Source: Magnetococcales bacterium WMHbin3
Lineage (GTDB): Bacteria > Pseudomonadota > Magnetococcia > Magnetococcales > Magnetaquicoccaceae
Assembly (NCBI GenBank): GCA_002753185.1
Contig: PDZX01000028.1
Span: 1-51,062, forward strand
DNA length: 51,062 nt
Direction of reading: 5' to 3'
The position numbers and the translations under genes were made by a program. The notes under the pieces are model-generated. The model made no database searches. It was not told the DNA's origin and saw only the letters and a list, made by a program, of their open reading frames with translations. Below are positions 1-51,062 of the stretch, one piece after another; within the stretch, counting starts at the first letter, position 1; each line of letters opens with the position of its first letter.

Positions 1-419
1 AAAAATTAATGAATTGTTGTATTTTGGCTGATTATTCTGACTCAATTTGTCTTAATTTTGCACCCAAGAGCGTGTTTGAGGATGGGTGATGTCAAAAAAA
101 TCGGCTTTTTCTGCCAGGCACGAATTACGACAAGGTTCGACGGCATGAGAGGCCCTGGACACCCTGCCCCCCGTGAGGAGATCCAGCCAGGAGGAAGCCA
201 TCTTCCCTGGCGGGGAAAGATCCGGGCCAGGGGCGGTGGATCACCACATGGACGGGAGCGACTGCCCGGGGCGAAAGGGCGGGAACCCAACGGGAACCCA
301 CGCCATTATTTCATCTCCAGTCACCCCTAGCCAGATGCAAAAGGAACCCAAAAAGGAACCCAAAATCGCCAAAAACAGAAACAGCCACCTTATAATCGAC
401 TGTAACCATATGATTTCAT
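1..419. other. Gene-free left end next to tRNA-Thr
   Basis: I see no convincing gene here. The first 60 bases are AT-rich and the rest is GC-rich; the open frames have no recognisable protein content. The only structure is a set of short GGAACCCA direct repeats at 282-362 just downstream of the tRNA 3' end, described separately. It may be the end of an integrated element lying to the left, but no integrase gene is visible. Confidence 0.5.
282..362. repeat. Four GGAACCCA direct repeats in two phased pairs
   Basis: GGAACCCA occurs at 282-289, 293-300, 343-350 and 355-362, all in the same orientation. Within pairs the spacing is 11 and 12 bp, about one helical turn. The array ends 58 bp from the 3' end of the tRNA-Thr gene. 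Short phased repeats near a tRNA 3' end are typical of integrase arm-binding sites, but that role is inference. Confidence 0.6.
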
Positions 420-495
420 TGGAGCCGGCATGGGGAATCGAACCCCAAACCTACGGATTACAAATCCGTTGCTCTGCCAATTGAGCTATGCCGGC
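420..495 (-). tRNA. tRNA-Thr (anticodon TGU)
   Basis: The minus strand folds into a complete 76-nt cloverleaf. The acceptor stem is GCCGGCA with TGCCGGC, the anticodon stem CGGAT/ATCCG encloses a TTTGTAA loop with anticodon TGT (codon ACA), and the T arm contains GGTTCGATTCC. The 3' CCA is encoded (positions 422-420). It lies alone, between the gene-free left end and the tolC-like gene on the opposite strand. Confidence 0.95.
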
Positions 496-627
496 ACAAG
501 AAGGACCCCAGAATGACCACACAGTGGCAAGGTTTATGCTCTCTCCGGCCTTACCAAGATCACCGCCGTGCCAGGGAAGCAAAATTTTCCACGTAGCTTA
601 TCAGTTTGTTCTTCAAGGGGCAAGTCC

Positions 628-2565
628 ATGGCCAAAACAGGCAAAAAAAGCACCGGAAAATTCTGCCGATCCTCCTGGCGGACACGCCCATCCACAGCAC
701 GCGCATGCCTCGCCGGCATGGCCCTGACCTGCCTCCTGATGGGTGACCCGCGTATCGCTCACACCGATGTCTTGACCTTCTGGCAGGCGGTCGATACCGC
801 CCAGTCCAGAAACCCGCAAATCCATCGCGCCGAAGCACTCCTGCGCGCCGCCCGCGAAGACAATCCGAAAACCTTCGCCAAACTCCTCCCGCTCGTCAAC
901 GTCAAGGCGCTCGATGTCCTCAGACAAGGCACCCACTACGCCAAACTCGGCACCCAACAACACTCCGATCCCAAAAGCATCACCCTCACCGTGGATCAGA
1001 GACTCCTCGACCTCCCCGCCATGACCGATCACTTCCAAAGCGGTCTCCACATCGAGGCCGCCTACGCCGACGCCATGGCCATGCGCCAGGATATCACCCT
1101 GCGCGTCGCCACCGTCACCTCCAACTGGCTCGAAGCCAGGGAAGTCCTCGATCTGGCCATCCAATACAAAAAAATTACCAGCAACCACGTCCACGAAAAT
1201 AAAATTCGCCTCGACGCCGGCGAAGGCACCAGAACCGACCTCGAACAGGCCTCCTCACGCTTCAACCAGGCCGAGGCCAGCTATCAGGACGCCCTCAACA
1301 CCCTGGAAAAAGAGGCCGCCTTCTTCCGCGAGGTGGTCGGCACCGATCCGGATCCCAATCTCACACTCCCGGATTACGCATGGAAGGAACCGGAAGACCT
1401 GGACAAATCCCTCTGGAAATGGATCGAAGACCGTCCGGAAATCTGGGCCGCCCGCGCCAGACAGAAAGAAAACACCATGTCCGAAACCATGGCGCGCCAG
1501 GGACATCTGCCAACCGTGAATTTCAATTATACGGCAAGTCGTACATGGGACGCCGAACTCGGCGGCTCCTCGGGTCGCTCCACCAAGGACGAGGAGAATG
1601 CCCATTCCGTCAGCCTAGCCATCAACGTGCCCATCTTCAGCGGTTTCGAAACCCTCGCCAAAACCCGCGAGGCCAGGGCGCTCAAGGAGGCCGCCATCGC
1701 CGAACTCGACCGGGTGCGCGCCCTGGCCAAACGCGAGGTCGAAGAGGCTCGCTACGACCTCAAGAACAACAAGGCCGCCATCCGCTCCCTGGAAAAGGCA
1801 CTGGAATTCAGCAAACAGGCCGCCGCAGGCCTGGAAGAGAGCTTCCATGCCGGAACACGCACCCTCCTGGACCTGCTCGACTCCCAGTTCGAGGTGCATT
1901 CCCTCCGCACCAATCTGGTCCGCCATCGCTACCAGGCCCAACTCGCCCTGATGCGGCTCTGGAAAGGCATGGGACGCCTGGTCCATCCCACTGCCCCGGC
2001 ACACCCCAATACCCACGAGGAGTCCACCCGCACCGCCCAGGCCGGTCGGGACGAAACCATCGAGATCGTACACGAACAGATGCTCATCGCCATGCAGGAC
2101 ATGGATCGCACGAGCCTGAACGATCAGGCGCGCCCCCTGTCGGAACTGCATGCCGGCAAAAATCCACCCCAACCCCAGGCGCATGCCACGCCCTGGCGCT
2201 TCAACCCCACCAGCCACCCCTTCCCCAAACAATTGCCGGCCACCAGCGAAACCGGGGCGTTCATGGTCCATGTCGCCACCTTCAGCGAGGAGCCAAGATT
2301 GACCGCCATGATCAAAACCCTCGCCGATCTCGGCATCCCGAGTTGGTCGGCCCCCACCGTCTCCCCGGACGCAAAGAACATGACCCGTCTGCTCGTGGGT
2401 CCGTTCGCCAGCCATGAAGAACTCCTGCAGGCCATGGCGGTCATCAACCGGCAAACCGGTCAGGCCGTGGGGTGGCTGCCTGTCTCGCACAAGGAGAAAG
2501 CGGACGGCATCCGGCTCCACCTCCACGACAAGCCGCTCGCCCGCATCACCCCGTCAGATCGCTGA
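628..2565 (+). CDS. TolC-like outer-membrane secretion protein with C-terminal SPOR domain
   Basis: This 645-residue protein is probably the outer-membrane channel of the type I secretion system encoded on the opposite strand. The ATG at 628 is preceded by AAGGGG at good spacing; an in-frame upstream ATG at 568 has no such site. The N terminus has a basic stretch and a hydrophobic core (residues 24-39), like a signal peptide. Residues about 45-460 are an outer-membrane efflux protein fold with the usual internal duplication and alpha-helical barrel segments (for example the L-D-L-L-D-S-Q segment near residue 415). After a low-complexity linker, residues 544-620 resemble a SPOR peptidoglycan-binding domain. 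TolC proteins are usually about 450-500 residues, so the SPOR extension is unusual. The 3' end overlaps the convergent regulator gene by 20 bp. Confidence 0.85.
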   Translation: MAKTGKKSTGKFCRSSWRTRPSTARACLAGMALTCLLMGDPRIAHTDVLTFWQAVDTAQSRNPQIHRAEALLRAAREDNPKTFAKLLPLVNVKALDVLRQGTHYAKLGTQQHSDPKSITLTVDQRLLDLPAMTDHFQSGLHIEAAYADAMAMRQDITLRVATVTSNWLEAREVLDLAIQYKKITSNHVHENKIRLDAGEGTRTDLEQASSRFNQAEASYQDALNTLEKEAAFFREVVGTDPDPNLTLPDYAWKEPEDLDKSLWKWIEDRPEIWAARARQKENTMSETMARQGHLPTVNFNYTASRTWDAELGGSSGRSTKDEENAHSVSLAINVPIFSGFETLAKTREARALKEAAIAELDRVRALAKREVEEARYDLKNNKAAIRSLEKALEFSKQAAAGLEESFHAGTRTLLDLLDSQFEVHSLRTNLVRHRYQAQLALMRLWKGMGRLVHPTAPAHPNTHEESTRTAQAGRDETIEIVHEQMLIAMQDMDRTSLNDQARPLSELHAGKNPPQPQAHATPWRFNPTSHPFPKQLPATSETGAFMVHVATFSEEPRLTAMIKTLADLGIPSWSAPTVSPDAKNMTRLLVGPFASHEELLQAMAVINRQTGQAVGWLPVSHKEKADGIRLHLHDKPLARITPSDR

Positions 2566-4483
2566 CCGGCAGGGTCTTGCGGATGGCGGCGCGCACCATC
2601 TCGTTGCCGAACGCAACGAATCGCCGCTCCCCCTGCGCCTCGATCCTCAGGATCCCCGCCGTGGCCAGGTGATTCACCACCGCCTCGGTGGCGCCGGAGT
2701 CCCCATGGGGATTGCGGGCCAGCAATTGTTCCAACGTCATCTCCCGCTCCCCGGCCGCCAGGAGGCGCAGCAGCTTCCAGTCCACGCCGACCACCGCCTG
2801 CAACCGCTCCAGCACCATGCACGCCAGGGAATCCGACACCAGGTCGCATCGTCCGATCATCGTCGGAATCACCGACTTCTTGAATCCGGCCAGATACTCC
2901 GCGATCTCCACCGCGAACAAGGGAACCCCGCGACACCACTCCCGGATCGTCTGAAAATGCGTGGCATCCAGACGCCGGGCAATGGGCAGGGCGTGCAGCA
3001 GCAGATCGATCTCCCGGTCGGAAAAGCGTGACAGCGCAAGCGTCCGCCAATCCGCCGGCTGGGCGAAGGCACGCAACTCCGCCTTTCTCCCCACCCCCAG
3101 CAACCAGACATGGCTGCCGTTCAGACGGTTGGCCAGCACCGGCAGCAGCACCCGTGTACAGGGGTCCATCCATTGCAGGTTGTCCAGACACAACACCACC
3201 ACCGGATGGGCCGCCAGCAGAACCGATGCGAAGAATTCACTCAAGTTCTCGATCAAGGGATCCCCGCTCCGCAAGCCGGACCACGCCTCCTCTTCCCGCG
3301 CCAACGCCAGCGCCCGCAGGCCGGTCCCGGCCAGGGAAGGCGCCAGACCCTGGACCCAACGTTCCAGCACGGATCGGCGCGCGCTCTCCGGCGCGGCCGG
3401 ATCGCAGCCGGCCAGCTTTTCCATCACCGGCAGGAACGGATGCAACGGGATCGTCCGCGCCAGCGAATGACACCCCCCGATCACCCAAAGCACCTCCCAC
3501 ATGGGCACGCTGCGCGCGCGCAACTCCCGCGCCAGTCGGCTCTTGCCGAATCCGGCCTCGCCCACCAGCAGCATGGCCTTGCTCTCTCCCTGTCTGGCCC
3601 GGCCCAGTTGATCGAGCAGTTGTTCCAATTCGCTCTCGCGTCCGACGAAAGGGGGGGGATCGTCGCTCATCCGCTCCGCATCGCGCGGATGGCCACACCC
3701 CGGAATATGCCCGAACGGCTCTCCGTACCTGGCCATCCAGCGGTCGAGGGCCTGCCGGGTGGCGGGTGTCAGCACCACCGCCTGTCCCCCCGTGTCGGAT
3801 GCGAGCGACAGAAAGGTCCCGGCATCCCCCTGGATGATCATGTGCTTCCCCACGCCCCGCGTGATGGCCTCCCCGGTGGCCACGGCGATACGGATCGGCG
3901 TCCCCGTCAGCCCCAGTTCCTCGGTGCATTGCTCCATGGCCCGTGTCACCAGCCACGCGCAACAGACCGCGCGCACCGGGTCGTCCTCGCGCGCGCCCCC
4001 CACCCCGAACAACACCAATGGTCCCTCGATACTCCCTTGCACCACCCCTTCCATGCGCCTGGCCGCATGTTCGCACTCCTGAAGAATCCGGCGGTTCAAA
4101 CGGTCGAATCGCTCGCTCCCCACCTCGTGCAGCAGCGCCAGCGCGTCCGGAATCCGCACCCGCATGCAGGTCAACCGCTGGATGACGGCGGCAAAGACCG
4201 GGGTCGCCACCGGCTGTTGGGTGCGCGTGATGCGTTGCGGTTCCGGGTCATGCCGCGACTCGATAAACAGGGACGGCTCCTCGGCCCGTGTCACCAGTTG
4301 CGCCGCCTTCGTCCGGTTGTTGACCCTGAGGCGTCGATAGATCTCCACCAGGTGTTGCTTGACCGTCCCATCGGAAATCTCCAGCCGACGCGCCACCTCC
4401 TTGTTGCTGCATCCCGCCTGGATCAATTTCAGGATCTCGGTCTGACGTCTGGTCAGAGGAAGGTTGGTCGTGCTCTGATCCAT
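2546..4483 (-). CDS. Regulator with N-terminal LuxR-type HTH, cyclase-like domain and AAA ATPase
   Basis: This 645-residue protein is probably a transcription factor controlling the secretion operon of which it is the last gene (19 bp after the second adaptor). Residues 9-66 form a GerE/LuxR-type helix-turn-helix (L-T-R-R-Q-T-E-I-L at the start, S-N-K-E-V-A-R-R-L in the recognition region). Residues about 93-250 resemble a class III nucleotide-cyclase fold, and I do not see a full catalytic set. Residues 279-645 begin with F-V-G-R-E-S-E-L and contain a P-loop GEAGFGKS at 308-315, typical of STAND/AAA signalling ATPases. Large LuxR regulators (LAL family) usually carry the HTH at the C terminus; here it is at the N terminus. 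The ligand is unknown. Confidence 0.8.
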   Translation of the reverse strand: MDQSTTNLPLTRRQTEILKLIQAGCSNKEVARRLEISDGTVKQHLVEIYRRLRVNNRTKAAQLVTRAEEPSLFIESRHDPEPQRITRTQQPVATPVFAAVIQRLTCMRVRIPDALALLHEVGSERFDRLNRRILQECEHAARRMEGVVQGSIEGPLVLFGVGGAREDDPVRAVCCAWLVTRAMEQCTEELGLTGTPIRIAVATGEAITRGVGKHMIIQGDAGTFLSLASDTGGQAVVLTPATRQALDRWMARYGEPFGHIPGCGHPRDAERMSDDPPPFVGRESELEQLLDQLGRARQGESKAMLLVGEAGFGKSRLARELRARSVPMWEVLWVIGGCHSLARTIPLHPFLPVMEKLAGCDPAAPESARRSVLERWVQGLAPSLAGTGLRALALAREEEAWSGLRSGDPLIENLSEFFASVLLAAHPVVVLCLDNLQWMDPCTRVLLPVLANRLNGSHVWLLGVGRKAELRAFAQPADWRTLALSRFSDREIDLLLHALPIARRLDATHFQTIREWCRGVPLFAVEIAEYLAGFKKSVIPTMIGRCDLVSDSLACMVLERLQAVVGVDWKLLRLLAAGEREMTLEQLLARNPHGDSGATEAVVNHLATAGILRIEAQGERRFVAFGNEMVRAAIRKTLPVSDLTG

Positions 4484-4502
4484 GGGCGCTCCTTTTGGCC
4501 GA

Positions 4503-5870
4503 TCAAGGGATCAACGAAACAATGAACGTCTTTAATGACACCCAGATGGAAGCGAACTCCCGTGGATTGGCGCCCTTCCGATCGGGCCTGGTCAGGGGGT
4601 TGACGATATAGGCCAGGATCGAACGACTCCCGGAGATGATATCCCCCCTGGCCTTCATGCCGGACAGAATCACACGCCCCTCGCGCGGGTCGCCCACATG
4701 GGTGGCATCCGGTTTGACGATCCCCTTGTAGACGATGTTCTGCTCCATATCCGTCCGGGTGAACGGCGACAGGGAGATCAAGCGGCCGGTGATGCCGCCG
4801 AAACGGTTGAAATCGTAACTGCCAACCTGAATCTCCACCTTCTGTCCCACCCGCACATAACCGATATCCTTGTTGAGAATCTGCAATTCGAGTTGCAGGT
4901 CGCTGGCATCGGGCACGATATCCATCAGAAGATCACGGGAGTTGAACACCGAACCGACCATCCGCACCCGCGAATCCTGCACCGTGCCCTGGATGGGAGA
5001 ACGGATCTCCAGATTGCGCGTCCGGTCGGACAACCGTTCCAGGAGCTTTTCCACCTGGGAGATGTCGTTGCGGATGGTGCCCAGTTCCTGTCCCGCCTGT
5101 TTGCGCAACTCCTCCTCGTAGGCCCGTTGCCTGGCCAGGACCTCCTCCAGCGCGCCCTGGCTCTGACGAATCTGTTCGCGCAGGGTGCTGGCCTTGCCCT
5201 GGCTTTCCACATGGGTGCGCTCGGCCTCCAGTTGCGACATGCGGGAGACCAGTTGCTTCTTGCCCAGGCTCTCCTGCAATGCCAGCAGGTCGGCGTTGAC
5301 CCGCACGGTTTTTTCCATGGTGCGCAGATTCTGGGTGGCCAGTTCGATCTCGGAACGTTTCTGCTTGAGCTGTTCCTCGAACACCTGGAGACTGTCCTTG
5401 CGCACCTGGTTCTGGGTGGCGAGCAGGGCGCGCTGTTCGTGGACCACCCCGGCGAATTTCTCCGGAATGGTGGAAAAATCGGGTTCGGTGCGATCCAGGA
5501 AGGCCTCCAGGCGGATGGTGCGCGCCCGCAGGGTGATCAGATTCGCCTCGGCCTGGCCCTGTTCGGCATCGGTGGTGGCATTGCCCAGGCGCAGCAACAG
5601 GGCGCCGGTTTCGACGTGTTGCCCGTTTGTGACCAGGATTGCGGTCACGATGCCCCCCTCCGGGGGGAAGATGTGCTGAACGCCGTGGGAGGGCTGGAAC
5701 TCCCCGGTGGCCTTGACCGCCTCGTTGACGGTCACCACGGCGGACAGCCACAGCAACAGGAACGTGAACAGGATGGTTCCGGCCAGAATCAGTTTCACCG
5801 ACCAGGAGATGCCACTCTCCTCCAGGATTTGCGCCTCGGTCAGATGTCGGGAAAAACGGTTTCGAAACAT
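4503..5870 (-). CDS. HlyD-family membrane fusion protein (second adaptor)
   Basis: This 455-residue periplasmic adaptor probably links the ABC exporter in the inner membrane to the TolC-like channel. I chose the ATG at 5870, whose first residues are MFRNRFSRHL, because the hydrophobic anchor at residues 25-47 follows at the expected place. It is followed by a split lipoyl/biotinyl-like hairpin (near G-G-I-V-T-A-I-L-V-T-N-G-Q), a long coiled coil (about 130-300) and a beta-barrel C-terminal half with the R-S-P-I-Q-G-T-V motif. It starts 29 bp after the ABC gene and is in the same operon. It is distinct in sequence from the other adaptor at 9738-11066. Confidence 0.9.
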   Translation of the reverse strand: MFRNRFSRHLTEAQILEESGISWSVKLILAGTILFTFLLLWLSAVVTVNEAVKATGEFQPSHGVQHIFPPEGGIVTAILVTNGQHVETGALLLRLGNATTDAEQGQAEANLITLRARTIRLEAFLDRTEPDFSTIPEKFAGVVHEQRALLATQNQVRKDSLQVFEEQLKQKRSEIELATQNLRTMEKTVRVNADLLALQESLGKKQLVSRMSQLEAERTHVESQGKASTLREQIRQSQGALEEVLARQRAYEEELRKQAGQELGTIRNDISQVEKLLERLSDRTRNLEIRSPIQGTVQDSRVRMVGSVFNSRDLLMDIVPDASDLQLELQILNKDIGYVRVGQKVEIQVGSYDFNRFGGITGRLISLSPFTRTDMEQNIVYKGIVKPDATHVGDPREGRVILSGMKARGDIISGSRSILAYIVNPLTRPDRKGANPREFASIWVSLKTFIVSLIP

Positions 5871-5899
5871 GCGTGCTCGCCTCGCTGGAAAGACAATGC

Positions 5900-8800
5900 C
5901 TAGACAAACGCCCTGGGCAGCAATTTCTCGATCTCTTGCGGCGTTCCGGCGGCCCGCAGGTAACCCCGATCCAGGTAGAGGACATAATCGGCCATTTTCA
6001 TATGACTGGGCCGATGCGTGACGATGAAGATGGTCGTTGTGCCGCGCAACCGCGCCACCGCCTCCCGGAAGAGGTTCTCGCTGGTGGCGTCCAGGTTGTT
6101 GGCCGGTTCGTCGAAGAGCATGATCGAGCTTTTCTTCAGCAGGGCGCGCGCCAGGGAGAGGCGCTGCTTGAAGCCGGCGGACAGCAATTCGTTGCGGCTG
6201 TCCTGCAGACGGGTCCTGAACCCTTCGGGCAACTGACGGATCTCCTCCAGCAGTCCGGCCTGGGCCGTGGCGGCCTCCAGTTCCGCGTCGCTGGCGTCCG
6301 GCTTGACCAGACGCAGATTCTGCGCCACCGAGCCGAAAAAGATGTCGCAGGATTGCGGCAGGTAGCCGATGGCGTGCCGCAGTTGCAGGGCATTGGTCTG
6401 GCGGATGTCGTTGTTGTCGATGAGGACACTGCCGGCCTGGGGGTCGTAGAGGCCGAGGATCATCTTGATGAGGGTCGATTTGCCCGATCCGTTGGCGCCG
6501 ATGACCGCCACCACCTGACCGGGCGCCACGCGGAAGCTGACCCCCACCAGGGCCGGTTCGCTGTCGCTGGTGTAGCGGAAGGAGACCCGCGCGAAGGCGA
6601 TCTCGCCCTTGAACTGCTTGCGGGCGATCGGGATCACGCCATATCCGCGCTCGACCGGCAGGTCCATCAACCGGTTGAGTTGCGTGACGCTGCTCGCCAC
6701 TCCGGCGATCTTGGAGATCCCCAGAAAGAAGGTCTGCAATGGCGACAGGATGCGCCAGGTCAGGAGCATCGAGGCGATCACCGCGCCGGTGCGATCGACA
6801 TCGGAGGAGAGCACGGAGCGGGCGGTTTCGCTCATCACCCCCACGCCGGCCGCCAGTGTCAGGATGCGGGAGAGCGTGGAGAAGTGGCTGGAGATCATGA
6901 TCAACCGGAAGTTGGCCAGGGTCGCCTTGCCGGAGAGTTCGCGGAACCGTGCATACCAAGTCTCCTCCGCATGGGTGTTCTGGATGGTCTGGATGCGGCC
7001 CAGGGCCTCGGTGAGGAAGGACTGCAACTGGGAGCTGTACTGCGATGCCACGCTGGAGCGCTGCCGGACCACGGGCATCAGGACGCCGCCCAGGACCACC
7101 ATGGCCAGAATCAACAACGACAGCAGGACGATCACGTTTGGGCTGATGAAGCTCAAGACGATCAGAAAGAGGATGGTGGTGGGGATATCGTAGAAGAGGA
7201 TGGCCAAAGGCCCGGTGATGACCTCCCGCACCACCTCCAGGGAGCGGATGCGGGAAATCTGGTTGCCGGCGGAGACCTGTTCGGTCAGATTGGCGGGCAT
7301 GCCCATGATCTGGTTGAGGATGGTCGCGCTCAGGGAGCACTCCAGCTTGGTGCCGATATAGGCCAGGATTTGCAGGCGTCGCACCCGCAGCGCGGCATCG
7401 ATCAGCAGGGCGAGCAGGGTGCCGGTCAGCATCACGGCGCCGGTGGAAAACGAGCCGGTCGGAATGACCCGGTCATAGACCACCATCACATAGAGCGGCA
7501 TGGCCGTGGACATCAGGTTGCCGATGATGGTGATCCCCATGATGTTCCAGACCAGGGAACGAAACCGCACCAGTTGGGTGCGCACCCAGGTCCGATCGCG
7601 GCTCGGCATGGCGGGCTGGACGGGCGCGAAGAAAAAGGCGGCGCCCCGCCCGCGCGGACGTTCCTTCCGGCGTTGGCCGGTCGTGCCATCCACCACATCC
7701 ATCTCTCCGCTGTCGCTCCTTTCCATGACCACGACGGGGCGACCGTTGCCGAACACGAACAAAAACGGCGCCAACCGCGGATCCACCTCGCCGATGGCCC
7801 CTTCCTCCATCTTGTGGGAAAAATTCAGATTGGCCATGATGTTGCAAAGGGCGGTCAGATCGAGCTTGCCCAACAGATGGGGGATGGCCTCCGCCAGTTG
7901 CCGGCCGGTGCCATGCCAGTGCAGCCCATCCAGCAAGGCGCCCAGACAGATGCTGAAGCCGTTTTTCCCCGGCAGTTGCGCCAGATAATCGCGCCAGTCC
8001 GCCGGATCGCCGCCGGATGGCAGGTCATACTCCGGAACCAGCACCGAGGCGGCTTCGCCGGATTCGGTTGGCGGCGGGGTCAATGCCGCCATGAAATCGG
8101 CCAGGGGCGCCAGGGCGCCGTCCCGAAACTGGTAACAGCGATCGGTGATGCGCAGCAGGGAAGGACGCTCGGAGATCAGCAGAATCGTGACCTGCCCCTT
8201 CAACTCCGCGAGATAGTTGCGCAACAGGATGTCGCCCGCCGAGTCGATGGCGGTATTGGCCTCGTCGAACAGGATGATTTTCGGCTGCATGGCGAGAATG
8301 CGAATCATGGCGATACGCTGAATCACGCCCGCAGGCAGGATGTCCGACACCCCTTCGCCGATCGGGGTCTGATACCCCTTGGGCATGCGCGCCACGCTGG
8401 CCTCCAGGCCCAGTTGCGCGGCGATCCGCAGGGCGATGTCCACTCTGGATTCGTCGAACATGGTCAGATTGTCCAGGATGGTCGCGTTGAACAGCACCCC
8501 CACCTGCGGGATATAGCCGATCGCCGCGTGCAGGTGTTCCGGCAGGACATTGCGGTCCATGCCGTCCACCAGCACGCTCCCCGACTGGGGCAGGATCGCG
8601 CCGGAAATGAGTTTGAGCAGCGTGGTCTTGCCATCGCCGCTGCGACCGATCAGGCCGATGCACTCTCCGGCCCCGACCTCCAGGGAGAGGCCGTCGAGCA
8701 CCGGGGTCCCCTCGCCGAACCGGCAGGTGACATCACGGATCGCCAACGCGCCGACAATGGCGGTTTTTTCCGCGTTGGCGGCGAGTTGCGGACGTTGTGG

Positions 8801-9733
8801 CAGGGCAAGGATCTCACGTACCTGTTGTTTGGCCAGACGGATCGCCTGCAGTTTGGTCCAACCGCGCACCAGGGTTTGCAGCGGTTGCAGGCTGCGGCCC
8901 GCCAGCATGGTGCAGGCCGCCAGGCCACCCGTGGTCATCTCGCCACCGATCACCATGAACGAACCAAGCCCGACGATGCAGGCCGTGTTGACCTGACTGG
9001 CGAACGACGAGAAGATCGGCACGATGCCGCCACGAAAGAGGATATCGTGGGTCTGGCGCAGATTCCCCATTTGCAGCATCTCGTAGCGGCGCAGCATGAG
9101 GGCTTCCATGGACAACGCCTTCACCGAATGGATGCGGCTCAGCGTTTCGGTGATGAAGCTGAAACGACGTTGCGTCAGTTCCACGTCGATGTTCAGGGTC
9201 TTGCGGAGTTGCGCGCCCATCGAGGTGGAGAAGAGGGCAATGAGCAGCAACAAGGCCAGGGGAACCAGAATCAGGTTACCTCCAAGCAGATAGATCATAT
9301 ATAAAAACAATAAAAGAAATGGCAAATCGAACAGCGCCAGCAACGTCTGACCGGAATAGAGGTCACCGATCAGATGGATGGCGTTCATCTGTTCGAGATA
9401 CTTCGCCCCATCCACCCGTTCGAACGCGCGCGGCTCGGCGAACAACAGGTGACGCAGCATGCCGCAGCTCCCCTTGTGGACGTAACGCGCCCCCACCCAA
9501 CCGACGACATGGGCGCGCAGCGTCTGCAAGGCGCTTTCCACCAGCAGGGCGACCAGCACCGCGATCACCAGCATCGTCAGGGTGTTGAGGGACTGATTGG
9601 GAATGATGCGATTGAAGACCTGCATCATGAGCAACGGGACCATCAATCCCAGCAGATTGTTGAGCAGCGAGGTCAAACCCAGCACGAAAAGGGTGCCGAA
9701 TCTGCCAACGCCTTCCGGTATGCCGTCTTGCAT
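5900..9733 (-). CDS. Fused double type I secretion ABC exporter (TMD-NBD-C39-like-TMD-NBD)
   Basis: This 1277-residue chain holds two complete ABC exporter halves. Half one has membrane segments within residues 12-285 and an NBD with Walker A GRSGDGKT (363-370), a degenerate signature LPAGV (466-470), Walker B ILFDE (487-491) and Glu522 where the H-loop His is expected. Residues about 575-690 look like a C39-peptidase-like domain (F-S-I-C-L-G-A-L-L, H-W-H-G), probably non-catalytic as in HlyB/LapB-type exporters. Half two has a membrane domain (about 720-1010) and an NBD with Walker A GANGSGKS (1079-1086), signature LSAGF (1184-1188), Walker B IMLFDE and His1240. Family members are normally about 550-720-residue half transporters that dimerise, so this looks like a tethered asymmetric pair. 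The ATG at 9733 follows the upstream adaptor stop by 4 bp. The substrate is not visible in the window. Confidence 0.9.
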   Translation of the reverse strand: MQDGIPEGVGRFGTLFVLGLTSLLNNLLGLMVPLLMMQVFNRIIPNQSLNTLTMLVIAVLVALLVESALQTLRAHVVGWVGARYVHKGSCGMLRHLLFAEPRAFERVDGAKYLEQMNAIHLIGDLYSGQTLLALFDLPFLLLFLYMIYLLGGNLILVPLALLLLIALFSTSMGAQLRKTLNIDVELTQRRFSFITETLSRIHSVKALSMEALMLRRYEMLQMGNLRQTHDILFRGGIVPIFSSFASQVNTACIVGLGSFMVIGGEMTTGGLAACTMLAGRSLQPLQTLVRGWTKLQAIRLAKQQVREILALPQRPQLAANAEKTAIVGALAIRDVTCRFGEGTPVLDGLSLEVGAGECIGLIGRSGDGKTTLLKLISGAILPQSGSVLVDGMDRNVLPEHLHAAIGYIPQVGVLFNATILDNLTMFDESRVDIALRIAAQLGLEASVARMPKGYQTPIGEGVSDILPAGVIQRIAMIRILAMQPKIILFDEANTAIDSAGDILLRNYLAELKGQVTILLISERPSLLRITDRCYQFRDGALAPLADFMAALTPPPTESGEAASVLVPEYDLPSGGDPADWRDYLAQLPGKNGFSICLGALLDGLHWHGTGRQLAEAIPHLLGKLDLTALCNIMANLNFSHKMEEGAIGEVDPRLAPFLFVFGNGRPVVVMERSDSGEMDVVDGTTGQRRKERPRGRGAAFFFAPVQPAMPSRDRTWVRTQLVRFRSLVWNIMGITIIGNLMSTAMPLYVMVVYDRVIPTGSFSTGAVMLTGTLLALLIDAALRVRRLQILAYIGTKLECSLSATILNQIMGMPANLTEQVSAGNQISRIRSLEVVREVITGPLAILFYDIPTTILFLIVLSFISPNVIVLLSLLILAMVVLGGVLMPVVRQRSSVASQYSSQLQSFLTEALGRIQTIQNTHAEETWYARFRELSGKATLANFRLIMISSHFSTLSRILTLAAGVGVMSETARSVLSSDVDRTGAVIASMLLTWRILSPLQTFFLGISKIAGVASSVTQLNRLMDLPVERGYGVIPIARKQFKGEIAFARVSFRYTSDSEPALVGVSFRVAPGQVVAVIGANGSGKSTLIKMILGLYDPQAGSVLIDNNDIRQTNALQLRHAIGYLPQSCDIFFGSVAQNLRLVKPDASDAELEAATAQAGLLEEIRQLPEGFRTRLQDSRNELLSAGFKQRLSLARALLKKSSIMLFDEPANNLDATSENLFREAVARLRGTTTIFIVTHRPSHMKMADYVLYLDRGYLRAAGTPQEIEKLLPRAFV

Positions 9734-9737
9734 CGCT

Positions 9738-11066
9738 TTAGTGCTCCTTGAAGGCATCCCGCAGGGTATCGGATACCGGTTGCCACAGGATTTCATGGAC
9801 TTTCCGCTCGTCCAGCGCGATATCCACCTGGGCCAGCATGCCGGGCAGGATGGGCTGTTCCCCGGCATGATCGCCCATGTGATTCCTGTCCAGACGCACC
9901 ACCCCCTTGTAATAGGGACTCTGCTTTTCGTCGAGGAGCGTGCTGGGAGAAATCGATAGCAACGTGCCGAACATGCGGCCATAAAAAATGAACGGATAAC
10001 TGCTGAACTTGATCACCACATCCGATCCCTCCCGGATGCGTCCCACGTCCCTGGGAGAGATGTGGATCTCCACCTGGAGCGGATCCTCCAGGGAGATGAT
10101 CCTGGCCAATGACCCGCCCGCCGGAATGACCTTCGCGCCGATATTGACATCCTGAACGATCCCGCTCGCCGGCGCGACGATCACCACACGCCGCACCCGA
10201 TCCTCCAGGGCCACGCGCTGCTCCCGCAACTGGGCCATCTCGTTGGTCACGGAGGACAATTCGTCGTTGGCCTGGCGCATGGCCTCGGAGGTCAGTTGTT
10301 CCAGACGGCTCTTGGCCTCCGTGATCGCCCCGCCGATATTCTCCATCTGCTTGAGCAGGCGTTTCACCTCGCCTTGCGCGGTCTCGTTGGCCTTGAGGGT
10401 TTCCAGATAGACGATTCGCGACAGCGCCTTCTTGTCCAGGAGATCCTGGCGGATCTCCCGCATGCTGGCGGTCAGGGTCACCTGTTTGCGGGCGGTGGCC
10501 AGGGCATTTTTCAGTGAGTGCAACTCCACCTCGCGCTGATCGATCTGCGCCTGGATGACCGAACGGCTCTGTTCCAGCGCCCGCCGATGGTCGGCGAACA
10601 CCCGCGTCTGGCCCTCGACGAGATGCCGATACCGCTCCGGAATCACGGAAAAATCAGGATCCCCGCCCCCATTGCCGATTGCCTTGGCCCGGATGGCGCG
10701 CGCCTGCAAACCGGCGACCCTGGCATCCAACTGTTCCAGTTCCGCCTGGAATTGGGTATCATCCATGCGAAACAGGATATCCTGTTTGCGGACGAACTGG
10801 TTCTCCTTCACCAGGACCTCCGCGACGACCCCTCCCTCCAGGTGTTGGATGGACTGCACCGCGCCGCCGGGCAGCACCTGGCCGGGAACATGGGCCACAT
10901 CCTGCAAGGGGGAGAGCGCCGCCCAGACGAACAGCGGCAAAAAGGCCAACGCCACGAGCTTCCAGGTGGCGCGGATCAGGGCGGGAGAGGCAACCTCGCG
11001 ATCGTTTCCCATGATCTCCAGGGGACGGATGCGATGCGGAATCGGAACGGCGGGAAAGAGCTGCAT
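9738..11066 (-). CDS. HlyD-family type I secretion adaptor (first adaptor)
   Basis: This 442-residue membrane fusion protein is the first gene of the secretion operon. The ATG at 11066 is preceded by AGGTGA at good spacing. A transmembrane anchor at residues 34-52 follows a short cytoplasmic tail. Next come the half-motif G-G-A-V-Q-S-I-Q-H-L-E-G-G-V-V (classic for HlyD/PrtE proteins), a coiled coil (about 115-290) and a beta-rich C-terminal half with V-I-V-A-P-A-S-G-I-V. It resembles PrtE/LapC-type adaptors more than the second adaptor does. Its stop is 4 bp before the ABC gene, indicating tight co-expression. Confidence 0.92.
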   Translation of the reverse strand: MQLFPAVPIPHRIRPLEIMGNDREVASPALIRATWKLVALAFLPLFVWAALSPLQDVAHVPGQVLPGGAVQSIQHLEGGVVAEVLVKENQFVRKQDILFRMDDTQFQAELEQLDARVAGLQARAIRAKAIGNGGGDPDFSVIPERYRHLVEGQTRVFADHRRALEQSRSVIQAQIDQREVELHSLKNALATARKQVTLTASMREIRQDLLDKKALSRIVYLETLKANETAQGEVKRLLKQMENIGGAITEAKSRLEQLTSEAMRQANDELSSVTNEMAQLREQRVALEDRVRRVVIVAPASGIVQDVNIGAKVIPAGGSLARIISLEDPLQVEIHISPRDVGRIREGSDVVIKFSSYPFIFYGRMFGTLLSISPSTLLDEKQSPYYKGVVRLDRNHMGDHAGEQPILPGMLAQVDIALDERKVHEILWQPVSDTLRDAFKEH

Positions 11067-11268
11067 GGTTCACCTGGCGCGCCAGACACACATTGGCGAC
11101 ATTAACGCAATAATAACATTCGTACACCTATATTTTGGTATAGAAAAATCCGATTAGCAAGCACTTTTCCATCAAACCCCAAAAATCTGGACGTTTTGAA
11201 TTTACTGATATATTATTGAAACAGACCCGCAATTTCACCCGGTATTCGCCACAAAGGATACTTTGCCC
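11067..11268. promoter_or_regulatory. AT-rich divergent promoter region; candidate extended -10 for the kinase gene
   Basis: This stretch separates the divergent secretion operon and kinase gene and is clearly more AT-rich than its surroundings. On the plus strand TGA followed by TATATT (11206-11214) fits an extended -10 about 55 bp before the kinase ATG; the -35 region is weak. I could not pick a convincing minus-strand promoter by eye. Confidence 0.4.
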
Positions 11269-13059
11269 ATGCCCCGCCAGTTCGATCTCACCCCGGAGGA
11301 GGCGCTCACCCTGATCCACCACCTCACCCCCGGCCTGCGCATGGTGCGTCATCTGGGCAACGGCAGCTTCGGGCAGGTCTTCCTGCTGGAAAACGACTGG
11401 AACCGGGTGGCGGTCAAGATCGTCTTGCTGCCGGATGACCCGGACGAAAATCAGGAGTGGCATCAGTTGACCCACAACTGGGACCGGCTCAACCATGCCA
11501 GTCTGGTGCGTGTCCGCCAGTTCTTCCAGCACGAAAAATACGGCCTGATCTACATGGACTATTGGCCCATCGATCTCTACGACTGCGTCAAGCGCCTCGT
11601 CAAGGAGGGATGGCACACCCCGGAACGCAAACGCGCGCTGCTGATCAACCTGGCGCGGATGCTCCACCGTCTGTGCGCGGATGCCGGCCTGATCGTGACC
11701 GACCTGAAACTGGAAAACGTCATGGTGGCCTCACGTGGCGAGGGATCGCTCGATTTGGCCCTGATCGATCTGGGAGGGGTGTGCGAGGCCCGCCAGGCCG
11801 ACCTCTACCGGGTGATCACCACCGATTTCTACATGGCCCCGGAGATTCACGCCAAAAGCACCACCCTCATCGACGAGCCGGTATTGATCTTCTCCTTTGG
11901 CCTGATCGGCTTTTTCATCCTGGAGGGGAGATGGCCGGTGGACGAATACGACTATCTGCAACCGATCCTTGGCCCCCTTCGCCAACAGGGCGGCGCGCGC
12001 TGGGCGGAGGCCAACCGGGTCGGCATGCCGGGATGCGTGGCCATCGTCGCGCGCTGCCTGGCGGAAAACCGCCAGGAACGGTTCGCCACCCTGACGGAAC
12101 TGGTCCAGGCGCTCCAGGACGAGGCCGGGGAGGCCAACCGGCAACGCAACGCCCTCGCCAGGACGCCTCCGCCATCCAAACCCGACAAGGGACCCCGCCC
12201 CACCAGCTGGCGGGAACCCCTGACCGGCATGGAGTTCGTCCGCATTCCCGCCGGTCACTTTCCGATGGGGCAATCCCCGGAGGAGAACGCCCTGCTGACG
12301 CAAATCAACGACCCGCCCACCTTCCAGCGCTGGTATGGCCGGGAACTCCCCCGCCGCCGGGTGGCCCTGGACGCCTTCTGGCTCGCTCGCCTGCCGGTGA
12401 CCAGGGGGCAGTTCGGCCTGTTCGTCGCACAGACCCTCCATCAGACCGACATGGAGCGACGCCAGTTCGCGGTGCGCGCCAACGCCCGGCTGAAAAAGAG
12501 CGTCGGCTGGACCTGCTGGCACAAGACCCGCTTTCCCCAGGAGGAGACCCACCCGGCGGTACACATCAGCTGGTTCGACGCCAAGGCGTTCCTGGCCTGG
12601 CTCGCGGAGCGCACCGGCCTGCCCTTCGCGCTCCCCTCGGAGGCGCAATGGGAGTATGCCTGTCATGGCGGCGGCAACGCGCCCTATCATTTCGGCAAGG
12701 CCATCACCACCGACTTGGCCAATTTCGACGGCAGCGCACCGTTCGGTCCCTGCCCGGCCGGGATCTACCGCAAAGGCACAACCCCCGGCGGCATGTTCCC
12801 CGCCAATCATTACGGCCTGCACGACATGCACGGCAATGTCTGGGAGTGGTGCGAGGACCTCTACTCCGAAAATTTCTATCAGACCCCGGCGGCGGTGCGA
12901 AAAAATCCGCTCAACCAGGGCGCCATCGGCTACCGTGTCAAGCGGGGCGGTTCGTGGCGCTCGCCCCCCGCTTTGGTGCGGGCCGCCTATCGGGGGGGGA
13001 GCTATCCCGACATCGGCAAGGACGATATCGGCTTCCGGGTGGTGTTGTTGGCCGATTGA
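11269..13059 (+). CDS. Ser/Thr protein kinase fused to FGE-sulfatase-like (SUMF1) domain
   Basis: This 596-residue protein joins a eukaryotic-like kinase to a formylglycine-generating-enzyme-like fold. The ATG at 11269 has AAAGGA upstream; a TTG two codons earlier is less likely. Kinase features are the glycine-rich loop G-N-G-S-F-G-Q-V (30-37), Lys50 in VAVK, catalytic Asp145 in T-D-L-K-L-E-N, D-L-G in place of DFG (167-169) and an APE motif at 190-192. A proline/lysine-rich linker (about 295-312) leads to the FGE-like domain (about 315-595) with MHGNVWEWCEDLY and RGGSW. The two active-site cysteines of true FGE are not seen: after RGGSW the sequence reads R-S-P-P-A-L-V-R-A-A-Y-R. It is therefore probably a binding fold, not a sulfatase activator. 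No transmembrane segment is obvious. Confidence 0.88.
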   Translation: MPRQFDLTPEEALTLIHHLTPGLRMVRHLGNGSFGQVFLLENDWNRVAVKIVLLPDDPDENQEWHQLTHNWDRLNHASLVRVRQFFQHEKYGLIYMDYWPIDLYDCVKRLVKEGWHTPERKRALLINLARMLHRLCADAGLIVTDLKLENVMVASRGEGSLDLALIDLGGVCEARQADLYRVITTDFYMAPEIHAKSTTLIDEPVLIFSFGLIGFFILEGRWPVDEYDYLQPILGPLRQQGGARWAEANRVGMPGCVAIVARCLAENRQERFATLTELVQALQDEAGEANRQRNALARTPPPSKPDKGPRPTSWREPLTGMEFVRIPAGHFPMGQSPEENALLTQINDPPTFQRWYGRELPRRRVALDAFWLARLPVTRGQFGLFVAQTLHQTDMERRQFAVRANARLKKSVGWTCWHKTRFPQEETHPAVHISWFDAKAFLAWLAERTGLPFALPSEAQWEYACHGGGNAPYHFGKAITTDLANFDGSAPFGPCPAGIYRKGTTPGGMFPANHYGLHDMHGNVWEWCEDLYSENFYQTPAAVRKNPLNQGAIGYRVKRGGSWRSPPALVRAAYRGGSYPDIGKDDIGFRVVLLAD

Positions 13060-13088
13060 ACCGACTTGCGAACCATAAGAGAGGAACC

Positions 13089-14201
13089 ATGGCGACACTG
13101 CGTCCCATCGAACCCGGGGACAGCCCCGCGCTGGCGGCCTTCTGCGCCGCCTTTCCCGGCGAAACCCGACCGGAATCCTACTGGCGCGACCGGTTCCGCT
13201 TCTGGTGGGAGGAGAACCCCCACTGCCCGCCGACCTTCCCCAGGGGATCCCTGCTGGAATCCGGGAGCGGGGTCGGGGGGATGTTCGCGCTGATTCCGAC
13301 CCCGGTGCAACTCGCGGGCGAGGAACGCTTGGCCGCGAACATGTCCAACTGGCGGGTGCTGCCGGAAATGCGCAAACAAAGCTTTGCCATGTTCATGCAC
13401 ATCATGGAAATGGCAAAGCCCTACCCAACCTTCAACACCACGCCCACCACCACCGTGGAGGCGATCCTCAAGCGTGTCCCGTTTCTCCATTTCACCAGCG
13501 CCATCCGCCAGGAGAGCGTGCTGTTGAGCCGTCCGGCGGCCATGGATCCGGTGCGGGGCCTCCGGGAGGTGCTGCGGATGGCCCGCAACTGGTCCGGGGA
13601 TTGGAACGAAAAAAACTTGCTACTCTCGCTGACGCGCACCCTGGGCCGTTACGGCCAGCAGTGGGCGCAAACCGCTCATGCCATGGCGGGGGCCGGCGAG
13701 TTCCACCGCGCCACCACCATCGGGCCGGAGTTCGACCGGCTGTGGGCGCGGACGCGCAACCGCCATGTCATGACCAACGTTCGCAGCGCCCAGGCCTTGG
13801 CGTGGTATATCCAACGCAATCCCCAGCGCCAGGAGTACTTTCTGTTGGTTCACGCCAGGGGGGGCGAGGTGCGCGGCTACGGGCTGTTCAAACGCAAGCC
13901 GACCAGGCATTGGCCGGACACGGAGAGCCTGCTGGCCGTGGACATGTGGGGGGAGTACGACGAGGCGCGGGAGTGGCGTCCCCTGCTGGCTTATGCCATG
14001 ACGTTCGCCCGCAGCTTGGGCATCCAGGTGGTGCGGATCCCGCACTATCATGCCGATCTGGAAAAGGCGTTGCGGGGGTGCGGCTTTCTCCATCCCCTGC
14101 CCGTCCTTGCGACCGGCTATTATCATCCTCCCGCCGGAATGGCCGCGCCGGCGCCCGAAGCGTTCTGCGCCAGCGAAAACATGGGAGATGTGGGCCTATG
14201 A
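13089..14201 (+). CDS. GNAT-fold acyltransferase-like protein
   Basis: This 370-residue protein resembles double-domain GNAT acyltransferases. The ATG at 13089 follows AGAGAGGAACC, a good ribosome site, 29 bp after the kinase stop, so the two are probably co-transcribed. The N-terminal part begins with the typical T-L-R-P-I-E-P-G-D-S opening and includes the G-S-G-V-G-G-M-F strand. A second GNAT-like half runs from about 240 to 345 (E-Y-F-L-L-V-H-A-R-G-G-E-V-R-G-Y-G). Its 3' end overlaps the convergent carrier-protein gene by 6 bp. The neighbouring aminoacyl carrier system makes an aminoacyl or acyl transfer from the carrier an attractive hypothesis. The substrate cannot be read from sequence. 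Confidence 0.7.
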   Translation: MATLRPIEPGDSPALAAFCAAFPGETRPESYWRDRFRFWWEENPHCPPTFPRGSLLESGSGVGGMFALIPTPVQLAGEERLAANMSNWRVLPEMRKQSFAMFMHIMEMAKPYPTFNTTPTTTVEAILKRVPFLHFTSAIRQESVLLSRPAAMDPVRGLREVLRMARNWSGDWNEKNLLLSLTRTLGRYGQQWAQTAHAMAGAGEFHRATTIGPEFDRLWARTRNRHVMTNVRSAQALAWYIQRNPQRQEYFLLVHARGGEVRGYGLFKRKPTRHWPDTESLLAVDMWGEYDEAREWRPLLAYAMTFARSLGIQVVRIPHYHADLEKALRGCGFLHPLPVLATGYYHPPAGMAAPAPEAFCASENMGDVGL

Positions 14202-14444
14202 GGCGGCGAGTTTCCGCTCGACCAGCCCGATCAGGTCTTGCACCCCATCCAGATCGACCAACTCCTCCAGGGTACACTGAAACCCGAACGCCTTCTCGAC
14301 GGCCAGGATCAGGGACATGTGGCCGATGGAGTCCCAGGCGGCGAGGTCGGCCATGCTCAACGACTCGGTGACCACGATGGTGGAATCCTGAAAGGTCTCG
14401 TGAAAGATCGGTTGCAGGCGTTCCAGGATGGTTGCTGGGAACAT
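14196..14444 (-). CDS. Acyl carrier protein-like protein (aminoacyl carrier)
   Basis: This 82-residue small acidic protein has the carrier-protein fold. The sequence W-D-S-I-G-H-M-S-L supplies the serine that would take the phosphopantetheine arm, followed by the acidic helix V-E-K-A-F-G-F. The ATG at 14444 has AGGAG 7 bp upstream; a start 33 bp earlier in the same frame lacks one. It lies 16 bp after the amino acid:carrier ligase gene, as in loci where the ligase charges a dedicated carrier, so it is probably that ligase's partner. Confidence 0.88.
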   Translation of the reverse strand: MFPATILERLQPIFHETFQDSTIVVTESLSMADLAAWDSIGHMSLILAVEKAFGFQCTLEELVDLDGVQDLIGLVERKLAAS

Positions 14445-14460
14445 GAGCGCTCCTGCGGGG

Positions 14461-15660
14461 TTATGGTCCATGCCGGACCCCTGAGCGAACCGGTTCCGGC
14501 CAGAGGAGAGGATCGTTGCCGTACTGGGCCAGCAGGGCGAAGGCCAGCCGCTCCAGGCCGAACCCCATGCAACCGGAGTGGGCCGGAGCGCCGTTTTCCA
14601 GGGTGATCGCCATGTGCCGGCCAAAAAAGTCCATGTGATAGTTGCGCGACCCGACTGCCAGGGTCCCCTCCTTGAAGGGCAGACGGGCGCGGTATTCGTG
14701 TTTCAGGTCATGGATGTTCTGGAAGCCGGCCTGCATGCCGAACTCGCGGATGAAAAAGGGATCGGTGGCGTTTTCGACCCGGTAGGCCAGGCCCCACTCC
14801 TGGAGCAGCCGGCTGGCCTCCCGACCGGCGTTGACCAGGGCCTCCTTGACCCTGGGGGCGGAGCCGACAAAGATCACTTCCCACATGCTGAAATTCCACA
14901 ACCGCTCCAGGGTCTGCATGTTGATGGACTCGTAGCGGTAACAGCTCCCCTGGGCGGTGGCTGCCGTGGGGTCCTCGGTCAGACGGCGGTTGGCCAGGAA
15001 GAGATAATAATTGTGGCAGACCGTCGGCGAGAGCAGGTGACGCACCTGGGAGAACGCCTGCGGCGGCGTCTGGAGCAGCCCATCCCGGCAATGGGTTTCC
15101 GAGGCGAATCGCTCGATGAGGTCCAGATCCTCGCGCAAATGGGAGACGAAGTTCAGGGAGTGGGGGAAATTTTTGAAATATTGAATTTTTTCCAGGAATT
15201 CCGCCGGGATCATGCCGGGGAAGCGATGGATGCGTCCGCCGTGGGCCAAGCCCAGGGCGAAGAGCCGGTTTTCGAAGAAGCGGCACAAACCGGCCACCAG
15301 CGGCCCCAGGGCGTAGACGCCGTCGCCGGTTCGGACCACCTCGCCGCTGGCGAGCAGGCCGGGCATGGGGTCGGTGGCGCAAGAGAGCGGACGGTCCATG
15401 CAATCCTCGGAGACCCGGATCATGGGTTCCCTGGTGGTGGCGACCAGGATGCCGATGGCGCGCTGGACCTTGCGCCGGATCTCCCCTTCCCGCGCGGCGT
15501 CCGGGGGTTCCCCCTGGAGTTGCAGGCGCAACGCGCCGTCAGCGGCCACGGAGACCTGGGCCACCGCTTCGTCCACATAGGCCAGTTTGGCCACCACATC
15601 CCTGATCAGGAATTCCGGAATGTGGACGTCCGGTCGAATGAGAAACTCTGCCGAGGACAT
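14461..15660 (-). CDS. Amino acid:[carrier protein] ligase, class II SerRS-like
   Basis: This 399-residue enzyme probably activates an amino acid with ATP and loads it on the phosphopantetheine arm of the adjacent carrier. It is a class II aminoacyl-tRNA synthetase-like catalytic core: a motif 2 region around C-Y-R-Y-E-S with L-W-N-F-S-M-W-E-V (240-262), and motif 3 G-C-M-G-F-G-L-E-R-L (363-372). There is no tRNA-binding arm as in seryl-tRNA synthetase. Cys215, Glu261 and Cys364 are spaced like the zinc ligands of this family. The first ~95 residues are an extra N-terminal region relative to the minimal ligase. The ATG at 15660 has AAGGAG 9 bp upstream. Known family members prefer Gly or Ala; the physiological role of the family is unresolved. 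Confidence 0.85.
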   Translation of the reverse strand: MSSAEFLIRPDVHIPEFLIRDVVAKLAYVDEAVAQVSVAADGALRLQLQGEPPDAAREGEIRRKVQRAIGILVATTREPMIRVSEDCMDRPLSCATDPMPGLLASGEVVRTGDGVYALGPLVAGLCRFFENRLFALGLAHGGRIHRFPGMIPAEFLEKIQYFKNFPHSLNFVSHLREDLDLIERFASETHCRDGLLQTPPQAFSQVRHLLSPTVCHNYYLFLANRRLTEDPTAATAQGSCYRYESINMQTLERLWNFSMWEVIFVGSAPRVKEALVNAGREASRLLQEWGLAYRVENATDPFFIREFGMQAGFQNIHDLKHEYRARLPFKEGTLAVGSRNYHMDFFGRHMAITLENGAPAHSGCMGFGLERLAFALLAQYGNDPLLWPEPVRSGVRHGP

Positions 15661-15748
15661 GCTGCCTGGCTCCTTGCCGAAGAGAACGCCCGTCAGCGTG
15701 CCCTCATGACACGCTTATATTGCAGATTACAACAAATTGAACGGAATT

Positions 15749-16570
15749 TCAATCCTTCCCACGCCGACTCTTGCCAGCGAGGAACGGGGCGTTTTCGTTC
15801 AGGGCGCGGGCGGCATCGCCCATGACCGGATCGCCGCAGATGCCCCGCTCTCCGCAGCGGGGATCATGCACTCTCGGATTGGAAAACAACGGGAGCGATC
15901 CCTTGTCGTTGCCGGCGATGCGCCCCATCCAGCCCCCCACCATGATATCGCCGAACTCGCCGGGCTGCCATCGGCCATCGCAGTTGCCCACGCCAAAGCC
16001 GTTGGCGTAAGGGGAGCTGGCTACGGCGTGCCGCTTGCCCGGTTCGCAGGCATCGACCAGCGTGCCGTGATTGAGTCCCATCAGATGGCCCAACTCGTGG
16101 GCCAGGGTGTGGGCGCCGCAGGCGGGGTTCATGACCATCAGGGATTTTCGCATTGACGCCAGATCCTCCCTGCTCTTGTTGACCGCCACGGCGCGCCCGC
16201 AACCCGGCTTGCCGTTCATCGTCAGATCGGCGGTCACGGCCACGATGAAGTCGGCCCCCGCGCGCCGTGCCCCAGCGAAAAGATTGCCAAAACCGTCCCA
16301 CTCTCCGGACATCGCCGCCAGGATCTCCCGCGCATCCCTGGCGGCAAAGGGGACGAAGCGCACCTCCACGATGCGGGCGTGCAGCTCCACCTGGCTGTCA
16401 TGGTAATACCGGTTCAATTCGGCGACCCACGCATCCAGGCGTTGCCGCATGGCAGGGGTCTCCCCGACGGAATCGTGAACCAGAAACATTAAACCGAAAC
16501 CGGTTTCCGCATGAACCCATACCGGCACCAACACCAAGGCGCAAATCAACCAACGAAGCAGCCCGTGCAT
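15749..16570 (-). CDS. Secreted reprolysin-like zinc metalloprotease
   Basis: This 273-residue protein carries a Sec-type signal peptide (residues 1-21, M-H-G-L-L-R-W-L-I-C-A-L-V-L, ending V-H-A). The zinc signature H-E-L-G-H-L-M-G-L-N-H matches HExxHxxGxxH of metzincins, and a downstream D-I-M-V-G fits a Met-turn. Several cysteines (G-C-G-R, P-A-C-G-A-H, D-A-C-E-P-G, G-N-C-D-G, R-C-G-E-R-G-I-C-G-D) may form disulfides, consistent with a periplasmic or extracellular location. It is the last gene of the PPK2 operon, 6 bp after the 812-residue fusion gene. Confidence 0.85.
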   Translation of the reverse strand: MHGLLRWLICALVLVPVWVHAETGFGLMFLVHDSVGETPAMRQRLDAWVAELNRYYHDSQVELHARIVEVRFVPFAARDAREILAAMSGEWDGFGNLFAGARRAGADFIVAVTADLTMNGKPGCGRAVAVNKSREDLASMRKSLMVMNPACGAHTLAHELGHLMGLNHGTLVDACEPGKRHAVASSPYANGFGVGNCDGRWQPGEFGDIMVGGWMGRIAGNDKGSLPLFSNPRVHDPRCGERGICGDPVMGDAARALNENAPFLAGKSRRGKD

Positions 16571-16576
16571 CCCCCC

Positions 16577-19015
16577 TCACGACCCGGAACGATCGAGGAG
16601 AAAACCGGCGATCGCAAGTGCCCGTTTGCGGCGCAACGCCTCGCGCGGCCTTTGCAACAGCACCCGGATCTCCTTGGTGAACTTGACGATGCCCAGCAAC
16701 CGGAGCCAGTCGGACAGGCGTTCCCGCTCGGCGGCGGTGAAGGGGAAATGGGCGGCATAGTGGGTCAGAAAGGCGTCGAAACGGGCAAAATCGGCTTGAT
16801 CGACATACTTGTCCGCCAGCGAAAACTCGATCCCGCCATCCAGGACATCGATCATGCGCGGGCCGAAAAAGCCATTGTTGAAATCGAAGAAGCGAACCGT
16901 GCCCGCCGCGTCGATGATGACGTTCTTGGGGGTGACGTCGCCGTGACAGTGCAAGGCCGGACTGGTGGCGAACAGCGCCTGACGCCAGGCGGGATCCAGA
17001 CAGGGCGCGGCCAGGGGGGCGAGACGGTCGAATGTGGGTATCAAGTTGGCTGGCAGCGCCGGATCGCGGCGATAGATGTCGAAGTAAGGCAACCAGATCA
17101 GACAGGTACCCTCGAACAGGAACGACTGCGGCGCATCCAGCGGGGCCTGCTCCTGCACCCGGTGAATGGTGGCCAAGGCCGGACAGATGCGATCCAGGGG
17201 ATATTCCGGACGGGATTGGGGTTCGCCGTCGATGCGGTCGTAGAGCAGGGCCGGCAACCCCTCCACGGTGACGACGTCCCCGTCGATGGCGGGAATCACC
17301 CCGGCGGTGGCCACGCCCCTGGCCACCAGGGCGGTGATGAACCGGGCCTCGTAACGGGCATGCTCGGCGACCCGCGCGCTTTGATAATTGCCCGCCACCT
17401 TGAAGCATTTCAAGATGGCATCCTTGTCCGTGGCAGTCACCCGGTAAAGGAGATTTTCGGTGGCCACCCGCATGGATTGCACGCTAGCCCCAGCGAAACC
17501 GGTATACAATTCGGTGATGCGCTCCCCCATATTCGTTACCGGTTCACAAGGTTTGACCTCCCCGTCCCGGACCCGGTCATAAAAGAGCAACGCCCCGAAT
17601 TTGCGCAAAAAGGCCTCTTTTTGCGCATCCTTCCCCTGGGAGGGAAAAAAGAGATAGGCATCGACCAGGTGATGGGTGAACGGCAGGTTGGGATGCCGGG
17701 CGCTCCACTCGCCCGTGTCCCGCAACAAAGGGATCCGGGTGATGTGATAGACTGCGCACCCGCTGGAGGAGTCCGGGTTGACGAGCCGCCACTCCGAGGG
17801 GATCTCCTTTTCCCGCTCCGGATGGATCTCCACCAGGATGTCGATGTCCGAGCCGAGCTTGGCCTGGGGGCCATGGACGAACGGGGCCAGATAACAGCCC
17901 ATTTCCCGGCGCAGGGCCGACCCCATGAGGTGGATGCGCTCCACCGCCGGACAGGCCGCCACCACCGTGCGCAGGGATGCCGCGACCTGGCGCAGGATCT
18001 CCTCCTGATCGCGGGCCTCGTACACCACCTTGCCCGGTTTGATAAAAGAAAGCCCCAGCCGATCCAGCAGCGCGCTCCAGGCCTTGTACAACACCCTGGC
18101 CTCGTCCGGCCCGGCACGTCCGGCGCCATCATGGGGAAAGATCACCCGTCCGCTGTCCGGGACGTACAACCAGCCCAGGGGATCGGTCTCCACCGGCGCG
18201 GGATGGTGGTCCCGCAGGGCGTAATAGAGGTCCAGGACCTGGCACTTGATGCGATTGAGCAGATTGACATCCATGCCGGTTCCCTGGCGAGCGAGGAAAT
18301 CGGCCAGCCGTTCGGTACGGCTCAGGCCACGCCAGCGCCGGTAGTCACGAGGCGCGGTTCGGGGATCCGCACGCACCGTCACCGTCAGCCGGCTGCCCAG
18401 ATAACGGGTCACGCCAACGGCCCCCGGTTCTGCGGTGAAACCGATCAGCTTGAAGATCTCCCGCACCTTGGGGAGGTGATAGGCGGCCACGGAGAGGGCC
18501 AACACCTCATCCGGCCGGTTGCCGGCGTCCAACTGGCAATCCAGGTCGTTGGCCTCCAGCAGTTCCATGACCTCGGAGTAGATGGAGGCGCACGGGGCAT
18601 CCGGATCGACGGACTGGAGATGGCGCAACAAGCGGCGGAAATCCGGCGCGTCGATGAGGAACTTGCAGTTGCGGTAATGGAGATGATAACCGTCGCTGCA
18701 CTCCTCCAGGGAGACGCGCCGGGGGTGATACTTGACGCCGGTTTGCAGGCGGGAGTCGGTCCAGATGCGCACATCCTCCTGATTGGCGTTGGCGAGCTTG
18801 CCGTCCTGGTAGTTCTTCTCCCGGATGACGGCGAGCAATTCGGCGGACTGCTTGCCGAAGGCGGCGCAGATCTCCTCGAATTCACTCCGGCCCAGCTCGA
18901 TGCGCAGGTCGCGGTAGTGAATATGGATATTCTCCTCCATGTCGAGGAAGAAATTCCCGTGCCTAGGCTTTTCCAGGATTTCGCCCCGGAACAGGAGCTT
19001 TTTGATCACGCCCAT
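16577..19015 (-). CDS. Nucleotidyltransferase / aminoglycoside-phosphotransferase-like fusion protein
   Basis: This 812-residue protein has no name I recognise. Residues 29-60 and 109-135 repeat a similar pattern (I-H-Y-R-D-L-R-I and L-H-Y-R-N-C-K-F), suggesting an internal duplication in a novel N-terminal domain. Around 362-400 it has minimal nucleotidyltransferase motifs: G-S-A-L-R-R and D-I-D-I-L-V-E. From about 515 to 790 it looks like an APH/choline-kinase fold: the catalytic H-G-D-V-T-P-K-N at 691-698 and D-F-N-N-G at 711-715. So it could transfer a nucleotidyl group and a phosphate to the same or linked small substrate, perhaps a sugar, polyol or headgroup. It sits 29 bp after PPK2 and 6 bp before the metalloprotease. 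Both catalytic motif sets look intact. Confidence 0.7.
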   Translation of the reverse strand: MGVIKKLLFRGEILEKPRHGNFFLDMEENIHIHYRDLRIELGRSEFEEICAAFGKQSAELLAVIREKNYQDGKLANANQEDVRIWTDSRLQTGVKYHPRRVSLEECSDGYHLHYRNCKFLIDAPDFRRLLRHLQSVDPDAPCASIYSEVMELLEANDLDCQLDAGNRPDEVLALSVAAYHLPKVREIFKLIGFTAEPGAVGVTRYLGSRLTVTVRADPRTAPRDYRRWRGLSRTERLADFLARQGTGMDVNLLNRIKCQVLDLYYALRDHHPAPVETDPLGWLYVPDSGRVIFPHDGAGRAGPDEARVLYKAWSALLDRLGLSFIKPGKVVYEARDQEEILRQVAASLRTVVAACPAVERIHLMGSALRREMGCYLAPFVHGPQAKLGSDIDILVEIHPEREKEIPSEWRLVNPDSSSGCAVYHITRIPLLRDTGEWSARHPNLPFTHHLVDAYLFFPSQGKDAQKEAFLRKFGALLFYDRVRDGEVKPCEPVTNMGERITELYTGFAGASVQSMRVATENLLYRVTATDKDAILKCFKVAGNYQSARVAEHARYEARFITALVARGVATAGVIPAIDGDVVTVEGLPALLYDRIDGEPQSRPEYPLDRICPALATIHRVQEQAPLDAPQSFLFEGTCLIWLPYFDIYRRDPALPANLIPTFDRLAPLAAPCLDPAWRQALFATSPALHCHGDVTPKNVIIDAAGTVRFFDFNNGFFGPRMIDVLDGGIEFSLADKYVDQADFARFDAFLTHYAAHFPFTAAERERLSDWLRLLGIVKFTKEIRVLLQRPREALRRKRALAIAGFLLDRSGS

Positions 19016-19044
19016 TGGGTTGCGCCTCTTTGTGCGTCAGTGGA

Positions 19045-19899
19045 TCAGACCCGCCCGATCTCCTCCTCGACGGTCTGGATGATGCCCGGATCGAGAGTCA
19101 GCAGCGCGTCGTCCCTGCCGTCGTAGTCGAACTGGCGCAGGAAATGGCGGATGCTGTTGATGCGGGCCAGTTTCTTGTTGTCCGAGCGGACCACGGTCCA
19201 GGGCGAAGTGGGGAAATTGGTCAGGCGCAACATGTCGTCGCGGGCGACGGAGTAGTGATCCCAGTGATCGAGCGCCTCCTGGTCCACGGGGCTGAGCTTC
19301 CAGACCTTGAGGGGATCGGTTTCGCGGGAGTGGAACCGTTTTTCCTGGGAGGCGCGCGCCACCGAGAACCAGAACTTGGTCAGATGGATCCCCGACTCCA
19401 CCAGCATGGCTTCCAGGTGGGGGACCTGGCGATGGAACTCCTCGATCTGTTCCGGCTGGCAGAAGCCCATGACCCGTTCCACGCCGGGCCGGTTGTACCA
19501 GCTGCGGTCGAAGAAGACGATCTCGCCGCCGTGGGGGAGATGGGTGATGTAGCGCTGGAAGTACCACTGGGTCCTTTCCTGATCCGTGGGTTTCTCCAGG
19601 GCCACGACCCGGACGATACGGGGGCTGAGGAATTCGGTGAAACGCTTGATGGTTCCCCCCTTGCCGGCGGCGTCCCGCCCCTCGAAGATGGCCATCACCT
19701 TGATCTTGTTGGTCACGACCCACTGCTGGAGCTTGACCAGTTCCTGCTGCAAGGGGGTGACGATATTGAGATAGTCCTTTTCGTGCAACAGTTTGACGAT
19801 CTCCGCCTCGCGGCCCCTGACCAGATCCTCGAAGGGGAGGTGGGCATGATGGAGGGCGTTGGGTTGGTCGACGGGTGGGGTGGGAGTTTGTTCTTCCAT
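19045..19899 (-). CDS. ppk2: Polyphosphate kinase 2 (PPK2)
   Basis: This 284-residue protein uses polyphosphate to phosphorylate nucleotides, or runs the reverse reaction. Family hallmarks are the Walker A segment F-E-G-R-D-A-A-G-K-G-G near residue 73, the D-R-S-W-Y-N-R Walker B/lid block near 131, and P-F-E-D-L-V near the start. Length is normal for one-domain class I PPK2. The ATG at 19899 is preceded by AAGGAGC. It is the first gene of a three-gene minus-strand operon and is divergent from a Nudix gene. Nucleotide preference (GDP or ADP) cannot be read from this sequence. Confidence 0.95.
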   Translation of the reverse strand: MEEQTPTPPVDQPNALHHAHLPFEDLVRGREAEIVKLLHEKDYLNIVTPLQQELVKLQQWVVTNKIKVMAIFEGRDAAGKGGTIKRFTEFLSPRIVRVVALEKPTDQERTQWYFQRYITHLPHGGEIVFFDRSWYNRPGVERVMGFCQPEQIEEFHRQVPHLEAMLVESGIHLTKFWFSVARASQEKRFHSRETDPLKVWKLSPVDQEALDHWDHYSVARDDMLRLTNFPTSPWTVVRSDNKKLARINSIRHFLRQFDYDGRDDALLTLDPGIIQTVEEEIGRV

Positions 19900-19968
19900 G
19901 GAAGGTGCTCCTTGTGAAAGTATCTGATGAAGAAGAGCGACGGTTCATGCTATCCAACTTGGCGCGGG

Positions 19969-19998
19969 TTGTCGAGTTGCCCTGATTATTGCTATGCT
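19969..19998 (+). promoter_or_regulatory. Candidate sigma70 promoter for the Nudix gene
   Basis: TTGTCG (19969-19974), an 18-bp spacer and TATGCT (19993-19998) with an upstream TGC giving an extended -10. It predicts a start near 20005, about 40 bp before the GTG start codon. Confidence 0.45.
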
Positions 19999-20043
19999 GT
20001 CCGGTGAGCAAGCAACGCATGACGCCAGCCAGGAGGTGGAGCC

Positions 20044-20460
20044 GTGAGCCGATATCCGGATTACTACTACAACCAGTCCGCAGTGATTCCCGTGCGGGGG
20101 AGCGGGCAGGAGTTGCGCATTCTGCTGATCACCTCCCGTTCCGGCAAGCGCTGGGTGATTCCCAAGGGGATCATCGAACCCGATCTCTCCCCGGCGGAGT
20201 CGGCGGCCAAGGAGGCCATGGAGGAGGCGGGCATCGCCGGGGAGGTCAGGCCGGAACCCATCGGCCGTTATCAATACGACAAATGGGGTGGGACCTGCGA
20301 GGCGCGGGTCTTCGTGATGCGCGTTGACGAGGTGCGCGAACAGTGGCTGGAGAGCTTCCGCAAGCGGGGCTGGTTCACCCTGGAGGAGGCGTTGCGGCGG
20401 GTGCAGGAGGATGATCTGAAAAAGATCATGCGCCGGCTGCCGGAATTCCTGTCCGCCTGA
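20044..20460 (+). CDS. Nudix hydrolase, diphosphoinositol-polyphosphatase-like
   Basis: This 138-residue Nudix protein starts at GTG 20044, with AGGAGG 8 bp upstream deciding the start. The Nudix box is recognisable but slightly expanded: W-V-I-P-K-G-I-I-E-P-D, then E-S-A-A-K-E-A-M-E-E-A-G-I, with Lys for the usual Arg. The P-K-G opening and short size are like the diphosphoinositol polyphosphate/Ap6A hydrolase group. Some members of that group also cleave polyphosphate, and the gene is divergent from PPK2; a link is inference. The alpha/beta hydrolase gene follows after 5 bp. Confidence 0.88.
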   Translation: MSRYPDYYYNQSAVIPVRGSGQELRILLITSRSGKRWVIPKGIIEPDLSPAESAAKEAMEEAGIAGEVRPEPIGRYQYDKWGGTCEARVFVMRVDEVREQWLESFRKRGWFTLEEALRRVQEDDLKKIMRRLPEFLSA

Positions 20461-20465
20461 AGCCC

Positions 20466-21290
20466 ATGGCGCGTTTGCGACGGCCCTTGCGGTGGTTTGT
20501 ACTGGTCGTGCTGTTGGCGTATGCCGGGGTGGGGGGATATCTTTACCTGTTCCAGGAGCGGATGGTGTTCCGTTCCGGCCAGCCGGTCACGGCCACGCCT
20601 GCGGATTGGGGCATGGCGTTCGAGGAGGTCCGCTTCGCCAGCGAGGGGCTGGAGCTGAACGGCTGGTGGTTGCCCGGAGAGGCGGGCCGGCCTTTGTTGT
20701 TGTTCATGCACGGCAACACCAGCGTGCTCTCCGGGTTGCGGGGGCACATCGAGCTGTTCCGGCGTTTGGGGGTGGAGCAGTTTCTGTTCGACTACCGGGG
20801 CTATGGGCGCAGCGCGGGGAGTCCTTCCGAGGCCGGGGTGTATGCCGACGCATTGGCGGCCTGGGCGTATCTGACCAACACGCGGGGCGTGGATCCGGGG
20901 CGGATCGTGCTTTACGGCCACTCCCTGGGTGGTGGGGCGGCGACCTGGCTGGCGACGCGACATCCCCCGGCGGCCCTGATCCTGGAGGGGAGTTTCACCT
21001 CGATTCCCGACGTGGGGGCCGGGCGCTACCCCTTTCTGCCGATCCGATGGATGAGCCGCATCTTTTTCGACAATCTGGACCGCATGCCCAGGATCGGGGC
21101 GCCGTTGTTGATCCTGCACAGCCGGGACGACAAGACCATCCCCTTCCGGCACGCCGAGGTGTTGCTGTCTGCGTCCGGCAGCCGCGCAAAGACGCTTCTC
21201 CCCACGCACGGGAACCACAACACCAGCGTCAGCCAGGGCGGCAAGGAGGTCGAGGAGGGGTTGCGGCGGTTTCTTGACGACGAACAGTGA
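20466..21290 (+). CDS. Membrane-anchored alpha/beta hydrolase with altered C terminus
   Basis: This 274-residue serine hydrolase has an N-terminal membrane anchor (residues 10-29). The nucleophile elbow G-H-S-L-G-G places Ser at about 144, the oxyanion H-G-N-T lies near 78, D-D-K-T carries a likely acid residue, and a His occurs near the C-terminal T-H-G-N-H. It resembles YhfR/BEM46-type hydrolases. Its last residues, F-L-D-D-E-Q, differ from the other genomic copy of this 3' end (F-L-D-G-N-K at 23987). The restriction-modification insertion appears to have replaced its original tail while leaving nearly the whole protein intact. The substrate is unknown. Confidence 0.85.
   Translation: MARLRRPLRWFVLVVLLAYAGVGGYLYLFQERMVFRSGQPVTATPADWGMAFEEVRFASEGLELNGWWLPGEAGRPLLLFMHGNTSVLSGLRGHIELFRRLGVEQFLFDYRGYGRSAGSPSEAGVYADALAAWAYLTNTRGVDPGRIVLYGHSLGGGAATWLATRHPPAALILEGSFTSIPDVGAGRYPFLPIRWMSRIFFDNLDRMPRIGAPLLILHSRDDKTIPFRHAEVLLSASGSRAKTLLPTHGNHNTSVSQGGKEVEEGLRRFLDDEQ
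20878..21277 (+). repeat. Direct repeat copy 1 (3' part of hydrolase gene)
   Basis: This is the left copy of an almost 400-bp direct repeat. It shares all but about eight substitutions and one small indel with 23574-23974, roughly 97-98 percent identity by eye. It ends within the hydrolase stop region where the restriction endonuclease frame begins. Confidence 0.93.
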
Positions 21291-21978
21291 CATTCCAACC
21301 TTCGTCAAGACCATCGAAGACAAAAAAAGCCTGCCACACCGCATGGCTGCCCGCGAAGCAGATGCACAATTGGTCAAGATTGCCGCTATCATTGGTCGTA
21401 TGACCGACCCTGATATTTTCGTCTGGCTTGACCGTTCTGAACCGCCCAATACTGCCGAACTGCATCGTGCAGCGACGATTATCGCCGATCGTCTGTGCGG
21501 AGCCGTGGCAAACCCAATCATTCGTAACGCTCAAGAAAAACGTCAACTGGCCGCAATCAAGTCATGGCTTGAAGAGCAGGGTTACAGGCAGCTAATCTCC
21601 GGCGATGGAATCAAATTCGATACAATGCCAATCGGCACATTCAGCTTCCGTATGAATGTTCCGGTCACGCTGGAAAACGGAACACGCTCCGTCAACATTC
21701 CGGTTGATGCCGTCATCATGCCAAAGACAGCCACACTTGGCGACCTTCCTGTATTTTTCGAGGCCAAATCCGCCGGTGACTTCACCAACGTCAACAAACG
21801 CCGCAAGGAAGAAGCTGCCAAAATGGGGCAACTACGCAGCACTTACGGGGAGGAAGTTCGCTTTAATCTGTTCCTGTGCGGGTATTTCGATAGCGGCTAT
21901 CTCGGCTATGAAGCCGCCGAGGGAATCGACTGGGTTTGGGAGCACCGGATCAACGATTTGTCCCATTTTGGAATCTGA
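21274..21978 (+). CDS. XamI-like type II restriction endonuclease
   Basis: This 234-residue protein resembles XamI-family endonucleases, which cleave GTCGAC; specificity here is inferred, not seen. A PD-(D/E)XK-like core is visible: Asp145 in N-I-P-V-D-A-V-I-M-P and E-A-K at 163-165. The C-terminal block F-L-C-G-Y-F-D-S-G-Y-L and W-E-H-R-I-N-D-L is strongly family-like. The only start that covers the whole frame is TTG at 21274, which overlaps the hydrolase stop by 17 bp. The next Met is at 21343. The N terminus may be truncated or newly built at the insertion junction. GC content is visibly lower than the flanking genes. The methyltransferase follows after 2 bp. Confidence 0.75.
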   Translation: MTTNSDIPTFVKTIEDKKSLPHRMAAREADAQLVKIAAIIGRMTDPDIFVWLDRSEPPNTAELHRAATIIADRLCGAVANPIIRNAQEKRQLAAIKSWLEEQGYRQLISGDGIKFDTMPIGTFSFRMNVPVTLENGTRSVNIPVDAVIMPKTATLGDLPVFFEAKSAGDFTNVNKRRKEEAAKMGQLRSTYGEEVRFNLFLCGYFDSGYLGYEAAEGIDWVWEHRINDLSHFGI

Positions 21979-23573
21979 CCATGATGCCGAATTTTCACAA
22001 GCTCGAACCACAGCGTGTCGCTCTACAGGCCGATCTTGATCAAAAGAAGAGTCTGACCGAAAGAAACAAACTGGGGCAATTCTCGACTCCCTTCCCGCTT
22101 GCTCAAGAAATATTGCGCCATGCGGATCGCTTATTGCCTGCAGGCCCCGTGCGGTTCCTTGATCCGGCCTTTGGCACCGGAGCATTCTATTCCGCACTGC
22201 GCAACGTCTATCCGAACAACCGCATCATCGAAGCTGTCGGCTTCGAGATCGATACCCATTATGGATACCCAGCCTGCGCCTTATGGAACGAAACCGGGCT
22301 AAACCTGCGCATGACTGATTTCACCAGGCAAACCCCAGAACCGCGTTTCAACCTTCTGATCTGCAACCCGCCTTATGTACGACATCACCATCTGACCACC
22401 GATGACAAAGATCGATTGCAACGCCTCACCGCAGAACGCTGCAATATCCGCATTAATGGTCTTGCCGGCCTTTATTGCCACTTCATTGGCCTGTCTCATG
22501 CTTGGCTCGCCGAGGACGCCATAGCTGGCTGGCTCATTCCGAGCGAATTCATGGATGTGAATTATGGTGTTGCAATCAAGCATTATCTCTTGGAAAAGGT
22601 CACACTCCTGCACATTCATCGCTTCGATCCGAAAGATGTGCAGTTTTCTGATGCACTAGTATCATCAGCTATCGTCTGGTTCCGCAACGCTCCACCCCCA
22701 CACAACCATACAGTCGACTTCAGCTTCGGCGGCACATTATCAATGCCTGCTCAAATGCGTTCGATACCGGTTCAGGCCCTCGCCCAAGAGCCAAAATGGA
22801 CTCGCTTTCCCGCTGCCGGTATCCGTCTGCATCCATCGGGGCCGATCCTGTCCGATTTCTTCCGCATCAAGCGCGGTATCGCCACTGGAAACAACAGCTT
22901 CTTCATCTTGTCCGATGACGAAGTCGAATCACGAAATCTGCCACGAGATGCTTTCCGACCGATCCTGCCCAGCCCACGCCATGTCGATGCCGACGAAGTT
23001 GCAGCCGACGACGTTGGCAACCCCCTGCTCGACCGAAGACTATTTTTGCTGGATTCGCGCATGAGTGAGGCGGAAATCGCCCGCCATCAGCCGCCTTTGT
23101 TGCGATACCTGGAAGAAGGTAAGCGCCAGGGAGTGCCAGAAACCTATCTATGCCGACACCGTTCCCCCTGGTATGCACAGGAAGACCGACCGGCAGCGCC
23201 TATCGTTTGCACTTATCTCGGTCGTAGCAACAGTAAATGCGGACGGCCTTTTCGCTTTATCCTGAATCATTCAAGGGCAACCATAACAAATGTCTATCTC
23301 GCCATGTATCCGACCCCGACCCTGTCTGCTGCCATGTGCAAAGACAGGCATCTGATCCGGCGGATATGGGCAGCACTAAACCGAATCACCCCGGCGCAGC
23401 TTCTTGGCGAAGGCCGCGTCTATGGCGGCGGTCTGCATAAGCTGGAACCAAGAGAACTGGCGAACGTGCCTGGCGAGTCGATTGCCGCGCTCTTGCCCGC
23501 CCAATACCGACCGATGCGACAAGAAAGATTGCCGATTTAGCAGCCACGAGACAAAGCAGGAGCCGATCCCATG
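21275..23573 (+). mobile_element. Restriction-modification insertion flanked by long direct repeats
   Basis: About 2.3 kb of lower-GC sequence holding an endonuclease and a methyltransferase gene interrupts the hydrolase gene near its 3' end. Copies of about 400 bp of that gene lie on each side (20878-21277 and 23574-23974). No transposase, integrase or terminal inverted repeat is visible, so this fits insertion with long target duplication as reported for R-M genes. Recombination between the repeats would delete the element and restore the gene. Confidence 0.85.
21981..23540 (+). CDS. N6-adenine DNA methyltransferase (R-M partner)
   Basis: This 519-residue gamma-class type II methyltransferase has S-adenosylmethionine motif I D-P-A-F-G-T-G-A-F (61-69), catalytic N-P-P-Y (129-132) and a preceding Q-F-S-T-P (34-38), as in TaqI/Eco57I-type enzymes. 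The C-terminal part is a target-recognition region with several conserved-looking C-x-x-H-R and N-R-I-T-P segments. I start it at ATG 21981, 2 bp after the endonuclease stop; translation is probably coupled. An upstream in-frame TTG would overlap the endonuclease. Base composition differs from neighbours, indicating recent gain. It should protect the host from the adjacent XamI-like enzyme. Confidence 0.9.
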   Translation: MMPNFHKLEPQRVALQADLDQKKSLTERNKLGQFSTPFPLAQEILRHADRLLPAGPVRFLDPAFGTGAFYSALRNVYPNNRIIEAVGFEIDTHYGYPACALWNETGLNLRMTDFTRQTPEPRFNLLICNPPYVRHHHLTTDDKDRLQRLTAERCNIRINGLAGLYCHFIGLSHAWLAEDAIAGWLIPSEFMDVNYGVAIKHYLLEKVTLLHIHRFDPKDVQFSDALVSSAIVWFRNAPPPHNHTVDFSFGGTLSMPAQMRSIPVQALAQEPKWTRFPAAGIRLHPSGPILSDFFRIKRGIATGNNSFFILSDDEVESRNLPRDAFRPILPSPRHVDADEVAADDVGNPLLDRRLFLLDSRMSEAEIARHQPPLLRYLEEGKRQGVPETYLCRHRSPWYAQEDRPAAPIVCTYLGRSNSKCGRPFRFILNHSRATITNVYLAMYPTPTLSAAMCKDRHLIRRIWAALNRITPAQLLGEGRVYGGGLHKLEPRELANVPGESIAALLPAQYRPMRQERLPI

Positions 23574-23987
23574 ACACGCGGGGCGTGGATCCGGGGCGGA
23601 TCGTGCTTTACGGCCACTCCCTGGGTGGTGGGGCGGCGACTTGGCTGGCGACGCGACATCCTCCGGCGGCCCTGATCCTGGAGGGGAGTTTCACCTCGAT
23701 TCCCGACGTGGGGGCCGGGCGCTACCCCTTTTAAGCCGATCCGGTGGATGAGCCGCATCTTTTTCGACAATCTGGACCGCATGCCCAGGATCGGGGCGCC
23801 GTTGTTGATCCTGCACAGCCGGGACGACAAGACCATCCCCTTCCGGCACGCCGAGGTGTTGCTGGCTGCGTCCGGCAGCCGCGCAAAGACGCTTCTCCCC
23901 ACGCACGGGAGCCACAACATCAGCGTCAGCCAGGGCGGCAGGGATGTCGAGGAGGGGTTGCGGCGGTTTCTCGATGGTAACAAATAA
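23574..23987 (+). pseudogene. Duplicated 3' fragment of alpha/beta hydrolase gene (copy 2)
   Basis: This is the right copy of the target duplication. It covers the last third of the hydrolase and ends with its own stop in F-L-D-G-N-K, probably the original 3' end of the gene. Where copy 1 reads ttt-ctg-ccg, this copy reads ttt-taa, producing an in-frame stop and a +1 shift near 23733. A short open frame from 23748 retains the last 79 codons but lacks the nucleophile elbow. Non-functional. Confidence 0.9.
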
Positions 23988-24089
23988 AGATCATTTTCGA
24001 AAAGACGGCATCATCCTTGTGGACGGGATCGGCCAAAATCGGCTAATATACTCGGAAATCGCGTTTTGCCTTCCAGAAGGGGATCTCCC

Positions 24090-24749
24090 ATGACCGGTCT
24101 TGCATTCGATACCTTGCGGTACACCAAACGCTTGCGGGAGGTTGGCGTTCCCGAACCCCAGGCGGAAGTTCAGGCGGAACTCCTGGCGGAAGCCTTGGCG
24201 GATCGACTCGCGACCAAGGAGGACTTGGCCAAGGTAGACGCGAATCTGAAGCTGGCTATCAAGGAACTGGACGTAAAACTGACACAAGATATTAAAAATC
24301 TGGATGTAAAACTTACGAAAGATATCAAAGATCTGGAAGCAAAGCTTACGAAAGATATAAAGGATCTGGAAGCAAAGCTTACGAAAGAGATCAAAGATGT
24401 AGAAGCAAAACTTACAAAAGATATCAAAGATGTAGAAGTAAAATTGACGCGGGAGATGAAAGAACTGGAAGTTAAACTGACGCGGGAGATGAAAGAACTG
24501 GAAGTTAAACTGACGCAGGAGATCAAGGCATTGGACACCAAGATCGAAACCACCAAGGCCGACACCATCAAATGGACAGCGGGCATGTTCGTGGCCCAGA
24601 CCGCATTGATCATCGGCGCCATGTTCGGGGTGATGCGGATCAACCAACCGCCGCCGCAAGCCCCATTCGTTCAGGAGATGCGCATGCCCGCCCCGGCCCA
24701 ACCGGCACCACCACCCCACAGCCAGGGAGCGCCTTCCCAAGCCAGGTGA
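24090..24749 (+). CDS. Coiled-coil protein with 11-residue repeats and C-terminal membrane segment
   Basis: This 219-residue protein resembles DUF1640/CCDC90-like proteins: an N-terminal head (F-D-T-L-R-Y-T-K-R-L, A-L-A-D-R-L-A-T-K-E-D-L), a long coiled coil and one transmembrane segment near residues 168-190, then a Pro-rich tail. The ATG at 24090 has AAGGGG upstream. The coiled coil is built from eight to nine consecutive 11-residue units such as I-K-D-L-E-A-K-L-T-K-D. Their codons are AT-rich and very similar, so the array probably expanded by slippage. The role is unknown; relatives are small membrane coiled-coil proteins common near mobile or phage-like genes. Confidence 0.82.
   Translation: MTGLAFDTLRYTKRLREVGVPEPQAEVQAELLAEALADRLATKEDLAKVDANLKLAIKELDVKLTQDIKNLDVKLTKDIKDLEAKLTKDIKDLEAKLTKEIKDVEAKLTKDIKDVEVKLTREMKELEVKLTREMKELEVKLTQEIKALDTKIETTKADTIKWTAGMFVAQTALIIGAMFGVMRINQPPPQAPFVQEMRMPAPAQPAPPPHSQGAPSQAR
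24258..24554 (+). repeat. In-frame 33-bp tandem repeats (hendecad coiled coil)
   Basis: About nine 33-bp units run without spacers; the neighbours near 24290-24400 and 24440-24510 are nearly identical to each other. Each encodes one 11-residue unit, so unit gain or loss would change the coiled-coil length without a frameshift. This is not a CRISPR array: units are contiguous and translated. Confidence 0.9.
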
Positions 24750-24771
24750 GGATCCCTCCGCAGGCGTGGGT

Positions 24772-25278
24772 TCAGGAACGCCTGGCTTGCATGGCCAGGA
24801 CCTGCTCGCGCAATGCCCTGGCAAGGGCGAAATTGGACTCCTTCTGGGCCACCAACGCCTTGTTGGTGTTCTCCAGCCGCTGCACCAGGATCTCGATGAG
24901 CTGATTCTTGATCTTGGTCTGTGTGCCTGGATCCATGTGCGACTGCGTCATGCTGTAGGGATCGATGCGGAAGGCGGTGACCTCGCCGGCGGCAATGATG
25001 CTGGTGGCCCTCTGCCGCTTGGTGAGAAACGACACCTCCCCCACCACCGCCCCCGGCTTCAGGGTGGCGATCACCTGGTCGGGATTGCTGGAATGGATCA
25101 CATGGGCATCTCCCTTGATCAGGACCAACAGGGATTCGTCCGAGGCCCCCTCGGTGATCAGAAATTCTCCATCCTGATAGGTGGAGAAAAAACGCTCCGT
25201 GTTGACCAACCGATCGCACTCTTCATCGGTAAAGTCCCAAAAAAATTGAATTTCCTTCAACAGGGTCTTCACCAGCAT
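24772..25278 (-). CDS. Cyclic nucleotide-binding domain protein
   Basis: This 168-residue protein has a cAMP-receptor-type beta-barrel: Y-Q-D-G-E-F-L-I-T-E-G, L-L-V-L-I-K-G-D-A and P-G-A-V-V-G-E-V-S-F-L with R-A-T-S-I-I-A, a recognisable phosphate-binding cassette. There is no HTH domain; the C-terminal 45 residues are a charged helix (L-I-E-I-L-V-Q-R-L-E-N-T-N). I start at ATG 25278 because AAGGAACC precedes it; a longer frame from 25302 is weaker. It is probably a soluble sensor or regulatory subunit, divergent from an MBL gene. Its partner is unknown. Confidence 0.88.
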   Translation of the reverse strand: MLVKTLLKEIQFFWDFTDEECDRLVNTERFFSTYQDGEFLITEGASDESLLVLIKGDAHVIHSSNPDQVIATLKPGAVVGEVSFLTKRQRATSIIAAGEVTAFRIDPYSMTQSHMDPGTQTKIKNQLIEILVQRLENTNKALVAQKESNFALARALREQVLAMQARRS

Positions 25279-25376
25279 CGCGGTTCCTTCCTTGCAGACC
25301 AAGGCCGTGAGGGTCTAAGATGAGACCATTATGCCATATCGGCACGACTTGTCCCACAAAAAATCACAGGGTCACC

Positions 25377-26141
25377 ATGCAAGGTCATATCCTGGGAAGC
25401 GGCACCGGCATCCCCTCGCTGACGCGCAATGCCGCCGGCTACCACCTGGAAGCAGGAGGAGAACAACTGCTCATCGATTGCGGCAGCGCCACCCTGCTGC
25501 AACTGGAACGCGTGGGGAAAAGCTTCCGGGACCTGGACGCCCTCTTCATCACCCATGTCCATCCGGACCACATCGGCGATCTGATCCCCCTCATCCATGC
25601 CATGCGCCTGCCCGGCCTGAACCGCGTCAAGCCGTTCACCGTGCATGGCCCACCCGGCTTCGCGGAGTTCTTCGCGCGCTACGTCGTCCCGGTGGCCGAA
25701 CCTCCGGCCGCGTTTCCCTGGCATGTGGTGGAAGCCCCCCCGGAGTGGACCCGCAACGACCTGGTCATCAGAAGCTTCTCCACGCCCCACTCCTCCCGAT
25801 TCCAAAGCCGCGCCTACCGCTTCGAATGGCAGGGCGCCTGCGTGGTCTTTTCCGGCGATACCGACGACCACCCGGAACTGCCGGCTTTCTGCCAGGAGGC
25901 GGATCTTTTGTTCCTGGAGTGCTCCACCCTGGACGCCGGCAAGGTCGATGGCCATCTCTCCGCCGGACTCTGCGGCCGCCTGGCCCGCCAGGCCGGGGCC
26001 AAACGGCTGATCCTGACCCATTTCTACCCCATCGACGGGCCGGATTCCCTCTTCCTGGACGAATGCCGGCGTCACTACGCAGGGCCGGTCAGCCTCGCCC
26101 GCGACCTGGACCCCTTCACGGTGACCCCCGCTCCTCCATGA
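25377..26141 (+). CDS. Ribonuclease Z-like metallo-beta-lactamase fold protein
   Basis: This 254-residue protein has the MBL metal motif H-V-H-P-D-H-I-G-D (near 62-70), G-S-G-T-G-I-P at the start and S-G-D-T-D-D further on, plus L-T-H-F-Y-P near the end. It resembles RNase Z/arylsulfatase-type MBL proteins in order and length, but tRNase Z function is not certain; small MBL hydrolases are common. I chose ATG 25377 over an earlier in-frame start at 25320. Its 3' end overlaps the convergent histidine kinase gene by 26 bp. Confidence 0.8.
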   Translation: MQGHILGSGTGIPSLTRNAAGYHLEAGGEQLLIDCGSATLLQLERVGKSFRDLDALFITHVHPDHIGDLIPLIHAMRLPGLNRVKPFTVHGPPGFAEFFARYVVPVAEPPAAFPWHVVEAPPEWTRNDLVIRSFSTPHSSRFQSRAYRFEWQGACVVFSGDTDDHPELPAFCQEADLLFLECSTLDAGKVDGHLSAGLCGRLARQAGAKRLILTHFYPIDGPDSLFLDECRRHYAGPVSLARDLDPFTVTPAPP

Positions 26142-28737
26142 AACGGCGCAACCCGATCAAGGATTGCTCGCCCAGTTCCCGCAGACCGGGGAGCAGCTCC
26201 GCGCCGACCTCCATGGCCCCGGAATCGCACGCATCCTGAAGCACGCGGCACACCTGTCCCAACTCCGCCAGCCCCATGGTCAACGCCAACCCCTTGAGGG
26301 CATGCGCCTCGTCCCGGCAACGGCTCAAATCCCGCTTCTCCCAGCACGCCTCCACCGCGCCGATCCGCTCGCGCAGCCGTTCCGGATAGCGACTGGCATG
26401 CTCCCGCATCCGCTCCTCCCCCAACTCGTCGAAGCGCCGGTCGAGCAGCGCCACGTCCAGCAACCGGGGGGCCATGGCGTCTGCCGCCATTCCGGAACGG
26501 CTCGTCAGGTCGTGGAGCGCCTCGTTGAAGCTCGATATCTCCAGGGGTTTGGCCAGAAAGCCCTGCATGCCGGCCATCCGGCACATCTCCCGACCCTCCA
26601 GGGTGACGTCCGCAGTCAGGGCGATCACCGGCACTCTCGCCGCCTCCGGCTCCTCCAGGGCGCGAATCCTGGCCACCGTGAACGCGCCATCCATGCCGGC
26701 CATGCAAAGATCCATCAACACGGCGTCGAAGCGCTCCTGGCGCATTCGCCCCAGGGCCTCGGCCCCGTTGGCGGCGGTCACCACCCGATGGCCATGACTG
26801 GCGAGCAGTTCCGCGTTCACGTTGCGGCTGAATTCGTCGTCATCGACCAGCAGCAGGGTCGCCGGCGGCGGCGTGACGACCGGAGAGCGGCTCTCGTCCG
26901 CCTCCTGGCCCGGCGACAAGGCGACCGTGAACCAGAAGGTGGACCCCTCCCCGACCCGCGAGGAAAACCCGATTTCGCCTCCCATGGCCTCCACCAGCCG
27001 CCGACACAGCGCCAACCCCAGCCCCACCCCGCCGTACCGCTTGGAAATCGAACCGTCGGCCTGGGTGAACAGGGAAAAAATCCGCCCCCCCGCCTCCGCC
27101 GGCACCCCCACCCCGGTATCCCGCACCTCGAAACGGAACCAATTCCGCTCCCCTTCCTCCCGCAGCCGCTCCACGGCCACCACGATGCTCCCCTCGCGGG
27201 TGAACTTGACGGCATTGCCCACCAGATTGAACAGAATCTGCCGCAGCCGCGCCGGATCCCCACGCACGGGCCGGGACATCTCCTCCGGGAGTTCCCAGCG
27301 CAAGGTCAGCCCCTTGGCCTCCACCTGACCGATCATCAATGTCCTGATCTCCCGGAAGAGCGTGGCGATCCGGAAATCCCGCTCCTCCAGGACCACCCCG
27401 CCCGCCTCGATGCGGGAGATGTCGAGGATATCGCCCAGCAGCGACACCAGAATCCGGCCCAGATCCCGGATCGTCTCGGCGCGCTCGCGCTGGCTGGCGG
27501 CGAGCACCCCGGAGAGCAGCAACTGGGTCTGGACGATCATGCCGCTCAGCGGCGTGCGAATCTCGTGGCTCATGGTGGCCAAGAAGAGGCTCTTGGCGCG
27601 ATTGGCCTCCTCGGCCTTCTCCTTGGCGACGCGCAGGGCCTCTTCCATGCGCTGCCGTTCGGTGATTTCGTTCCGCAGGTGTCCGGTGCGTTGTTTGACG
27701 CGTTCTTCCAGGGTTTTGGCCAAAAACGCCAGGCGTCGTCCCACCCGTCTTTCCGCCATCACTGCGGCGCGCAGCAGCAGGATGGCCATGGAGGTCAGTC
27801 CGGCGAAGACCTGCATGGCATCCAGCGACCGTTCCCGTGTTTCCATCACGAAGGCGCCGTACCCGGCATCCGTGCCCCACCACAGCGCCAGAAAGGCCAA
27901 CAGATTCCACACCACGCTCCCCAGGCGGGGAAAGCGCACCGTGCCCCACAGCAGCGGCAACAGCAGGGCCACGGGTTGCAGGAGCGGGTATTCCAGCAAC
28001 CGGGAGAGCGGGGAAAACAACCCCATCCCCAGGATCAGGGAGGTCAGGGTGACGGCCCACAACTGCCAGGATTCGTGGGATTGCACCCGCACGGGTCCGC
28101 CGCGCAGCCACAACACCAGGGGGGGAGTGAACACCAGGATGGCCACCATGTCGCTGATCGACCAGCGCAGCACGGCATCGGTGAAGATCGCCCCGCCCCA
28201 CAGCATGGGTTTGTCGATCACCTTGTAGATCCCCACGCCCAGGATCGCCGTCAGGGTCCCGTACAGCGCGGTGGCCGGAAAAAACGCGAAAAACAGTTGC
28301 CGGGAACCGAAAAAGAGCTTGCCGGGACCGCGCTCCCTGGCCAACCAGAACCAGCACAGGGCTGCCGCTCCCGTGTTGCCCGCCGAGGTGACCAGATTGA
28401 CGATCAGATTCTGCCACTGCAACGGGGAGTCGTGCTCCAGCACGATGAAATAATAGACGATGGAGACGAACGAGCCGACGAACACCCCCGACCAGACGCG
28501 CAAGCCATAGGCAAGAAAGGCGGCCATGGCGATGCCGGCGGGCGGCCAAACAACAATTGTTTTAAAAAACCATTGCGGAAGCAACGCGGCGATTAAATAT
28601 GCTAGCGAAATCGCCCAAAATGCATGATTTTTAATCCATAATCGCAAACCAAAAGTTGAGAATCGCGCTATGAATACATTGTTAACCGCTTGTTTGTCCG
28701 GCATGTTGGTCAGGTTTTCCCCCATCCTGGAGACCAT
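26116..28737 (-). CDS. MASE1 hybrid sensor histidine kinase with receiver and HPt domains
   Basis: This 873-residue protein senses an unknown signal through a MASE1-type multi-span membrane domain (residues about 35-325). It continues with a short coiled coil and a HisKA domain with S-H-E-I-R-T-P-L-S (His391). A HATPase region follows with N-L-V-G-N-A-V-K-F (504-512) and D-T-G-V-G, then G-L-G-L-A-L. A receiver domain carries the phosphoacceptor Asp676 in M-D-L-C-M, and a C-terminal HPt domain carries His812 in A-H-A-L-K-G. No separate response regulator lies next to it, so phosphotransfer to a distant partner is likely. The ATG at 28737 has no strong ribosome site; starts at 28725 or 28704 are possible. 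A promoter and a palindrome precede it. Confidence 0.92.
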   Translation of the reverse strand: MVSRMGENLTNMPDKQAVNNVFIARFSTFGLRLWIKNHAFWAISLAYLIAALLPQWFFKTIVVWPPAGIAMAAFLAYGLRVWSGVFVGSFVSIVYYFIVLEHDSPLQWQNLIVNLVTSAGNTGAAALCWFWLARERGPGKLFFGSRQLFFAFFPATALYGTLTAILGVGIYKVIDKPMLWGGAIFTDAVLRWSISDMVAILVFTPPLVLWLRGGPVRVQSHESWQLWAVTLTSLILGMGLFSPLSRLLEYPLLQPVALLLPLLWGTVRFPRLGSVVWNLLAFLALWWGTDAGYGAFVMETRERSLDAMQVFAGLTSMAILLLRAAVMAERRVGRRLAFLAKTLEERVKQRTGHLRNEITERQRMEEALRVAKEKAEEANRAKSLFLATMSHEIRTPLSGMIVQTQLLLSGVLAASQRERAETIRDLGRILVSLLGDILDISRIEAGGVVLEERDFRIATLFREIRTLMIGQVEAKGLTLRWELPEEMSRPVRGDPARLRQILFNLVGNAVKFTREGSIVVAVERLREEGERNWFRFEVRDTGVGVPAEAGGRIFSLFTQADGSISKRYGGVGLGLALCRRLVEAMGGEIGFSSRVGEGSTFWFTVALSPGQEADESRSPVVTPPPATLLLVDDDEFSRNVNAELLASHGHRVVTAANGAEALGRMRQERFDAVLMDLCMAGMDGAFTVARIRALEEPEAARVPVIALTADVTLEGREMCRMAGMQGFLAKPLEISSFNEALHDLTSRSGMAADAMAPRLLDVALLDRRFDELGEERMREHASRYPERLRERIGAVEACWEKRDLSRCRDEAHALKGLALTMGLAELGQVCRVLQDACDSGAMEVGAELLPGLRELGEQSLIGLRRFMEERGSP

Positions 28738-28753
28738 TGCGAAAAATTGCTGT

Positions 28754-28763
28754 CACAATTGTG
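28754..28763. promoter_or_regulatory. Perfect palindrome CACAATTGTG overlapping the predicted kinase transcription start
   Basis: The 10-bp palindrome, with near-symmetric TGTCA/TGTCA flanks, sits between the -10 box and the start codon of the histidine kinase gene. This is a typical operator position for a repressor, perhaps autoregulatory. Confidence 0.45.
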
Positions 28764-28765
28764 TC

Positions 28766-28795
28766 AGGATACCCGCACACCGCCCCGCTTGGCAA
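28766..28795 (-). promoter_or_regulatory. Candidate sigma70 promoter for the histidine kinase gene
   Basis: On the minus strand TTGCCA (28795-28790), an 18-bp spacer and TATCCT (28771-28766). The predicted start near 28759 lies about 22 bp before ATG 28737. Confidence 0.5.
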
Positions 28796-28812
28796 GCGAC
28801 AAATTGGCACGG

Positions 28813-28847
28813 TTAACGTTTTCGTTACATCACGAAGCGTCGTGATG
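28813..28847 (-). terminator. Tandem hairpins at the end of the TPR gene
   Basis: A perfect 8-bp stem (CATCACGA/TCGTGATG, loop of 4) at 28828-28847 spans the TPR gene stop codon. It is followed on the minus strand by TAACG-AAAA-CGTTA. There is no run of U, so intrinsic termination is not certain; RNA 3'-end protection or a protein site is also possible. Confidence 0.35.
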
Positions 28848-30713
28848 CCGCGCCACCCGCTCGGCCAACGCCCAGGCCACCCGCCGCGCCACGCCGGACC
28901 AGTCGCCGGGCGACGACTGCCGGAAAAGCCGCATGACGCCCGGATACCACGGCGAATCCTCGCGCTCCTCCCGCCACCGCCAATCGGCGTTCCAGGGCAA
29001 CAGGAGCCAGCATGGCCTCGCCAACGCGCCACAGACATGGGCCAGCGAGGTGTCGGGCGTGATCACCAGATCAAGCCGCGCCACCACGGCAGCGGTATCC
29101 GCGTAATCCCGCAAGCGCGCCCCCAGGGGCAACAGGGGTTGACCGTGCGGCGGATTGGCCGCCTCCTCCTCCCCCGCCCCCTTCTGCAAACCGACGAAAC
29201 GAACCCCCGCCACCCCCCACAACGGGGCCAACGACGACAACCCCGGCAGGGAACGCTCCCCGTCCCGCGCATGGGTGGCCGACCCCTTCCAGGCCAAACC
29301 CACCCGGAACTCCCCGGACGGCAACAGCTCCCGCCAGTACGCATCCCGTTCCGGCAACACATGCAAATAAGGCAGACAGGCAGGAATCGTCTCCGGCCCG
29401 ATGCCCAGCAGACCCGGCAGGGAGAGGAGAAAACACCAGCAATCGCATCCGGACAGATCGCCGATCCGGGTCACATCCACCACCTGGTCCACCCCGTCCA
29501 GGGTCCCGATCAGCGGCGCCAGGGAGGGCCGGCAGGCCAGGGTGATCCGCGACGCCCCCCGCTCCCGCAACCATGGCGCGAAACGGCAGAACTGGATCTC
29601 GTCGCCGTGCCCCTGTTCGCCGATCACCAGCAGGGAACGGCCCGCCAGCGCCTCGCCACGCCAGCGGGGAGAGGCGAGGTCCGGAACACGGGTCGTGCTC
29701 CCCTGTTGGCCCGATCGGGACTCGAACAGGGACCACCCCTCGCCGAAGCGGCCCAGCTTCAGCAGCAGCATGCCCAGATTGCTCGCCGCGTCCCCATCCG
29801 CCGGGGCCAGGCGCAACGCCTCGCGCCAAAACGCCTCGGCCTCCGGGAACCGTTTCGCGTCATGCATCGACACGCCAAGGTTGCCAAGAGCGGCCACGCA
29901 TCCGGGGTCCACCCGCAACGCCTCCCGCCAGGCCGCTTCCGCCTCGGCGCGCCGACCGCCGGCCTTCCGCACCGCCCCCAGATTGATCAGGGAGGCCAGG
30001 TGACCGGGTCGCAGGCGCAACGCCTCCCGCCAAGCCGTTTCCGCCGCGTCGGGGCGTTTGCGCGCCAGGCAAATATTACCTAAATTATAATAAAATTCGG
30101 CATTTCCCGGACGCAGACGGATCGCCTCCCGGCAGGCCGCCTCCGCCTCTTCCAGGCATCCTTTGTCCAGCAACCGGTTCCCCAGATTGGCATGCGCGAC
30201 GGCGTCGCCGGGATCGAGACGGATCGCGACGCGAAAGGCCGCTTCCGCCTCGGCGGGCCGCCCCTGTCGCAGCAGCGCGGCCCCCAAATTGAAATGGGCG
30301 CGCGCGTATTCCGGCGCCAGACGGATCGCCTCCCGGCACGCGGCCTCGGCCTCGACCGGGGCATGGCGCTCCAGCAGCAGCAGGGCGAGGTTGGCATGGG
30401 TCTCGGCGTGGCCGGGCGCAAGGCGGATCGCCTCCCGGTATGCGGCCAAGGCCTCGTCGAGGCGTCCCCGTTCCTTGTACAAAACCGCCAGGTTGTTGTG
30501 CGCCCCGGCGTGACCGGGGTGCAGACGCAGCAGTTCCAGATAGGTCTCCAGGGCAGCGGAATCCCGCTGCTGCTGGAGCGCCATCCCCAAATGGTACAGA
30601 GACTCCGGGTCATCCGAGCGGATGGCCAGGGCCTCGCGGTAACATGCGGCGGCTTCCGCCAGACGGCCCAGCCGATGCAGGGCGATCCCCCGGTCGAACG
30701 GATGCCGTTCCAA
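28830..30713 (-). CDS. TPR-repeat protein with GT9-like C-terminal domain
   Basis: This 627-residue protein has about nine tetratricopeptide repeats in residues 1-330 (recurring A-E-A-A-C-R-E-A-I-R-L). A C-terminal domain (about 345-620) resembles heptosyltransferase/GT9-like domains attached to TPR proteins: E-Q-G-H-G-D-E-I-Q-F-C-R near 375, I-T-P-D-T-S-L-A-H near 550, and D-S-P-W-Y-P-G-V-M-R-L-F near 590. The same C-terminal domain occurs in the gene at 38548-40032. Such proteins are common near flagellar and polysaccharide loci and may add or recognise sugars; the donor and acceptor are unknown. It follows the CDF gene by 20 bp, so the two are likely co-transcribed. Confidence 0.85.
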   Translation of the reverse strand: MERHPFDRGIALHRLGRLAEAAACYREALAIRSDDPESLYHLGMALQQQRDSAALETYLELLRLHPGHAGAHNNLAVLYKERGRLDEALAAYREAIRLAPGHAETHANLALLLLERHAPVEAEAACREAIRLAPEYARAHFNLGAALLRQGRPAEAEAAFRVAIRLDPGDAVAHANLGNRLLDKGCLEEAEAACREAIRLRPGNAEFYYNLGNICLARKRPDAAETAWREALRLRPGHLASLINLGAVRKAGGRRAEAEAAWREALRVDPGCVAALGNLGVSMHDAKRFPEAEAFWREALRLAPADGDAASNLGMLLLKLGRFGEGWSLFESRSGQQGSTTRVPDLASPRWRGEALAGRSLLVIGEQGHGDEIQFCRFAPWLRERGASRITLACRPSLAPLIGTLDGVDQVVDVTRIGDLSGCDCWCFLLSLPGLLGIGPETIPACLPYLHVLPERDAYWRELLPSGEFRVGLAWKGSATHARDGERSLPGLSSLAPLWGVAGVRFVGLQKGAGEEEAANPPHGQPLLPLGARLRDYADTAAVVARLDLVITPDTSLAHVCGALARPCWLLLPWNADWRWREEREDSPWYPGVMRLFRQSSPGDWSGVARRVAWALAERVARHHDAS

Positions 30714-30733
30714 CGCCCGCCTCCCGTGCGTCG

Positions 30734-31918
30734 TCAGGGGGCCAGCCCCGCTTCCCTGGAGGCCAGTGAGGTGCGCACCTCACGAATTTTCCGATCCCCA
30801 GCCAGCAGGCGATCGCACAATGACTGGGCATCGGCATGCACCTCGGCGAAGGAACGCGACTCGTCCACTTCCAGCACCAGGTCCAGGTGAATCCCGTCCC
30901 AGGTGTAGTTGGGCTGCAACCGCCGGATCCCCTTGACCGGACCAGTCGGTCGGATCTCCCCTTGCACCCATTGCAACAGCGTGTCGCGGCTGTCATGGAT
31001 CGGGAAGCTGCGATGCATATCATCCTCAGTATCCACATGAACAATAACTTCGGTAATTGAATCCACCTGTTGCAGCAGATTCATCTTGACCCGTTCGGCC
31101 ACCTGATGGCCCTCGGAGACGGAAAGCTCCATGGGGACCACCACATGCACATCCACGATGATGTCCGGCCCCAGTTGGCGGGGGGTGACGAAGTGGGCGG
31201 AGAGGACCTCCGGGATGCCATGGATCAGATCGGTGATACGCTGACGGATCTCCTCGTCCACGGCCTCGGCGGAATCGGTCAGTTCCTTGATGGCGTTGTG
31301 GCCGATCTCGAAACCCACCTTGCTGACGAAAAAGGCCACGGCGATGGCGGCCACCGGGTCGAGGATCGGATAGCCCATCAGGGCGCCGCCGATGCCGAGC
31401 AGCGCGGCGAACGAGGAGATGGAATCGGCCCGGTGGTGCCAGGCATTGGCCATAATGATGTTCGATTTCTGTCTTCTGCCCACCCGCACGGTGTACTGGA
31501 AGAGCGCCTCCTTGGTGATGATGGAGATCAGGGCGGCCCAAAAGGCCAACTGGCCCGGCGCCTTCAGTTCTTCCCCGGATCCCATGCGATGGACCGCGTC
31601 CACCACGACCCCCACGGCCACCATCAGGAGGATCACCGCCAGCAGCAGGGAGATCAACCCCTCGAACTTGCCGTGGCCATAGGGGTGTCCCTCGTCGGGT
31701 TGCTTGCGGGCGATCTTCATGCCGACCAGCACCACCAGGTCGAAGAGCAGGTCGGCCCCGGAGTGCAACCCTTCGGCCACCAGGGCGGCGGAGTTGCTCA
31801 GCACCCCGATGATGAGTTTGCCGAAGGTGAGAAAGGTATCTCCCAAGGTGCCCACCTGGGTGACCCGTTTGGCTTCGGCGTAGCGTGCATCCTTCTGATT
31901 GACTTCCGAGTGCGACAT
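30734..31918 (-). CDS. Cation diffusion facilitator (CDF/FieF-like) metal transporter
   Basis: This 394-residue CDF exporter has six predicted membrane segments in the first ~215 residues. Metal-site motifs are H-S-G-A-D in TM2 and H-H-R-A-D in TM5, and the loop reads G-H-P-Y-G-H-G-K. A cytoplasmic C-terminal domain with H-V-V-V-P-M and H-V-D-T-E-D follows. A C-terminal extension of about 80 residues is longer than in a minimal CDF. It exports a divalent cation, likely Zn2+, Fe2+ or Mn2+. The ATG at 31918 is preceded by GGAAGGGAC at good spacing. CDF proteins also include MamB and MamM, but no other magnetosome gene is here. Confidence 0.93.
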   Translation of the reverse strand: MSHSEVNQKDARYAEAKRVTQVGTLGDTFLTFGKLIIGVLSNSAALVAEGLHSGADLLFDLVVLVGMKIARKQPDEGHPYGHGKFEGLISLLLAVILLMVAVGVVVDAVHRMGSGEELKAPGQLAFWAALISIITKEALFQYTVRVGRRQKSNIIMANAWHHRADSISSFAALLGIGGALMGYPILDPVAAIAVAFFVSKVGFEIGHNAIKELTDSAEAVDEEIRQRITDLIHGIPEVLSAHFVTPRQLGPDIIVDVHVVVPMELSVSEGHQVAERVKMNLLQQVDSITEVIVHVDTEDDMHRSFPIHDSRDTLLQWVQGEIRPTGPVKGIRRLQPNYTWDGIHLDLVLEVDESRSFAEVHADAQSLCDRLLAGDRKIREVRTSLASREAGLAP

Positions 31919-32038
31919 GTCCTTGTCCCTTCCCAGCGAAATGATGGTGATGCCGGAGGTACGGCGTTTGCGCGACAAAATACACCGGCAAGATGAATCG
32001 AAACTGAAAAAACCATCGGGTCCGACAATTTTATGCCA

Positions 32039-32920
32039 TCACTTCCGCCCACGAAAGAGAGACAATCCGCCTCCCCACTGGAACAGCGCCAGACCGCCCA
32101 GGACGAGCAGGGTGCCGGCCAGCACCCCCGCATGGGGTTCTTCCCGGTTGAGGGCCAGCCCCAGCCACAGGGCGACGGCGGGGGCGCTCAGGGTGACCAG
32201 GGTGGCGTTGGCGGCGGAGACCCGGCTCAGAAGATGATAGAAAAGCAGAAAACCGATCAGGTTCGCCACCACCCCCAGGTAGAGGATGGCCAGTCCGGCG
32301 CGCGTGGTGATGGCCGTTGGCCAGGGATCTCCCGACAGCAGCAGGGCGGCCAGGAAGAGGGGAAAAGCCACCCAGAGCGCGCCGGCCGCGACCCAGCGGG
32401 GGGGCACGTTGCGGCTGTGGCGTTTGATGGCGACGTTGCCGGCGGCATACAGCAGCACCGCCAGAAGGATGGCGGTCATTCCGGCCGACAGGCTCTCCCC
32501 GCCGTGCTCGCCGGGCAGGAAGAAGAGCGGCAACCCTCCCAGGCCGAGCAGGGAACCGCTGATCTTTTCTGCGGGGAAGGGTTCGCCCAGCCAGAGGGCG
32601 GCGATGATCCCGGTGAACAGGGGGCCGAGTCCGAACAGCACGGAGATCCACCCGGAGGGGAGAAAGCGGACGCCCCAATAGACGCAGTACATGCTGGTGA
32701 ACATGCTGACGCCGGCGATGACCGCGACCGCCGCGACATCCCGGAGAGGGGCGGGACGTTTTTGCAACCAGGGGAGCAGAATCAGGAAACCCAGCGCGCC
32801 GATGGCCATGCGGGCGGTCACCGCGAAGGCATACCCGGTCCCATCCACGCTCCACTGGATCGCCAGCGGGGTGCTGCCCCAGACGAGGGTGAGCAGCAAA
32901 AAGGCCGGTCCGATTGGCAT
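32039..32920 (-). CDS. EamA/DMT-superfamily transporter
   Basis: This 293-residue protein has about ten hydrophobic segments arranged as two EamA repeats; the first opens with F-L-L-L-T-L-V-W-G-S-T, a family-typical sequence. I prefer ATG 32920 (MPIGPAFLLL); upstream in-frame ATGs add 8 to 17 residues with no clear ribosome site. DMT permeases export amino acids or other metabolites; the substrate is not evident. It is followed at a distance by the CDF operon on the same strand, about 120 bp away. Confidence 0.9.
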   Translation of the reverse strand: MPIGPAFLLLTLVWGSTPLAIQWSVDGTGYAFAVTARMAIGALGFLILLPWLQKRPAPLRDVAAVAVIAGVSMFTSMYCVYWGVRFLPSGWISVLFGLGPLFTGIIAALWLGEPFPAEKISGSLLGLGGLPLFFLPGEHGGESLSAGMTAILLAVLLYAAGNVAIKRHSRNVPPRWVAAGALWVAFPLFLAALLLSGDPWPTAITTRAGLAILYLGVVANLIGFLLFYHLLSRVSAANATLVTLSAPAVALWLGLALNREEPHAGVLAGTLLVLGGLALFQWGGGLSLFRGRK

Positions 32921-33016
32921 GTCGCATCCCGCTCCCTGGTTCATTGCCGTTACGGATAAACGAGCGCGCATACGCTCCAGAGGGAAAGGGACACGATTGA
33001 ATTTTTTTTCATGTCT

Positions 33017-33049
33017 GTCAAGGATCCCCTTGACCGACCGATCCTTGAC
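33017..33049. repeat. 10-bp inverted repeat with a third half-site
   Basis: GTCAAGGATC (33017-33026) and GATCCTTGAC (33040-33049) are perfect inverted arms separated by 13 bp. An extra CCTTGAC (33028-33034) occurs in the spacer. It lies between the divergent EamA and ankyrin genes, upstream of a TATAAT at 33099, so it may be an operator or an RNA hairpin. Confidence 0.6.
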
Positions 33050-33188
33050 GGCAGTGTGTCAACCCTGTTGCGCCATCAAAAAAAAATCAATAATTTCATA
33101 TAATTATAAAAAAGGCACCCTTATTGCAAGTTTCCATGCGTACCTTCAACCATTTTGCGCGGCTCTGGCCGCCCTTGCGGATAACTCA

Positions 33189-34280
33189 ATGACCAAGAAG
33201 CCCTTTTTTTCCAAACACGCCTCCCTGATCACGCACGCCATTCTGCCGGGAATGCTGGCCGTTGGATGGATCTGCCTGCCTGGCGCGGAAGCGGGCCAGG
33301 CGGTCGCCGATCCGCCGGCACAAAACCAGGCGGTGCGCGCCTCCACCCGGACGCCGCTACACAAGGCCATCGAAAACGGCGCGATCGAACAGGCCAAGAA
33401 GCTGATCGCCACCGGCAAGGATATCAACACCCCCGACGGATTCGGCCTGGCGCCGCTGCACTTTGCGGCCATCAAGGGTCATGGTCCGCTGATCGAGGCT
33501 CTGCTCAAAAAGGGGGCGAACGTGAATGTCCAGGATCAGCGCGGGGATACCGCGCTGCACATGATCGGCGCCAACAACGGCTCGGAGAGCCTCGTGCAAA
33601 CCCTGCTCGCCAACGGGGCGCGCCCGGACATCAAGAACAAGGCCGGCCAGACCCCATTGCACTGGGTGGCCGCCGAAGGCAACCAGGCGCTGGCCAAGCG
33701 TTTGCTGCAGGCCCATGCCGGGGTCAATCTCCAGGACGATGCGGGGGACACCCCCCTGCACTGGGCCGCCGAGGCGGGACAACAGGCCATGGCGGTCCTG
33801 CTGACCAAACAGGGCGCCGACCCCAATCTCGCCAACGCCCTGGGACGCACGCCGATCTTCTGGGCCGCCCGCGCGGGCAACATGGACATGGCGGAATATC
33901 TGTTCGCCATGAAAGCACGCCCCGACATCCGTTCCACCGCCGGGGACACCCCGCTCCACTGGGCCGCCGGCGAGGGACACATCAACATGGTCAAGTTTCT
34001 CGTGCGCTGGGTCGCGGACGTCAATCCCCAGGCCGAATACCAGGAAACCCCCCTGCACTGGGCAGCCCTGCGGGGACGTGACGAGGTGGTCCGCGTCCTG
34101 CTGGAGCGCGGGGCGAACATGAACGCCAAGGACAACCTGGGCAACACCCCGCTGGTGCTGGCCCGGCAAAAGGGACACGAGGCCGTGATCCGCCTGTTCG
34201 CCAACCGCGAGGCCCCCACCAATCAGACCTCCGACAGCCAGGTCAACCCGGTGCGCGTGGCCGCCAACCGGCACCAGTAG
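33189..34280 (+). CDS. Exported ankyrin-repeat protein
   Basis: This 363-residue protein begins with a Sec signal peptide (residues 1-35, hydrophobic core [13 protein letters not shown], cleavage likely after A-E-A). It then carries about eight 33-residue ankyrin repeats (residues 54-345), with recurring T-P-L-H-W-A-A and G-A-N-V-N. It is therefore likely periplasmic or secreted and involved in protein binding. The ATG at 33189 is a poor match for a ribosome site but is the first that gives a signal peptide. A strong terminator follows at 34305. The partner is unknown. Confidence 0.85.
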
Positions 34281-34304
34281 GCAACCACTCCCCCGCCATC
34301 GACG

Positions 34305-34342
34305 CTCCCCTGGCAGCCGGACGCCAGGGGAGATTTTTTTTT
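34305..34342 (+). terminator. Intrinsic terminator after ankyrin gene
   Basis: A 10-bp perfect stem, CTCCCCTGGC/GCCAGGGGAG with an 8-nt loop, is followed by nine T residues. Confidence 0.93.
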
Positions 34343-34373
34343 GCGGGAGCACGACGATCCGGCATGCCATGGG

Positions 34374-34402
34374 TTGCAATCCCGGCGCAAGGCGCGTATA
34401 TT
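34374..34402 (+). promoter_or_regulatory. Sigma70-type promoter of the prs operon
   Basis: TTGCAA (34374-34379), a 17-bp spacer and TATATT (34397-34402). The predicted start near 34409 gives an 87-nt leader before the prs ATG. It follows directly after the ankyrin terminator. Confidence 0.65.
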
Positions 34403-34495
34403 TCCCGCAATTTTTTCAACCCCTGGAGTCACGATGGCGCGGCCGGTCCCACCGGAGACACGACTCGCGACTCCCCGACACGAATCGTCAGGCCC

Positions 34496-35440
34496 ATGGC
34501 TATCGAGAAAATGCGTCTTTTTTCTGGCACCGCCAATCCCGATTTGGCCCGCCGGATCGCGGAATACCTTGCCATCCCTCTGTCCAATGCCACGGCACGC
34601 CGGTTCGCGGATGGGGAAATCTTCATCCAGATCAACGAAAACGTGCGCGGACGGGATGTCTTCGTGATCCAGCCGACCTCCAATCCGGCCAACGACCACT
34701 TCATGGAACTGCTCATCATGGTGGACGCCCTGCGCCGGGCCTCGGCGGGACGCATCACCGCAGTGGTCCCCTATTACGGCTACGCCCGCCAGGACCGCAA
34801 GGAGGCCGGTCGCACCCCGATCACCGCCAAGCTGGTGGCCGACCTGATGCATGCCGCCGGCGTCCAGCGGGTCCTGACCATGGACCTGCATGCGGGTCAG
34901 ATCCAGGGCTTCTTCAACATGCCGGTGGACAACCTCTACGCCACCCCGGTGCTGCTGGCTGCGGTACGCAAGTGGGGGTACGAGGAGTCCGTGGTGATCT
35001 CCCCGGACATCGGCGGGGTGGTGCGCGCCCGCTCCTACGCCAAACGGCTGCACGTGGACCTGGCGATCATCGACAAACGCCGTCCCGCCCCCAACGTCGC
35101 CGAAATGCATCACATCATCGGCGAGGTGGAAAACAAGGAGTGCATCATCGTGGACGACATGGTCGATACCGCCGGCACCATGGTCAAGGCCGCCGAGGCC
35201 TTGCTGGAGCACGGCGCCCGCTCCGTGGCTGCGGTCTGCACCCATGGGGTGCTCTCCGGACCGGCGGTGAACCGGATCCAATCCTCCAAGTTGAGCCGTC
35301 TGCTGGTTACCGACACCATCCAGCTCTCCCCGGAGGCCCTGGCGTGCCCCAAAATCGAAACCCGGAGCGTCGCACCCCTGCTGGGGGAGGCGATCCGGCG
35401 CATCTGCGACGAGGAATCGGTGAGTTCCCTCTTCGTTTAG
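34496..35440 (+). CDS. prs: Ribose-phosphate pyrophosphokinase
   Basis: This 314-residue enzyme makes PRPP from ribose 5-phosphate and ATP, feeding nucleotide, His and Trp synthesis. The PRPP-binding loop [12 protein letters not shown] is near residues 215-226, and the ATP flexible loop region Y-G-Y-A-R-Q-D-R-K is near 95. Length is normal. The ATG at 34496 gives the canonical start [11 protein letters not shown]. It is the first gene of the prs-rplY-pth-ychF operon, an order conserved in many proteobacteria. Confidence 0.98.
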
Positions 35441-35471
35441 ACGATTCTCAAATCTTCAAGGAGTTTTTGGC

Positions 35472-36065
35472 ATGGCAACGATTCAAGCACAATCCCGCGC
35501 GGGCCTCGGCACCGGAAACGCACGTCAACTGCGCCGGTCGGCGCGTCTGCCCGCGATCCTCTATGGCGGAACCGGCGAAAACAGCACCCTCTCCCTCGAC
35601 CTGAAGGAGTGGCTCAAGCTGTTGGAGACCGAAGGCTCGGCCCTGCGCACCCACCGTCAGGAACTCCTGATCGATGGCGACCAGAAGGTCGCGGTGCTCA
35701 TGCGCGACTACCAGATTCACCCGGTGTCCGGGCTGCCCCTCCATGTGGATTTCATGCGCTTCGATCCCAGCCGGGTGATCCATGTCAATGTCCCGGTGCA
35801 TGTGGTGGACGAGGCCAAATCCCCAGGCATCAAACTGGGCGGCATTCTGGAACTCATCCGCAAGGATCTGGAGGTCCAGGGCCGCGCGGACCTCATTCCC
35901 GACGCCATCGAGGTCTCGGTGGCCAACCTCGACATCGGCGACTCCATTCACATGCAGGACATCCAATTGCCCGATGGGGTTGAAATCCCGGCGGATGAGA
36001 ACTTCACCATCCTGACCGTGGTGGGCGTCCACGGCGAGGCCGCCGAGGGCGGCGTCGAAGGGTGA
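35472..36065 (+). CDS. rplY: 50S ribosomal protein L25/general stress protein Ctc
   Basis: This 197-residue protein is the long (Ctc-type) form of L25, binding 5S rRNA. It has the N-terminal L25 barrel (A-R-L-P-A-I-L-Y-G-G near 25) and a C-terminal TL5-like domain. AAGGAG precedes ATG 35472. It lies 31 bp after prs and 19 bp before pth in the same operon. Confidence 0.97.
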   Translation: MATIQAQSRAGLGTGNARQLRRSARLPAILYGGTGENSTLSLDLKEWLKLLETEGSALRTHRQELLIDGDQKVAVLMRDYQIHPVSGLPLHVDFMRFDPSRVIHVNVPVHVVDEAKSPGIKLGGILELIRKDLEVQGRADLIPDAIEVSVANLDIGDSIHMQDIQLPDGVEIPADENFTILTVVGVHGEAAEGGVEG

Positions 36066-36084
36066 CCCTGGGGACGCACGGACG

Positions 36085-36672
36085 GTGAAACTGCTGGTTG
36101 GGTTGGGAAATCCTGGCGAGCAATACGCCAGGACCCGCCATAACCTGGGCCGGGACCTGCTCGCCGAAGTGGCGAGGCACTATCTCCTGCCACCGGGGGG
36201 CAAACGGTTCCAGGGGATTTTCGGCGAGGGCCGCGTCGGCACGGAGCGGATCTTCTGGCTGGTCCCGGAGACCTACATGAATCTCTCCGGCGAATCGGTG
36301 GGAGCGGCGCTGCGCTATTACCGTCTGGAACCGGACCAGGTGATCGTCTTCCATGACGACGTGGATCTGGCCTGCGGCAAGGTGCGCATGAAGCTGGGGG
36401 GCGGCAACGGCGGTCACAACGGCCTGAAATCGATCCAGCAGGTATTGGGAACCCCGGATTTCGTGCGGATTCGCCTGGGGGTGGGGCGTCCGCCGCCGGG
36501 GGTGGATACGGCGCGGCATGTCCTGGCCGGCTTCACCCCCGCCGAACAGGAGGAACGGGAGCGGCTGTTGTCCATCCTGCCGCCGGTTCTGCCCCTGATC
36601 CTCGCGGACGACCTGGCCGGGGCCATGAATCGTCTGCAACCGGCAACGCGGCCGGCTCCGGCCGCTTCATGA
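36085..36672 (+). CDS. pth: Peptidyl-tRNA hydrolase
   Basis: This 195-residue enzyme frees tRNA from stalled peptidyl-tRNA. Hallmarks are G-L-G-N-P-G at the start, T-R-H-N-L-G with catalytic His, P-E-T-Y-M-N-L-S-G and H-D-D-V-D, then G-G-G-N-G-G-H-N-G-L. The start is GTG 36085; no closer ATG keeps the GLGNPG motif. It lies 19 bp after rplY and 19 bp before ychF. Confidence 0.97.
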   Translation: MKLLVGLGNPGEQYARTRHNLGRDLLAEVARHYLLPPGGKRFQGIFGEGRVGTERIFWLVPETYMNLSGESVGAALRYYRLEPDQVIVFHDDVDLACGKVRMKLGGGNGGHNGLKSIQQVLGTPDFVRIRLGVGRPPPGVDTARHVLAGFTPAEQEERERLLSILPPVLPLILADDLAGAMNRLQPATRPAPAAS

Positions 36673-36691
36673 TCATCATCGGGAGAACAGC

Positions 36692-37801
36692 ATGACGGTA
36701 AGATGCGGCATCGTCGGTTTGCCCAACGTGGGCAAATCGACCATTTTCAATGCCTTGACGGCGGCCGGGGCGCAAATGGCCAACTATCCGTTCTGCACCA
36801 TCGAGCCGAACCAGGGCATGGTGGCGGTACACGATCCCCGGCTGGAGGCCCTGACCGCCCTGTTGCATCCCAAACGCAAAATTCCGGCGGTGATGGAGTT
36901 TCTGGACATCGCCGGCCTGGTGCGCGGGGCGAGCAAGGGGGAAGGACTCGGCAATCAGTTTCTCGGCCACATCCGTCAGGTGGAGGCGATCGCCCATGTG
37001 GTGCGCTGTTTCATCGACGACGACATCACCCATGTCCACAACCGGGTCCACCCGGTGGACGACATCCAGGTGATCGACACCGAACTGATGCTGGCGGACC
37101 TGGCCAGCCTGGAAAAACGGCACAAGGCGATCGTGCAGCGGTCACGCTCCGGGGACAAAGAAGCCAAGACGCTGGCGACGATGTACGAAGGGGTGATGCA
37201 GGGGCTGAACGACGGCGTGCCGGTGCGCCGCCAGAAGTTGACCCCGGCGGATCGGGAGGCGTTGCGGGATCTGTTTCTGCTGACCGCCAAGCCGGTGCTC
37301 TACGTCTGCAACGTGGCGGAACAGGAAGTGGCGGCGGCGCAGCAGCCGGGGGGCAACGCCATGGTGGACTCCGTGCGGGCGATCGCGGATGCGGAAGGGG
37401 CCGGCATGGTGGCGATCTGCGGGGCCATCGAGGCGGAGATCTCGGAACTGAACGAGGATGAAACGCGGCTGTTCCTCCAGGATCTCGGGCTGACCGAGTC
37501 GGGGCTGGACCGGCTGGTGCGTTCCGCCTATCACCTGCTGGGGCTGATGACCTTCTTCACCGCCGGTCCCCAGGAGACCCGCGCCTGGACCATTGGCCAG
37601 GGGGCGAGCGCCTATGATGCCGCCGGGGCGATTCACAGCGACTTTCAGCGGGGTTTCATCCGCGCCGAGGTGATCGCCTATGCCGACTACATCGCCTGCG
37701 GCGGCGAACTGGCCGCCAAGGAGAAGGGGTTGATGCGGGTCGAGGGGCGGGACTACCCGGTGGTGGACGGGGACATCATGCACTTCCGCTTCAACGTCTG
37801 A
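36692..37801 (+). CDS. ychF: YchF-family ATPase
   Basis: This 369-residue Obg-related P-loop ATPase binds ribosomes and is redox-regulated in other bacteria. G1 is G-L-P-N-V-G-K-S-T and the switch region D-I-A-G-L-V-R-G-A. C-N-V-A-E stands at the place of NKxD, as usual for YchF, which prefers ATP. A C-terminal TGS domain begins near T-F-F-T-A-G. GGGAGA precedes ATG 36692. It is the last gene of the prs operon; the convergent TVP38 gene ends 9 bp away. Confidence 0.98.
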   Translation: MTVRCGIVGLPNVGKSTIFNALTAAGAQMANYPFCTIEPNQGMVAVHDPRLEALTALLHPKRKIPAVMEFLDIAGLVRGASKGEGLGNQFLGHIRQVEAIAHVVRCFIDDDITHVHNRVHPVDDIQVIDTELMLADLASLEKRHKAIVQRSRSGDKEAKTLATMYEGVMQGLNDGVPVRRQKLTPADREALRDLFLLTAKPVLYVCNVAEQEVAAAQQPGGNAMVDSVRAIADAEGAGMVAICGAIEAEISELNEDETRLFLQDLGLTESGLDRLVRSAYHLLGLMTFFTAGPQETRAWTIGQGASAYDAAGAIHSDFQRGFIRAEVIAYADYIACGGELAAKEKGLMRVEGRDYPVVDGDIMHFRFNV

Positions 37802-37810
37802 TGCCGGTTG

Positions 37811-38551
37811 TCAGGCCCGGCGCCGCACCCACGCCTCGATCTTGTCGTCGTACAACCAGATGACCATCGCCACCAGCATGGCCGCGCCGAACACCCGTTG
37901 CGCCAGTTCCAGGTCGGCATCCAGGCTGCTGCCCGCGAAGGTGAGGACGGCCATGCCCGGCAGACGCCCCAGCAGGCAGGCCAGGGTCAACCGCCACAAC
38001 GACAGCCGCGTCAGGCCGGCGATGAAGCACACCGCGTCATCCGGCAGGGCGGGCAGCAGATAGATCATGAAGAAATCGAACACCCGCCCCTTGGCGAGCA
38101 GAAAATCGAATTTTTCCATGATCTCGGAGGGAACCATCCGGCGCACCAGCCAATTGCCCGCCAGCCGGGTCAACCCCATGACCGTGACCGATCCCACCAG
38201 CAATCCCGCCATGGTCAGCCCCAGGCCCGGCCAGAAACCGAACAGGAATCCCCCCAGCAACCCGGTCACCTGACCGGGAATCGGGGCGATCAACACCTGC
38301 AGGAACTGAACCCCCAGAAAGACCCATGCCGCCCGGTCGCCAAAACCGGCAAAATATTCTTTCAATAATGCCTTGCGACTGGCGAAATCGCCATCCGCCA
38401 GCCAGCGCAGCCGTTCGTTCCATGCCTCCGGCCCCCACCATTGAAAAAGCAAAAAAAGTCCGCTCAGCACCAGGGAGAGCAGCAACGCCCCGGCCAGGAT
38501 CGGCAGGACCGCCAACCCCTTGCGACGCAGACGTGTCAACAGGTCCGTCAT
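37811..38551 (-). CDS. TVP38/TMEM64 (DedA-like) membrane protein
   Basis: This 246-residue protein has about six hydrophobic segments and the DedA/VTT core pattern I-A-P-I-P-G-Q-V-T-G-L-L-G-G-F-L-F-G near 95. It is probably a lipid-related membrane protein, perhaps a scramblase. The ATG at 38551 has AAGGAT upstream and overlaps the TPR gene stop by ATGA, so translation is coupled. The coupling with two TPR glycosyltransferase-like proteins is notable. Confidence 0.9.
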   Translation of the reverse strand: MTDLLTRLRRKGLAVLPILAGALLLSLVLSGLFLLFQWWGPEAWNERLRWLADGDFASRKALLKEYFAGFGDRAAWVFLGVQFLQVLIAPIPGQVTGLLGGFLFGFWPGLGLTMAGLLVGSVTVMGLTRLAGNWLVRRMVPSEIMEKFDFLLAKGRVFDFFMIYLLPALPDDAVCFIAGLTRLSLWRLTLACLLGRLPGMAVLTFAGSSLDADLELAQRVFGAAMLVAMVIWLYDDKIEAWVRRRA

Positions 38552-40032
38552 GATCCTTCCCCCACCATGCCGCGCAACGCCTCCCGCACCCGTTGCACCA
38601 CGGGTTGCCACTCGCCAGCGCGCTCCTGGCGGAACAACCGCATGATTCCGGGATACCAGGGGGAGTCGTCGCGATCACGCATCCAGCGCCAATCCGTATC
38701 GTAGGCCGGCAACAACACCCAGCACGCCTTGCCCAGGGCGCCGGCCAGATGGGCCAGGGCGGTGTCCACGGTGATCACCAGATCGAGTTGCGCAACGATG
38801 GCGGCGGTATCGGCGAAATCCCGCCATGCCTCGCCCGGATCATGGAGCGGCTGGCCGGGCGGGGGGTGCCTGGTCTCCTCTTCCCCGCGCTCCTTTTGCA
38901 ATCCCACCCAGGTGATCCCCGGCACGCTCCACAAGGGGCGCAATGCCCCCAAACCGGACAGGGAGCGTTGCCCGTCGTTGGAATGGCGCGCCGATCCCAG
39001 CCACTGCACCCCCACCCGGAATCCCCCGGCGGGCAGACGATCCGCCCAGAAGGCGATCCGCTCGCGTGGGGCATGCAAATAAGGGAGCCGCGCCGGCAAA
39101 GTCGCCAGGTCCAGGCCGAGACGCATGGGCAAGGAGAGCAGAAAGGTCCAGCAGTCGAAACGCTCCCCCCCATCCGGCTCCCCCACGGAGACCACCCGGT
39201 CCACCCCCTCCAGCGAGGCGAACAACGCCGCAAGCGGAGAAAAAACCACCAGGGTGACTTTCGCCACGCCAGAAGCGCGCAGCAGGGGAAGGAAGCGCAC
39301 GAACTGAATCTGATCCCCATACCCCTGCTCCGGCAGGACCAGCAGGGATTTGCCGGCCAACGCCTCGCCCTGCCACATGGGATAACGGGTCTCGCCGACG
39401 ATCCGCTCCCCATGCGCCCGGCGGGGATGATAACGCAGCTCATGCAAAGGCCACCCCTCCCCCATGCGGCCCTGCGTCAGGAAGAGATAGCCCAGGTCGC
39501 ACAAAAGATCGACATCCTCCGGACGGCTCGCCAGCACCCGGCGGTAACAGGCCTCCGCCTCCTCCAGACGGCCCAGCTTGTTGACCAGCAGCCCCAGATT
39601 GCGCAACGCATCCAGGGAATCGGGCCGCGCCGCCAGGATCGCCCGGAAGCACCCCTCGGCCTCGGCATGCCGGCCACGCAGTTGCAGGATCATCCCCAGA
39701 TGATTGCATGCCTCGACATGTCCCGGCTGCAGCGCCAGCGCCCGGCGGCAAACCGCCTCCCCCTCCTCCAGATGGCCGGTCTCCATCAACACCAGCCCCA
39801 GATTGGCATGGGCCTCGGCATCCCCCGGCATGCGCGCCACCGCCTCGCGCAACGGGGGCAGGGCCTCCTGCGCGGGGCGGCCCATGGCCTTGATCGCCAC
39901 CCCCAGGGCCTGCCAGCCGAATCCGTCGCGCGGGAAACGCCGCGTACACTCCCGCGCGGATCGCTCCAGTTCGGCGAAGCGCCCCTGCTCGAACATGGCC
40001 ACCAACCTCGCCACGAAGGGATCTCGTTTCAT
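38548..40032 (-). CDS. TPR protein with GT9-like C-terminal domain (paralogue)
   Basis: This 494-residue protein has about six TPR units (residues 1-210) and a C-terminal domain very similar to the one at 28830-30713: E-Q-G-Y-G-D-Q-I-Q-F-V-R, V-D-T-A-L-A-H-L and D-S-P-W-Y-P-G-I-M. The shared domain and different TPR number suggest paralogues. Its start at 40032 overlaps the OGT-like gene by 4 bp (ATGA) and its end overlaps the TVP38 gene by 4 bp. It probably acts in glycosylation or surface assembly; the substrate is unknown. Confidence 0.86.
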   Translation of the reverse strand: MKRDPFVARLVAMFEQGRFAELERSARECTRRFPRDGFGWQALGVAIKAMGRPAQEALPPLREAVARMPGDAEAHANLGLVLMETGHLEEGEAVCRRALALQPGHVEACNHLGMILQLRGRHAEAEGCFRAILAARPDSLDALRNLGLLVNKLGRLEEAEACYRRVLASRPEDVDLLCDLGYLFLTQGRMGEGWPLHELRYHPRRAHGERIVGETRYPMWQGEALAGKSLLVLPEQGYGDQIQFVRFLPLLRASGVAKVTLVVFSPLAALFASLEGVDRVVSVGEPDGGERFDCWTFLLSLPMRLGLDLATLPARLPYLHAPRERIAFWADRLPAGGFRVGVQWLGSARHSNDGQRSLSGLGALRPLWSVPGITWVGLQKERGEEETRHPPPGQPLHDPGEAWRDFADTAAIVAQLDLVITVDTALAHLAGALGKACWVLLPAYDTDWRWMRDRDDSPWYPGIMRLFRQERAGEWQPVVQRVREALRGMVGEGS

Positions 40033-42248
40033 CCGCGCACCATTTTCTCCAATATTGTCTCCAAGTGCCGCACCGGCTCCGTGTCATCGAACAGTCGGGG
40101 CAGGTTGACTGCCATGCGCTCCCGGAGGGCTTCCCGCCACGGGGCATCGGCGGACAACCGCATCGCCAGATCCACGTACTCCCCGATCTCCCCGGCGATG
40201 GTCTCCGTCACCCCCAGGCGGCGCAAAATCCCCGCGCCCAGGCGCCCGCGCAGGAAACGCCCCTCCAGGGTCACCACCGGCAACAGGCGTGCCACGGCCC
40301 GCAACACGGTATTGAAACCGGAAAAGCCAATGGTGTCCAGCATCAGGGTGGCATGACGCATGAGTCCGTGAAACGCCTCCCCCGGCAGCCACGGCAGAAA
40401 GAACAGATGCATGTCCGGCTCCAGCCCCTCGGCCCGCAGGCGTCGCTTCAGCCGGTTGTGCAAGGGCCGGCTCAACTCCGGTCGGCCAGGGGGGGTGAAA
40501 AAGACCAGTTGACACCCCGGAATCCCGCGCGCCAGCTCGACGAAAATCCCATCGTGGGCCGGGTCGTACTTGAACGGCGTCCCGGCGCAGATCAGGATGG
40601 GGTGACGCGGGCGCAGCCCATGCGCCGCCACATCCCCCCCCTGCCCCGCTTCCCGCACCGTCCGGCCCACGCAGACGCCGAGATTCGGCAGTTTCAGCAG
40701 TTTTTCCCGATAGTGGGCCGCGCCATGTTCCGGTTCGAGTCCCTCCGCGCTCAGAAAACAATCCATGGTGGGCAGACCGCTGGTCTCTGGATGGCCCCAG
40801 GCGGCCATCTGCACCGGGGCCAGACGCAGGCAGGCCAGCTTGAAGGTCATGGGATCCATGCCCAACTCCGGATAGAGCAGCACGTCTGGCCTCACCTCGC
40901 GGATCAGGTGGACCCACTCGCCCAGCTCCCTGGGACCGGCGAAAAATGCACTCCGTTCCATGGCCAGGCGGCTCTCCTCATCGAGATGCGACCCGGTGCA
41001 AAAGGCAAACCATTGAAAACGGTCGCGGTCCAACCTCTGAAAAAACCCCTTCAGAATGGCCTGCCAGACCGAGTGGTCGCGAAAATAACAGGTCACCACC
41101 CCCACGCGGATCGGCCCCTCCGGGCGGGGGCCGGGCGCCAAGAGATCCGCGCCGCCGCTCCACTGCGCCATCAGCCGGGCGCAGAGGTCGCCGTGGCGGC
41201 TCGACAACGCCAGGTTCTCCTCCTCGTGATAGGCCAAAAAAAACGGTTGGCCGCACCCCACGGCCCGCTCGCCGAAACGCCACTCCCTGGCGGCGAACCA
41301 CTCCCGAAGCGCTTCCAGTTCCCCGGCGAAGGCCTCCCTGGCCCGTTTTTTCTCCTCCGGGCGCTCCCAGAACGGGGCCAGCGGCAGCATGGCCAAATGC
41401 CAGCGCGCCTCGGCATGGTTGCCGTCCAGGGCCAGGATCGCCTCGAAACCTTGCCGCGCCTCGGCGCAACGATCGCTTTCCGCCAACAACAGCCCCAGAT
41501 TGAGACGCGCCTGGAGAGACTCCGACGCGTCCGCGAGCGCCCGGCGCAAACACGCCTCCGCGTCGGCGCAGCGGTTTTGTTCCTTGAGGAGCGTGCCCAG
41601 ATTGTTCCAGGCCCCGGCAAAGACCGGTTGTGCCGCGAGCGCCCGCCGATAGGCCGCTTCCGCCTCGGCCGGGCGTCCGCTCCCCTTGAGAAGATTGCCC
41701 AGGTTGAACCATGCCAAGGCATGACCCGGCGCCAGATCGAGCGCCCGGCCATACGCCGCCTCCGCCTCCTCGTAGCGCCGCAGGGCAAACAGCGCCACCC
41801 CCAGGTCGTTCCAGACCTCCGGGACCTCCGGGGCGAAGAGGGTCAACCGCTTGAACACCCCCGCAGCCTCGGCGTGCCGTCCCCGCTCCAGGAGCCACAT
41901 GGCCAGGCGGTAATGGGCGCCGGCATCCTCCGGCATCCGGCGCAATGGCTCCACCAACTCCGCATCCGGGACCGCCACCTCCGCCATCGCCTCCAGGCAG
42001 GCGCGCCAATGGCGCGCCTCGCCAGGACGCCGCTCCAGGGCCGCCAGCAGGCAGGGCAACCCGGCATCGGCATGACCGTTCTGGGCCAGCAACACCCCCA
42101 GATTGTGCCAGACATCCGTGTGATCCGGGACCACCCGCAAAATGGCGCGATACAGCCCTTCCGCCTCCTCCGCCTCCCCGGCCAGATGATGGGCGGTGGC
42201 GCGACGCATCGCTTCCTGAACGCTCATTGACACAGGTGATCGACTCAT
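40029..42248 (-). CDS. TPR O-linked GlcNAc-transferase-like (GT41) protein
   Basis: This 739-residue protein carries about seven TPR units (residues 10-300) and an OGT-type GT-B catalytic half (about 345-735). The catalytic half shows V-Q-M-A-A-W-G-H-P-E-T-S-G-L, C-A-G-T-P-F-K-Y-D, F-F-T-P-P-G-R and D-T-I-G-F-S-G-F-N-T, all typical of SPINDLY/OGT enzymes. Bacterial members attach sugars to proteins such as adhesins or flagellin; the target is not visible. GAGGAA precedes ATG 42248, and a second Met at residue 8 is less likely. It is the first gene of a coupled three-gene unit. Confidence 0.93.
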   Translation of the reverse strand: MSRSPVSMSVQEAMRRATAHHLAGEAEEAEGLYRAILRVVPDHTDVWHNLGVLLAQNGHADAGLPCLLAALERRPGEARHWRACLEAMAEVAVPDAELVEPLRRMPEDAGAHYRLAMWLLERGRHAEAAGVFKRLTLFAPEVPEVWNDLGVALFALRRYEEAEAAYGRALDLAPGHALAWFNLGNLLKGSGRPAEAEAAYRRALAAQPVFAGAWNNLGTLLKEQNRCADAEACLRRALADASESLQARLNLGLLLAESDRCAEARQGFEAILALDGNHAEARWHLAMLPLAPFWERPEEKKRAREAFAGELEALREWFAAREWRFGERAVGCGQPFFLAYHEEENLALSSRHGDLCARLMAQWSGGADLLAPGPRPEGPIRVGVVTCYFRDHSVWQAILKGFFQRLDRDRFQWFAFCTGSHLDEESRLAMERSAFFAGPRELGEWVHLIREVRPDVLLYPELGMDPMTFKLACLRLAPVQMAAWGHPETSGLPTMDCFLSAEGLEPEHGAAHYREKLLKLPNLGVCVGRTVREAGQGGDVAAHGLRPRHPILICAGTPFKYDPAHDGIFVELARGIPGCQLVFFTPPGRPELSRPLHNRLKRRLRAEGLEPDMHLFFLPWLPGEAFHGLMRHATLMLDTIGFSGFNTVLRAVARLLPVVTLEGRFLRGRLGAGILRRLGVTETIAGEIGEYVDLAMRLSADAPWREALRERMAVNLPRLFDDTEPVRHLETILEKMVRG

Positions 42249-42342
42249 GGGGTTTCCTCAGCTCTGACGGGTCGTGCCAATTCCTTGAATTCCTGGTATA
42301 GCACATCCCCACCGATTTGTCCGGGCAGGATCAAAAAAAAAC

Positions 42343-42371
42343 TTGACCCCCCGTTGGAATTGGTATATTAT
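42343..42371 (+). promoter_or_regulatory. Promoter of the cold-shock gene
   Basis: TTGACC (42343-42348), a 17-bp spacer and TATTAT (42366-42371). The predicted start near 42378 gives a long 148-nt leader before ATG 42526. Confidence 0.65.
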
Positions 42372-42377
42372 GTTGCT

Positions 42378-42525
42378 CACTAGTTGGTAGTTCGTTACTT
42401 TGCAAAAGGCAGGCAGCATCACGTGGTTTTAAATCCTCTCCGTAGCGTCAATTTAACTCCCCAATGCGGTTCTGAACTTAATCGTACTGCCAAACCCCCC
42501 CTTTTCTTACGTAGGAGTTGCAACA
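42378..42525 (+). promoter_or_regulatory. Long 5' leader of the cold-shock gene
   Basis: About 148 nt of untranslated leader precede a strong TAGGAG ribosome site. Long leaders of this size act as RNA thermosensors in cspA of enterobacteria. The sequence itself is not recognisably homologous, so this is analogy. Confidence 0.4.
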
Positions 42526-42738
42526 ATGTCGGAACGTGAAACAGGCAAAGTCAAGTGGTTCAATGACAGCAAGGGATTCGGCTTCGTCGAGCGGGATCAG
42601 GGCAAAGGCGATGCGTTCGTCCATCACAGCGCCATCGTCATGGAAGGATTCAAGAGCCTGACAGAAGGTCAACGGGTGGAGTTCACCGTGACCAAGGGTG
42701 AAAAAGGCCCCAAGGCGGAAAACGTCCGGGTCCTGTAA
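42526..42738 (+). CDS. Cold-shock domain protein (CspA family)
   Basis: This 70-residue single cold-shock domain has both RNA-binding motifs: [11 protein letters not shown] (RNP1, 10-20) and D-A-F-V-H-H-S (RNP2, about 29-35). It is of standard length. TAGGAG lies 8 bp before ATG 42526. It is a monocistronic unit between its own promoter and terminator. Confidence 0.98.
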
Positions 42739-42760
42739 TCCAACGGGGTCCCCCCCAATA

Positions 42761-42800
42761 AAGCCGTCGTCCGCGACTTGCGGACGACGGCTTTTTTTTT
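42761..42800 (+). terminator. Intrinsic terminator of the cold-shock gene
   Basis: A 14-bp perfect stem, AAGCCGTCGTCCGC with GCGGACGACGGCTT (loop GACTT), is followed by a run of T to 42800. Confidence 0.96.
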
Positions 42801-43022
42801 GGCAACCGGGCATCCGTGATTGAGGGGATTTTTTGGTCAAAAAAATTTTTCATTGCCAGACGCGGAAATTTAGGGGTAACATGCCACCCTGCCTGGACAA
42901 TCGCGGGACCGGCAGGCCAAACCGGAAGTGAATTCCTCTCCATGGCGGACGCCATTTTGTGAAATCAAGGTCCCGATTGCCCGGCACGCACTCTCTACTC
43001 TATCGATGAATGGAGCCTCTCT

Positions 43023-43352
43023 ATGGCGGAATTGAGCTTTCAAGTCTTTGGCCACAACAACAAACACCTCGACATCGTCTTTTGCAAATCCGGAAAAAAT
43101 CTCACCGTGAGTTGCACCTGCACCAGCAACCCGTCCGAAATCTGCCAACATGTGATCAACATCCTCTCCGGGGCCACCCATGACATCATCAGCGGCAACG
43201 GCGACGATGTGAAAAAACTCGCTTCCTGGATCGTCGGCACGGATGTCGGCAAGGCGATGCACCACGTTCTCGACTGCGCGAAACGGCTGGAAAACGCCAC
43301 CGAGGACCTCGCTGACGCCAGAAAAAGGCTCGTCAAGGCGTTGCACGACTGA
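43023..43352 (+). CDS. Small SWIM-type zinc-finger protein
   Basis: This 109-residue protein is not a known named family to me. Residues 31-43 show C-x-C-x7-C-x-H (Cys31, Cys33, Cys41, His43), the SWIM zinc-finger pattern, and the C-terminal half (65-109) is a charged helical region. GGAG lies 7 bp before ATG 43023. It precedes the CNNM-type transporter gene by 21 bp and is probably co-transcribed with it. SWIM fingers bind DNA or protein; here it may be regulatory. Confidence 0.65.
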   Translation: MAELSFQVFGHNNKHLDIVFCKSGKNLTVSCTCTSNPSEICQHVINILSGATHDIISGNGDDVKKLASWIVGTDVGKAMHHVLDCAKRLENATEDLADARKRLVKALHD

Positions 43353-43373
43353 AAAAAATAGGGAAAAAAGACC

Positions 43374-44762
43374 ATGGAAACCATCTTGTGGCTTAAACTG
43401 TTATTGATACTTGTTCTTATTTTAGGCAACGCCTATTTCGTCGGCGCCGAGGTGGCCATCACCGGGGCACGCCGCAGCAAGATCCGCCAACTGGCCGAAC
43501 AGGGCAACAAGGCGGCCCAGCGGGTCCAGGATCTGCATCAGGAACCGGAACGGTTCTACTCGGTGACGCAGATCGGCATCACCATCGTGTCGCTCGGTTT
43601 GGGCGCCATCGGCATGGACACCCTGGCGCTCATCATGGATCCCTGGTTCGAAAACCTGTTCGCCATGTTCGGGGCCACGAGCGAGGAACTGGTCAAGACC
43701 TCCCACCTGATTGCCTACATCATCGCCTTCATCATCATCTCGTTTTTGCATGTGGTGGGCGGCGAACTGGCGCCCAAGATCCTGGCCTTCCACAAGGCCG
43801 AGGCGGTGGCCATGGCGGTCTCCTGGTCGGTCAACATGCAGTACATCGCCTGGACCCCGGTGATCTGGGCCATGAAGCACGCCTCCAACTTCCTGTTGTG
43901 GTGCTTTGGCCAGGGGGATCTGGTCGGATCGCACGGCGAGCATTTCACCATGACCCAGGAGGAGATCCGCACCATCATCACCGCCGCCAGCGAGGGGGCC
44001 GGGGTGCTGAAGCCGGAGGACTCGAAGATGATCCATGGCATCATGGATATGGGCGAACGGACGGTACGCTCCGCCATGGTGCCCCGCACCGACATCCTGG
44101 CCTTTGCCAAGGACGCCACCCTGCTGGAGGCCCTGACCAAATTCCGCGACATCCCCCATGCGCGCTATCTGGTCTACGAGAACAACCTGGACAACATCCT
44201 TGGCTACGTGGCCATGAAGGAACTGTTGAGCGTGCTGGCCGACGCCAAAGACTCACCCATGACCGACCAGCCCATCAGCGAATACATCCATCCCTGCTAC
44301 ATGGTGCCCAACAGCAAGCCCCTGCGGGATCTGCTCAAGGAGTTCAAGGCCAACCGGCAACAGTTGGCGGTGGTGATCGACGAGTATGGCGGAACCGAGG
44401 GGATCATCACCCTGGAGGACATCCTGGAGGAGATCGTCGGCGATTACGAGGACGAATTCACCAAGGCCACCCGCCGGGTGAAGAAACTGGACAACGATCA
44501 ATTCGTGATCGACGCCTCCATGCGGATCGCGGAACTGGGCGCGGTGCTCAACTACAAGTTCCCGGAGGGGGACGATTACAGCACCATCGGCGGATTGATC
44601 TATCACCGGCTGGGGCGGGTGCCCATCGTGGGCGACGCGGCGGAACTGGACAACGCCAACATCGTGGTGATGGAGATGGACAACCATCGCATCACGAAGG
44701 TCAAGTTCCAGCACCTGCCCAAGCATGACCCCAGGCCGGAGGAGAAGCCGGAACACGACTGA
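43374..44762 (+). CDS. CNNM/CorC (HlyC) family membrane protein
   Basis: This 462-residue protein has a DUF21/CNNM transmembrane domain (residues 1-190) with G-A-E-V-A-I-T-G-A-R-R. It continues with a CBS pair (about 215-340, with M-V-P-R-T-D and D-E-Y-G-G-T-E-G-I-I-T) and a C-terminal CorC_HlyC domain (about 355-445). Such proteins export or regulate Mg2+ and Co2+. It lies near the two MgtE genes, supporting a magnesium role. It starts 21 bp after the SWIM protein gene, and a terminator follows at 44791. Confidence 0.93.
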   Translation: METILWLKLLLILVLILGNAYFVGAEVAITGARRSKIRQLAEQGNKAAQRVQDLHQEPERFYSVTQIGITIVSLGLGAIGMDTLALIMDPWFENLFAMFGATSEELVKTSHLIAYIIAFIIISFLHVVGGELAPKILAFHKAEAVAMAVSWSVNMQYIAWTPVIWAMKHASNFLLWCFGQGDLVGSHGEHFTMTQEEIRTIITAASEGAGVLKPEDSKMIHGIMDMGERTVRSAMVPRTDILAFAKDATLLEALTKFRDIPHARYLVYENNLDNILGYVAMKELLSVLADAKDSPMTDQPISEYIHPCYMVPNSKPLRDLLKEFKANRQQLAVVIDEYGGTEGIITLEDILEEIVGDYEDEFTKATRRVKKLDNDQFVIDASMRIAELGAVLNYKFPEGDDYSTIGGLIYHRLGRVPIVGDAAELDNANIVVMEMDNHRITKVKFQHLPKHDPRPEEKPEHD

Positions 44763-44790
44763 GGCGGCGCCATCCTTGTGAACCGATACG

Positions 44791-44819
44791 ATCCCCGGAG
44801 TGGCCCTCCGGGGATTTTT
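44791..44819 (+). terminator. Intrinsic terminator after CNNM gene
   Basis: A 10-bp stem, ATCCCCGGAG/CTCCGGGGAT with loop TGGCC, is followed by a short T run. It separates this unit from the convergent stress-protein gene. Confidence 0.85.
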
Positions 44820-44834
44820 GCGTTACGGGGGCAT

Positions 44835-45680
44835 TCAAGCGACCGCGCGCGCCGGGACCACCAGCACCGGACAGTGCGCCTTGCCGATCAGCTGGACCAG
44901 TTTGTTGACATGGAACAGCCGGTCGATCATCGAGCGGTCGCGGGGTTCGCAGACGATGATGTCGCCGGTGCGCTGTCTGGCCACTTCCAGGATGAGGGCG
45001 TCGGGATCGTCGCCGGCCTGAATCAGCCCATCGGCATCGATCTCCCGCAGCTTGGCCATGGCCACCAGACGATTGACCGCCTGATTGACCTCCATGCGAT
45101 CGGTTTCGCCTTCATCGGTGATTTTCAGGATGGTGAGGGGCAGATTGGCGTGTTGCGCCAGATGAAAGGCGCCCAGGGCGGCATGATCTCCGTCGTTCTC
45201 ATCGGCGTCCAGGGCCAGGAGGACACCACTGCTCCAGTAGGAGAAGAGGCGCGGAACCACCAGGACCGCGCAGTCGGCCTTGTCCAGGATGCGGGTGGTG
45301 GCGTCGCCCACCATCAACTTGGCCATGCCGCGCTTACCGCGCCGGCCCAGGATGAGGAGTTGCGCCCCCACTTCCCTGGCCGCCGCCAGGATCCCCTGGC
45401 TGGGTTCCTCGGCGTGGCGCAGCATGCTTTCGCAGGTGATGCCCCGTTCGGCGCACATGGCATTGACCCGCTCCATGTTGAGGGCCGCGTCCTGTTCCTC
45501 GACGATGGAGGCGTCCGAGCCGGGGTCCGCCAGCAACAGCCGCAGGACATGCAGCCTGGAACCATGCTGGCCCGCCATTTCGACGCCCACCCGTTCCACC
45601 CCGGCGGAGAATTCCGATCCGTCGGTGGCCAACAGGATGACCTGAAAAGGATTTTCCATTACTGTTTCCGTTTGACTCAT
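44835..45680 (-). CDS. Tandem universal stress protein
   Basis: This 281-residue protein is two UspA domains in one chain. The first has L-A-T-D-G-S-E-F at the start and the ATP-binding G-R-R-G-K-R-G-M-A-K-L-M-V-G near 120. The second (about 150-280) is more diverged, and its final strand reads P-V-L-V-V-P. The start at 45680 follows its own promoter (45748-45777). Function: stress response, ATP binding in the first domain likely, the second probably structural. Confidence 0.93.
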   Translation of the reverse strand: MSQTETVMENPFQVILLATDGSEFSAGVERVGVEMAGQHGSRLHVLRLLLADPGSDASIVEEQDAALNMERVNAMCAERGITCESMLRHAEEPSQGILAAAREVGAQLLILGRRGKRGMAKLMVGDATTRILDKADCAVLVVPRLFSYWSSGVLLALDADENDGDHAALGAFHLAQHANLPLTILKITDEGETDRMEVNQAVNRLVAMAKLREIDADGLIQAGDDPDALILEVARQRTGDIIVCEPRDRSMIDRLFHVNKLVQLIGKAHCPVLVVPARAVA

Positions 45681-45747
45681 GGCTTGGATGCCCCTCGGCT
45701 GGCAAAAGGTTTCGAACCGTCCGCGTGGTTCTGTTCATCATGTTGTC

Positions 45748-45777
45748 ATAATACTCGCCACACTCAAGCAATTTCAA
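45748..45777 (-). promoter_or_regulatory. Promoter of the universal stress protein gene
   Basis: On the minus strand TTGAAA (45777-45772), an 18-bp spacer and TATTAT (45753-45748). The predicted start near 45741 gives a 60-nt leader. Confidence 0.6.
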
Positions 45778-45837
45778 GACCGTTCCGCGCCTGTCATGGC
45801 CAGGATTGAAAAAAATTTCAAATCCGCCGGTTGGCGC

Positions 45838-45866
45838 TTGACGCATTTCTGGGCGTGTCCTATCAT
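45838..45866 (+). promoter_or_regulatory. mgtE: Strong sigma70-type promoter upstream of mgtE
   Basis: TTGACG (45838-45843), a 17-bp spacer and TATCAT (45861-45866). The predicted start near 45873 gives a leader of about 283 nt before the mgtE ATG, much longer than usual. Confidence 0.6.
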
Positions 45867-45899
45867 GGTGCAAGGATTCAACAACAATTTGGAGGATGC

Positions 45900-45941
45900 G
45901 TGGACACTCGATTATTTCAGCCCCGGCGCGTAGCTGGATGA
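45900..45941 (+). CDS. Possible 13-codon leader peptide of mgtE
   Basis: A GTG at 45900 with GGAGG four bases upstream opens a 13-codon frame, M-D-T-R-L-F-Q-P-R-R-V-A-G, ending in TGA. It is about 27 nt from the predicted transcript start and 214 nt before mgtE. Mg2+ transporter leaders elsewhere (MgtL of Salmonella mgtA) also have a short proline- and arginine-containing peptide, so a similar role is possible. The similarity is slight, and an overlapping ATG frame is also open. Low confidence. Confidence 0.3.
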   Translation: MDTRLFQPRRVAG

Positions 45942-46155
45942 CAAGGCCGACCATTTCGAATTCGCTTTCTCCCGCCTTTGTCCCCTTCCATCCGCGCCGG
46001 CGCCCTTGCGGGAACCCCCACCGGCGGTTACCGGATACCCAAAATCTCGTTTGCGATATTCCACTGTTGACTGTTTCATGATGGCGCGTGATCGAAACGC
46101 GTTCATAAATACAGGTTTTTTTTCTTTTGTTTTTTCGCTAGCAAGGAACGAAAAA
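45942..46155 (+). promoter_or_regulatory. Structured mgtE leader
   Basis: This stretch holds no convincing gene. It can form a GC-rich hairpin (CGCCGG at 45995-46000 with CCGGCG at 46021-46026, with an inner CCC/GGG), and a smaller CGCGT/ACGCG stem at 46085-46101. A T-rich tract lies just before the mgtE ribosome site. No M-box consensus was recognised. Together with the upstream promoter it suggests post-transcriptional control, perhaps by Mg2+. Confidence 0.4.
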
Positions 46156-47553
46156 ATGAGCATGATCGTGGCTGAAGAACCCCAGGATACCATGGAGGCG
46201 ATGCCCGCCCCCAAATACGTCGAGACCATTCGCCGCCTGTACCGCAAGGGCGCCACCGCCCAACTCAACCGCATCATCGCCAAACTTTTGCCAGGCGACA
46301 TCGCCATGGTGATCAACGCCACCGATGACCTGGACGAAGCGCTCGACCTGTTCGATCTGATCGCCGACCTCAATCAGGCCGGGGAGACGCTCAAGGACCT
46401 GCGGGAGGATTGCCAGATCCATATCGTCTCCACCAGCGAACAGGGGCGGATGATCGCCATCCTGGAGAACCTCTCCCCCGACACCCGCAGCCACATCATC
46501 AGCCAACTGAGTCCCGAAACCGGCTCGCAACTGATGAACGCCCTGGCGCGGGACACGCAAAAGGAGGTGCAAAGCCTGCTCCAGTACCTGCCGGACACGG
46601 CAGGCAAACTGATGACCTCGGAGTTCTTCGCCATTCAGGAGACCGCCACGGCCGCCGAATCCCTGGATGCCCTGCGGGGACTCCCTTCCCACGAGTTCGT
46701 GTTTTATGTCTACGTCCTCGACGAACAGCAGCGGCTGACCGGGGTGAGTTCCCTGCGCAAGCTGCTGCTCTCCCCTCCGGAGACACAGATTCGCCACTTC
46801 ATGGACACCCACGTCCATACGGTCAACGTGGACACCCCCGAAAAGGAGGCGGCCCAGCTCGTCACCACCCATGACCTGATGGCCATCCCGGTGGTCAACG
46901 ATCAAGGGATGATACGGGGGATCATCACGGTGGACGACCTGATCCACGTCATTCAGGACGCCGACACCCAGGCAATGATGAGATCGGTGGGCGCCGACTC
47001 CGAGCAATCCATGGGGATTCTCTCGCAGGCCGTGACGAGCATCGCACGCACCCGGATGCCCTGGCTGGCGGCGCCCTTTCTGGGCGGCCTGCTGGCGGCC
47101 TGGATTCTGGGGGCCTTCGAGGGGACCATGTCCCGTGTGATTCAACTGAGTTTCTTCATGCCGATGATCTTCGGCATGGCCGGCAACGTGGGCAGCCAGA
47201 CCGCCGTGGTGGCGGTGCGTGGTCTGGCGACCGGAGTGATCAAGGTGAGCGATTATCTGGCGTTGCTCGTCAAGGAAACCATGACCGGCGTGCTGATCGG
47301 GGCGTTTTACGGCATCTGTTTGTCCAGTTACGCGCTGTTGGTGTTCAAGAGCACGACGCTGGCCTTTGTGGTGGGGATCAGTATTCTTTCCAATATCACC
47401 TATGCCGGGGTGATTGCCTCCAGCCTGCCGATCCTTTTGCAAAAGCTGGGGCATGATCCGGCGATTGGGGGTGGGCCGTATGTGCTCACCACCGTGGATG
47501 TTTTGGGGGTGATCAACTATTTGTTGATTGCCAGCCTGGTATACGGGTTCTGA
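46156..47553 (+). CDS. mgtE: MgtE-family Mg2+ channel (first copy)
   Basis: This 465-residue protein has the MgtE order: N domain (1-130), CBS pair (about 135-265), a linker helix and five membrane segments (about 295-465). Channel motifs are G-M-A-G-N-V-G-S-Q and the last-segment H-D-P-A-I-G-G-G-P with T-T-V-D-V. AAGGAA precedes ATG 46156; an in-frame longer start (46006) would add 50 residues without a ribosome site. It senses cytosolic Mg2+ through the N and CBS domains and closes when it is high. The second copy follows after 54 bp. Confidence 0.95.
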   Translation: MSMIVAEEPQDTMEAMPAPKYVETIRRLYRKGATAQLNRIIAKLLPGDIAMVINATDDLDEALDLFDLIADLNQAGETLKDLREDCQIHIVSTSEQGRMIAILENLSPDTRSHIISQLSPETGSQLMNALARDTQKEVQSLLQYLPDTAGKLMTSEFFAIQETATAAESLDALRGLPSHEFVFYVYVLDEQQRLTGVSSLRKLLLSPPETQIRHFMDTHVHTVNVDTPEKEAAQLVTTHDLMAIPVVNDQGMIRGIITVDDLIHVIQDADTQAMMRSVGADSEQSMGILSQAVTSIARTRMPWLAAPFLGGLLAAWILGAFEGTMSRVIQLSFFMPMIFGMAGNVGSQTAVVAVRGLATGVIKVSDYLALLVKETMTGVLIGAFYGICLSSYALLVFKSTTLAFVVGISILSNITYAGVIASSLPILLQKLGHDPAIGGGPYVLTTVDVLGVINYLLIASLVYGF

Positions 47554-47607
47554 AGTTTTGAAACGACTCAACCATCAACAGCAACGACACGATTCAGGAC
47601 GACCGCC

Positions 47608-49002
47608 ATGGCCATGATGATGGATTCGGACACCCCCAAGACCACCGCCCCCCCGGCGCCGAAAGCGAACATCTCCGATGCGATCCTGAGGCTTTATCGA
47701 CGCGGAGCCACGGGGCATCTGACGCAACTGTTGGGAAAACTCAAGCCCGCCGACCTGATTGCGATCCTGAACGGGCTGCCGGACGGGCAGGCCGGGGAGT
47801 TGTTCACGCATATCGCGCCGGTGACCCATGCCGCCGAGGTGGTGACCGGCCTGGACGACCGGCACAAACGGGCGGTTTTCGCCAGCATCCTCATAGAGCA
47901 GGCGGTGCTGTTGCTCAATCACCTCAACACCGATGCGCGCCGGCGGATGCTCAACCTGCTGGACGAGGATCTCTCCCAACGGCTGATGCTGGCCATGGAC
48001 GACGCGCACCGTCCCACGGAGGTGGATCAGAGCGCCTATCAGGAAGATACCGCCGGCAGCCTGATGGAGACCAATATTTTGGCCTTGCCGGAGACCATGA
48101 CCGCCTCCGAGGCGATCCGCACCGTGCAGGCCCTCTCCTCGCACAGTTCGATTTTTTATCTGTATGTGGTGGACGAAAATCGGGTGCTCACCGGGGTGTG
48201 TTCCCTGCGCAAGCTGATTCTGGCGGATCCCGACAAGACATTGAAAGAATTCACCAACACCCGGCTGATCAAGGTGGACGTGAACGCGCCGCAGGGGATG
48301 GCGGCCAAGCTCATTTCCCGCTACCGGCTGCTGGCCATGCCGGTGGTGGACGAGTTCGGGGCGCTGGTGGGGCAGATCACCATCGACAATCTGATCGACA
48401 TCATCCAGGAGGAGAACACCGGCTCCATCATGAAGATGGCGGGCATCGGCTCGAAGAGCGCCAACGTGCTGACGCAAACCCCAATGCAGATCTTCAAGAC
48501 GCGAGTGCCGTGGCTGATCACGGCCTTCGTGGCCTATCTGATCGTTTCGGCGATTCTGGACGGGTTCGAGCACACCTTGGCCGCCGTGGTGCAATTGGCC
48601 TTTTTCTTTCCAATTGTCATCGGCATGTCGGGCAACGCCGGGAGCCAGACCGGCGCGGTGGTGGTGCGTGGTTTGGCGTTGGGGACCATCGTGGACGCGC
48701 ACTTTTTCAAGCTGCTGGGCAAGGAACTGGGCACCAACGCGATTCAGGGGGGATTTTATGGCATCTGCCTGGCGGTGGCTTCGTATTTTCTGTTCTGGAA
48801 CCCGACCCTTTCCATCACGTTGGGCATCGCGATGGCCCTGAGCATCACCTGCGCCTCGGCCATCGCCATGTCGCTGCCGTTCTTCTTCAAGCGCCTCGGC
48901 GCCGACCCCGCCGTAGCCGCCGGTCCTCTTGCCCTGGCCTTCATTGACATGGTGGGTTCCATCAATTATCTCAGTGTTGCTTTTCTCATGTTCAAGCTGT
49001 GA
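47608..49002 (+). CDS. mgtE: MgtE-family Mg2+ channel (second copy)
   Basis: This 464-residue paralogue shows the same domains: N domain, CBS pair with L-A-M-P-V-V-D, and membrane part with G-M-S-G-N-A-G-S-Q and A-D-P-A-V-A-A-G-P followed by I-D-M-V-G. It is clearly diverged from the first copy, especially in the N domain and the last segment (A-L-A-F-I-D versus L-T-T-V-D). This is consistent with paralogues of different affinity or a heterodimer; family members are homodimers. No terminator is seen before the FkbM gene, which starts 16 bp downstream. Confidence 0.95.
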   Translation: MAMMMDSDTPKTTAPPAPKANISDAILRLYRRGATGHLTQLLGKLKPADLIAILNGLPDGQAGELFTHIAPVTHAAEVVTGLDDRHKRAVFASILIEQAVLLLNHLNTDARRRMLNLLDEDLSQRLMLAMDDAHRPTEVDQSAYQEDTAGSLMETNILALPETMTASEAIRTVQALSSHSSIFYLYVVDENRVLTGVCSLRKLILADPDKTLKEFTNTRLIKVDVNAPQGMAAKLISRYRLLAMPVVDEFGALVGQITIDNLIDIIQEENTGSIMKMAGIGSKSANVLTQTPMQIFKTRVPWLITAFVAYLIVSAILDGFEHTLAAVVQLAFFFPIVIGMSGNAGSQTGAVVVRGLALGTIVDAHFFKLLGKELGTNAIQGGFYGICLAVASYFLFWNPTLSITLGIAMALSITCASAIAMSLPFFFKRLGADPAVAAGPLALAFIDMVGSINYLSVAFLMFKL

Positions 49003-49018
49003 GTGGGGAGCAGATGCC

Positions 49019-49801
49019 ATGCAATACCAACTGTTGAACCTGTTGCGCCAACTGAGGAAACAGGATTCGTGCTTTCGCAAGATCCGGGTCGGCTCCAACC
49101 GGGACGGGGGCTATGTGCTGCCGGACGACCTGGAGGGGATTGCGGGGGTGATCTCGTTGGGCATTGGTCAGAATGTGGCGTTCGATGCCTTTTTCGCCGA
49201 CCGTGGGGTCGATGTCTATCAATACGACCCCACGATCGATGCGCCCCCCCGCGCCCATCCCCGGTTTCATTTTCAGCAGGTGGGCCTTGGCCCGGCGGAC
49301 ACCCCCCCGGACCAGCCGGTGATCACCCACACGGTGGGTCCCGATGGCCATTGGATCCAGGTTCCGATCCACACCCGGCGGCTGCCGACGATTCTGGCCG
49401 ATCACGGGTTGGAGGAGCAGGGGGACCTGATTCTCAAGATGGACATCGAGGCGGCGGAATATGCCGCGTTCGGCGTCCTGACCGATCTGGATCTGCTGAA
49501 TTTTCGCATCATCACCGCCGAGTTGCACCATCTGACCCTGCTGGGGGATCCGGCCTTTTTCCAGGCGGCCAACCATTTGGTGAGCATCCTCACGCGCCAC
49601 CATGCCTGTGTGCATCTGCACGCCAATAATTGCTGTAATCTGATCGTCGTGGAGGGAATCCCGATTCCTGAAGTTATTGAAATAACCTTCCTGCGCCGCG
49701 ACCGCTCCTCCTTCACCCCCAGCAGCGAACCGATTCCCTCGCCCTTGGATTTTCCCAATCGCCTCGACCGCCCGGATTACGTGCTGACCGCTTTTTCCTG
49801 A
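49019..49801 (+). CDS. FkbM-type SAM-dependent methyltransferase
   Basis: This 260-residue protein has R-V-G-S-N-R-D-G-G-Y-V near residue 25, a SAM-binding L-G-I-G-Q-N-V-A-F and the late L-K-M-D-I-E-A-A-E-Y, as in FkbM/Methyltransf_21 proteins. Members methylate sugar or lipid hydroxyl groups. GGGGAG precedes ATG 49019. It is followed by a GT10 gene, so a joint role in modifying a surface glycan is likely. Confidence 0.85.
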   Translation: MQYQLLNLLRQLRKQDSCFRKIRVGSNRDGGYVLPDDLEGIAGVISLGIGQNVAFDAFFADRGVDVYQYDPTIDAPPRAHPRFHFQQVGLGPADTPPDQPVITHTVGPDGHWIQVPIHTRRLPTILADHGLEEQGDLILKMDIEAAEYAAFGVLTDLDLLNFRIITAELHHLTLLGDPAFFQAANHLVSILTRHHACVHLHANNCCNLIVVEGIPIPEVIEITFLRRDRSSFTPSSEPIPSPLDFPNRLDRPDYVLTAFS

Positions 49802-49903
49802 TTTCCCGTTCCGGCCGCAACCCCGCTTCCGCTGTGCGGCGTGACAGCCATGTTCGGTTGGATGTATCATGAGTGATCACGCCATCCAACAAGGGAATCG
49901 ACA

Positions 49904-50839
49904 ATGGTCACGGTGAATTTCTACGGAGTGGAACGCAGCCGGCAAGGGATCGCCGCCATCCAGTTGCGGCAAACGCCGGGAGGAGAAGGGGTGTACCGCA
50001 ATTGCCGCTTCGGCTTCGGCAATCCCAACGCGGATTGGCAGGTGGTGGGAACCTGGGATCTGAACGATTTTCTCAACGATGCCCAATTCCGCATCCCTGG
50101 AAAAAAGGCCATCTACCTGCAACAGGAACCGCCGGAAGTGTGCTGGCATCCCCCCGACCGCCTGCGGGAGTTTACCGCCATCCTCACCCCCAGCGTCCTC
50201 GATGTGGACGGTCCAAAACAGTTCATCGCCCCCCCCCTGCTGGGCTGGATGTATGGCCTGCGCATCGAACTGCAACCCGGTCTGGGACACTGGTTCGACC
50301 CACAAGGCATCGTCCCCTTCGATCACCTGCTGACCGCCCAACCGCCCGCCAAAACCAGACTCTGCTCCATGATCGTCTCGCAAAAAACCTTCACGCCAGG
50401 ACATCGCAAACGGGTGGAATTCCTGACGCGCCTGCGAGATCATTGCAAAAATCGCATCGACTTCTTCGGCTTCGGATACAACCCCATCCTCGACAAAAAG
50501 GAAGCAATCGATCCCTATCTTTTCAGCATTGCCGTGGAGAATTCCGTGCATCGCAACTACTGGACGGAAAAAATCGCGGATATCTATCTCGGCCATGCCA
50601 TGCCGATCTATCATGGCGCGCCCAATATCGACGATTTTTTTGCCAGTGCCTCCCTCCAGCGCATCGATATCGAACAGACCGACGCCACCATCGCCGCCAT
50701 CGAAACCCTGCTGGATCACCCGGAACGCCACAACCCCCAACTGCTGGCGCAAGAACGCTCCAACCTATTAGAAAAATATAATTTTTTTAATTACATCGCC
50801 CTGGCCATCGAAAACACCATCCACCCGCCTCGACCCTGA
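49904..50839 (+). CDS. GT10 alpha-1,3-fucosyltransferase-like enzyme
   Basis: This 311-residue protein shows the GT10 donor-binding block at 207-240: S-I-A-V-E-N-S, Y-W-T-E-K-I and P-I-Y-H-G-A-P, close to the F-E-N-S-x-x-x-D-Y-x-T-E-K family motif. The F-G-F-G-Y-N-P-I segment near 188 is also family-like. AAGGGA lies about 10 bp before ATG 49904. GT10 enzymes usually move fucose from GDP-fucose to a glycan; the acceptor is unknown. It probably acts with the FkbM methyltransferase upstream. Confidence 0.88.
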   Translation: MVTVNFYGVERSRQGIAAIQLRQTPGGEGVYRNCRFGFGNPNADWQVVGTWDLNDFLNDAQFRIPGKKAIYLQQEPPEVCWHPPDRLREFTAILTPSVLDVDGPKQFIAPPLLGWMYGLRIELQPGLGHWFDPQGIVPFDHLLTAQPPAKTRLCSMIVSQKTFTPGHRKRVEFLTRLRDHCKNRIDFFGFGYNPILDKKEAIDPYLFSIAVENSVHRNYWTEKIADIYLGHAMPIYHGAPNIDDFFASASLQRIDIEQTDATIAAIETLLDHPERHNPQLLAQERSNLLEKYNFFNYIALAIENTIHPPRP

Positions 50840-50926
50840 ACCCATAGGGTCAAGTGACAGTGAGAGAGTCGATATCGGCCAGGAAGGCAGGGCGCCATGG
50901 AAAAGGAAACTGCGGGATCTTTGAGG

Positions 50927-50956
50927 TTGTCGGGGGGGATCGCTCCCCCCCGACAA
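50927..50956. terminator. Strong hairpin between convergent genes
   Basis: A 12-bp perfect stem, TTGTCGGGGGGG/CCCCCCCGACAA with a 6-nt loop, lies between the GT10 gene and the minus-strand gene at the right edge. There is no clear T run on either side, so efficiency is uncertain, but the position fits a bidirectional transcript end. Confidence 0.6.
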
Positions 50957-50963
50957 TACGACA

Positions 50964-51062
50964 TTACTTGGCGACCAGGTCCTTGTGGGCGCGCTTGAAC
51001 ACGGACCACTCACCGGTGGTCGGTTCGATGCGGCTGTTGACGAAGCACTTCCAGTTCTCTTC
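50964..51062 (-). CDS. C-terminal fragment, possibly adenylylsulfate reductase alpha (AprA)
   Basis: The last 32 codons and the TAA of a minus-strand gene cut by the right edge. The visible peptide includes N-W-K-C-F-V-N-S-R and T-G-E-W-S-V-F-K-R and ends D-L-V-A-K. From memory this is like the C terminus of AprA, but 32 residues are too few to be sure; it may be another oxidoreductase. Confidence 0.4.
   Translation of the reverse strand, partial: EENWKCFVNSRIEPTTGEWSVFKRAHKDLVAK

Follow-up and report, generated by a model that had tools for sequence, protein, structure and literature searches.

The window analysed here, a 51,062-nucleotide stretch of Magnetococcales bacterium WMHbin3 (contig PDZX01000028.1, forward strand), contains a pair of restriction-modification (R-M) genes lying between two direct repeats, each a copy of the 3' part of an alpha/beta-hydrolase gene. 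The features of this locus, in order along the window, are as follows.

20466..21290, + strand: alpha/beta-hydrolase gene, 274 aa (ORF; Pfam Hydrolase_4, 5.4e-15; the orthologue in same-genus genome G001 ends LDGNK)
20878..21277, + strand: left direct-repeat copy, hydrolase 3' part (390/402 columns match the right copy)
21278..21294, no strand: left junction, 17 bp (no DNA match to the XamI-family R genes compared; insert similarity starts at insert base 18)
21295..21978, + strand: 5'-truncated gene of a XamI-family restriction endonuclease, with about residues 94-320 of 320 left (PF09572, 5.5e-103)
21981..23540, + strand: Eco57I-type adenine methyltransferase gene, 519 aa (PF07669, 3.1e-10; PADLOC MTase_II, 1.7e-140)
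23541..23573, no strand: short tail, 33 bp, from the methyltransferase stop codon to the right copy (sequence)
23574..23974, + strand: right direct-repeat copy, pseudogene fragment (frameshift and TAA at 23732-23734)
23975..23987, + strand: the hydrolase's original 3' end with its stop codon, running on from the right copy (same end in G001)
24090..24749, + strand: CCDC90-like coiled-coil gene, the downstream anchor also present at the empty site (PF07798, 3.8e-17)

Pairwise alignment of the two copies gave 390 identical columns of 402, in agreement with a preliminary description of this DNA, which had reported ~400-bp copies of the hydrolase 3' end, 97-98 percent identical, around the R-M genes. 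The right copy is one base longer than the left, the copies start 2696-2697 bp apart, and they enclose 2296 bp with the endonuclease and methyltransferase genes. As also read beforehand, the left copy completes a hydrolase gene with a new tail, DEQ for GNK (ending ...RRFLDDEQ), and the right copy keeps the original end (...RRFLDGNK*) and carries in the hydrolase frame the TAA stop codon. It is also shifted by one base. A Pfam scan of the right copy's 79-aa ORF gave no match. Seven derived substitutions (and a one-base insertion) fall on the right copy and two on the left, with two ambiguous (two-sided p 0.18), suggestive of an excess of changes on the right copy. Chance does not account for a repeat this long: 260 random 2.5-kb pseudo-elements gave a single repeat, of 41 bp at 80%. 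With a genome that is a 157-contig draft, the second hydrolase copy or the insert might be imagined to be absent from the cell, as the product of misassembly or faulty binning. This is highly improbable, as 12 alignment columns, the frameshift among them, distinguish the copies, G001 is collinear with the window on both sides of the insert, the order of the R and M genes is the usual one, and a parallel case exists in a second genome of the genus (G009, below).

The empty site was found in G001, which contains what had been predicted of a relative, a single intact hydrolase ending in F-L-D-G-N-K, followed by the same downstream gene and with no insert. Collinearity with the window extends over 8.2 kb upstream at 89% and 1.2 kb downstream at 80% (window 23576-24759); the match ends after 24759, and the G001 contig continues for 1.6 kb. 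A second hydrolase copy beside the first was seen in none of the 60 relatives searched (8 of 61 genomes had no match in the hydrolase search), and the observation named beforehand as contrary to insertion, a relative that has the two copies but lacks the R-M genes, was not made among them. These counts bear on a history of two separate events, in which the target was first duplicated in tandem and the R-M genes were captured between the copies later. The end product would be the same, and interchromatid integration during transformation of pneumococcus is reported to give rise to tandem duplications, which in that case span ~100-900 kb (PMC3784515). Such a history is improbable, given that 0/60 relatives represent the intermediate (G048, of the same phylum, has only two adjacent distant hydrolase paralogues, at 37% and 34% identity) and that repeats recur around other XamI-family pairs and hardly around random segments.

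The insert is foreign and was probably acquired horizontally: its G+C content is 54% compared to 62% for the window, and its best R homologues are at most 76% identical and come from several phyla (63-76% identity to the 80 kept homologues). Between the copies no transposase, integrase or IS was seen, in line with the earlier statement that there is no transposase; the R and M genes, both of which were scanned, take up the + strand, and the other listed ORFs of at least 70 aa overlap these in other frames.

The preliminary description had spoken of a two-gene system, but the pair is no longer intact, the endonuclease gene being 5'-truncated at the left junction. Its ORF covers only positions 42-256 of the Pfam RE_XamI profile (PF09572), with TTG 21274 or ATG 21343 as possible in-frame starts, and ~93 N-terminal residues of a ~320-aa protein are missing. 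The N-terminal match is present in 80/80 homologue loci and absent from the window, and the missing stretch comprises 24 invariant columns in alignment A1. Deviations occur at 34 of 120 near-invariant positions, every one a missing N-terminal column, and the retained part has no substitution at 86 near-invariant positions. A 5' end located elsewhere in the genome, as expected of a split gene or a misjoin, was considered and rejected, as the search of the 93%-complete draft with a full-length homologue yielded its residues 95-320 only. When a full-length homologue was modelled with AlphaFold (mean pLDDT 82, pTM 0.61), the missing part fell in a helical N-terminal region, and in our reading of the strand order and an E-A-K motif the remainder would be the nuclease core. 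Among solved folds that of BsoBI is nearest, at an E of 0.047 that is too weak for assigning a role, and at the sequence level there was a single PDB match, at E 0.5. The truncated endonuclease is probably inactive. The 17-bp left junction is either filler or diverged R codons. The methyltransferase, mostly 50-66% identical to its homologues, looks intact, with 0 of 147 near-invariant positions changed. The present state would accordingly be described as an orphan methyltransferase beside a probably inactive endonuclease remnant.

We assign a probability of roughly 0.75 to a transposase-free insertion of a XamI-family R-M pair near the 3' end of the hydrolase gene, with duplication of at least ~400 bp. 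In this course of events, the horizontally acquired pair would have entered a single-copy hydrolase gene co-directionally and close to its 3' end, and would have duplicated at least ~400 bp of the gene end, the two copies being identical at that time. The left hydrolase copy would have stayed complete, and the right copy, severed from its start, would have decayed. A later deletion at the left junction would have removed the 5' third of the endonuclease gene and perhaps part of the left copy as well. Given the truncation at this junction, the left boundary may be where that deletion ended and not the point of original insertion; as the boundary lies inside the R gene, the original left junction would be gone, and the duplication may at first have been longer than 400 bp. 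Recombination between the repeats could plausibly excise the insert. The likeliest route would be capture of a linear R-M fragment whose two ends were joined to sister copies of the target at points separated by ~400 bp, and fill-in of a long staggered break would be an alternative to this end-joining. The mechanism cannot be read from the footprint alone, which also does not separate end-joining from the integration of a circle bearing a hydrolase fragment.

A second insertion in the same genus provides a point of comparison. In G009, a XamI-family pair resides at another site (epimerase/neuB) between perfect 199-bp repeats, and this site is empty in three of six relatives compared, with unbroken alignment in G010, G005 and G008. 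The G009 pair has the look of a recent insertion of this kind, and it bears on the circle mentioned above, which would have carried the R-M genes with a hydrolase fragment from a related strain and entered the chromosomal gene through a Campbell-type single crossover by homologous recombination. The product would be topologically identical, XamI-family pairs do exist on small plasmids such as a 6.9-kb Psychrobacter plasmid, and the 3% by which the copies differ could be donor divergence. We nevertheless consider it unlikely, as no hydrolase-like gene was found in the available flanks of the 80 R homologue loci (tblastn, E up to 1e-5), the 7 vs 2 differences and the frameshift lean to the non-functional right copy at the p value given above, and no donor hydrolase homology was needed in G009, where the repeats are 100% identical and the target is unrelated. 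The family was matched in 12 plasmid records in all, six of which were retrieved, with flanking repeats in 0/5 testable ones; it is carried by 14 IMG/VR contigs and had no match among 50,697 phage records.

XamI-family loci were also surveyed for flanking direct repeats. After removal of two loci without an M match and 26 with less than 1200 bp on one side, 52 of 80 unselected loci had enough flank, and repeats were detected at eight of these and at none of the other 44. A strict count gave 5/49, setting aside L041, which lies between two tRNA-Val genes, and treating L075, L076 and L091 as one shared event. Repeats were present in 1/260 of the random pseudo-elements (2.5-kb segments with 1200-bp flanks) and in 0/49 controls, and flanking repeats are enriched at XamI-family loci over the controls used. 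A looser scan of whole flanks (E up to 1e-3) yielded repeats in 13/75 loci, adding L067 (490 bp, 88%), L035, L054, L065 and L074, which were excluded from the main count because they fell beyond the 1200-bp flanks, failed the thresholds or belonged to loci that were too short. Flanking repeats were absent (0/19) from a second set, drawn from plasmids, viral contigs and Magnetococcales, in which flanks from 200 bp were accepted and one member (G023) appears identical to L084 of the first set.

Insertion of R-M genes with long target duplication was reportedly described by Nobusato et al. in 2000, for Helicobacter pylori 26695/J99, and by Furuta et al. in 2010. In this mode, long direct repeats of host sequence stand on either side of the R-M genes, and a related genome has a single copy and no insert (PMC3031569, PMC1643837, PMC4978471, PMC3874152), the duplications being long, variable and of the order of 100 bp (PMC3874152). 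The window has the same host-sequence repeats around R-M genes and the same empty single-copy relative. It differs in bacterial order, in R-M family, in its ~400-bp repeat and in an endonuclease gene truncated at one junction, and its genus has two separate events, with diverged repeats in one and perfect repeats in the other. The earlier assignment of the window to this mode is therefore partly supported: the copies of host DNA, the empty site in G001, the lack of a visible transposase and the close match to the reported mode (PMC3031569, PMC1643837, PMC3874152) uphold it, whereas the endonuclease gene is truncated, the left boundary may be a later deletion end and the mechanism is not given by the footprint.

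Gene order is that of XamI-family type II systems (PF09572 with an Eco57I-type methyltransferase), endonuclease then methyltransferase and co-directional, although the window endonuclease lacks the N-terminal ~93 of ~320 residues. Integrative elements are known to restore the 3' end of their target gene at tRNA-type att sites, and here too a gene 3' end is duplicated beside the insert and the target gene is complete; unlike in such elements, no integrase is seen in the window and repeat length varies, from 48 to about 400 bp. The PaeR7I R-M system likewise moves without its own transposase and leaves direct repeats around the product, but its movement is IS-linked, the repeats being insertion sequences with short target duplications (PMC3031569), and no insertion sequences were seen at the window locus.

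Movement of R-M genes without a transposase has been a question since long-duplication insertions were described in 2000, and this genus offers two bracketed insertions whose empty sites are known, one of them with perfect repeats. With these and a repeat-enriched R-M family, junctions become comparable across independent events. Tentatively, and with less confidence than in the insertion itself, XamI-family pairs might form a minimal transposase-free moving unit, with little beyond the two genes, that settles repeatedly and co-directionally at host gene ends (mostly 3') with long variable target duplications. The target gene would be kept complete and the pair placed behind a host promoter, endonuclease decay would leave an orphan methyltransferase, and the genus would display a fresh stage (G009) and a decayed one (the window). 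The window also illustrates one way in which mobility of an R-M pair could lead to an orphan methyltransferase. Finally, the XamI-type specificity is presumably GTCGAC, and past restriction might have left its trace as avoidance of this site; the counts differ among 11 genomes of the genus and bear no clear relation to R-M presence, with 80 in G000, 97 in G001, 27 in G009 and 7 in G003.

The restriction-modification (R-M) pair in the window lies between two direct repeats of the 3' part of an alpha/beta-hydrolase gene. The preliminary description had put these copies at about 400 bp and 97-98% identity, which is borne out by 390 identities in 402 aligned columns, with the right copy one base longer. 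Its account of a left copy that completes a gene with a new tail, and of a right copy that keeps the original end and carries a stop, also holds, the right copy having a frameshift in addition. The insert between the copies is 2296 bp long with a G+C content of 54%, compared to 62% for the window, and no transposase, as previously reported, and no integrase was seen between them.

20878-21277: left hydrolase copy, within a 274-aa open reading frame (20466-21290) whose tail is changed
23574-23974: right hydrolase copy, native gene end kept, with a frameshift and a TAA stop at 23732-23734
Within the insert: XamI-family endonuclease gene (PF09572, 5.5e-103)
Within the insert: Eco57I-type methyltransferase gene (PF07669; PADLOC MTase_II, 1.7e-140)

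The related genome G001, from the same genus, matches the window collinearly at 13052-21277 (89%) and again at 23576-24759 (80%). Its single hydrolase copy ends in F-L-D-G-N-K, with the window's coiled-coil gene next in line and no R-M insert, which fits the relative with a single intact copy that had been predicted. A hydrolase match was found in 53 of 61 genomes (the own genome and 60 relatives), many of these being distant paralogues. A second copy of the window's hydrolase gene adjoining the first was absent from all 60 relatives, and a relative with both copies and no R-M genes, named beforehand as contrary evidence, was likewise not among them; G048, from the same phylum, carries two neighbouring distant paralogues only. 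The window records an insertion, a duplication and decay. With G001 as outgroup over 400 columns, seven derived substitutions fall in the right copy and two in the left, with two ambiguous and a one-base insertion in the right copy; this excess is no more than suggestive (two-sided p 0.18). As the two copies differ at 11/400 positions versus 45/400 between the left copy and G001, the duplication seems to have followed the divergence from G001, without being brand new.

Both genes of the described two-gene system are present, with the qualification that the endonuclease (R) is truncated. Homologues were taken as the best 80 of 348 relatives of the R protein in one scan of genome contigs. Seventy of the 80 have a start codon no more than 3 codons from the position that yields the family length of ~320 aa, and 62 of those 70 measure 319-321 aa. 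When the first 93 residues of a full-length homologue were searched for, they matched at all 80 loci, with the frame broken in a few (L077, L078, L096) and the match cut by a contig end in L069, and gave no match at the window's R gene, where similarity starts at about residue 94, immediately past the left hydrolase copy. Because a full-length homologue matched the whole own genome, a 93%-complete draft, over residues 95-320 only, the lost piece is not on another contig of that draft. Aligning 68 full-length homologues places 24 invariant columns in the lost part. At 120 near-invariant positions the window R has 34 deviations, all of them missing N-terminal columns, and the methyltransferase (M) has none at 147; no further decay of either gene was seen at these positions. 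We read the truncation as probably the result of a deletion at the left junction that came later and fairly recently, with a fragment already truncated on arrival as a possible alternative. In L077, L078 and L096, the N-terminal part of R is in a different reading frame from the rest, and these XamI-family genes look broken too.

A fresh case in the same genus as the window is the insertion in G009. Locus L101 (JADGBU010000066.1, 'Magnetococcales bacterium isolate nW5bin3') equals G009 contig C180 in length (17,481 bp) and in sequence over 2687 compared bases, and we take them as one genome. By Pfam, the neighbours of the pair are a UDP-GlcNAc 2-epimerase gene on one side and neuB on the other, and a 199-bp repeat with zero mismatches brackets the pair. 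Its R is 319 aa long with 68% identity to the window R; its M open reading frame, at 510 aa, is at the low end of the family range (497-565), and the window M match extends beyond its stop. A further 27-bp match (26/27) suggests that the left copy formerly reached further into neuB, with ~63 bp since lost between short repeats. Loci for neuB were found in 25 of 26 genomes, and six relatives besides G009 were compared. Since the G009 flanks, joined with a single repeat copy, gave an unbroken alignment to G010, G005 and G008 at 73-76%, these three genomes carry the empty site; G003, G000 and G001 aligned only partially.

A survey of the XamI family covered the 52 of 80 loci that have 1200 bp or more on each side of the pair, and scored a locus as repeat-flanked when the pair was spanned by a direct repeat no shorter than 40 bp with at least 80% identity. 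Eight of the 52 were repeat-flanked (L038, L041, L064, L075, L076, L088, L091, L101); the 44 without a repeat count against the pattern. Controls gave 0/49 when a 2300-bp pseudo-element was placed within the upstream flank of these loci, and 1/260 (41 bp, 80%) with pseudo-elements of 2.5 kb drawn from 20 regions of related genomes, a comparison weakened by coming from other taxa than most surveyed loci. Mismatched upstream and downstream pairs matched in 3 of 1000 (sampled from 2652), all inside the L075/L076/L091 group. A strict count, treating that group as one event and setting aside L041 (two tRNA-Val genes), is 5/49 (Fisher p 0.0004 against 1/260, and 0.03 against 0/49). A second set of loci, drawn from plasmids (6), viral contigs (14) and Magnetococcales (3), yielded no repeats in its 19 testable members and likewise counts against the pattern.

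Target genes at XamI-family pairs
Window: hydrolase gene
G009: epimerase gene end and neuB start
L075, L076, L091: HAD-family gene
L064: flavodoxin-like gene, as judged from the reading frames
L088: AbrB-family gene, its end overlapping the repeat
L067 (outside the 52-locus count): partial 5' UbiD gene copy on the left, full gene on the right

Wherever the target gene is readable, the pair points the same way and in most cases sits at the gene's 3' end. As far as open reading frames show, every target retains one full-length or nearly full-length copy, its last codons altered in L064 and the window. Apart from R and M the inserts contain scarcely anything, with 7 bp before the R start in L064. 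Selection for harmless insertions alone could be enough to give this shared layout. In L041 (4249-7578), the pair is bracketed by two tRNA-Val genes oriented opposite to it, possibly a different, att-like route. At L064, an EcoRI-type methyltransferase gene (7486-8580) adjoins the repeat-flanked pair, making two R-M methyltransferase genes neighbours. L075, L076 and L091 share a HAD, R and M block at ~93% DNA identity, common to records labelled Gemmatimonadetes and Latescibacteria; as sharing between L076 and L091 extends through the HAD 3' fragment, the sequences suggest that this composite moves as a block.

Long target duplications of variable length have been recorded at R-M genes (PMC3031569, PMC1643837, PMC4978471 and PMC3874152), and the window therefore adds a further case; among the literature matches listed, no paper describes such insertions for XamI-family genes or in Magnetococcales. 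The window insertion is worth more within the series than by itself. Of the long-duplication insertion mode invoked previously, the insertion and duplication are shown, and the joining route is inferred. The fragment ends may have been joined to sister copies at positions offset from each other, or alternatively across a long staggered break. Recombination that uses homology at one end and joins illegitimately at the other is known as homology-facilitated illegitimate recombination (PMC5361080). The main rival explanation is that a circle with a hydrolase fragment on it integrated here.

Beside the window's insertion, a 33-bp tandem array (24237-24533) within a CCDC90-like gene encodes 11-aa coiled-coil repeats, with more repeat units than in the G001 orthologue. 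Across 11 genomes of the window's genus, with or without a XamI-family pair, GTCGAC, the XamI specificity, occurs just 7 to 140 times per genome, and its reversed control pattern 71 to 367 times.
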